A stretch of 38,659 nt of DNA from NCBI GenBank assembly GCA_036001465.1, contig DASYUH010000030.1, forward strand, positions 1 through 38,659, read 5' to 3'. Below, piece by piece: positions 1-38,659 of this stretch. A model generated the notes under the pieces. The model did no database searches. It saw only the letters and a program-made list of their open reading frames with translations, and was not told the DNA's origin. The position numbers and the translations under genes were made by a program. The DNA is from Candidatus Polarisedimenticolia bacterium (GTDB lineage: Bacteria > Acidobacteriota > Polarisedimenticolia > Gp22-AA2). Every line of letters begins with the position of its first letter. Position 1 is the stretch's first letter.

Positions 1-867
1 GAGACGGCCGTGGTGGCCGCCCGGTCTGGAGTCGGCCCGCCGGACGGTAACTGGAGTCATCCGGCCTGGCAGCCGGGCCGGTTCACACAACCGGACGGCG
101 TTTCCGCTTCGGGTCAGGTGCAGGTCGATTCCCCCTGGAGAATCGGGAGGACGACGTCGGCGGCGGCAGGCGGCGGAGTGCAAATGTGCGCGCCACCCAC
201 GACCGAACCCTCGGCGCAGATGTATACGGCCACGGCCGATGGGGAGGGGGTGCAAACGTGTGCGCCCGCAACGGCCGTGGACAGGGTGCAAATGTGTGCG
301 TCCTCCCGGTCGCGCGTCCGCTTCTGGGCCCCCAATGACGTCGCCGACCTCTGGCAGCATGCCCTGAACGTGTGCCGGCTTCTGGAGGTGGGGGCCGTCG
401 ACGCGTCCCCTCTCGAGGACTGGGAGTGCGTCGCCCGGATGATCGCCTCGTTCCTGCACACCTGGGACGTCAGCGGCGACCCCAAGTGGCGGCGCGATCA
501 CCGGATCTTCGAGAGGGACGGCTGGCGCTGCCGGGTCCCGGGCTGCTCGTCGCGTCAGAGCCTGCAGGTCCACCATGTGATCTACCGGTCCCACGGTGGC
601 GGAAACGAAGACGACAACCTGGCGGTGCTCTGCGCCACGCACCACCTGCAGGGGATTCACGCCGGGCGCCTGCGCTGTCGCGGCTCGTGCGAGGGGCACC
701 TGCGCTGGGAGTTCGGCGTCGGCCACGGCGGCGCGCCGATCATGACCACCGTCGAGGAGGTCATCTTGAAACCCGGAGAGATGGACGCGAGCGAGGCTGA
801 CCACTGCAGCACGCCGACGGAAGAAGCCGACACGGGCCATCGCCGGCCCGGGCAGGCCGCGTGTTAG
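1..867 (+). CDS. HNH endonuclease domain protein, 5' truncated by window edge
   Basis: The frame is open from the first base, so the true start is probably outside the window; the first internal start-like codon is GTG at 10. The C-terminal half (about residues 160-240) carries an HNH nuclease fold: a WRCRVPGC zinc knuckle, the [13 protein letters not shown] motif, an N in [10 protein letters not shown] and a final CATHH. These proteins bind a divalent metal and cleave DNA or RNA, but the target cannot be predicted here. The N-terminal part is low complexity and contains four 12-residue units ([48 protein letters not shown]) encoded by an exact 36-bp period. The next gene, lhr, starts 1 base after this stop. 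HNH identity is secure; the biological role is unknown. Confidence 0.8.
178..303. repeat. 36-bp tandem repeat inside the HNH gene
   Basis: A conserved core close to GTGCAAATGTGTGCGCC begins at 178, 214 (degenerate), 250 and 286, spaced exactly 36 bases apart. The intervening ~19 bases differ between units. Since 36 is a multiple of three the repeat stays in frame and gives a 12-residue VQMCA-type protein repeat. Confidence 0.8.
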
Positions 868-868
868 C

Positions 869-3800
869 ATGAGTGATCCCATGGACCAGCCGCCGCTCGA
901 ACGCTTCCATCCGGCCGTGGCCGCGTGGTTCAGCCGGCGCTTCCAGGCGCCGACCGGGGCGCAGGCGCTCGCCTGGCCGTCGATTCTCGATGGACGATCG
1001 ACCCTGGTCGCGGCGCCGACCGGCTCGGGGAAGACGCTGGCCGCCTTCCTGGCTGCGATCGACGGTCTGCTCCGGCAGGCGGTGGCCGGCCGCCTCGAGG
1101 ACGCCACCCAGGTGGTCTACGTCTCCCCTCTCAAGGCCCTGTCGAACGACATCGAGCGCAATCTCCAGGAGCCGCTCGCCGGCATCTACGAAGAGCTCGC
1201 CGCCTCCGGCCTGACGGGGATTCCGCCCGTCCGTGTCCTGGTCCGCACGGGGGACACGCCGGCGAACGAGCGGACCGCGATGCTGCGCCGGCCGCCGCAC
1301 ATCCTGGTCACCACGCCGGAGTCCCTGTACATCCTTCTGACCAGCGAGGGGGGACGGAAGATGCTGCGCTCCACGCGCACGGTCATCGTCGACGAGATCC
1401 ACGCCCTGATCGACGACAAGCGCGGCTCCCACCTGGCGCTGTCCCTGGAGCGCCTGGAATGGCTCTCCGGGGAGATGCGGGCCGAGGCCGGAGCGACGCC
1501 CGCGGGCCCCCCGCCGGCTTCCGCGGCTCCTGCGGGCGCTCCGTTGATCCGCATCGGCTGTTCCGCGACTCAAAGCCCCATCGAAGACGCCGCGCGCTTC
1601 CTGGTCGGGGCCGGCGGCCTCGACCGCGACGGCGCCCCCCGCTGCACCATCGTCGACACGGGGCACGCGCGCGACCTCGACCTGGCGATCGAGGTGCCCG
1701 GCTCGCCGCTCCAGGCGGTGATGCCCAACGAGGTCTGGGAGGAGATCCACGACCGTCTGGCCGCGCTCATCCAGGAGCACCGGACGACCCTCGTCTTCGT
1801 CAACACGCGGCGTCTCTCCGAGCGGCTGAGCCGGCACCTGAGCGAGCGCCTCGGGGCGGAGCGCGTGACGGCGCACCACGGCAGCCTGTCGCGGCAGCAG
1901 CGCCTGGCCGCCGAGCAGCGGCTCAAGAGCGGGAGCCTCCGCGCCCTGGTGGCCACCGCATCGCTCGAGCTGGGGATCGACATCGGCTCCGTCGACCTGG
2001 TCTGCCAGGTCGGCTCCACGCGATCGATCGCCGTCCTCCTGCAGCGCATCGGGCGGTCGGGGCATTCGGTCGGCGGCTTTCCCAAGGGGCGGCTGTTTCC
2101 CCTGACCCGCGACGAGCTGGTCGAATGCGCCGCCCTGCTCCAGTGCGTGCGCCGCGGCGAGCTGGACCGGTTCTCGATCCCGCGGGCGCCGCTCGACATC
2201 CTGGCCCAGCAGATCGTCGCCGCGGTCGCCTGCGAGGAGTGGGGCACGGATGACCTGTTCGCACTCGCGCGCCGGGCCTACCCGTATCGGTCCCTGCCAC
2301 GGGATGACTTCGACCAGGTCGTGACGATGCTCGCGGAGGGCTTCTCGCTGAGGCGCGGCCGGCGAGCGGCCTACCTGTTCCACGACCGGGTCAACGGCCG
2401 ACTGCGCCCGCGCAAGGGGGCCCGGCTGGCGGCGATCACTTCGGGCGGCGCGATCCCCGACACCGCCGACTACGACGTCATCCTCGAGCCGGAAGGGACG
2501 GTTCTCGGCAAGGTGAACGAGGACTTCGCCATCGAGAGCATGGCCGGCGACATCTTCCAGCTCGGCAACCTGTCGTGGCGCATCCTGAAGATCGAGCCCG
2601 GCAAGGTGAGGGTCGCGGACGCCAGGGGGCAGCCCCCCGGCATCCCCTTCTGGCTGGGGGAGGCGCCGTCCCGGACGGACGAGCTGTCGGCCGCCGTGTC
2701 CCGCCTGCGCGAGGACGCCGCACGGAACCTCGAGGCGGGAGCTTCCGCATGCGAAGCCGAGACCGGCCTCGCCCCGTCCGCAGCCTCCCAGATCGCCGAG
2801 TACCTGGCCGCGGCGCGCGTGGCCCTGGGCGTCCTGCCGACCCAGAAGACTCTCGTCCTCGAGCGCTTCTTCGACGAGTCGGGGGGGATGCAGCTGGTGC
2901 TCCACTCCCCTTTCGGCCGGCGCATCAATCAGGCCTGGGGACTGGCGCTGCGCAAGCGGTTCTGCCGCACGTTCAACATCGAGCTGCAGGCGGCGGCGAC
3001 CGAGGACGCGATCGTGCTGTCGCTCGGCCCGTCGCACAGCTTCCCCCTGGAGGACGTCTTCCGCTATCTCCGCTCCGCGTCGGTGCGCGACGTGCTGGTG
3101 CAGGCGCTCCTGGACGCGCCGATGTTCACCGTCCGCTGGCGCTGGAACGCCTCGCGGGCGCTGGCGGTGCCGCGCTTCCGGGGCGGCCGCAAGACGCCGG
3201 CCCCCATCCTGAGAATGCTGGCCGAGGATCTGATCGTCTCCGTCTTCCCCGATCAGATCGCCTGCGCCGAAAACCTGTCGGGCGAGCGGCGGATTCCGGA
3301 CCATCCGCTCGTCCGGCAGACCATCGGCGACTGTCTCGAAGAGGCGATGGACCTTCCCGGTCTGGAGCGGCTCCTGTCCAGCATCGAGCGCGGGGAGCGG
3401 GCTCTCGTCGCCCGGGACGTCCGGGAGCCGTCGCCGCTGGCGCAGGAGATCCTCAACGCGCGGCCGTACGCGTTCCTGGACGGCGCCCCCCTCGAAGAGC
3501 GGCGCACCCAGGCGGTCTTCAACCGTCGCTGGCTCGACGTGACGACCGCCTCCGATCTCGGCTCGCTCGATGCGGCGGCCATCGACAAGGTCCGGGACGA
3601 GGCCTGGCCGCGGCCCGGGAGCGCCGACGAGATGCACGAGGCGCTCGATCTGCTCGGGTTCCTCACCGAAGACGAGGCCCGGGCCGGCGGCCGCGAGGAT
3701 CTGCTGCGCGATCTCATGGCCGGCGGTCGCGCGGGGGTGATGCGCGCCGCGCCGGGGGGCCCGCGGCTGTGGGTCCCCCCTGAGAGGCTGCCGCATCTCC

Positions 3801-5353
3801 TCGCCGCCTTTCCAGAGTCCGTGCTCGAGTCGAATCTGGCCCCCCTGCCCGGGGCCGCCCCGGTGACCGGCGGGGCTGACGCCGCCGCGGTGACCGGCGG
3901 GCCCGGCGCCGCCGCGGCAGGCGCGGCCGGCGGCGGGCTCTCGTCCGAAGCCGCCCTCGCCGAGATCCTGCGCGGCCGGCTCGAGGCGAAGGGACCGATG
4001 ACCGCCGGCGAGATGGCCTCCTCCTGCGGTCTCCCCGTGGCGGCGATCGACGCCGCGCTTCTGTTCCTGGAAGCCGACGGCTTCGTCCTGCGCGGCCGGT
4101 TCCGGCCGCAGGCAACGGGCATCGAGTGGTGCGCGCGCACCCTCCTGGCGCGCATCCATCGCCTGACGCTGAACCGGCTGCGCAGCGAGATCGAGCCGGT
4201 GAGCGCCGCCGATTTCATGCGCTTCCTGTTCTCCTGGCAGCGTCTGGCTCCCGGCGAGAGCGTAGACGGGCCGGCGGGCCTGGCGACCGTCCTGGAGGGG
4301 CTCGAGGGGTTCGAGGCGCCGGCGGCGGCCTGGGAGGGGGACCTCCTGCCGCCCCGCCTCGAGCGCTACGACCCGGCCTGGCTCGACGCTCTCTGTCTCA
4401 GCGGACGATTCGTCTGGGCCCGTCTCTCTCCGCCTCGGAGCGCCCCGTCCAGGAGCCCGGCCCCCGTGCGCTCCACTCCGATCGCCCTGGTGCAGCGGAC
4501 GCGTCTGGCAGGATGGGCCTCGCTGGCCCGCAGGCCGGAGCCGAATCAGGACCTGCCCCTGGGGTCCGACGCCCGCGCCCTGCTCACTCTGATGTCGGAG
4601 CGCGGCGCCCTGTTCTTCGCGGAGCTGGCCGCCGCTTCGGCGCTGCTGCCGTCTAGGGTCGAGGCCGCGCTGGCGGAGCTGGTGGCGCGGGGCCTGATCA
4701 CCTCCGACGGCTTCACCGGGCTCAGGGCCCTGATCACCCCGTCGAGCCGGCGCCCTTCCCTGGAGGGGCGGAATCGGCGGCGCACGGCGGCGCCGTTCGG
4801 AATGGAGAGCGCGGGACGGTGGACGTGCCTGCCGCGAGGCCCCTGGACCGACGTCCAGCCGCAGCACGCGGCGGACATGGTCGCGCCGGTCCTGCTGCGC
4901 CGCTACGGCGTCGTCTTCCGGCGGCTCCTTGACGCCGAGGGGCCGATGCCGCCGTGGCGCGATCTCCTGAGAGCGTTCTGGAGGCTCGAGGCGCGCGGCG
5001 AGATTCGCGGGGGACGCTTCGTGAGCGGGATGCAGGGGGAACAATTCGCCCTGGCGGAAGCGATCGAGCGCCTGCGCTCCGTGCGCCGCAGCGCGCCGGA
5101 CGGCGTCCTTCTGGGGATCAGCGCGGCCGATCCGCTCAACCTGACCGGAATCGTCCTTCCGGGCGCGCGGGTCTCCCCTCTCGCCTCGGGCCGGATCCTG
5201 TTCCGTGACGGCCTGCCGATCGCCGTCCGGGAGGCGGGGGAGGTCCGGCTGCTCGTGGATCTCGAGCCGGCGGAGGCGTGGCGCGCCAGAAACGCGCTGC
5301 TCAAACGAAGCATCCCGCCGCAACTTCGCGCCTATCTGGGACACACGGCCTAG
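869..5353 (+). CDS. lhr: Lhr family ATP-dependent DNA helicase (full length)
   Basis: This 1494-residue protein matches the large helicase-related (Lhr) family, a 3'-5' superfamily 2 translocase linked to DNA repair; the E. coli protein is of similar length. Visible motifs are Walker A (PTGSGKT, about residue 50), TTPESL, the DEIH box (about 174), GCSAT (about 231), a VFVNTRR motif, LELGID and QRIGRSGH (about 391). The long C-terminal half has the family's winged-helix and AlkZ-like signatures, including [14 protein letters not shown] and [10 protein letters not shown], so it is the long form with the extra C-terminal domain rather than only the Lhr core. A Gly/Ala-rich linker near residues 985-1025, containing a repeated VTGG, separates the two halves. 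ATG at 869 follows the HNH stop directly. The gene is probably cotranscribed with its neighbours. Confidence 0.93.
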
Positions 5354-5610
5354 TAGCCTGTCCGGGTGTTCGGCCGGGCAGCGGCCGCCCGGGATCCGGC
5401 CGGGCTGCGGGCCTGGAGCCGTCCCAGTATTCCGCCGGGCGTCCCGCTTGGCTGGATTACAATGCCAGCGGCCCCGGCGCAGGTGAGCCGCGCGCGGCGG
5501 TCCTGAAGACGATCGAGATCGCCTCCGCCCTGCGGGCGGCCGCCGAGGCGCGGCTCGGCACATCGTGCTTTCCCGGCTGCCGAGCATGACGGGTCCAGGG
5601 AGGTGACGGC

Positions 5611-6048
5611 ATGAACTGGCTCTTCAAGGAGGAGCCCGCGCATTACAGCTTCGACGCCCTGTCCCGGGACGGGGGGACGCTCTGGTCGGGGGTGAAGAAC
5701 CCGCTGGCTCAGCGGCACCTGCGCGCGGTGCGCCAAGGGGACAGGATCCTCTACTACCACACCGGCCGCGAGAAGGCGATCGTCGGCATCGCGCGGGCGG
5801 TGGGTGACGCCCGCGACGATCCGGGGGACCGGACCGGCCGTCGGGCCGCGGTCGACATCGCGCCCGTCGGCAAGCTCCCGCGGGCGGTGCCGCTCGGCGA
5901 GATCAAGGCGATGAAGATGTTCGCCGCCTTCCCGCTGGTGCGGATCTCGCGGCTCTCGGTCATGCCGGTGGGCGACCGGGAATGGCGGGCCATCCTGCGG
6001 CTGTCGGAGACGGCCCGGGCGAAGGCAGGCAAGTCGCGGACCTCATGA
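5611..6048 (+). CDS. EVE domain protein
   Basis: This 145-residue protein is a stand-alone EVE domain, a PUA-like fold known to read modified bases. Typical family features are the N-terminal NWLFKEEP-like segment, the NPLAQRHLRAVRQGD stretch, and ILYYHTGREKAIVGIARA followed by a conserved VRISRLS. ATG at 5611 is preceded by a strong AGGGAGGTGA ribosome site. The 257-base gap after lhr holds no convincing gene; a TACAAT box at 5458-5463 could be a -10 element but has no good -35 partner. The TGA stop overlaps the next ATG in an ATGA junction at 6045-6048, implying translational coupling. The family is clear; the nucleic acid it recognises is not. Confidence 0.85.
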   Translation: MNWLFKEEPAHYSFDALSRDGGTLWSGVKNPLAQRHLRAVRQGDRILYYHTGREKAIVGIARAVGDARDDPGDRTGRRAAVDIAPVGKLPRAVPLGEIKAMKMFAAFPLVRISRLSVMPVGDREWRAILRLSETARAKAGKSRTS

Positions 6049-6407
6049 ATCGCGCCCGGTTCGAGGAGCTGGTCGCCGAGGCGATCGAGTCGCTTCCCGA
6101 GGACTTCAAGGAGAAGATGAACAACGTCGCGATCGTGGTCGAGGACCTGCCCTCTTCTCACGATGCCCGCCGGCACGGCCGCGGCGGGAGGACTCTGCTC
6201 GGGCTGTACCAGGGGCAGCCGCTGACCGCCAGAGACTCGCGCTACGGCATGTCCTTCCCGGACAAGATCACCATCTATCAGCTCAACGTCGAGTCGGTCT
6301 GCCGGGGAGACGCCGAGGTGCGGGAGGAGGTCCGCAAGACGGTCCTGCACGAGATCGCCCACCATTTCGGCATCGACGACGACCGCCTCCATGAACTCGG
6401 CTACTGA
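6045..6407 (+). CDS. Small zincin-like metallopeptidase
   Basis: This 120-residue protein carries an HEIAHHFGIDDDRL motif near its C-terminus. It fits the minimal zincin family often annotated as metallopeptidase family protein (PF06262 type), with HExxH zinc ligands followed by GxxD. Most of the domain precedes the motif, as is normal for this short family. The start is taken as ATG 6045, in a 4-base ATGA overlap with the EVE stop; a longer upstream frame beginning at 5982 would lie inside the EVE gene and adds no conserved sequence. No signal peptide is seen, so the protein is probably cytoplasmic. The substrate is unknown. Confidence 0.85.
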   Translation: MNRARFEELVAEAIESLPEDFKEKMNNVAIVVEDLPSSHDARRHGRGGRTLLGLYQGQPLTARDSRYGMSFPDKITIYQLNVESVCRGDAEVREEVRKTVLHEIAHHFGIDDDRLHELGY

Positions 6408-7473
6408 CCCGCGCCTGCCACTGGCGCCCCTCGCCCTCGCGGCGATCCTGCTTCTCTGCGTCGCGGCCGCGCCCGCGGCCACCGGGCCCCGGACGCCCGC
6501 GCCGACGAACCCCATTCCCCCGAGGGGAGGCGCGAGCGCGCGCCTTGCGACGCCCGCGGAGCTGCGCGCCGTCCTGCAGAAGGCGGTGAAGGCGCTGACC
6601 AGGGCGGAGGACGCGCTGCGCGGCAAGGACCCGGGGGAGGTGGGCCTGCTGCTTCTGCGGGCGGACGAGCACCTGGAGCGCTTCCAGTCGGCCAGCGGCC
6701 TGGAGGCACTGGCCAAAGCGCTCAAGGAGGCGCGGGCCGCGGTGGGCGTCGGCGATGCGCGCGGTGGCGGGGCGGGGATCGGCGTGCCGGGCGCCGCCGG
6801 GGCAGGCGCCGCCGGGGCACGCGCCGCCGGGGCGGCAGAGACAGGGACACCGGGACCCCCGGCGGACGGCTCGGACCTTGCCGCGGCCGCCGAGGCGGTG
6901 AGGCGCGCCCGGGATCTGATGACGCCGCTGGCGGAGTACACGGTGCTCCGGCAGGGGGTGGAGGCCGGCCATGCGGCGCTCCGGGCGGCCGGGGCGATGG
7001 ATCGCGCGGAGTTCCTGGCGGCCCTGGACCGTCTCGAAAAGGCCACGCTCGTCCCCGTCCTCATGGCCCGGCTTAGGGAGGCGCGCGACGGCATCAGCCG
7101 CGGCCGGCTGGCGATGGTGCGCCGCGACATGGACGCGGGGCGCACGCAGGTCGCCGCCGCCCGCCGGGCCTGCGATGGCCTCGAGTACGCGGGGGCCATG
7201 AGCCGGGCGTCGTTCGCCCTGTCGGTCGGAGCCGAGCTCCTGGCATCGAACTCGGTCATCGCCGCCCGCGATCAGATCCAGAAGGCCCTCCGGGAGCTGC
7301 GGCACGCCTCGGAGTTCGCCTCCGAGACGCAGCGAGCGGTCCTCGAGCAGGCTCGCGCGGAAGGCGCCGACATCTGGAAGCGAAGCAGCAGGCCCCGGGC
7401 GAGCACCGCCGAAGCCGCGAAGCTCGCGGACATCGCCCGACGGGTCGAAGCGGTCCGCCTCGAGCAGAGATGA
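6391..7473 (+). CDS. Secreted helical protein of unknown function
   Basis: This 360-residue protein has a cleavable-looking signal peptide (PLAPLALAAILLLCVAAAPAA) and then almost entirely Ala/Arg/Glu-rich helical sequence. I recognise no catalytic motif or named domain. Two helical blocks, about residues 45-115 and 165-355, flank a Gly/Ala linker (GAAGAGAAGARAAGAAETG) encoded by short GCCGCCGGGGCA-type repeats. The start at ATG 6391 overlaps the zincin gene's 3' end by 17 bases, and the signal peptide supports that start. The helices could be TPR-like or coiled-coil, but this is inference. It lies upstream of the BON and M16 genes and is likely an envelope protein of the same unit. Confidence 0.65.
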   Translation: MNSATDPRLPLAPLALAAILLLCVAAAPAATGPRTPAPTNPIPPRGGASARLATPAELRAVLQKAVKALTRAEDALRGKDPGEVGLLLLRADEHLERFQSASGLEALAKALKEARAAVGVGDARGGGAGIGVPGAAGAGAAGARAAGAAETGTPGPPADGSDLAAAAEAVRRARDLMTPLAEYTVLRQGVEAGHAALRAAGAMDRAEFLAALDRLEKATLVPVLMARLREARDGISRGRLAMVRRDMDAGRTQVAAARRACDGLEYAGAMSRASFALSVGAELLASNSVIAARDQIQKALRELRHASEFASETQRAVLEQARAEGADIWKRSSRPRASTAEAAKLADIARRVEAVRLEQR

Positions 7474-7534
7474 GCGCCGCCGCGGCCTGCGCACTTGGCC
7501 CGCGCACGCGTGTGTGTGAGAATAGGCGCTCGTC

Positions 7535-8434
7535 ATGAGCGCCCCCTCTCGCGTTCCCCTGATCCGGCTCCGTTTTCCCGGGGCGCTCCTCCGTCCCCTG
7601 GCCGCCGCCCTGTGTTCGGCCCTGGCGTTTCCGATCGGCCTGCCGGCGACCGCCCGGGCCGCGGAGGGGCCGGCGACCTCCCGGCCGGCGGCCGCGGCGC
7701 CCACGCCCGCCTCCCCGAAACGGAACATCGCCGGTCCGGGCGACTACCTGATCCGGCAGAAGCTCATGGAGCTGTACGGCAGGGACGCCGAGCTGGGCAA
7801 GGAGCCGTTCCACCTCATCCTGGTGAACGGCGGCGCGATCTTCTCCGGGGAGATCAAGAACCGCGCGGCGGCCAGGAGGGCCCTCTCGATCGCGGCGACG
7901 ACCCGGGGCATCATCAACGTCACCGATGAAATGACGGTGCGGCGCGGCGACGTGCCCGATCCCGAGCTTGCGAAGGCGGTCACCTCCGTTCTGAGCGACG
8001 CGGCCCAGGGGTTGGGGCTCAAGGACCTGGACGTGAAGGTCGACGAGGGGGTCCTGACGCTCAGCGGCACGGTCCAGGACGTCGGGTCCCGGACCCGCGC
8101 CGAAGATGTGGCCGGCACGGTCATGGGGATCACGCGCATCTCGAACAAGCTCGTGCCGGTCGGCGCACCGGCGGGCTCCGACGACGCCTCCCTGGCGAAG
8201 GCCGTCGTCGGGTACCTGTCGGATTTCCACCAGTTCGCCTTCGGGGGCGACATCACGGTCCGCGCGGAGCGGGGTGTCGTGACCCTGAACGGACGGGTCG
8301 TGCTCCTCATGGCGCGCCAGCAGGCCGCCGTCGTGGCGTCCCTGGTCAAGGGAGTGTCCCGGGTCGAGAACCTCCTCAAGGTGGACCCCTCCTTCGCGGG
8401 AGGCCGGGCGGCGAGCGTCCAGGTCGAACGGTGA
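7535..8434 (+). CDS. Secreted BON-domain protein (three BON-like modules)
   Basis: This 299-residue protein has a signal peptide ending near ARAAEG, followed by three BON-like modules at about residues 65-135, 140-210 and 215-290. Each ends in the typical G.V.L.G.V pattern, for example GVLTLSGTVQDVGSRTRAEDV and GVVTLNGRVVLL. BON domains bind membranes or lipids in OsmY-like periplasmic proteins. ATG 7535 follows a 61-base gap after the preceding gene. A weak promoter-like pair, TTGGCC and GAGAAT, lies in that gap. The TGA overlaps the GTG start of the M16 peptidase, so translation is probably coupled. Confidence 0.8.
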   Translation: MSAPSRVPLIRLRFPGALLRPLAAALCSALAFPIGLPATARAAEGPATSRPAAAAPTPASPKRNIAGPGDYLIRQKLMELYGRDAELGKEPFHLILVNGGAIFSGEIKNRAAARRALSIAATTRGIINVTDEMTVRRGDVPDPELAKAVTSVLSDAAQGLGLKDLDVKVDEGVLTLSGTVQDVGSRTRAEDVAGTVMGITRISNKLVPVGAPAGSDDASLAKAVVGYLSDFHQFAFGGDITVRAERGVVTLNGRVVLLMARQQAAVVASLVKGVSRVENLLKVDPSFAGGRAASVQVER

Positions 8435-9990
8435 GATCGTCCGGTCTCGCGGTCGTTTCCCTTCTCGTCGTCGTGTCCGGCTTCACCTCCCCGCCCGCCC
8501 GGGCGCAGGCCCTCGAAGGCAAGGTCAGCCGCATCACGCTGGACAACGGCATGCGCTTCCTCCTCGTCAAGCGCGGCGTCGCCCCGGTGTTCGCGGCCAA
8601 CCTGCGCTTCAAGGTCGGCAGCGCCGACGATCCCGGCGGCGAGACCGGGCTGGCGCACCTGTTCGAGCACCTCGCCTTCAAGGGGACCTCGACCATCGGC
8701 ACGCGGGACGCGAAGAAGGAGGCCGGAATCCTCGACGCCACGGACCGCGCCGTGATGGACCTCCTGGGCGAGCTGGACCGCGGCGAGCGGGCCGACGCGG
8801 CCCGGCTCAAGAGTCTCAGGGAGGAGCTGGCATCCCTGCAGAAGAGCCTGCAGGAGATCACCGTGAAGGACGAGCTGAGCCAGATCCTGACCGGCAACGG
8901 AGCGACCGGGCTCAACGCCTCCACCAGCACCGATCTGACCTCCTACGTCGTGGCGCTCCCCTCCAACCGGCTGGAGCTGTGGTGCGCGTTGGAGTCGGCG
9001 CGGCTGCGCGACCCGGTGCTGCGCGAGTTCTACTCGGAGCGCGACGTGGTGATGGAGGAGCGCCGGATGCGGATCGACAATCAGCCGCAGGGGATGCTGT
9101 ACGAGCAGCTGCTCCTGACCGCGTTCCAGGCGCACCCGTACCGCGCTCCGACGGTCGGGTTCCCGTCCGACCTCGAGCACCTGACGCGGCCGGCGGCGAT
9201 GGAGTTCCGCCGCCGTCACTACCTGCCGAACAACGCCGTCGGCGCGCTGGTCGGCGACATCGACCCGGCCGCGGCCGAGCGTCTCATCAAGCGTTACTTC
9301 GGCGGCATCCCCTCCGGGCCGCTCGCCTCCGGTCCTCCGACCGTCGAGCCGGCGCAGAACGGCGAGCGGCGGGTCGCCGTGGAGTTCGACGCCGAGCCCG
9401 AGCTGATGCTCGCCTTTCACAAGAACGTCTGGCCCAGCCCGGACGACCCGGTGTTCCAGGTGATCGACTCCCTCCTGACCTCGGGGCGCACCTCGCGCCT
9501 GTTCCGCCGCCTGGTCCTCGAGACGCGCGTGGCAGCGGACGTCTACAGCCTGCAGGCGCCGGGCGACCGCTACCCGAACCTCTTCCTGATCGGCGCCGTG
9601 CCGCGCGCCCCCCACACGCCGGCCGAGGTGGAGACCGGCATCCTGCAGGAGGTGCATCGCCTGGCCACCGAGCCGGTCGAGGAGCGCGAGCTGCAGAAGA
9701 TCAGGAACCAGGTCGAGGCCTCGTTCCTCTATCCGCTCCGCAGCAACGTCGGCCTCGCCTCGCAGCTTTCCTATTTCGAGATCGTGACCGGCGACTGGAA
9801 CAACCTTGCCGCTTACAAGAAAGCCCTCATGGCGACGACCCCGGCCCGGGTGCAGGAGCTGGCCCGCAAGACCTTTGTCCCCTCGAACCTCACGGTCGCG
9901 GTCCTCTCCCGCCCGGAGGCCAAGGGGGGCGAGTCGGAGCAGGGGCCGGCCGGAGGTGCGTCGCCCGGCGGGGCGGGGTACGCGCCATGA
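8431..9990 (+). CDS. M16 family zinc metallopeptidase, catalytic partner
   Basis: This 519-residue protein has a signal peptide (LAVVSLLVVVSGFTSPPARAQ) and the inverted zinc motif HLFEH at His76-Glu79-His80, with the third ligand at Glu209 or Glu210 in VMEERR. The spacing to that glutamate is about 130 residues instead of the usual 75 or so, because a charged coiled-coil-like stretch (about 95-140) is inserted. The segment where family members carry the RxxxGLAY substrate-binding pair is poorly conserved here (ETRVAADVY). The GTG start at 8431 overlaps the BON stop as GTGA. The ATGA junction at 9987-9990 couples it to a second M16 protein. It is probably the zinc-bearing half of a heterodimer in the envelope. 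Confidence 0.9.
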   Translation: MRSSGLAVVSLLVVVSGFTSPPARAQALEGKVSRITLDNGMRFLLVKRGVAPVFAANLRFKVGSADDPGGETGLAHLFEHLAFKGTSTIGTRDAKKEAGILDATDRAVMDLLGELDRGERADAARLKSLREELASLQKSLQEITVKDELSQILTGNGATGLNASTSTDLTSYVVALPSNRLELWCALESARLRDPVLREFYSERDVVMEERRMRIDNQPQGMLYEQLLLTAFQAHPYRAPTVGFPSDLEHLTRPAAMEFRRRHYLPNNAVGALVGDIDPAAAERLIKRYFGGIPSGPLASGPPTVEPAQNGERRVAVEFDAEPELMLAFHKNVWPSPDDPVFQVIDSLLTSGRTSRLFRRLVLETRVAADVYSLQAPGDRYPNLFLIGAVPRAPHTPAEVETGILQEVHRLATEPVEERELQKIRNQVEASFLYPLRSNVGLASQLSYFEIVTGDWNNLAAYKKALMATTPARVQELARKTFVPSNLTVAVLSRPEAKGGESEQGPAGGASPGGAGYAP

Positions 9991-11486
9991 GGCGCGCCGC
10001 GGCCGGACGGGGGGCTCTGTTCCTGCCGGCGGCCGTGCCCCTGGCGGTCCTGCTCCTGGCCTCCGCATCCGGAAGGACCATGGCCGCGCCTCCCCCCGGC
10101 GCGGGGCCCGCTCCTCCCCTGCCCGACCCGAGGACGCTCACCTACGGGCCGCTCCAGATCGCGTTCCCGAAGCCGGTGCGGATCTTCCTGCCGAACGGGC
10201 TCCTGGTCTACCTGTTCGAGGACCACGAGCTGCCGCTCATCGACGTGACGATCGATGTCAAGGCCGGGTCGATCTTCGATCCTCCGGAGAAGGCGGGGCT
10301 CGCCGATCTGGCCGCCACCCTGATGCGCACGGGCGGGACGGAGGCGATGGCGCCCGCCGCGGTCGACGAGGCCCTCGAGTTCATGGCGGCCCAGATCAGT
10401 CTCGACGCCTCCGAGGACATGCTGAGCGGCTCGCTGTCGGTGGTGAAGGACCGGTTTCCGGAGGGGCTGCGCATCCTCGCGTCGCTTCTGCAGAAGCCGC
10501 GCTTCGACCCGGAGCGGCTGGAGGTCGAGAAGGCGCGCGCCCTCGAAGAGATCCGCCGCCGTTACGACGACCCGGCCGACCTCGCGGATCTCGAGTTCAG
10601 GAAGCTGGTCTACGGCGCCGCGAGCCCGTGGGCGCGGCTCTCGAGCGTCGACTCGATCGGCCGGATCCGGCGCGACGACCTGGTCGAATGGCAGCGCCTC
10701 TACATCCACCCCAACAACGCGGTGATGGGGATCGCGGGGGATTTCGAGGCGAAGAAGCTGAAGGGGCTCCTCGAAGAGACCTTCCGCGGCTGGGGCAACG
10801 CCAAGATCACCCCGCCGCCCGTGGCGAAGGTGCGGGACGACATCCCCGCCGGCGTGCACCTCGTCTCCCGGCCGCTCAGCCAGACCCAGGTCGAGATGGG
10901 CCACCTGGGCGTGGGGCGGTTCGATCCGGACAAGTTCGCCATCAAGATCCTGAACTTCGTCCTGGGCGAGGGGGGGTTCACGTCGCGCCTGGTGAAGGAG
11001 GTGCGCTCGACCCGCGGCCTGGCGTACTCCATCGGGGGCGGGATCGGGCTCGACTCCGACCGCGGCCTGTTTCAGATCTCGACCAGCACCAAGGCCGGCT
11101 CGACGGTCGAGGCGATCGATCTCATCCGCACAATCCTGAGGCAGATGCGCGACCAGGGGCCCACGGAGCAGGAGGTCAAGGAGGCGAAGGAGGCGAGCAT
11201 CAACGCCTTCGTGTTCTCGGTGGACGGCACCGCCCCCTACATGCGCGCCTTCCTGTTCTACGACTTCTACGGCTATCCTCCGGATTATCTGCAGACGTAC
11301 CGCGACAACCTGTCGCGGGTGACCCGGGAGCAGGTCGCCCAGGTGGCGCGCAAGCGCCTGAATCCGGACCGCCTGGTGATCCTGGTGGTGGGGAACGACA
11401 AGGGGTTCGACCGGCCCCTGGCCTCGCTCGGGCTCGGCGAGCCCCGCCCGCTCCGGCTCGACGAGGCCCCCGCCGCGACGCGCTGA
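9987..11486 (+). CDS. M16 family peptidase-like protein, non-catalytic partner
   Basis: This 499-residue protein starts at ATG 9987 inside the upstream stop codon and begins with a signal peptide (LFLPAAVPLAVLLLASASG). The M16 fold is clear, but the zinc motif is lost: where HLFEH stands in its neighbour this protein has DLAAT (residues 107-111). In return it keeps the R...GLAY signature (RSTRGLAYSIGGG, about residues 338-350) that contacts substrate in M16 enzymes. Heterodimeric M16B peptidases with zinc site and R/Y pair on different subunits are known, and this pair fits that scheme. The gene converges on the nuclease gene that ends at 11557. Confidence 0.88.
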   Translation: MRRAAAGRGALFLPAAVPLAVLLLASASGRTMAAPPPGAGPAPPLPDPRTLTYGPLQIAFPKPVRIFLPNGLLVYLFEDHELPLIDVTIDVKAGSIFDPPEKAGLADLAATLMRTGGTEAMAPAAVDEALEFMAAQISLDASEDMLSGSLSVVKDRFPEGLRILASLLQKPRFDPERLEVEKARALEEIRRRYDDPADLADLEFRKLVYGAASPWARLSSVDSIGRIRRDDLVEWQRLYIHPNNAVMGIAGDFEAKKLKGLLEETFRGWGNAKITPPPVAKVRDDIPAGVHLVSRPLSQTQVEMGHLGVGRFDPDKFAIKILNFVLGEGGFTSRLVKEVRSTRGLAYSIGGGIGLDSDRGLFQISTSTKAGSTVEAIDLIRTILRQMRDQGPTEQEVKEAKEASINAFVFSVDGTAPYMRAFLFYDFYGYPPDYLQTYRDNLSRVTREQVAQVARKRLNPDRLVILVVGNDKGFDRPLASLGLGEPRPLRLDEAPAATR

Positions 11487-11556
11487 ACCGGCACGTCCGG
11501 GCCGGCCCGGCGACCGGCCGCGGGTCGCGCGGATGACGCCCAGGGGCTCCCGGAGC

Positions 11557-12402
11557 CTACTCGAAGAGATTGATCTGGATGGCCTTGTCGAGCCAGCGCA
11601 CCGGTTTCGGGGGGGCCGCCTGCGGCACCGGTGCATCCGGCACCGCGAACACGGGGCAGATGTCGCGGTACTCGCACCAGCGGCAGAGGACGCTTTCATG
11701 GGGCGGAAAGGCCGTCGTCCCCTCGATCGTGTCGATGAGGCCGATGGTCTTCTTCCGGTGCTGGTCGATCTCCTGCGGGGTCCGCGCCGAGGTCCGTCTC
11801 TGGTCGAAGACGAGGTAGTGCCAGACCAGGCGGATCTCGCGCGCGTCCGGGAACCGCTTCTCGACCGCCATCTGGTACAGCGTGAGCTGGCGGTCGGCGC
11901 GCAGCTCGGCATCCGAAGGCAGGCGCCCGCCCGAGGTCTTGTAGTCGTGGATTTCGTAGACCCCCGGCTCCTGCCGCACCAGCCGATCGATGTACCCCTG
12001 CAGCTGGTAGCGCCCCGCCTCGTCGAGCGTCAGCGTGACCTTCTCCTCGAGACCGAGGGTCTGGCCGTCGTCGAACGGGTGGTGGCCGCGGTAGTACTTC
12101 GCGAGGCACTCCTCCCCCGTCCTCCGGTAGTGCTCCGGAGTCAGGTCCGTCTTCACGATGGTGATCTTGTCCGAATAGTTGCTGTCCCAGCTCCGGTGGT
12201 AATGGGCCAGGACCTCGTCGAGGGTCGGGCGCTTCGACGCCAGGAGATCCCGGTACAGCTTCTCCAGCGCGTCGTGCACGCGATGGCCCATGAACCCCTC
12301 GATCGACTGGGTGTCGCGCTTGATCCGATCGAGATAGCGGTAGCGGTACTGCAGGCGACACTTCTCGAACGTGGACAGCCTGGAATGGGAGTAGACGGCC
12401 AC
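11557..12402 (-). CDS. RecB/Cas4-like PD-(D/E)XK nuclease with Fe-S cysteines
   Basis: This 281-residue protein carries the RecB-family nuclease core: GHRVHDALE, GYIDRL, the catalytic HDYKT near residue 152, and QLTLYQMAV. Four cysteines (Cys15, Cys240, Cys243, Cys249; pattern C...CxxC-x5-C) match the iron-sulfur staple of AddB and Cas4 nucleases. It probably acts as a DNA exonuclease in repair; no Cas gene or CRISPR is nearby. The start is taken as GTG at 12402 because AGGAG lies just upstream and a TATACT -10-like box sits at 12424-12429, which would place transcription start inside any longer reading frame. A frame to 12450 is open but less likely. Confidence 0.87.
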   Translation of the reverse strand: MAVYSHSRLSTFEKCRLQYRYRYLDRIKRDTQSIEGFMGHRVHDALEKLYRDLLASKRPTLDEVLAHYHRSWDSNYSDKITIVKTDLTPEHYRRTGEECLAKYYRGHHPFDDGQTLGLEEKVTLTLDEAGRYQLQGYIDRLVRQEPGVYEIHDYKTSGGRLPSDAELRADRQLTLYQMAVEKRFPDAREIRLVWHYLVFDQRRTSARTPQEIDQHRKKTIGLIDTIEGTTAFPPHESVLCRWCEYRDICPVFAVPDAPVPQAAPPKPVRWLDKAIQINLFE

Positions 12403-12423
12403 AGGACTCCTCGTCGGAAGGCG

Positions 12424-12429
12424 AGTATA
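12424..12429 (-). promoter_or_regulatory. Probable -10 box for the PD-(D/E)XK nuclease gene
   Basis: On the minus strand this reads TATACT, 22 bases before the GTG start and followed by an AGGAG ribosome site. No good -35 hexamer is seen. Confidence 0.4.
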
Positions 12430-12512
12430 GCATGCGGCCGCGGGTCCCACCGGGCGGCCGCGCGCTCCGCGGGCGGGCCCTCCGCCCTGTGGCTGGCGCC
12501 CCGGTCATCTGT

Positions 12513-12518
12513 TACAAT
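12513..12518 (+). promoter_or_regulatory. Probable -10 box for the cyclophilin gene
   Basis: TACAAT stands 51 bases before the ATG of the cyclophilin gene in an otherwise GC-rich gap between divergent genes. The -35 position (TGGCTG) is weak. Confidence 0.35.
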
Positions 12519-12569
12519 CGCTGGCCTTTGCACGGAAACGCCTGACGCACCGGACCCACGGGAGGATCG

Positions 12570-13262
12570 ATGATGACAATCCATCCGGACGGCGGCGGGA
12601 CGCGCCGCCGCGCGGCCGTCGCGGCCGCCAACCTGATCGCCTGCGCCGCTCTCGGCGTCGGCCTTGTGCTCGCCCAGGCCTCTGCCACGCCGGCGCCGCC
12701 GGCCAGCCCGGCGCCGCCGGAAAAGCCGGCGGCCCCCGCGCCCGAGAAAGGAACCATGGACAAGCCCGCCGCCAAGAAGGAAGTCGCCGTCATCAAGACG
12801 AACATGGGGACCATCGTCTTCGAGTTTCTGCCGGACGTCGCCCCGAAGATGGTCGACAATTTCAAGGACCTTGCGAAGACCGGCTTCTACGACGGCACGA
12901 CGTTCCATCGCGTCATCAACGGGTTCATGATCCAGGGGGGGGACCCGCTCTCCAAGGACAACGACCCGTCGAACGACGGCAGGGGGGACGGCCCGCGCAA
13001 GATGCCGGCCGAGTTCACCACCAAGTACAGCCACACGCGCGGCATGGTCTCGACCGCCCGCGGACCCGACGTCAACAGCGGGTCCTGCCAGTTCTTCATC
13101 GTGCAGAAGGACTCCACCTTCCTGGACAACAAGTACACGATCTTCGGACGCGTCCTGGATGGACTGGACGTCGTGGACAAGATCTCCAATGTGCCCAAGG
13201 ACAGGGGGGATCGGCCGCTCAAGAACGTCGTGATGGAGAAGGTCTCGGTTGAGACGCGCTGA
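12570..13262 (+). CDS. Exported cyclophilin-type peptidyl-prolyl cis-trans isomerase
   Basis: This 230-residue protein has an N-terminal hydrophobic export segment (about residues 14-37), a Pro/Ala-rich linker, and a cyclophilin domain from about residue 72. Active-site landmarks are FHRVI (the catalytic arginine), FMIQGGDP, and SGSCQFFI in place of the usual GSQFFI. It would isomerise X-Pro bonds of envelope proteins, either periplasmic or membrane-tethered. ATG 12570 follows a GGGAGGATCG ribosome site; a second ATG directly follows and either could be used. The 3' end overlaps the TTG start of the deaminase gene by 14 bases. Confidence 0.93.
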   Translation: MMTIHPDGGGTRRRAAVAAANLIACAALGVGLVLAQASATPAPPASPAPPEKPAAPAPEKGTMDKPAAKKEVAVIKTNMGTIVFEFLPDVAPKMVDNFKDLAKTGFYDGTTFHRVINGFMIQGGDPLSKDNDPSNDGRGDGPRKMPAEFTTKYSHTRGMVSTARGPDVNSGSCQFFIVQKDSTFLDNKYTIFGRVLDGLDVVDKISNVPKDRGDRPLKNVVMEKVSVETR

Positions 13263-13812
13263 AGCGAAGCCGGCCGGTGGACGACCGAAAGCCGCGCCGC
13301 GCACGGCCTCCGCGCGCGCGGCGTCCACGGGGGCGTCCGCCGCGCCGCTCGCGAAGGCGCGGCGGGTCGACTGGCACACCTACTTCATGAACATCGCCCG
13401 GCAGGTGGCGACGCGCTCCACCTGCGACCGCAAGCACGTGGGCGCGGTGGTGGTGCGCGACAGGACGATCCTCTCCACCGGCTACAACGGGTCGATCCGG
13501 GGCATGCCGCACTGCGACGAGGTCGGGCACGACCTCGAGTCGGGACACTGCGTGGCGACCATCCACGCGGAGGCCAACGCCATCCTCCAGGCGGCCAAGA
13601 ACGGCGTGATGATCGAGGGGGCCGAGCTGTACACCACCGCCAGCCCGTGCTGGGGCTGCTTCAAGCTGATCGCCAACGCCGGCATCAAGACCATCTTCTA
13701 CGCCGAGTTCTATCGCGACCAGAAGAGCCTCTCGGTGTCCCGCCGCCTGGGCATCGAGCTCATCGATCTGGGCGCCGGGGGCGGCTGCGACTGGCGGCCT
13801 CCCCCGGAATGA
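13249..13812 (+). CDS. dCMP/cytidine deaminase family protein
   Basis: This 187-residue protein has the zinc deaminase signature: His106-Ala-Glu108 (HAEANAI) and Cys134-x2-Cys137 (SPCWGC). The layout (DWHTYFMNIA, then GYNGSIRGMPHC) fits the deoxycytidylate deaminase/ComEB group, which converts dCMP to dUMP for thymidylate synthesis. Extra Cys/His residues (Cys59, His88, Cys89, His100, Cys101) could form the second zinc site known in some dCMP deaminases. The start is TTG 13249, after GGAGAAGG within the cyclophilin gene; no other start exists in frame before the domain. About 38 Ala/Arg-rich residues precede the domain and may be a disordered tail. Confidence 0.87.
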   Translation: MRRAEAKPAGGRPKAAPRTASARAASTGASAAPLAKARRVDWHTYFMNIARQVATRSTCDRKHVGAVVVRDRTILSTGYNGSIRGMPHCDEVGHDLESGHCVATIHAEANAILQAAKNGVMIEGAELYTTASPCWGCFKLIANAGIKTIFYAEFYRDQKSLSVSRRLGIELIDLGAGGGCDWRPPPE

Positions 13813-13816
13813 CGCG

Positions 13817-14378
13817 TTGACCCCCCCCGCGGCGCCTTCGAAGGGGCGCGTCCTCCTGGTGTCCGAGGACGACGACATCGCCGACCCGCTGGTCGAGATC
13901 CTCAGGCGCGCCGGGTACGGCGTCTCGGCCCTCGACGGCCACGGCGGCGTCGAGGCGCTCCGGGGCGGGGCGCCCGACGTCCTCATTCTCGATCGCGATC
14001 TGTCCCCTGACATGTTGCGTCGCGCCCTGGACGCGCTGGCGGCCCATGCGGGCCGGGCGTCCTTCCCTGTGGTCGTCCTGGGGAGCGGCCCGGAGGCCGG
14101 GCCTCCCGGATGGCACGAGGACGCCTTCGCCGCCGTGGGACGGCCTCCCCAGCCGGGAGAGATCCTCGCCACCCTCGCCGCCCTGAGGCGGATGGTCTTC
14201 TACCGCCGCTACCGTGACCTGGTCCACGACCTCAGCCAGCCGGTGACGGCGCTGCACGCCCTCAGCCGCGGCCTGGCGAAAATCGAGGTGGCCGACGAGG
14301 GATCCCGCCGCACCCTGGATCGGCTCGCCCAGGAGGCGGAACGCCTGATGACCCTGCTGGAACAATTCCAGAGGTCGG

Positions 14379-14389
<11 letters not shown>
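13817..14389 (+). CDS. Receiver-like plus DHp two-domain protein lacking a kinase ATPase domain
   Basis: This 190-residue protein has a receiver-like domain (about 10-120) with acidic residues in LVSEDDD and a phospho-acceptor-like Asp in VLILDRD. The conserved lysine of the K-P motif is replaced by Arg (VGRPPQ). It is followed by a helical hairpin whose [10 protein letters not shown] stretch looks like the H-box of a histidine kinase dimerisation domain. No HATPase domain follows; the protein stops after the second helix. It may act as a phosphotransfer or docking protein for a kinase encoded elsewhere. TTG 13817 is 4 bases after the deaminase stop. The 3' end overlaps the convergent FHA-sigma54 activator gene by 11 bases. 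Confidence 0.65.
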
Positions 14390-16244
<1,855 letters not shown>

Positions 16245-16256
16245 GTGAGCCTTAAG

Positions 16257-16294
16257 TATACCCAATCGGATAGCGCGACTATCCATTTGGATAG
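16257..16294. promoter_or_regulatory. Two tandem operator-like palindromes (candidate activator sites)
   Basis: CTATCCATTTGGATAG at 16279-16294 is a perfect 7+2+7 inverted repeat. An imperfect copy, ATACCCAATCGGATAG at 16258-16273, matches it at 12 of 16 positions and lies exactly 21 bases away, two turns of the helix. The pair abuts the activator's start and sits about 150-175 bases upstream of the predicted sigma54 transcription start, the usual range for enhancer sites. Confidence 0.7.
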
Positions 16295-16412
16295 GGATCG
16301 CGCCGCCCCCACCCCCGCGACGTCCATGGTTGAGGGATGGATCCTCTTCGAAACGTCCTCTCATCAAGCGGTTCAATGCATGGCGCCGCGACTGCGATCG
16401 CCGGCGCCGCCG

Positions 16413-16428
16413 TGGCACGGCGCTTGCT
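16413..16428 (+). promoter_or_regulatory. Sigma54 (-24/-12) promoter
   Basis: TGGCACGGCGCTTGCT fits the consensus TGGCAC-N5-TTGC closely, with GG at 16414-16415 and GC at 16426-16427 separated by the required 10 bases. Predicted start is near 16439, giving a leader of about 70 bases before ATG 16510. That leader has two small inverted repeats: CCTCCGGAGG at 16460-16469, and AGTAC/GTACT at 16475-16492. Confidence 0.82.
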
Positions 16429-16509
16429 TTATGGAATGGCAGGGACGAAGGGTGGACAGCCTCCGGAGGTTGTCAGTACAGCAAACGGTACTCAAGAAAA
16501 AGGGTGAGG

Positions 16510-17118
16510 ATGCCGATGGGCAGGGTGAGCAGAGGAGCGGGGCGGATGGGGGGGGAGCCGTCCCGCTTCCGGAAGCTGGTTCACTCCCTCGAGAGGGTTC
16601 GCGGGAATGAAGTCGCCGTGCAGGCCTGTCCGCTGGAACGGGATTGCCGGCACATGCAGGAAGCGCTCCGGGCGAATGGGGCCCCGACGGGCGAGATGGA
16701 GGAATTCCGGGTCCTGGCGGCGCTGCGAAACGGCCGGCGGGATCGTCCCTATTTCAGAACCCCCGCGCCGCTGGCGGTCGCCTGCCCGGGGGCCCGGGGA
16801 CGGATCGCCTGTCTCCTGTCCATCGGGGAGAATCTGCCGTCCGAGATGCCGCTGCAGGCGGCGGCGCAGGCCGGTGGCCTCCGGGTCGGGCCGCCTAGGA
16901 GCCCGGTGGAGCAGGCGCCGGCGCGGCCGGCGGAACGGGCGCTGGGGCGACCGGCGGAGCGGGGGCCGGTGCGGACGGCGGGGACGCCTTTGCGGGGCCC
17001 GGAAGCCGCGGCGTTCCGCCCGGGTCAACCCCGGGTGACGGCGAAACCTGCTCCGTCGATACCATCCGTCCCACGAACGTCTGCATCGTCTTCGATGGGA
17101 CTGAGGCTCGAAGAGTGA
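16510..17118 (+). CDS. Unknown cysteine-containing protein downstream of a sigma54 promoter
   Basis: This 202-residue protein is not recognised. ATG 16510 is preceded by GGGTGAGG. Residues 17-125 look like a genuine folded domain with GC-rich third positions and four cysteines (40, 46, 92, 101), including ACPLERDC and ACPGARGRIAC, which could bind a metal or form disulfides. From about residue 128 it becomes Pro/Ala/Arg-rich low complexity and runs antisense into the 3' end of the lipoprotein gene for 224 bases. There the codon pattern is poorer, so the true end may be earlier or the tail may be an artefact. The placement suggests it is the regulated target of the divergent FHA-sigma54 activator. 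Confidence 0.55.
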   Translation: MPMGRVSRGAGRMGGEPSRFRKLVHSLERVRGNEVAVQACPLERDCRHMQEALRANGAPTGEMEEFRVLAALRNGRRDRPYFRTPAPLAVACPGARGRIACLLSIGENLPSEMPLQAAAQAGGLRVGPPRSPVEQAPARPAERALGRPAERGPVRTAGTPLRGPEAAAFRPGQPRVTAKPAPSIPSVPRTSASSSMGLRLEE

Positions 17119-18016
17119 CGTCGGTACCGCTCTGCGCGATGTGAATGCCGTCGAGGAACTCGAGCCATTCCTTCGCCTGGTCGCGGCCCGCCCCGACGCG
17201 GCCCAGGGCGATGAGGCCGCGGGCCGAGTCGGCCAGCGTCTTGGCGCTCGGCTCGGTGTCCGCCTGGCCCATGAGGTCGATTTCGGTGGAATCGCCGATC
17301 GTGCCGCGGAAGGCAAGGGACAGCAGGGAGCGGGCCGCCTTGGAGGACAGGGGCAGGCCGGCGAGGTCGCCCGACTCGGTGCTCTGGCGCACGATCTCCG
17401 CCAGCCTGCGGCAGTCGATGGTGCCCCAGAACTGCGCTTCCGTCCGCACTCTCTCGAGCGGCTTGAGCAACAGCTCGTTGGAGTCGAGGCCGTGGCCGCG
17501 GGAGGCCGCGTTGCCGCGCATCACCTCCAGCACCTCCCGCGGCCCCAGAGCCAGGCTCCCGTCCGGCAGGACGGAGATGCTGAAGTCCATCTTGCCGGGC
17601 GCCTCGACGAGGGGCAGGATGTCCTGCCCTCCGATCGCCTCGCGCATCCGGGCGGTGTCGAACGATCCCTCGGCGAGGACCCCGTAGCCCACGCGATGAC
17701 CGCTCGCGGGGACGACCGCCAGGCTCAGCCGGTCCACCTGCGACAGCGTGTCCTTGCCGAATCGCTTCACGATGTCCTTGAACGGACCGCCGTCGCTCTC
17801 GGCCATGGAGGCCAGGTTCTGCACCCAGGGCAGGTCGGATCCGAGCTTCTTGACCTTCTTGATCTCGATCACGAGAAGCGCCGCGGTCTCCTTCGGGAAG
17901 GTCCCGAGGGAGCTCGACCTCACCAGTCCCGCCGCCCCTCGTTTCTGGTTGCAGGCCAGCGCGGCCAGCACTCCCAGCGCCGCCACCGCGGCGCGCCAAC
18001 GCACCTCCGACCTCAT
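16895..18016 (-). CDS. Lipoprotein of unknown function, ABC-exporter linked
   Basis: This 373-residue protein starts at ATG 18016 behind an excellent AGGAGGATGAC site. It has a lipoprotein signal, LGVLAALAC, with Cys at about residue 22. The mature part has alternating strands and helices (TAALLVIEIKKVKKLG, RVGYGVLAEGSFDTARM, WGTIDCRRLAEIV) and no catalytic motif I recognise. It ends in a long Pro/Ala tail (APAPAPPVAPAPVPPAAP) that may cross the periplasm or be disordered. It follows the ABC permease gene by 41 bases on the same strand. Its 3' end overlaps the convergent gene at 16510-17118. Confidence 0.75.
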   Translation of the reverse strand: MRSEVRWRAAVAALGVLAALACNQKRGAAGLVRSSSLGTFPKETAALLVIEIKKVKKLGSDLPWVQNLASMAESDGGPFKDIVKRFGKDTLSQVDRLSLAVVPASGHRVGYGVLAEGSFDTARMREAIGGQDILPLVEAPGKMDFSISVLPDGSLALGPREVLEVMRGNAASRGHGLDSNELLLKPLERVRTEAQFWGTIDCRRLAEIVRQSTESGDLAGLPLSSKAARSLLSLAFRGTIGDSTEIDLMGQADTEPSAKTLADSARGLIALGRVGAGRDQAKEWLEFLDGIHIAQSGTDVTLRASVPSKTMQTFVGRMVSTEQVSPSPGVDPGGTPRLPGPAKASPPSAPAPAPPVAPAPVPPAAPAPAPPGS

Positions 18017-18057
18017 GTCATCCTCCTGCGGCCGGGCGGGGCGTCCCCGCCGGCCGG

Positions 18058-18951
18058 TCAATAGTCCCGGCGCGAAAAATAGAAGACGGCAAGCCCCAGC
18101 GCCCCGGCCCCCGACAGGGCCGAGCCCAGGACCGCGCCCCACTGAAGCCCGCCTTCGTGACGGATGAGCGCCACCGCAGCCTGCACGAAGTCGTACGTCC
18201 TCGGCAGGGTGTGGAAGAGCGTTTCGACCACCCCCACGGCCGTGTAGCGCGCGATCCTGCCCGAAATCAGGAGGGGCCAGTCCGCATTGCCATGCGGCAG
18301 CCTGACGATCAGGCTGGCGAAGAAGACGACCGCGGTGATCATCACCGAGACCGTCGTCGATCGCAGCCACACGCCGACGAGCACCACGAAGGCGAACAGG
18401 CAGGCGAAGTACAGCGACATCACCAGCCCCGACCAGACGAACCCGCCGTTCCAGACCCCCGTCTTGAGGGCCAGGATCGCCCCCAGTCCGCAGGTCAGGT
18501 AGAGCAGGTTCACCGTGGTGACCAGGAGCCCCCCGAGGTAGCGCGAGGCGAACAGGGCCGGCCGGCTGATCGGCTTGGACAGGAGCAGGTCGATGGATCC
18601 CTTCTCGAGCATCCGCGGCACCAGGCTGGCCGTGGCGAAGACCGACATCAGGATGGCCAGCGGGTAGAGGGTGAAGGCGGCCCCCAGCTGCACGTAGCGC
18701 ACGAAGTCCTCCGCCGTCAGCCCGCCCAGGCCGCCCCCCGCCGCCGCGTCCCCCAGGCGGAAGGCCCCGCGCGAGGAGCTGGCCTCGAGCCCCCCCACCG
18801 ACATCGAGGCGATGACCCCGTCGACCACGTCGGTGCGCAGCACCAGGGCGAAGAACAGGAGGACCAGCGTGACCACCCCGAAATAGACCACGATCGTCTT
18901 GCGGTAGAGCAGCTCCCGCCCCGTGTCGATCAGGATGGCGAGGATCCTCAC
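18058..18951 (-). CDS. ABC-2 type transporter permease
   Basis: This 297-residue membrane protein has about six hydrophobic helices, beginning with TIVVYFGVVTLVLLFFALVL and ending near ALGLAVFYF. The KGSIDLLLSKPISRPALFASRYLGG segment is typical of ABC-2/NosY-like permeases. It forms the membrane half of an exporter with the ATPase encoded just upstream; the cargo is unknown. The GTG start at 18951 overlaps the ATPase stop in a GTGA junction. A large periplasmic loop lies between helices one and two. The lipoprotein gene follows. Confidence 0.88.
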   Translation of the reverse strand: MRILAILIDTGRELLYRKTIVVYFGVVTLVLLFFALVLRTDVVDGVIASMSVGGLEASSSRGAFRLGDAAAGGGLGGLTAEDFVRYVQLGAAFTLYPLAILMSVFATASLVPRMLEKGSIDLLLSKPISRPALFASRYLGGLLVTTVNLLYLTCGLGAILALKTGVWNGGFVWSGLVMSLYFACLFAFVVLVGVWLRSTTVSVMITAVVFFASLIVRLPHGNADWPLLISGRIARYTAVGVVETLFHTLPRTYDFVQAAVALIRHEGGLQWGAVLGSALSGAGALGLAVFYFSRRDY

Positions 18952-19886
18952 GCCGCCTCCCCTTCGCTCAGGACCTTGACGAACACGTCCTCCAGGCTGT
19001 CGCGCCGCGGGGTGATCGACAGGATCTCCACGCCCTGCCCGCGGAGCGCGTCGATGAGCGCATTGAGCGCCGCGACGTCTCCCAGGATCTGCACCCGCCC
19101 CTCCGCGACGCTCGCCCCCGGGACGCGGCGACAGGCGGCCTGAATCGTGTCGGGGGCGGCCGGGCGCGCGTCGATCTGCCAGGCGGACTGGGGACGCGTC
19201 AGTTCGGCCACGCTCCCCTCCCGCAGCAGCGCCCCCTCGTTGAGGATCGCCACCCGGTCGCAGAGCCGCTCCACCTCCGACAGAAGGTGGGAATTCAGGA
19301 AGATGGTCGCCCCCCGCGCCTTCTGCTCCAGGAGGAGGTCGCGGATCTCCCGCCGGCCGATCGGATCGACGCCGTCGGTGGGCTCGTCGAGAATCAGCAG
19401 TTCCGGCTCGTTCAGGATCGCCTGCGCCATCCCCAGCCTCTGCATCATCCCTTTCGAGTACTTGTGGACCCGGACGGCGCGCCACTCCTCCATGCGCACG
19501 CGCCTCAGGAGCGCGTCGACGCGGCGCGCCCGCTCGGGCCGGCGCAGCCCGGAGAGGCGGCCGAAGTGGTGCAGCACCTGCTCCCCCGTGAGGTGGGGCG
19601 GGTAGCGATGGTTCTCCGGCAGGTACCCGACGCGCCGCCGGGTCGGCACGTCCCCGGTCGGACGCCCGAGGACGGACCCCTTCCCCGCGCTCGGGAAGGC
19701 GATGCCGAGAAGGAGCTTCACCAGGGTCGTCTTCCCCGCGCCGTTCGGGCCCAGCAGCCCGAAGGTCTCGCCGCGCGGGACGACCAGGTCGAGCCCCTTG
19801 AGCGCCACGACGCCGCCGCGGCCCATCGCACCGCGATAGGTCTTGGCGAGCCGTTCACAGGCGACGACGGGGGCCTGGGAGTCCAG
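18948..19886 (-). CDS. ABC transporter ATP-binding protein (apparent CTG start)
   Basis: This protein has Walker A GPNGAGKTT, a YSKGM signature motif, Walker B LLILDEPTDGVDP and the H-loop HLLSE; it powers the adjacent ABC-2 permease. The first ordinary start, ATG 19826, would begin at MGRGGVVALKG and lose the first strand of the fold. In-frame sequence upstream encodes QAPVVACERLAKTYRG, the normal ABC N-terminus, back to a TAG that is the fabI stop. The only start-like codon in that stretch is CTG at 19886, directly abutting the fabI stop. I therefore extend the gene to 19886 (312 residues) and flag the start as unusual. Family assignment is certain; the exact start is not. Confidence 0.85.
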   Translation of the reverse strand: MDSQAPVVACERLAKTYRGAMGRGGVVALKGLDLVVPRGETFGLLGPNGAGKTTLVKLLLGIAFPSAGKGSVLGRPTGDVPTRRRVGYLPENHRYPPHLTGEQVLHHFGRLSGLRRPERARRVDALLRRVRMEEWRAVRVHKYSKGMMQRLGMAQAILNEPELLILDEPTDGVDPIGRREIRDLLLEQKARGATIFLNSHLLSEVERLCDRVAILNEGALLREGSVAELTRPQSAWQIDARPAAPDTIQAACRRVPGASVAEGRVQILGDVAALNALIDALRGQGVEILSITPRRDSLEDVFVKVLSEGEAA

Positions 19887-20651
19887 CTACATCCCCATGA
19901 TGTGGTAGCCGTTGTCCACGAAGAGGACCTCGCCCGTGATGCCTCGGGACAGCGGGGAGCACAGGAAGAGGGCGGCATCGCCGACCTCGGCCGGCTCGGT
20001 GTTGCGCGGCAGGGGGGAGCGCTCCCGGACAATCTGAAGCATCTTGGTGAATCCCGGAACGCCGCGCGCCGCCAGGGTGCTGATCGGCCCGGACGAGATG
20101 CCGTTGACGCGGATGTTCTTCTTCCCCAGGTCGTGCGCCAGGTAGCGGATGCCCGATTCCAGCGCCGCCTTGGCCACCCCCATGACGTTGTACCCCGGCA
20201 CGACCTTCTCCGATCCGAGGTAGGTCAGGGCCAGGATGCTCCCCCCTCCCTCCATGAGCGGCGCGGCCCTCCGCGCCAGCGCGGCCAGCGAGAAGGCGCT
20301 GATGTCCATGGCCATCTTGAAGCCCTCCCGGGAGGTGGCGAGGAACTCCACCTCCAGGTCCTCCTTGCGGGCGAAGGCGACGCAGTGCACCAGGATGTCG
20401 AGCCGCCCGAACTCCCCCTGCACCTTCGCGAACATCGCGTCGATCTCGTCGTCCTTCGTGACGTCGCACGGGACGACGAGGGACCCGGGGAGCTCCCCCG
20501 CCAGCGACCGGACGCTCTCCTCGAGCCGCTCCCCCTGGTAGTTGAACGCCAGGCGCGCCCCCTCCCGGTGCAGGGCCTCGGCGATGCTCCAGGCGATGCT
20601 GCGCTTGTTGGCGACCCCGACGATCAGGCCCTTCTTTCCATCCAGGAGCAT
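19887..20651 (-). CDS. fabI: Enoyl-[acyl-carrier-protein] reductase (NADH)
   Basis: This 254-residue short-chain dehydrogenase-like protein reduces trans-2-enoyl-ACP in the last step of type II fatty acid elongation. The FabI-specific layout is visible: the cofactor motif GVANKRSIAW (12-21), Tyr144 in LTYLGS, and the Tyr154-x6-Lys161 pair in YNVMGVAK. The length matches the family (about 255-260). ATG 20651 is 15 bases after the gabT-like stop. It is unusual to find fabI between a GABA aminotransferase and an ABC exporter; it probably shares their transcript. It is the likely target site for triclosan-type inhibitors in this organism, which is family knowledge. Confidence 0.95.
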   Translation of the reverse strand: MLLDGKKGLIVGVANKRSIAWSIAEALHREGARLAFNYQGERLEESVRSLAGELPGSLVVPCDVTKDDEIDAMFAKVQGEFGRLDILVHCVAFARKEDLEVEFLATSREGFKMAMDISAFSLAALARRAAPLMEGGGSILALTYLGSEKVVPGYNVMGVAKAALESGIRYLAHDLGKKNIRVNGISSGPISTLAARGVPGFTKMLQIVRERSPLPRNTEPAEVGDAALFLCSPLSRGITGEVLFVDNGYHIMGM

Positions 20652-20666
20652 CGTGTCCCTCCCCGA

Positions 20667-22088
20667 TCAGACGACGCCGGTGATCCCCTCGCCGCCCGGG
20701 CGCGGGGCGATCGGCGCCGGCGTCTTGGTCTCGACGGGCGCGGGCTGGAGCGCCTGGGAGACCTCGAGAATCGCCCCTTCCAGGATGTCGAGCCCTTCCT
20801 CCAGCTGGTCCTCGCTGATCACCAGGGGCATCAGCGTCCGGATGACGTTGCCGTAGGTCCCGGCGCCGATCACGATCAGGCCGCGCTCGTAGCACAGCCT
20901 GGTGATCCGGGTGACCAGCTCCTTCGCCGGCTCCTTGGTGGCCCGGTCCTTCACGAACTCGATGGCGCGCATGGCGCCGGCGCCGCGGGTGTTGCCGACG
21001 AACGGGCACCGCTTCCACAGCCCCTCGAAGCGGTCGCGGACCTTCTCGCCGATCGTCACCGCCTTCGCCACGAGGTTCTGCTTCTCGATGATCTCGATCG
21101 AGGCCAGCGCGGCGGCGCAGGCGACCGGGTTACCGCCGAAGGTCCCCCCCAGGCTCCCCTCCCCCGGCGCGTCCATGATCTCGGCGCGGCCGGTGATCGC
21201 GGCGAGCGGGAGCCCCGAGGCGATCGACTTCGAGGTCACCAGGATGTCCGGCTCGATCCCCCAGTGCTCGCAGGCGAACATCCGGCCGCTCCGGCCGAAG
21301 CCGGTCTGCACCTCGTCGGCGATCACCAGGATGCCGTTCTTGCGGCAGGTGGCGACGAGGGTCGGGTAGTACTCCTGCGGCGGCATGATGAAGCCCCCCT
21401 CCCCCAGGACCGGCTCGACGATCAGGGCCGCCACGGTGGACGGGTCGACGTAGCGCTTGAAGAAGTCCTCGAGAAAGGTGGCGCACTCGATGTTGCATCC
21501 CGGATAGCGCTTCCCCCACGGGCAGCGGTAGCAGTAGGAGAACGGCATGCGGTGGACCTCCGGGGCGTACGGCCCGAAGTGGTCCTTGTACGGGTGCACC
21601 TTGCTGGTGAGCGACATCGCCAGGAGGGTCCGCCCGTGGAACGCGTCCTCGAAGCAGATGACGCCGGACCGGCGCGTGAAGTTGCGCGCCACCTTGACGG
21701 CGTTCTCCACCCCCTCGGCCCCCGAGTTGGCGAAGAAGGTCTTCTTCGGGAACGCCCCCGGCGTGATCCGGTTCATGGTCTCGGCCAGGCGGACGTACGG
21801 CTCGTTCAGCGTGACGTGGAAGCACGAATGGATGTACTTCTCCGCCTGCTGCTGGATCGCCTTGACGACGGAGGCCGGCGCGTGCCCGGCGTTCAGGACG
21901 CCGATGCCGGCGGCGAAATCGATGTAGCGGTTGCCGTCGACGTCCTCCAGCATGGCCCCCTCCCCCCGGGCGATGAACAGCGGCGTCATGTTGTACGGAC
22001 CGCGCGGGACGGCGGCCTGGCGGGCGCGCATCAGCTCCTGCGAGCGCGGCCCGGGGATGGCGGTCTTGATCACGACGCTTTTTTTCAT
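20667..22088 (-). CDS. gabT: Class III aminotransferase, probable 4-aminobutyrate aminotransferase
   Basis: This 473-residue PLP enzyme of the acetylornithine/GABA aminotransferase class has NSGAEGVENAVKVAR, HGRTLL, VIADEVQTGFGRSG, the PLP lysine in LVTSKSIASGLPLAA and GGTFGGNPVACAAA. The closest recalled relatives are GabT enzymes that convert GABA plus 2-oxoglutarate to succinate semialdehyde and glutamate. A cysteine cluster, YCYRCPWGKRYPGCNIEC, sits in the middle and recurs in some GabT-like enzymes. The C-terminus has an extra Pro-rich tail. It lies 10 bases downstream of the aldehyde dehydrogenase gene and with it could form the GABA shunt. Substrate is inferred from context. Confidence 0.88.
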   Translation of the reverse strand: MKKSVVIKTAIPGPRSQELMRARQAAVPRGPYNMTPLFIARGEGAMLEDVDGNRYIDFAAGIGVLNAGHAPASVVKAIQQQAEKYIHSCFHVTLNEPYVRLAETMNRITPGAFPKKTFFANSGAEGVENAVKVARNFTRRSGVICFEDAFHGRTLLAMSLTSKVHPYKDHFGPYAPEVHRMPFSYCYRCPWGKRYPGCNIECATFLEDFFKRYVDPSTVAALIVEPVLGEGGFIMPPQEYYPTLVATCRKNGILVIADEVQTGFGRSGRMFACEHWGIEPDILVTSKSIASGLPLAAITGRAEIMDAPGEGSLGGTFGGNPVACAAALASIEIIEKQNLVAKAVTIGEKVRDRFEGLWKRCPFVGNTRGAGAMRAIEFVKDRATKEPAKELVTRITRLCYERGLIVIGAGTYGNVIRTLMPLVISEDQLEEGLDILEGAILEVSQALQPAPVETKTPAPIAPRPGGEGITGVV

Positions 22089-22098
22089 GCGGCTGTCC

Positions 22099-23580
22099 TC
22101 ATGCGTCCTTCTTCAGATGATCCCAGCGGTACGGGTACCAGTACGACTTCGCCTCAATCTTGAAGTCCAGGTGGACGTGCTTCGGCTCGCGGAAAGCGTC
22201 CAGCCCCTCGATCCCCAGCTCGCGGCCCATTCCGGACATACGCATCCCTCCGAACGGACCGGCGTCATTGTCAGTCAACGGATCGTTGATCCAGAAAGTT
22301 CCCGCGTGAATGTTCTCCATCGCGTACATGGCGTACTCGAGGTTGTTGGTGTAGATGTTGGCTCCCAGCCCGTACTCCGAGTCGTCGGCGAGCTTCACCG
22401 CCTCCTCGATCCCCTTGACCGGCACCAGCGGGGCGATCGGCCCGAACGTCTCGGAGCGCAGGATGCTCATCTTCTGGGTGACGTTCGAGAGCACGGTCGG
22501 CTCGAAGAAGTACCCCTTCTTGAGCTGCGGCGGCCGCCTCCCGCCGCACAGGACCTTCGCCCCCTGCGACACCGCCTCCTCGATCTTCCCCTCGATCTGC
22601 CTGCGGTGCGCCTCGCGGATGAGCGGCCCGCAGTCGATGTCCGGCCCGAGCGGGTTGCCGAGGCGGAGCTTCTTCGTCTGGGCCACGAACTTCTTCGAGA
22701 ACTCCTCGAAGACGCTCTCGAAGACGTAGAAGCGCTCCCCCGAGGTGCAGACCTGCCCCATGTTGAGAAACGCCGCCCAGACCGCCCCCCGGGCCGCGAT
22801 CTCCAGGTCCACGTCGTCGCACACGATGAACGGGTCGTTGCCGCCCAGCTCCAGGTTCAGCTTCTTGAGATGGGGGGCCGCCGCCTGGGCGATCGCCTTG
22901 CCTGTGGCGATGCTCCCGGTGAAGGCGATGAGGGCCACGTCGGGATGGACCACCAGCGGGTCCCCCACCTCGGAGCCGAAGCCGGTGAGGATGTTCACCA
23001 CCCCCTTGCCGAATAGTCCCAGGTCCTCGGCCAGCATGAGGGTGGAGAGCGGCGTCTCGTTGGACGGCTTGATGACCACCGTGTTGCCGGCGGCCAGGGC
23101 CGGCGCCAGCTTCCAGGTCAGAAGGAGCAGCGGGTAGTTCCACGGCACGATGGCCACCACCACACCGTACGGCTCCTTGCGGACGAAGTTGACCTGGTGC
23201 CGGGCCACGGGCGAAAGGACCTTCCCCCCCTGGTCGCGCGCCAGCTCGCCGTAGTAGTCGAAGCAGGCGGCGCACCATTCGACCTCGTCCAGGTTCTCGA
23301 CGAGCGGCTTCCCCCCCTCGCGCGTCAGCTGCCGGGCGACCGCCTTCCCCTTGGCGCGGAGGCCCGCCGCGAACTCATGCATCAGCGCCGCCCGCTCGAG
23401 CCCCGGCATGGATCGCCACTCGCGGAACGCCGCCGCGGCCGACTCGACCGCCAGGTCGGCGTCCCTGGCTCCGGCGCGCGGCACCTCGTCGATGATCTCC
23501 TCGGTGGCCGGGTTGTCGACGGGGAACGTCTTCTTCGTGACGCTCGCGGTCCACCGGCCGTCGATCCACATCCGCTGCAT
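22099..23580 (-). CDS. NAD(P)-dependent aldehyde dehydrogenase (aminobutanal or succinate-semialdehyde type)
   Basis: This 493-residue aldehyde dehydrogenase has every catalytic feature: Asn148 in PWNYP, Glu245 in LELGGNDP and Cys278 in GQVCTSGERF. It would oxidise an aldehyde to an acid in the cytoplasm. With two PatA-like aminotransferases upstream and a GabT-like enzyme downstream, the likely substrates are 4-aminobutanal (PatD role) or succinate semialdehyde (GabD role). Only one such gene is present, so it may serve both steps or the other is elsewhere. ATG 23580 follows AGGAGCAGGCG, and a perfect TATAAT box lies at 23622-23627. The unusually Trp/Tyr-rich C-terminus (SYWYPYRWDHLKKDA) is notable. 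Confidence 0.92.
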   Translation of the reverse strand: MQRMWIDGRWTASVTKKTFPVDNPATEEIIDEVPRAGARDADLAVESAAAAFREWRSMPGLERAALMHEFAAGLRAKGKAVARQLTREGGKPLVENLDEVEWCAACFDYYGELARDQGGKVLSPVARHQVNFVRKEPYGVVVAIVPWNYPLLLLTWKLAPALAAGNTVVIKPSNETPLSTLMLAEDLGLFGKGVVNILTGFGSEVGDPLVVHPDVALIAFTGSIATGKAIAQAAAPHLKKLNLELGGNDPFIVCDDVDLEIAARGAVWAAFLNMGQVCTSGERFYVFESVFEEFSKKFVAQTKKLRLGNPLGPDIDCGPLIREAHRRQIEGKIEEAVSQGAKVLCGGRRPPQLKKGYFFEPTVLSNVTQKMSILRSETFGPIAPLVPVKGIEEAVKLADDSEYGLGANIYTNNLEYAMYAMENIHAGTFWINDPLTDNDAGPFGGMRMSGMGRELGIEGLDAFREPKHVHLDFKIEAKSYWYPYRWDHLKKDA

Positions 23581-23621
23581 CGCCTGCTCCTGCCGTGCCG
23601 TAGGCGTCCCGCGGCGGGCGC

Positions 23622-23627
23622 ATTATA
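23622..23627 (-). promoter_or_regulatory. -10 box of the aldehyde dehydrogenase operon
   Basis: TATAAT on the minus strand matches the consensus exactly and lies about 42 bases before the ATG at 23580. The -35 region (GGGAGT) is poor. Transcription probably runs through gabT and fabI and possibly on to the ABC genes and the lipoprotein. Confidence 0.6.
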
Positions 23628-23692
23628 CCCCCGCGCCTGCGGATACTCCCGCGCCTCCGGCTGCCGGGAGCCTGCCCGAGATGGGGACGCTC

Positions 23693-24964
23693 CTAGGTCT
23701 CGAGGCCTTCGAGCGAGTCGTCGAGGGCCGAGACCAAGCGGTCGAGAAGCTCTTCCGGGATGTTGAGGGGGGGCTCGATCCGGATCACTTCCGGCTTGTT
23801 GAGGGCATAGGCGACCAGGATCCGCTTGCCGTACAGCCTCTCCGCCAGGGCGGCGCCGGTCGATTCGTTCCGCGTCTCGATGCCCAGCAGCAGCCCCTTG
23901 CCGCGCACCTCGGTGATGACCCGGGGGTGCTTCGCCTGGAGGGATTTTAGCCGGGTCAGCAGGGAGGCCCCGAGCCGGGCGGAGCGCTCGCTGAGCCGGT
24001 CGCGCACCGTGATCTCGATCGCCATGGAAGCGGCCGTCGCCGCGAGGGGGTTGTTGCCGAAGGTCGACGAATGCCACATCGGGTTGTCGTGGAACGCGGC
24101 ATAGATCTCGTCCGTGGTCGAGAACGAGCCGCACGGGATCACCCCTCCCGACAGCGCCTTGGCCAGGCAGAGGATGTCCGGCACCACGTTCCAGTGGTTC
24201 ACCCCGAACAGCGCGCCGGTGCGCCCCAGGCCGGTCTGCACCTCGTCGGCGATCAGGAGCACCCCGCGCCGGGAGCAGATCTCCCGCACCTCGGGCCAGA
24301 AGCCGTCGGGCGGCACGATGACGCCCCCCTCCCCCTGCACCGGCTCGAGGATGACGGCGGCGGTGTCCTGGCCTATCGCCTTGCCGATGGCGGCGGCCGA
24401 CCCGTACGGGACGAAGGTGACGTCCTGGAGGAGCGGGCGGAACGGCTCGCGGAACACCGACCGGCCGGTGACCGACAGGCTGCCGAGCGACTTCCCGTGG
24501 AAGGAGTTCTCCGTCGAGACGAAGCCGCTCTTCTTGGTGTGGAGACGGGCCAGCTTCAGCGCCCCTTCGACCGCTTCGGTGCCGCTGTTGCAGAAGAAGG
24601 TCCGCTTCAGCTTCCCGGGCAGGACCTCGGCCAGGCGCCGCCCGGCCTCCGCGGTGATCGGGTTCACCAGGTACTGGCTGTGGAGCGGCATCCGGTCGAG
24701 CTGGTCCTTGACCGCCGCCACGACTTCGGGATGGCGGTGGCCCAGCGAGAAGATGCCGTAGCCGCCGAGGCAGTCGACGTACTCGTCGCCGTAGATGTTG
24801 CGGATGATCGAGCCCTCGCCGCTCCATTCGACCAGGACCCGGTCTCGGTCCCTGTCCTTGGTCTTCGGGAAGCGGCGCAGGTAGGCGTTCCAGCTGTCGA
24901 TTCCCTCCGCGGCGATCGTCTCCTGCTCGTCGCGCGTCAGGGGATGCCCTACCGGAAGCTTCAC
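23693..24964 (-). CDS. PatA-like class III aminotransferase (paralogue)
   Basis: This 423-residue PLP enzyme resembles putrescine aminotransferase: YVDCLGGYGIFSLGHRHP, FFCNSGTEAVEGALKLAR, FHGKSLGSLS, LLIADEVQTGLGRTG, the PLP lysine in LCLAKALSGG and STFGNNPLA. It is clearly a paralogue of the next gene upstream. The differences (for example HSQYLVNPITAEAG in place of SSQELLDPLRG) suggest a different amine donor. The GTG start at 24964 overlaps the upstream stop as GTGA, so translation is coupled. The longer open frame beyond 24964 runs antisense to nothing useful and overlaps the paralogue. Possible substrates are putrescine, cadaverine or another diamine. Confidence 0.88.
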   Translation of the reverse strand: MKLPVGHPLTRDEQETIAAEGIDSWNAYLRRFPKTKDRDRDRVLVEWSGEGSIIRNIYGDEYVDCLGGYGIFSLGHRHPEVVAAVKDQLDRMPLHSQYLVNPITAEAGRRLAEVLPGKLKRTFFCNSGTEAVEGALKLARLHTKKSGFVSTENSFHGKSLGSLSVTGRSVFREPFRPLLQDVTFVPYGSAAAIGKAIGQDTAAVILEPVQGEGGVIVPPDGFWPEVREICSRRGVLLIADEVQTGLGRTGALFGVNHWNVVPDILCLAKALSGGVIPCGSFSTTDEIYAAFHDNPMWHSSTFGNNPLAATAASMAIEITVRDRLSERSARLGASLLTRLKSLQAKHPRVITEVRGKGLLLGIETRNESTGAALAERLYGKRILVAYALNKPEVIRIEPPLNIPEELLDRLVSALDDSLEGLET

Positions 24965-26568
24965 ACCAGGCTCCGCAGGGTCTCGTCGAGATGACCCAGG
25001 ACCTCGTCGATGAGCTTCTTCGGGATCGACAGGGCCGGCTCGAACCGGAGCGTCTTGGCGTTCAGGAGCGTGCCGGCGACCAGCACCCCCCGCCGGAAGA
25101 GTCCGGAGGCGACGGCATAGCCGATGTCGGTCGTGTCGAACTCCACCCCGATCAGGAGCCCCTTGCCCCGCACGTCCACCACATGCTCGGGAAAGCGCGA
25201 CTGGACGTCGCGCAGCCCCGCCAGGAAATACTCCCCCCCCTCCGCCGCCTGGCCGGGCAGATCCTCGGACAGGGTGACGTTGATGGCCGCGATGCCGGCG
25301 GCGCAGGCCAGGGGGTTGCCGCCGAAGGTGGAGGAGTGCAGGAACGGGTTCTTCTCCAGCACCTTCCAGATCTCCGGGGTCGAGATGAACGCCGACAACG
25401 GCATGACTCCGCCGCCGAGGGCCTTCCCCAGGCACATGATGTCCGGGATGACGTCCCAGTGGTCGACGCCGAACAGCTTGCCGGTGCGGCCCAGGCCGGT
25501 CTGCACCTCGTCGGCGATCAACAGGACGTCGTACTCGTCGCAGATCTCGCGCAGGCGCGGCCAGTAGTCGTCGGGCGGCACGATCGCCCCCGCCTCCCCC
25601 TGCACCGGCTCGGCGACCACGGCGGCGATGTCCAGCCCCACGTCCCGGGCCTTCTTCAGCTGCCACTCGACCTCGTCGGCATCGCCGAACTCGACGAAGT
25701 AGACGTCCTGGAGGAGGGGCTCGAAGGCCACCCGGTAATCGGCCTTCCCCATGAGGGACAGCGAGCCGTACGACTTGCCGTGGAACCCGCGGATCGTGGA
25801 GATGAAGCCGGACTTTTCGGTGTACAGGCGGGCCAGCTTCATGGCCCCCTCCACCGCGTCGGTGCCGTTGTTGATGAAGAAGCACTTCTGCAGATTTCCG
25901 GGGGCGATCTCCCCCAGGATCTCGGCCAGCGCCCCGCGCAGCGGGTCGAGAAGCTCCTGGCTCGAGAGCGGCATCCGATCGAGCTGGCGACGCACCGCCT
26001 CGATGATCTTGGGATGGCGGATGCCGGCGCTGTAGATCCCGAACCCGCCGAGGCAGTCGATGTAGCGCCGCCCCATGATGTCCTCGATGTAGCTCCCCTC
26101 CCCGGTCCACTCGATGGCGGCGTACTGCTCCGCCTCCGCCACCGACTTGCGGTACTCGAGGAACCCGGAGTTGAAATAGGCGTCGAACGACTTGACCGTC
26201 TCCTTGACCACGCGCTTCTTCCGGGACATCGGCAGCCGGTCGGCCCGGGCGATGATGTCCAGCCAGTGCTGCGACTCCTTGATGACCTTCTCCGGGCTCA
26301 TCCGCCTGCCGCCGCGCCGCGCCCGTGCCTTGGCCGCCGCCTTGAGGCTCTTGCGGACCGCGTTCCGCTTCTCCTGGGGAGCGGCCGGCAGGGCGTCGGC
26401 CGTCCTCGGGGCCGCCACCCGCACCGACGCGGACGGGGCGGGGTCGCCCCTCTTCGTGCCGTTCGACACCGCCTTGCCGGCGGCGGCGAGGCGGTGGCTG
26501 GACAGGGAGACGATGTTGCCGTCCCCGCCGTTCCGGGCTCTGACGTCGCGCTTCAATGTGTTCTTCAT
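24961..26568 (-). CDS. patA: Putrescine aminotransferase with long basic N-terminal extension
   Basis: This 535-residue class III aminotransferase shows close similarity, from memory, to E. coli putrescine aminotransferase along most of its length: GFLEYRKSV, IDCLGGFGIY, SQELLDPLRG, FHGKSYGSLS, DEVQTGLGRTGK, the PLP lysine in CLGKALGGGVMP, TFGGNPLACAAG and VLVAGTLLNAKTLR. It would transfer an amino group from putrescine to 2-oxoglutarate, giving 4-aminobutanal. About 90 extra N-terminal residues are basic and Ala-rich (VRKSLKAAAKARARRGGRRM). ATG 26568 has an AGAGG site. An internal ATG at 26301 would remove most of the extension but has a weaker site. It begins the polyamine block. Confidence 0.9.
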   Translation of the reverse strand: MKNTLKRDVRARNGGDGNIVSLSSHRLAAAGKAVSNGTKRGDPAPSASVRVAAPRTADALPAAPQEKRNAVRKSLKAAAKARARRGGRRMSPEKVIKESQHWLDIIARADRLPMSRKKRVVKETVKSFDAYFNSGFLEYRKSVAEAEQYAAIEWTGEGSYIEDIMGRRYIDCLGGFGIYSAGIRHPKIIEAVRRQLDRMPLSSQELLDPLRGALAEILGEIAPGNLQKCFFINNGTDAVEGAMKLARLYTEKSGFISTIRGFHGKSYGSLSLMGKADYRVAFEPLLQDVYFVEFGDADEVEWQLKKARDVGLDIAAVVAEPVQGEAGAIVPPDDYWPRLREICDEYDVLLIADEVQTGLGRTGKLFGVDHWDVIPDIMCLGKALGGGVMPLSAFISTPEIWKVLEKNPFLHSSTFGGNPLACAAGIAAINVTLSEDLPGQAAEGGEYFLAGLRDVQSRFPEHVVDVRGKGLLIGVEFDTTDIGYAVASGLFRRGVLVAGTLLNAKTLRFEPALSIPKKLIDEVLGHLDETLRSLV

Positions 26569-26844
26569 ATGAGGGCCTCTTTCACCGCATCAGGAACAGC
26601 AACAAGACAAAAATCTCCCCGGGCTCGGTGAGCCGTGACAGCGACCTTTTCTGAGCGGCCTCTTCGCTTAGGTCGGGGTGTCGCCGGCTTGCGTCGGGCC
26701 GGCTACGTGTCGGTCAGGAGCGGGAGGGTCGACCGTCCGACCAATGCCTGTCTGGGGATTCGAATCATTGGATGACCCCTGAACGTGTCGAGATCGTAGT
26801 GGATCGGGACGATTCCAGTCAAGCGCCGCGGACCAGGGAATGGG

Positions 26845-26879
26845 ACGGCCAGTCTCGAATGTCTCATTCGAGAGGCCGT
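26845..26879. repeat. Strong 15-bp imperfect hairpin
   Basis: ACGGCC, AG, TCTCGAATG, TCT, CATTCGAGA, GGCCGT. A perfect 9-bp stem with a 3-base loop is extended by a further 6 bp across a 2-base bulge. No T-run follows on either strand, so an intrinsic terminator is unlikely. It may be an operator, an RNA structure or a REP-like element. Confidence 0.75.
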
Positions 26880-26894
26880 GAGACGCAACGAGAT

Positions 26895-26920
26895 ATGGTA
26901 TTAAATCTAAGCAATACCAT
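26895..26920. repeat. 8-bp inverted repeat ATGGTATT/AATACCAT
   Basis: The arms are perfect with a 10-base spacer, in the AT-rich stretch just upstream of the -35 box of the 27019 operon. The position suits a regulator-binding site. Confidence 0.6.
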
Positions 26921-26954
26921 GACTTATTTGTCTACGGCCGTTGCGGACCGCGGT

Positions 26955-26983
26955 TTGCTTTCCCCGCATCCCAACATCATATT
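26955..26983 (+). promoter_or_regulatory. Sigma70-type promoter for the HEAT/HD-GYP operon
   Basis: TTGCTT at 26955-26960 and CATATT at 26978-26983 are separated by 17 bases. The predicted start is near 26990, about 29 bases before ATG 27019. Confidence 0.5.
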
Positions 26984-27018
26984 AGGGTCGCTGTCGTAAG
27001 CAGAGGACCGGGGCCCCG

Positions 27019-29253
27019 ATGACCAATAACCCGGATGCCGTGGGTCCACTCGTCCGGGCCCTCAAGCAGCTGGCCACCGCGACCAAGACCATCTCCTTCT
27101 ATCCCGCCCAGCACCCGACCGTGTCGACGGCGCTGGACAAGGCCTCGGTGTTTCTCAAGGAGGCCCTCACGGACCTCGAGACGCTCACCGTCGGCGTGGC
27201 CGACGCCGCCTTTCTCGTCGATCGGACTGTCCTGGAGGAGGGGGATCGTGTCCTCGGCGGATTCGCCTCGTACCTGAGCCGCCGGAACGTCAGCGGGCTG
27301 AGCTTCCGGTCCCCGGTCGAGCCGGAGGCCCTCAAGGGGTTTCTCGAAGTCATCGCCCTCGATCCGGGGACGCTGCGCTCGCGCGGCGGACCGATGAAGA
27401 GCCTGGAGGAGCGCCGGCTCGGCGGCATTTCGGTCGTCGAGTTCGACGCGGCGGAGGCCCTCCGGTCGGCCCGCACGGGGACCGGCGCGGAGGCGGGGGC
27501 GGAGAAGACCCCGAGCGTCTCCTGGAGCGATCTGCTGGCCCGGTTCCTGGCCGGGCAGAGCTCCGTCCCTCCCGGCGGCGAGCACCTGATCCGGAGAGTG
27601 GCGGGGGATGCCAGGGCGGCCTGGGAGCTCATGGCCTCCCTGCAGAAAATCTGCGCCGAGGCCGGGCCGAACCGGTCGGGCATCCTGACCGGGGCGCTGA
27701 AACGGATCGCCGCGGAAGTCGGAACCGCCGAGCCGGAAGCGTTGTCGTCCCTGGCCCAGAACCTCGCGGCCGCCCTCATGGCGCTCGACCCCCAGGGGCG
27801 CAAGGAGATCCTCGGGACGAGCATCCCGGTTGCCGGCACCGACGTGGACCTGGCCGGCGCCATCAGGGCCAGCATCCCGGAAGACAACCTGGGGGAGCTG
27901 ATCGTCTCGATGGTGCAGTCCGAGGGGCGAGTGAACGCCCGCCTCGGGAGCGTCATCCGCAAGGTCCTCATCGACCGGGGCGTGAACGACCAGCAGAAGA
28001 CGAGCGTGCTCGAGGCGATCCGATCGGCGCGCGGGGTCGACAAGCCCCCGGCCGACGTGTGGGACTCCGTCGAGGACCTCCTGAAGGAATCGCAGGACGA
28101 CTGGATTTCCCGCGAATACAAGGGACTCCTGGAGATGATCGGCGCCAGCGCGCCGCCTCTCGAGGAGGGGCTGAAGCGGGAGCTCCTGGCGCTCCCCGAG
28201 GTGGTCGAGGCCATGACCCCCGAGGGGATCAGGCGCCGGGCCTGGCTCCTGTTCGGCGACCTGGTGGGTGTGGACCATGAGCCGGCCCGCCGGTGGGTCG
28301 CCCTGGACCAGATCGAGAAGCGTGCCTCAGGGCTCACGCCCGACTGGTTCGCCGAGTGCAGCGGCGTCGCCGAGGCGGTCCTGGCCATCCTCGCGGCGGG
28401 GACCTCGTCCCCGCCGCACGTCCGGGAGGCGGCTCAGAAGGCGATCCGGGCCACCGCCGATGCGCTGGTGCGCTGCTACCGCAAGTCGTTCCACACCCTG
28501 AAGCCCGAGCACCACACCGCCCTGGCCGCGGCGTTCCAGGCAATGGGCGAGCACTGCGTCGAGAGTCTCCTCCTGGGGCTCGCCGAGGAGGAGGACTGGG
28601 AAATCCGCAAGCCGTTCATCGGATTCCTCGCGTCGCGGCAGAAGGGGGCGGTCCCGGCGCTCGTCCGGCGACTGACCGACCCCTCCTGGTACCTGGTCAG
28701 GAACATCCTGCTCATCCTGGGGGAGATCGCCGACCCGGCGACGATCCCGGCCATCGCCCCGTGCCTCAAGCACGCCGAGCCGCGGGTCCGCCGGGATGCG
28801 GTCGCGGCCCTGGGAAAGATCGGCGGGCCGCGCGCCTTCGCCCTCCTGAGGGAGTGCCTCGACGACCCGGAGGTGCACGAGGTCGCGCTGCGTTCCCTCG
28901 CCGCCATCGACCGGCGCCGCACCATCGGCGCCTTCCTGGAGATGACCGAGCGCGTGGACCTGTTCGGGCGCGGCAACCAGCGGCTGAAGGAGGCGATCTC
29001 CACCCTCGGCGCCCTCGGCGGCAACGAGTCGGTGCCGCGGCTGCGCGCCATCCTGATGCGCGGGATGTGGCTGCCCCCTTGGGCCGGCGACACCGTGCGC
29101 GTCGCCGCGGCGCGGGCCCTCGAGAAGATCGGCACGACCACCGCCCTGAACGCCATCCAGGAAGGTTCGCGGCTGTGGCGGGGCCCCGTGGCAGGGACCT
29201 GCGCCGAGATCATCGGCCAGCGTTCGATGGGCGGCTTGACGTCGCGCAACTGA
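27019..29253 (+). CDS. HEAT-repeat protein with shared N-terminal module
   Basis: This 744-residue protein has no signal peptide. Residues about 8-115 form a module (ISFYPAQHPTVSTALDKA, then FLVDRTVL, FASYLSRRNVSGLSF, LKGFLEVI) that recurs in the next gene product. A long helical middle follows. The C-terminal part, about 500-735, contains HEAT-type repeats such as VPALVRRLTDPSWYLVRNILLILGEI and VRRDAVAALGKIGG, which make a protein-binding solenoid. No enzyme motif is seen. It is probably a scaffold or adaptor partner of the HD-GYP-like protein, whose gene starts 10 bases after this stop. Confidence 0.8.
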   Translation: MTNNPDAVGPLVRALKQLATATKTISFYPAQHPTVSTALDKASVFLKEALTDLETLTVGVADAAFLVDRTVLEEGDRVLGGFASYLSRRNVSGLSFRSPVEPEALKGFLEVIALDPGTLRSRGGPMKSLEERRLGGISVVEFDAAEALRSARTGTGAEAGAEKTPSVSWSDLLARFLAGQSSVPPGGEHLIRRVAGDARAAWELMASLQKICAEAGPNRSGILTGALKRIAAEVGTAEPEALSSLAQNLAAALMALDPQGRKEILGTSIPVAGTDVDLAGAIRASIPEDNLGELIVSMVQSEGRVNARLGSVIRKVLIDRGVNDQQKTSVLEAIRSARGVDKPPADVWDSVEDLLKESQDDWISREYKGLLEMIGASAPPLEEGLKRELLALPEVVEAMTPEGIRRRAWLLFGDLVGVDHEPARRWVALDQIEKRASGLTPDWFAECSGVAEAVLAILAAGTSSPPHVREAAQKAIRATADALVRCYRKSFHTLKPEHHTALAAAFQAMGEHCVESLLLGLAEEEDWEIRKPFIGFLASRQKGAVPALVRRLTDPSWYLVRNILLILGEIADPATIPAIAPCLKHAEPRVRRDAVAALGKIGGPRAFALLRECLDDPEVHEVALRSLAAIDRRRTIGAFLEMTERVDLFGRGNQRLKEAISTLGALGGNESVPRLRAILMRGMWLPPWAGDTVRVAAARALEKIGTTTALNAIQEGSRLWRGPVAGTCAEIIGQRSMGGLTSRN

Positions 29254-29263
29254 GGAGACCGAG

Positions 29264-30697
29264 ATGCCCGAGCCCGAGAAAACGCCCGCACCGGTTCTGG
29301 AGGGGCACGTCCAGGCGCTGTCGGCCGCGGCGGTGCGGGCCCTGCACGCCGCCGTCAACCAGCGCAAGATGTATCCCCCCGAGCACCCGATCGCGTCCCG
29401 GGCCCTCCGGACCCTGGCGCTCTACCTGGAGCGGCTGCTCGCCCTGATGGAGGACTGGCGCCTCGCCCTGGTCGGGGAGAAGCTCATGGCGGGTGGCCAG
29501 CCGCTCGACGAGGGGACGGACAGCCTCGCGCCCTTCGTCGAGACCCTGAAGTCGCGGGCCATCGAGACCATCGTGTTCAAGCGCGGCCTGGACCTCGAGC
29601 AGCTGCGCCGGTTCCTGTCGCTCATGATCCTGGACGCCAAGTGGTTCGCCGGCGCCTCCCTGCAGGACATGATCGCCAAGGAAGGGATCCGCTCGATCGA
29701 GGCGGGCCGGCTCGTGCTCGCCGACCCGGTCGAGGCGGACCGGAGCCGGGCCCTCATCGACGAGACCGGCCCGGAGCTGGCCGAGGCCTATGACAACGCC
29801 CTGACCTTCATCGAAGAGGCGGTCGGCGCTCTGCAGGATGGACGCCGCATCAGCATGGCGGACGCCGAGTCGTTCGTGCGCCTGGTCGCCTCGCAGATGC
29901 AGCAGGATCGATCGCCGTTCCTGATCCTGACGACCCTCAAGGCGCACCACGCCTACACCTTCACCCACATCATCAACGTCTGCCTTCTGACCGTGGTGCA
30001 GATCGAGGCGATGGGCGGGGACGCCACCGCGCTGCGGGAGTTCGGCCTGGCCTCGATGATGCACGACATCGGCAAGACCGTCCTGCCGAAGGAGCTTTTG
30101 AGCAAGCCGGGCAAGCTGACACCCGAGGAGTTCGGCCTCATTCAGAGGCATCCCCAGGACGGCGTGCACATCCTGCGCGAGACCCCCGGGGTCCCCGACC
30201 TGGCGCTCCTCGTGGCGTTCGAGCACCACATGCGGTACAACCACGGCGGGTATCCGCGCCCGCGACACCCCCGCCCGCTCCATCCGTGCAGCCTGATGAC
30301 CAACCTGGCCGACACCTACGATGCCATGCGCAGCCGCCGAGCGTACCAGGAGGAGTTCCCGCCCGAGAAGGTGGCCGCGGTGATCAGCGACAAGGCAGGG
30401 ACCGACTATCACCCGCGGCTGGCGCAGGCCTTCCTGCAGATCATGGGGGCCTACCCGCCGGGGACGCGCGTGCGCCTGGACACCGGGGAGGAGGGGGTCG
30501 TCGTCCGGTCGAACCCGTCCAACCCCTACCGCCCGGTCGTGCGCATGCTGCGGGACAGCACCGGGGGGCTCATCCGGCGCCTCGAAATCGTCGATCTGAT
30601 GGAGAAGGAGCAGGTGGGGGGCCACTTCTCCCGCAACATCCTGTCCTCGATCAGGACGCCGCCCCCGGCGAAGCCCGCCGGCCCGCAGGGTTCCTGA
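29264..30697 (+). CDS. HD-GYP domain protein (possible c-di-GMP phosphodiesterase) with shared N-terminal module
   Basis: This 477-residue protein has an N-terminal module (about 12-130) like that of the upstream HEAT protein, with MYPPEHPIASRAL and a following hydrophobic pattern. An HD-GYP domain (about 225-400) has MHDIGK near 266, LPKELLSKPGKLTPEE, and then EHHMRYNHGGYP. In standard HD-GYP enzymes the last motif is HHExxDGxGYP; here Glu is Met and DG is HG, while GYP is intact. It is followed by LADTYDAMRSRRAY. The family hydrolyses c-di-GMP or cGAMP; activity here is uncertain. The GGAG of the ribosome site overlaps the upstream TGA. It converges with the response regulator gene. Confidence 0.87.
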   Translation: MPEPEKTPAPVLEGHVQALSAAAVRALHAAVNQRKMYPPEHPIASRALRTLALYLERLLALMEDWRLALVGEKLMAGGQPLDEGTDSLAPFVETLKSRAIETIVFKRGLDLEQLRRFLSLMILDAKWFAGASLQDMIAKEGIRSIEAGRLVLADPVEADRSRALIDETGPELAEAYDNALTFIEEAVGALQDGRRISMADAESFVRLVASQMQQDRSPFLILTTLKAHHAYTFTHIINVCLLTVVQIEAMGGDATALREFGLASMMHDIGKTVLPKELLSKPGKLTPEEFGLIQRHPQDGVHILRETPGVPDLALLVAFEHHMRYNHGGYPRPRHPRPLHPCSLMTNLADTYDAMRSRRAYQEEFPPEKVAAVISDKAGTDYHPRLAQAFLQIMGAYPPGTRVRLDTGEEGVVVRSNPSNPYRPVVRMLRDSTGGLIRRLEIVDLMEKEQVGGHFSRNILSSIRTPPPAKPAGPQGS

Positions 30698-30729
30698 CCC
30701 GGGAGCCGGCCGGCTGCCCGGACCGGCCT

Positions 30730-31428
30730 CTAGCGCAGGTCGCCGCGCAGCCTGTCGGGCCGGGACGACGCGCTGGCGATTCCTCGTTCGATGGCGTAAC
30801 GCGTCAGGCCGGCGACATTGTGGATCTCGAGCTTATCCATGATGCGCGTCCGGTGGTTCTCGATCGTCTTCACGGAGAGCCCCAGCAACCCGGCGATCTC
30901 CTTGTTGGTGTGCCCCTCGGCGATGAGCTGCAGGATTTCCCGCTCGCGCGGCGTCAGGACGTCGACCATCCCCGCATGCGTCCCGGCTTGCGGCCCCTTC
31001 AGGTATCCCTCGACCACCCGGTTCGAGATCGACGGGTGCAGGTAGGTGCCGCCCCCCTCCACCGCGTGGATCGCCTCGACCAGGTCGGACGAGACCGATT
31101 CCTTGAGCAGATAACCCTTCGCCCCCGCCTTGAGCAGGGAGTAGACGTACTCTTCGCTGCTGTGCATCGTCAGGGCGACGACCCGGATGGAGGGGTTGTC
31201 CTTGACGATGCGGGCCGTCGCTTCGAGCCCGTTCATTTTCGGCATGCTGACGTCCATGATCACCACGTCGGGCGCGAGACACACGGCCTTCTTGACCGCT
31301 TCGCGGCCGTCGGCGGCCTCCCCGACGACTTCCATGTCGGGCTCGCCCTCCAGTATGGCCCTGAGTCCCTGGCGCACAATCGTGTGATCGTCGGCCACCA
31401 GGATGCGGGTTCGCTTGCCAGGCGCCAT
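30730..31428 (-). CDS. NarL/FixJ-family response regulator (orphan)
   Basis: This 232-residue regulator has a receiver domain (Asp13-Asp14, phospho-acceptor Asp59 in VVIMDVSMPKMNG, Thr in ALTMHSS, Lys in GYLLKES) and a LuxR-type helix-turn-helix (LTPREREILQLIAEGHTNKEIAGLLGLS split by a turn, then VKTIENHR). All phosphorylation-site residues are present. No histidine kinase gene is adjacent, so the partner is encoded elsewhere. ATG 31428 follows GGGAGGGCGCCC. A promoter with perfect TTGACA lies at 31454-31483. The gene is downstream of wecB on the same strand but has its own promoter. Confidence 0.95.
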   Translation of the reverse strand: MAPGKRTRILVADDHTIVRQGLRAILEGEPDMEVVGEAADGREAVKKAVCLAPDVVIMDVSMPKMNGLEATARIVKDNPSIRVVALTMHSSEEYVYSLLKAGAKGYLLKESVSSDLVEAIHAVEGGGTYLHPSISNRVVEGYLKGPQAGTHAGMVDVLTPREREILQLIAEGHTNKEIAGLLGLSVKTIENHRTRIMDKLEIHNVAGLTRYAIERGIASASSRPDRLRGDLR

Positions 31429-31453
31429 GGGCGCCCTCCCGTGAATGGCGTCA

Positions 31454-31483
31454 ATTCTGGGGGCGCGCGATGCCCGATGTCAA
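31454..31483 (-). promoter_or_regulatory. Sigma70-type promoter for the response regulator gene
   Basis: On the minus strand TTGACA (31478-31483) is followed after 18 bases by CAGAAT (31454-31459). The predicted start is near 31447, about 19 bases before the ATG. Confidence 0.55.
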
Positions 31484-31540
31484 CCAGGGAGGGAGCGCGG
31501 AGGGACGGAGCTCCACCCGCCCTGACGTCTACCGCCCTCC

Positions 31541-31594
31541 GCCCGGCCTGCCGCCCCCGCCCGGCCTGCCGCCCCCGCCAGGCCTAGCGCCCCG
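31541..31594. repeat. 18-bp tandem repeat at the 3' end of wecB
   Basis: Two identical units of GCCCGGCCTGCCGCCCCC (31541-31558, 31559-31576) and a diverged third (31577-31594) cover the wecB stop codon at 31584-31586. Confidence 0.75.
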
Positions 31595-32816
31595 CGCCGA
31601 GACGCGCGAAGACCGCGACGATGCGGGCCGCCGCCTTGCCGTCCCACATCGGGATCGACCGGGGGCGCGGCGGAGGTGCTCTCAGAATCTGGCGGGCCGC
31701 GGCGACGATTCTCGCCGTGTCGCTTCCCACCAGGCGGTTCGTCCCGCGGCTGAGGGTGATCGGACGCTCCGTGTTCTCCCGCAGCGTCAGGCAGGGGACG
31801 CCGAGGATCGAGGCCTCTTCCTGGATCCCACCCGAATCGGTCAGGATCATCCGCGCCCGCTTCTGCAGGTGCAGGAAGTCGAGATATCCCAGCGGCTCGA
31901 CGAGACGCAGGCCGCCGCCCCCCACCTCGCCGCCGTGCGCCGCGATCATCTTGAGCGTCCGCGGATGGACTGGGAACAGGATCGGGATCTCCAGGGCGAT
32001 GGTATCGAGCGCCGCGACGATGCGCTGCAACGCCTGGGAATCGTCCACGTTCGAGGGACGGTGCAGGGTCAGCAACGCGAACGGAGGGGCGATCCCGAGC
32101 CGCGCCATCACGTCGGACGAATCGGCGCGCGCCAGGAAGCGGCGCAGCGTGTCGATCATCACGTTCCCGACCCGGTGGATCTTGCGCTTCGGGACCCCTT
32201 CGGCGGCCAGGTTCCGATCGGCGTCCGGACTGGTGGTGAAGAGCAGGTCGGAGAGGGCGTCGGTCACGATACGGTTGACCTCTTCCGGCATCGTCCGATC
32301 GCCCGAGCGCAGGCCCGCCTCGACGTGCGCGACCCTGATAGGAGGCGTCACCTTGGCGGCGACCACCGAGCACGCCAGCGTCGAGTTGACGTCTCCGACC
32401 ACCACGACCCAGTCGGGGCGCTCCTCTTCGATGACTTTCTCGAATGCCTCCATGATGCGCGCCGTCTGCGCCGCGTGCGTGCCCGACCGGACGCCCAGGT
32501 GGATGTCGGGCGGCGGGATCTCCAGGTCCTCGAAAAACACGTCCGACATCTGTTCGTCGTAGTGCTGGCCGGTGTGCACCAGCCGGGGGTCGAACCGATC
32601 GGGGCGCGCCCGGAACGCGCGCAACAGGGGGGCGACCTTCATGAAGTTCGGACGGGCGCCGGCGACGAGCAGGACGCGGAGGGGCTGCGCGGGCGCGCGG
32701 CGAGCCTCCGCAGCGCCCGCGGGCGCCCGGCGCGCGGCCCCAGGGCGCGCGGCCGATCGGGCCCTCGCAGAGCCCCTTCCCGTTTTCGCAGGTCCGCTTC
32801 GGGCCCCGCTTGCCAT
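31584..32816 (-). CDS. wecB: UDP-N-acetylglucosamine 2-epimerase (non-hydrolysing)
   Basis: This 410-residue protein interconverts UDP-GlcNAc and UDP-ManNAc for surface polysaccharide synthesis. Family motifs are ARPNFMKVAPL, TGQHYDEQMSD, GDVNSTLA, HVEAGLRSGDRTMPEEVNR, LTLHRPSNVD, PVHPRT, LTDSGGIQEEA and LRENTERP, in the normal order. ATG 32816 is the first start in the frame upstream of the domain and adds about 39 Arg/Ala-rich residues; its ribosome site is poor, so the true start could be nearer the domain. A promoter about 620 bases upstream and a 96-bp tandem repeat occupy the leader. The DegT aminotransferase next door suggests a modified amino sugar pathway. Confidence 0.93.
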   Translation of the reverse strand: MASGARSGPAKTGRGSARARSAARPGAARRAPAGAAEARRAPAQPLRVLLVAGARPNFMKVAPLLRAFRARPDRFDPRLVHTGQHYDEQMSDVFFEDLEIPPPDIHLGVRSGTHAAQTARIMEAFEKVIEEERPDWVVVVGDVNSTLACSVVAAKVTPPIRVAHVEAGLRSGDRTMPEEVNRIVTDALSDLLFTTSPDADRNLAAEGVPKRKIHRVGNVMIDTLRRFLARADSSDVMARLGIAPPFALLTLHRPSNVDDSQALQRIVAALDTIALEIPILFPVHPRTLKMIAAHGGEVGGGGLRLVEPLGYLDFLHLQKRARMILTDSGGIQEEASILGVPCLTLRENTERPITLSRGTNRLVGSDTARIVAAARQILRAPPPRPRSIPMWDGKAAARIVAVFARLGAGR

Positions 32817-32971
32817 CGAGGAGACCCCATACCGGTCGCGCCGGCGCCGGAGCGCGCCGGGGCGCCGGCAGATTGTGGTGGAGCGGACCAGGCAAGTCAA
32901 CGACTTGTGCAGGGCGTTCCTCCGAAGGCTGCGAGCACTGATGTCGGGGGCAGGGGGGCGCCGGATGGCTT

Positions 32972-33183
32972 GATGGAAAACGTCCGGGCTGGCGGGATGA
33001 AGCGGGCGGGGCCCACACACGATGGCCTCGGCGAAGTCGGTCGCCGGCGGACCCGGCAGCCGCTGCCGATGGAAAACGTCCGGGCTGGCGGGATGAAGCG
33101 AGCGGGGCCCGCACCCGATGGCCCCGGCGAAGTCGGTCCCCCGCGGACCCGGCAGCCCCAGCCGATGGAAAACGTCCGGGCTG
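32972..33183. repeat. 96-bp tandem repeat, about 2.2 copies
   Basis: GATGGAAAACGTCCGGGCT recurs at 32972, 33068 and 33164, exactly 96 bases apart. The two full units are nearly identical and the third ends after about 20 bases. It lies in the predicted 5' leader of wecB. Confidence 0.9.
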
Positions 33184-33253
33184 AGCGGCAGGGAGTGTGC
33201 CGAAACCGAAGCGATTCCCGGCGCCGATGAGGACGGCGAGCTGGGGGGCGAGC

Positions 33254-33313
33254 TTGGCGGCAAGAGCGGCGCCGAGCGCGACGGCAAGAGCGACGCCAAG
33301 AGCGACGGCGAGG
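33254..33313. repeat. Degenerate 12-bp tandem repeat, five units
   Basis: Units resemble GCGACGGCAAGA; the last three (33278, 33290, 33302) are the best conserved. It is immediately upstream (in wecB orientation) of the 96-bp repeat. Confidence 0.65.
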
Positions 33314-33444
33314 ATGAATTCGAGGCCCATGAGCGCGGACACCCCCCGGAGCGAGACCACGTCGCGCACGTCAACATGGCAAACGGGAAACGTTCAGCGC
33401 TCGAGCGGCGGGGGCGGACGAGACGTGCCGATCAAGCAAGGTGT

Positions 33445-33473
33445 AATTTAGGAGAATATCGTGGAGAAGTCAA
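33445..33473 (-). promoter_or_regulatory. Sigma70-type promoter toward wecB
   Basis: On the minus strand TTGACT (33468-33473) and TAAATT (33445-33450) are separated by 17 bases in a locally AT-rich patch. The predicted start near 33438 would give wecB a leader of about 620 bases containing both repeats. Confidence 0.55.
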
Positions 33474-33494
33474 TCACTTTCTGAAGGAATTTTT

Positions 33495-34862
33495 CTAGGG
33501 CCGCGCGAGCGCCTTGGCAAGAGCCGCGCACACCCGGTCCACCTGGTCGTCGGTCATCTCCGGATGGATCGGCAGCGACAGGACCTCGCGGGCTGCCCGC
33601 TCGGCCTCGGGGAAGGCCCCCTCGCGCAGGCCCATCCACGCGTAGGCCGGCTGCAGGTGCAGAGGGATCGGGTAGTGGATGCCGGTCTCGATCCCCTGCT
33701 CGAGGAGAGCGGCGCGCACCCGGTCGCGAAGCGAAGCGGCGCCTGGGCGAGCGTCACTTGGGCGAGCGTCACCTGGAGACAACCGCACCGTATAAAGATG
33801 ATAGGCGTGGGTGCCCCACGGCTTCTCGACCGGGAGGCGAAGCGGCGCCCCGGCCTGCCGGTGGTCTCCCCCGCCGCTCGAGGGCGCGGCCAGCCCCATC
33901 TCGACGAGCCGCGCACCGTAGCGTGCGGCCAGGGCGCGCCGGCGCTCGTTCCGGGCGGCGAGCCGTTTCAGCTTGACCCGCAGGATCGCGGCCTGCAAGG
34001 CGTCGAGCCGGCCGTTGTATCCCTCCTCCGCGTGGACGTATTTCTCCGACTGGCCGTGATCGCGCAGCCGCCTGACTCTGTCCGCGATGTCGGCCCGCGC
34101 GGAGGTGACCAGGCCCCCCTCGCCGCACGCCCCCAGGTTCTTGGACGGATAGAAGGAGAAACAGCCCGCGTCGCCGAGAGAGCCGGCCGCGCGCCCCCCA
34201 CCGCCGCCACGGCCGGCATAGAGAGCTCCATGCGCCTGGCAGGCGTCCTCGACGACCGAGATGCCCCGCCGGCGGGCGCAATCGAGAATCGGGTCCATGT
34301 CCGCCACCTGGCCGAACAGGTGGATCGGCACGATGGCCCGCGTCCTGCGGGTGAGCGCCCCTTCGAGCCGGGCGGGATCGAGCGTCAGGGATGCGGGATC
34401 GACGTCGACGAAGACCGGCCGGCCCCCCGCCTGGCTGATGGCCTCGGTCGTGCCGATGAAGGTCAGAGGCGTGGTGATGACCTCGGGCCGCTCGCCTGCG
34501 GCGTCCCGGCCGGACCCCAACGCGCCGCCGACGGAGCCGCCTCCAGGCGCGCCGCCGGCGGGACCGCCTCCAGGCGCGCCGCCGTGCCCGAGGCCCGCGG
34601 CCATCAGCGCGAAGCGCAGAGCGTCGGTGCCGCTGCTCACCGCCACCGCGTGCGCCACGCCGCAGAAGGAGGCGAACTCGCGCTCCAGCCCCTCGATCTC
34701 CGGGCCGCCGATGTAGCGCCCGGACGCGAGGACGCGCGTGACGGCGGCGTCGATCTCCGGCTTCAGCCCGGCATATTCCGCCGCCGGATCGACCGCCTGG
34801 ATCCGCGCTTTCTGATCGCTCTTGCCCGCGGCCCCGCCGGCGGGAATTCGCGACGATGCCAT
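33495..34862 (-). CDS. DegT/DnrJ/EryC1/StrS family sugar aminotransferase
   Basis: This 455-residue PLP enzyme of the sugar aminotransferase family installs an amino group on a keto-sugar nucleotide. Seen are GRYIGGPEIEGLEREFA, AVSSGTDAL, TTPLTFIGTTEAI, VEDACQAHGA, the PLP lysine Lys241 in FYPSKNLGACGEGG, EGYNGRLDALQAAIL, and TGIHYPIPLH. A Gly-rich insert of about 25 residues (GGAPGGGPAGGAPGGG and on) sits after AAGLG, between the start of the cofactor fold and the TTPLTF strand, and is not typical of the family. ATG 34862 follows GGAGGTGGGCTTCG. Together with WecB it points to a surface glycan containing amino sugars. Confidence 0.92.
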   Translation of the reverse strand: MASSRIPAGGAAGKSDQKARIQAVDPAAEYAGLKPEIDAAVTRVLASGRYIGGPEIEGLEREFASFCGVAHAVAVSSGTDALRFALMAAGLGHGGAPGGGPAGGAPGGGSVGGALGSGRDAAGERPEVITTPLTFIGTTEAISQAGGRPVFVDVDPASLTLDPARLEGALTRRTRAIVPIHLFGQVADMDPILDCARRRGISVVEDACQAHGALYAGRGGGGGRAAGSLGDAGCFSFYPSKNLGACGEGGLVTSARADIADRVRRLRDHGQSEKYVHAEEGYNGRLDALQAAILRVKLKRLAARNERRRALAARYGARLVEMGLAAPSSGGGDHRQAGAPLRLPVEKPWGTHAYHLYTVRLSPGDARPSDARPGAASLRDRVRAALLEQGIETGIHYPIPLHLQPAYAWMGLREGAFPEAERAAREVLSLPIHPEMTDDQVDRVCAALAKALARP

Positions 34863-34942
34863 CGAAGCCCACCTCCGCGAAACGGCTGATTGTGGGGCAG
34901 CGGCCGTCTCAAGTCAACGCGGCGGTGGACCTGCGGCGCGGA

Positions 34943-35623
34943 TTACGTCCGGTGCGCCCGCTCGGACGCCCGCGAGAAATACGCCTTGTAGAAGTGGTAG
35001 CACAGGATACAGAACGGCACGATGAGAAAGAGGACCTGCGTCCCTAAGGTTTCCCGCAAGAGCCCCAGAAGGATCACCACCGACGCCCCCGTCAATTGCG
35101 CGTTCAGGGTCCACGAGTACTTCTCGTACCAGATGCGGAACGGCGAGATCCCGTGCTCCAATCCCACCGCGACCGACACCAGTGACGTGTTCACCACGAA
35201 GAAGGTCAGCGCCGTCAGAAGCAGCGCCACCAGGGACGCCGGGGATGTCACGTCCCCCGGGCGGCCGCCGGTGGCATGGTAAACGTGCCCGCCGAGCCAG
35301 GCAGCCAGGACGAAATTGCACCAGTTGAAGGCCGCCTTGTACGCGGGCTGCCGGGGGCGGCCGACGGCCCAGAAGTAGGTCATGCTGACCGCGGCGAGGA
35401 GAATGGCCTCGCGGGTACCGAACAGGGCGATGGCGGCCAGCATCAAAGGCTGCAGGGTGGAGATGCGGGCGTTGTGTCCGAGGTCGAGGTTCATCGGCGC
35501 GGCCACGCAGGCGAACACCATGAGGAGCAGGTAGTCCGCCGTCAGCTGCGGCAGGCCGTGCAGCAGCGCTTCGAGAGTGGCGAGCCAGCTCAGTGCCGCC
35601 AGAGTCGCGAGGAAGATCGTCAT
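34943..35623 (-). CDS. Multi-pass membrane protein
   Basis: This 226-residue protein has about six hydrophobic helices, including ADYLLLMVFACVAAPMNL, PLMLAAIALFGTREAILLAAV, LVALLLTALTFFVVNTSLVSV and VLFLIVPFCILCYHFYKAYF. The layout resembles the membrane sensory modules that precede HD or GGDEF domains in other bacteria, but here it stands alone; this likeness is an impression only. Conserved-looking polar residues (NLDLGHNARIST, FNWCNF) lie in or near the helices. ATG 35623 follows AAGAGGATACGCTC, 12 bases after the subtilase stop, so the two are probably cotranscribed. Function unknown. Confidence 0.78.
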   Translation of the reverse strand: MTIFLATLAALSWLATLEALLHGLPQLTADYLLLMVFACVAAPMNLDLGHNARISTLQPLMLAAIALFGTREAILLAAVSMTYFWAVGRPRQPAYKAAFNWCNFVLAAWLGGHVYHATGGRPGDVTSPASLVALLLTALTFFVVNTSLVSVAVGLEHGISPFRIWYEKYSWTLNAQLTGASVVILLGLLRETLGTQVLFLIVPFCILCYHFYKAYFSRASERAHRT

Positions 35624-35635
35624 GAGCGTATCCTC

Positions 35636-37396
35636 TTAGGGGCCGCCACGCTTGCCACCGCCCCAGATGGCGCCCAGGATGTCGACGACGCTTGCGGTGT
35701 GCGTGAGGTTGGATCGGCTTCCTCCCCAGATGGCGCCGGTGGTCGTGACGACCGTGTTGTCGACGAGCGACAGCCGGCCGGTCTTGCCGCCGCCCCAGAT
35801 GGCGCCATAGGTCTGGACGATGTCCGACGGCACGTCCTTGAGGTAGATGCCGCTCAGCAGCCCCTTGTCGGCGCCCCAGACGCTGTCCACCTTCCAATCG
35901 CCGCCCCACAGGAGAGCGGTGTCCTGCATGTAGACGCCACCGTCGCCGGCCAGCAGGACGAAGGGGGACATGGCGAGAGAGACGCGCTCGCAGGCCTGAA
36001 GCGCCCGGTCCACATTGAGGAAGCCCGCGCCGGTCTCGAACACCAGGCGCCCGTCCTTCTGCGCGTACTTCATCAGACGGGCCTTGACGGTCGCCGGGTT
36101 CAGCGTCGGGTCCTTCTGGATCATCTGGGCCGCCGCGGCCGAGACCAGGGGCGCGGCCATCGACGTCCCCGAGAGCCGGATGTAGGCGCCGTCCTTGGTC
36201 GCATACTTCGTGTCGTTCTTGTACTCCCCGATCTTCAGGACCAGGCCGTGGAAGTTCGTATCGAGCCACGACCCGGGGGCTCGCGCCGATACGATCCCGA
36301 CCCCCGGGGCGACCAGGTCGGGCTTGGCGACGAAGTCGATGAGCGTCGGTCCCTTCGCGGAGAACCACGCCCTCTCGTCGTCCCCGATCGATGCCGTCCC
36401 CTTGTCGTTCATCGCCCCCACGGTGATGGCGCTCGGCTCGTTGGCGGGCGAGGTGATCGTGCCGAATCCGCCACCGACGTCGCCGTCGTTGCCGGCCGCC
36501 ACGACGACGACGATCCCGGCGTCGTGCGCCGCCCGCACCATGCGGCACAGGGGATCCGTCCGGAACGACTCGTAGATCGGGTGCCCGAGCGACAGGTTCA
36601 GGACGCGGATGTTGTAGGCGCCCTTGTTCCGGATCGCCCAGTCGATTCCCATCATGATGTCGGAGGTGTACCCGGTGCCGTCGGGGTAAAGCGCCCGGAT
36701 CGAGATGATCCGGGTCCCAGGGGACAGGCCTCTGAAGGTGCGGTACGAGAGGCTGTCGCTCGAGGCGTAGCCGCTCCCGTTGATGATGCCGATCACGTGC
36801 GTGCCGTGGCCGAAGTAGTCGGCCAGCCCCTTCTCGGTCCCGACGATCTCCACCTCGACGATCTGCGGCATGCTGGAGGGCCGAACCAGGTCCGGGTGGG
36901 CCACGACACCCGTGTCGATGACCGCGACCCCGACCCCCTTGCCGATGAGACCTCCGGAATTCTTGAACGCGAGGTCGCCCTCGACGGCGTCGACGGCCAC
37001 GTTGAGGTGGGCCGAGACCGGGACGTCGTAGGAGATCCGCTCGACGCCGGGCTCCGCGGCGAGCGCCTCGATCCGCCCGGCCGGGACGCGGGCCGAGTAG
37101 CCATGCAGGACGCCAAAGCGCGCCTTGACCGATCCGCCGCCGGCCCTGAGCCGCGCGAAATGGTCCGCATCGGGCTCGGCCTCGAGCTGCACGATGACCG
37201 GGATCAGTTCCCGAGGTCCAACGGATTCGAGCTGTTCCCTGACATCCGGAGAGAGCCTGTCCGGCTGCGCGCTCCCTCTCAGTCCCTGTGCTGCGGCGGA
37301 GGGAGCCGCCGAGACGGAGGGGGCCGCCAGCAGAAGCGCCGCGATCGCCAGGCTGATAACGAGTGTCTCTCTCAACGGCCTCAGTTTTGCGAGCAT
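35636..37396 (-). CDS. Secreted S8 (subtilisin-like) serine peptidase with IWGG-repeat C-terminus
   Basis: This 586-residue protein has a signal peptide (TLVISLAIAALLLAAPSVSA), an inhibitor-I9-like propeptide, and a subtilase domain. The triad is Asp161 (VAVIDTGV), His197 (FGHGTHVIG) and Ser411 (SGTSMAAP). The oxyanion Asn is in VVAAGNDGD. After the peptidase, about residues 500-586 contain repeated WGG units: LLWGGDWKVDSVWGADKG and three of GAIWGG (GGKTG, SRSN, GGKRG). Such tails may mediate surface attachment or sorting. ATG 37396 is preferred because the signal peptide starts there; the frame is open to a TTG at 37474. The gene heads a two-gene unit with the membrane protein. Confidence 0.92.
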   Translation of the reverse strand: MLAKLRPLRETLVISLAIAALLLAAPSVSAAPSAAAQGLRGSAQPDRLSPDVREQLESVGPRELIPVIVQLEAEPDADHFARLRAGGGSVKARFGVLHGYSARVPAGRIEALAAEPGVERISYDVPVSAHLNVAVDAVEGDLAFKNSGGLIGKGVGVAVIDTGVVAHPDLVRPSSMPQIVEVEIVGTEKGLADYFGHGTHVIGIINGSGYASSDSLSYRTFRGLSPGTRIISIRALYPDGTGYTSDIMMGIDWAIRNKGAYNIRVLNLSLGHPIYESFRTDPLCRMVRAAHDAGIVVVVAAGNDGDVGGGFGTITSPANEPSAITVGAMNDKGTASIGDDERAWFSAKGPTLIDFVAKPDLVAPGVGIVSARAPGSWLDTNFHGLVLKIGEYKNDTKYATKDGAYIRLSGTSMAAPLVSAAAAQMIQKDPTLNPATVKARLMKYAQKDGRLVFETGAGFLNVDRALQACERVSLAMSPFVLLAGDGGVYMQDTALLWGGDWKVDSVWGADKGLLSGIYLKDVPSDIVQTYGAIWGGGKTGRLSLVDNTVVTTTGAIWGGSRSNLTHTASVVDILGAIWGGGKRGGP

Positions 37397-37741
37397 GTCT
37401 GCGTGGCCCTCAGCTTTCCCTGCACCCCTGTCACCGATCCGACACCCTATCCGCCAGCGCGGGTGGCTGGTCAATAAGCAAAGACCCTGCCACGCGCGTC
37501 ACCGCGTCGCCGCCACGAAAGTGCCCATCCGTCATGGAGTTCCGGAGGCCTGGCGAATCAGCTGGAACGGGGGGGGAAAGGCTGCAATAACGCGATTCCC
37601 GGACACAAATCGCTGCCGGGGTCAGACGGGAGACTCTGAGCGCCGTGCGCTCAGTCGTTTAGCCGAGTGTCCAGCCCCCGCACACGGACTGTCCATCGGC
37701 CGCACGCCGGCTCAGCACAAGGCCGCGAAGATTCAGAGCCG
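37397..37741. other. Intergenic region, no gene seen
   Basis: I see no supported gene in these 345 bases. A TTGACC/GATAGG pair, 17 bases apart (minus strand, about 37445-37475), could be a weak promoter for the subtilase. A hairpin near 37636 is listed separately. Confidence 0.5.
37636..37654. terminator. Hairpin possibly ending the DUF481-like gene
   Basis: CTGAGCGC, CGT, GCGCTCAG is a perfect 8-bp stem with a 3-base loop, about 90 bases beyond the stop of the outer-membrane gene. The T-rich side (TCGTTT) is on the plus strand, so its use as an intrinsic terminator for the minus-strand gene is doubtful. Confidence 0.35.
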
Positions 37742-38614
37742 TCAGAACACGAGCACCAGCGCGGCGGTGAAGATCTTGTCGAACTCCTCGAACGGGATCT
37801 GGACGTTTTGCCCGGAATAGATCAGGGGGGCGCTGAAGCGCGGGATCTCCTGAAGCGCCGGCTCCCAGTCGTAGAGGAGCTGCGCCCCCATCTGAAGGGC
37901 GAGGTGCGGGCCCGAGGCAAAGCTGACCCAGGCTGTCATGTCGGCCCGCCGGTCCTCCGTCCGGTCCAGGTTCTGATCGACCACCAGCTCGTGGCCGATC
38001 GTCGCTCCGGTCGAGAATGTCTTCTGGAACTTCGACGACAGGCGCACCCCCGGGAATTCGTTGTCCTCGAGCGTATTGTCAATCACGTCGTTCTGCCGCG
38101 TCGACGTCGCGGCGATGTCGGTCCGGAACAGCGCCTTGTCCTTGTCGATCCACCGCGCCCCCACGCCTGCGATCTCCATGAACCGGTCCTTCAGGCCCTT
38201 CAGGCGATTGCGCTCCCAGCCGCCGCCGATCAGCCAGTACATCCGCTTCGCCATCAACCGATCGAACCGCAGCCCCACGATGTAGCTCTCGGCTTCCCAG
38301 TCGCTCTTGATCTCCACGACCTGGAAATCCGTCTGGCTCGGACCGAGGGCGAACCGAACCCTGGTCGTCGACTGGGCCTGATACCCGCTCGTCTGAAGCT
38401 CGAACATGGACTTGGCGCCCTTCGCTGCGAGCGTGTTCTTGATCCCCGCCGTCCATGCTTCGCTGTTCCCGTCCGTCACGATGACGCTCAGAAGCCCGAT
38501 GTCGGACCAGTCCGCCTTGCCGGCGGCATCCTGGGCCCGGGCCGCACCGACTTCTGCGATTGTGATTATTGCCAGGACGATGATTCCCTTCACGATCGAC
38601 TCGCGTTGTCTCAT
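37742..38614 (-). CDS. DUF481-like outer-membrane beta-barrel protein
   Basis: This 290-residue protein has a signal peptide (IIVLAIITIAEVGAARAQ). The mature part is a series of amphipathic strands typical of the DUF481/YdiY family of small outer-membrane barrels: WSDIGLLSVIVTDGNSEAWTAG, then SYIVGLRFDRLM, MYWLIGGGWERNRLKG, GARWIDKD and so on. The chain ends in phenylalanine (ALVLVF), the usual signal for barrel assembly. The DGNSE segment resembles the N-terminal family hallmark of alternating G-N-S residues. ATG 38614 follows AGGAGGTGCCTG. The role is unknown; such proteins are thought to be pores or scaffold barrels. Confidence 0.82.
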   Translation of the reverse strand: MRQRESIVKGIIVLAIITIAEVGAARAQDAAGKADWSDIGLLSVIVTDGNSEAWTAGIKNTLAAKGAKSMFELQTSGYQAQSTTRVRFALGPSQTDFQVVEIKSDWEAESYIVGLRFDRLMAKRMYWLIGGGWERNRLKGLKDRFMEIAGVGARWIDKDKALFRTDIAATSTRQNDVIDNTLEDNEFPGVRLSSKFQKTFSTGATIGHELVVDQNLDRTEDRRADMTAWVSFASGPHLALQMGAQLLYDWEPALQEIPRFSAPLIYSGQNVQIPFEEFDKIFTAALVLVF

Positions 38615-38647
38615 CAGGCACCTCCTGGTTGCATTTGCGAGAGATCG

Positions 38648-38653
38648 ATTCTA
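38648..38653 (-). promoter_or_regulatory. -10 box for the DUF481-like gene
   Basis: TAGAAT on the minus strand lies 34 bases before the ATG; the -35 region falls outside the window. Confidence 0.45.
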
Positions 38654-38659
38654 GTCGGT

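Follow-up and report, generated by a model that had tools for sequence, protein, structure and literature searches.

The window, by which we mean the whole 38,659-nucleotide stretch of DNA that was analysed, carries two adjacent genes on the + strand whose products begin alike. Gene A (27019..29253) encodes a 744-aa protein with HEAT repeats (Pfam HEAT_2, 1.5e-20), and gene B (29264..30697) encodes a 477-aa HD-GYP-like protein (Pfam HD_5, 6e-15); both open reading frames lie where the earlier note had placed them. The shared N-terminal module, delimited by alignment, profiles and structural models, occupies residues 6-155 of A (27034..27483, + strand), where YPAQHP sits in a turn between two long helices, and residues 15-164 of B (29306..29755, + strand), where the motif reads YPPEHP. 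The HEAT repeats lie in the C-terminal part of A. HEAT_2 scores 73.7 bits there against a cut-off of 27.7, with its best stretch at residues 545-627 (28651..28899, + strand), and the HEAT_PBS and HEAT profiles likewise exceed their cut-offs. In B, the Pfam HD and HD_5 matches together mark out an HD-GYP-like domain at residues 232-385 (29957..30418, + strand), and domain comparison places an altered HHExxDGxGYP signature, HHMRYNHGGYP, at residues 321-331 (30224..30256, + strand).

A GAGGAG sequence (29252..29257, + strand) overlaps the stop codon of A (29251-29253) and ends six bases before the start of B. It resembles a ribosome-binding site and presumably serves B, so that the junction looks like that of translationally coupled genes. 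The pair is flanked by a class-III aminotransferase gene (24961-26568, - strand) and by a gene for a LuxR-type response regulator (30730-31428), as judged from the open reading frame list and Pfam. Both neighbors point the opposite way, and A and B therefore seem to form a separate unit of two genes. A promoter/terminator scan found nothing promoter-like ahead of A on the + strand, a result that is not informative in this GC-rich genome. Elsewhere in the window, the - strand of 20667-26568 encodes class-III aminotransferases at 20667-22088 and at 24961-26568 with an aldehyde dehydrogenase between them (22099-23580), and the frame at 23693-26110, judged by eye, resembles a further aminotransferase; this stretch looks like an amine catabolism cluster. 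Other genes encode a large helicase-related (Lhr-type) protein of 1494 aa (869-5353, + strand), an FHA-GAF-sigma54 activator protein (14379-16418, - strand), and a UDP-GlcNAc 2-epimerase and a DegT-type aminotransferase of sugar-nucleotide metabolism (31584-34862, - strand).

Several lines of sequence evidence indicate that the N-terminal modules of A and B are homologous. BLASTP aligns the two proteins without gaps over 90 residues at 27% identity (E 3e-8), and the Smith-Waterman score of their N-terminal parts is 110, a value reached by 0/2000 shuffles (mean 30.0, sd 5.2). Profiles built from 18 A-type and 17 B-type proteins, separated by architecture, match each other over 145 columns with a probability of 99.7 and an E-value of 1.3e-26, which is not fully independent because some sequences filed under one type had been retrieved with the module of the other. 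The YPxxHP tyrosine is invariant in 84 aligned modules (alignment A8), and the histidine and second proline are conserved in at least 90% of them. In the window's own genome, the A8 profile matches the modules of A and B only. The earlier note had proposed a module shared by both products and had listed a YPxxHP motif, an FLV/KLM strand and an LxxFL helix as its marks; the homology is borne out, and these marks fall in register within the one ungapped alignment. The domain is larger than the roughly 110 residues suggested there, about 150 in the models, and in B it begins some 14 residues into the protein.

The predicted structures agree with this homology. AlphaFold2 models were built from separate alignments, one of 63 A-type sequences (mean pLDDT 93.5, pTM 0.86) and one of 52 B-type sequences (mean pLDDT 91.1, pTM 0.84), and were compared by the order and bounds of their elements. 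Both contain the same eleven elements in identical order, namely two long helices, a strand pair, a helix, a strand, three helices, a strand and a helix, and the start and end of every element differ by at most 3 residues between the models. In both, YPxxHP forms the turn between the two long helices. The two N-terminal regions are thus not predicted to have unrelated folds, the outcome that the earlier note had named as refuting its proposal. Foldseek returned no PDB fold match at E<=0.001 for either model; in its weak rows, GAF-containing proteins such as PelD recur at E >=0.5 and TM-scores of about 0.2. The best VIA results, which cannot exclude relatives in families outside the VIA list, were Z 5.8 for the A model (rmsd 2.0 over 43 residues, to the helix pair of a designed protein) and Z 3.9 for the B model (rmsd 3.2 over 67 residues). 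A viral Foldseek set, searched with the A model, gave no convincing relative. Such weak matches of predicted structures are no proof that the fold would be new.

The module was described as unnamed, and no family in Pfam or NCBIfam covers it. The window modules of A and B match no Pfam family. When all 63 A-type and 52 B-type modules were compared with Pfam at E<=0.01, stray single members alone gave matches (E 0.002-0.009), none of them to a GAF or PAS model. In NCBIfam, the whole A and B proteins gave weak matches, all of them below every cut-off and outside the module. The best match among PDB sequences was to the designed protein Octarellin V.1 (34-38 residues aligned, E 0.0003 and 0.002); we regard this as a chance resemblance in a helix-strand motif rather than as kinship. 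In the literature library searched, HD-GYP and HEAT repeats appeared together only in Xanthomonas genome papers and a jumbo-phage survey, no work was found joining HD-GYP with HEAT-like proteins, Acidobacteriota or Omnitrophota, and none of the titles listed dealt with the A/B pair.

The module and the pair recur well beyond this genome. The nearest named records with the module come from Acidobacteria metagenome genomes, some labelled gp22, and from one Candidatus Omnitrophica genome. The B-type module was matched in 18/60 relatives of the window genome, and in the two phyla sampled the module is found in 109/297 Acidobacteriota genomes at least 80% complete and in 39/117 Omnitrophota genomes. 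Loci for counting pairs were picked by hand from hit lists and are not a random sample. In the first set, 57/58 B-type genes are immediately preceded by an A-type gene of the same orientation, the remaining one adjoining masked sequence so that it cannot be judged. The upstream genes comprise 43 with module and HEAT repeats, 7 with the module only and 7 with HEAT repeats only, several of the partial ones being split or cut by a contig end. The gap from the A stop codon to the start of the B module has a median of 10 nt (range -19 to 185) in these 57 pairs. A later batch of 20 stretches, chosen largely for listing single hits, contributed another 7 B-type genes. An A gene lies upstream of 5 of them; two of these five A genes are truncated by a contig end, and one of the two is a weak HEAT match (E 5e-3). 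This brings the total to 62 of the 65 B-type genes.

Pairing is not absolute, since several lineages have module-HEAT genes without B and since one module-HD-GYP gene (L210:3857-5865, - strand) has a Trans_reg_C-FHA protein rather than a module-HEAT protein encoded upstream. A 221-residue frame at L213:4350-5012 (- strand) likewise lacks A upstream; it holds the module and the tail of an HD-GYP domain without its core and is either a remnant or a stand-alone module. No recurrent gene family beyond the A/B core was seen across classes in the neighborhoods examined. Lineage-limited neighbors, identified by eye, include, in one lineage, an upstream nucleoside-transport/thymidine-phosphorylase group that runs on the opposite strand, and in another a histidine kinase adjoining module-HEAT genes, with HisKA confirmed for L127. 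Many open reading frames common to these neighborhoods are shadow frames, and an exceptionally long open frame that encloses one module-HD match of the Omnitrophota search proved to be an artefact that reads through masked bases. The A/B pair is a conserved genetic unit, and its recurrence in distant bacteria suggests a signalling partnership not yet described, not a coincidence.

A tree of 133 modules, from which weak or short module matches and the rows of five loci (near copies, truncated or masked) were removed, parts the modules of paired A genes from those of B with a single change. Two histidine-kinase modules nest inside B, and the branch dividing A from B has an SH-aLRT of only 83 in a quick search. 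The distance matrices of A and B correlate over 44 pairs (r 0.79), a value reached by 0/2000 permutations. For four loci with two tandem pairs (the fifth such locus, L148, was left out of the test), the true A/B pairing ranks first of the 16 possible. These data fit one old duplication after which A and B were inherited together, the pair at times duplicating as a whole. Co-divergence is no proof of contact between A and B, since neighboring genes share descent anyway.

The HD-GYP-like domain of B presents a mixture of retained and altered features. It matches HD_5 with 55.8 bits (cut-off 27.2), and the closest solved protein is PmGH (PDB 4mcw; E 9e-20), which is likewise of HD-GYP type. In PmGH numbering, B has all seven metal ligands, H189, H221, D222, H250, H276, H277 and D305, and also shares K225, D308 and R314. 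At other positions the two differ: B has H for D183, Y for E185, Q for K317 and HHM..NH for HHE..DG, and it comes with a HEAT partner gene. PmGH has a GAF domain (PMC4159591) where B has its N-terminal unnamed module. The signature HHExxDGxGYP is not matched by B, which is therefore filed as an HD-GYP-like variant rather than a canonical member. The earlier note had called the HHE and DG motifs altered; this is real, and it leaves the seven metal ligands that were checked around the motif intact. Among 57 B-type domains, one truncated protein having been dropped, all seven ligands are kept in 52, window B included. The HHE glutamate is absent from every one (L in 35, R in 9, M in 8, V in 3 and I in 2). 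By comparison, the five other HD-GYP proteins of the window genome that were aligned, from a total of seven HD_5 matches including B, all carry it. Its loss thus marks the entire subfamily and is not in itself a sign of a dead enzyme, and an argument for a dead HD-GYP domain from the HHE change alone was rejected: the change is universal in those examined and the ligands are kept.

Published mutational data for PmGH bear on the other changes (PMC4159591). With alanine in place of a metal ligand, activity is essentially lost, whereas the E185 and D305 replacements only reduce it; mutations of D183, which PmGH needs, and of K225 and D308 act like ligand mutations; and mutants of GYP, R314 and K317 do not lose much activity. 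The position of D183 is still D in 37/57 B-type domains. The HDxGK lysine is replaced in three relatives, L137 (T), L144 (Y) and L152 (L), and the L137 gene also lacks two ligand histidines; some pairs may therefore carry a dead enzyme. Judged from its residues, window B itself could be either a pseudo-enzyme or an enzyme that is altered yet active. GGDEF matches in the window genome fill 20 rows and fall in 18 open frames, and c-di-GMP is therefore probably made in the cell.

The module is also joined to other signalling domains. Four proteins from Omnitrophota and Acidobacteriota (L187, L188, L191 and L162) have the order GGDEF-AAA_16-module-HEAT. Pfam detects HEAT_2 in L187, L191 and L162, and a local HEAT profile matches all four, L188 included. 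They have the module in common with A and B and differ in carrying a diguanylate cyclase domain on a single long polypeptide; L162 (582-4859, - strand) has two tandem modules ahead of its HEAT repeats. Ten Omnitrophota frames (L192, L193, L198-L200, L222-L225 and L227) are module-PAS-HisKA-HATPase kinases, with the module N-terminal as in A and B and a histidine kinase as output. At L221 (4754-6031, + strand) the module is fused to a YjeF_N domain, and for L190 and L196 the same Pfam scans gave no clear domain besides the module. A itself resembles HEAT-repeat proteins (Pfam PF13646, PF03130 and PF02985) in its C-terminal part, and is set apart from ordinary ones by the module ahead and by its fixed HD-GYP-like partner gene. 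Since the module is common to cyclase, phosphodiesterase-like, kinase and HEAT proteins, the best reading is of a domain for signal input or association that has not been described before.

The explanation we favor, at roughly even odds, is that A and B form a one-operon unit whose members associate through the module, the HEAT partner controlling or placing a metal-dependent cyclic-dinucleotide phosphodiesterase. This reading builds on module homology, the predicted order of elements, adjacency, joint inheritance and intact metal ligands; the presence of the module in histidine kinases and GGDEF proteins and the GGDEF domains of the window genome also speak for it. The two products of one small operon would act as a unit, each starting with the same small alpha/beta association or input module. 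Through this module A, a putative scaffold without a recognised catalytic domain, would associate with B, and would then control B or determine where it acts on its presumed cyclic-dinucleotide substrate. Pairing of the two proteins seems the most likely mechanism, and near-constant adjacency, co-divergence and the single A/B split in the module tree back it indirectly. A common ligand or a third partner for A and B is possible.

In a stronger form of the last idea, the foremost alternative if a doubtful one, the module would sense or dock a third partner or small ligand, and A and B would read the signal side by side without contact. The module does occur at the N terminus of histidine kinases and in GGDEF proteins, and several lineages have module-HEAT genes on their own, as a general input domain would lead one to expect. 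Against this, A and B keep an almost invariable order and adjacency, which asks for more than a common signal, and no ligand pocket was identified. The absence of D183 from window B counts against the active-phosphodiesterase view and, with the universal loss of the HHE glutamate and the three lysine replacements, speaks for a pseudo-enzyme that binds nucleotide or protein without hydrolysis, the pair then being a regulator or receptor. This is unlikely in view of the 52/57 domains with a full set of ligands, which drift would not preserve, and of the D183 aspartate that most relatives keep; mutants of the GYP motif of PmGH, moreover, stay active (PMC4159591).

Two further alternatives concern the module itself. 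GAF and PAS domains have the same kind of partners. It could be a far-diverged domain of that sort, novel in sequence only, and the recurrence of GAF-containing proteins such as PelD in the weak Foldseek rows leans that way; the poor scores of those rows, and the lack of a Pfam GAF or PAS match at E<=0.01 in either set of modules, make this improbable. The window copies are only 27% identical, as chance or the convergence of two helical N-termini might produce, but this account is refuted by the shuffles and the profile-profile comparison, to which the common element order of the models adds.

Beyond the pair in the window, a broader and decidedly tentative proposal, less likely than not, is that the module founds an undescribed signalling-domain family with a fold not in the PDB. 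It would make near-obligate pairs of a HEAT scaffold with a non-canonical HD-GYP enzyme (HH[LMRVI] for HHE), the enzyme acting on a cyclic dinucleotide under its partner's control. Since GGDEF and histidine-kinase proteins use the same domain, a single module would then cover the synthesis of c-di-GMP, the breakdown of a cyclic dinucleotide and phosphorelay output in both Acidobacteriota and Omnitrophota. What is understood of HD-GYP, GGDEF and histidine-kinase proteins comes largely from their input domains, and here an input or association domain common to two environmental phyla is nameless in Pfam and NCBIfam and has no close PDB match. The module defines a two-gene HD-GYP-like system with a HEAT scaffold partner, in which one can ask directly whether a dedicated scaffold governs an HD-GYP-type enzyme, with a duplicated domain as the means of recognition. 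Through the module, many unannotated proteins also gain a common part.
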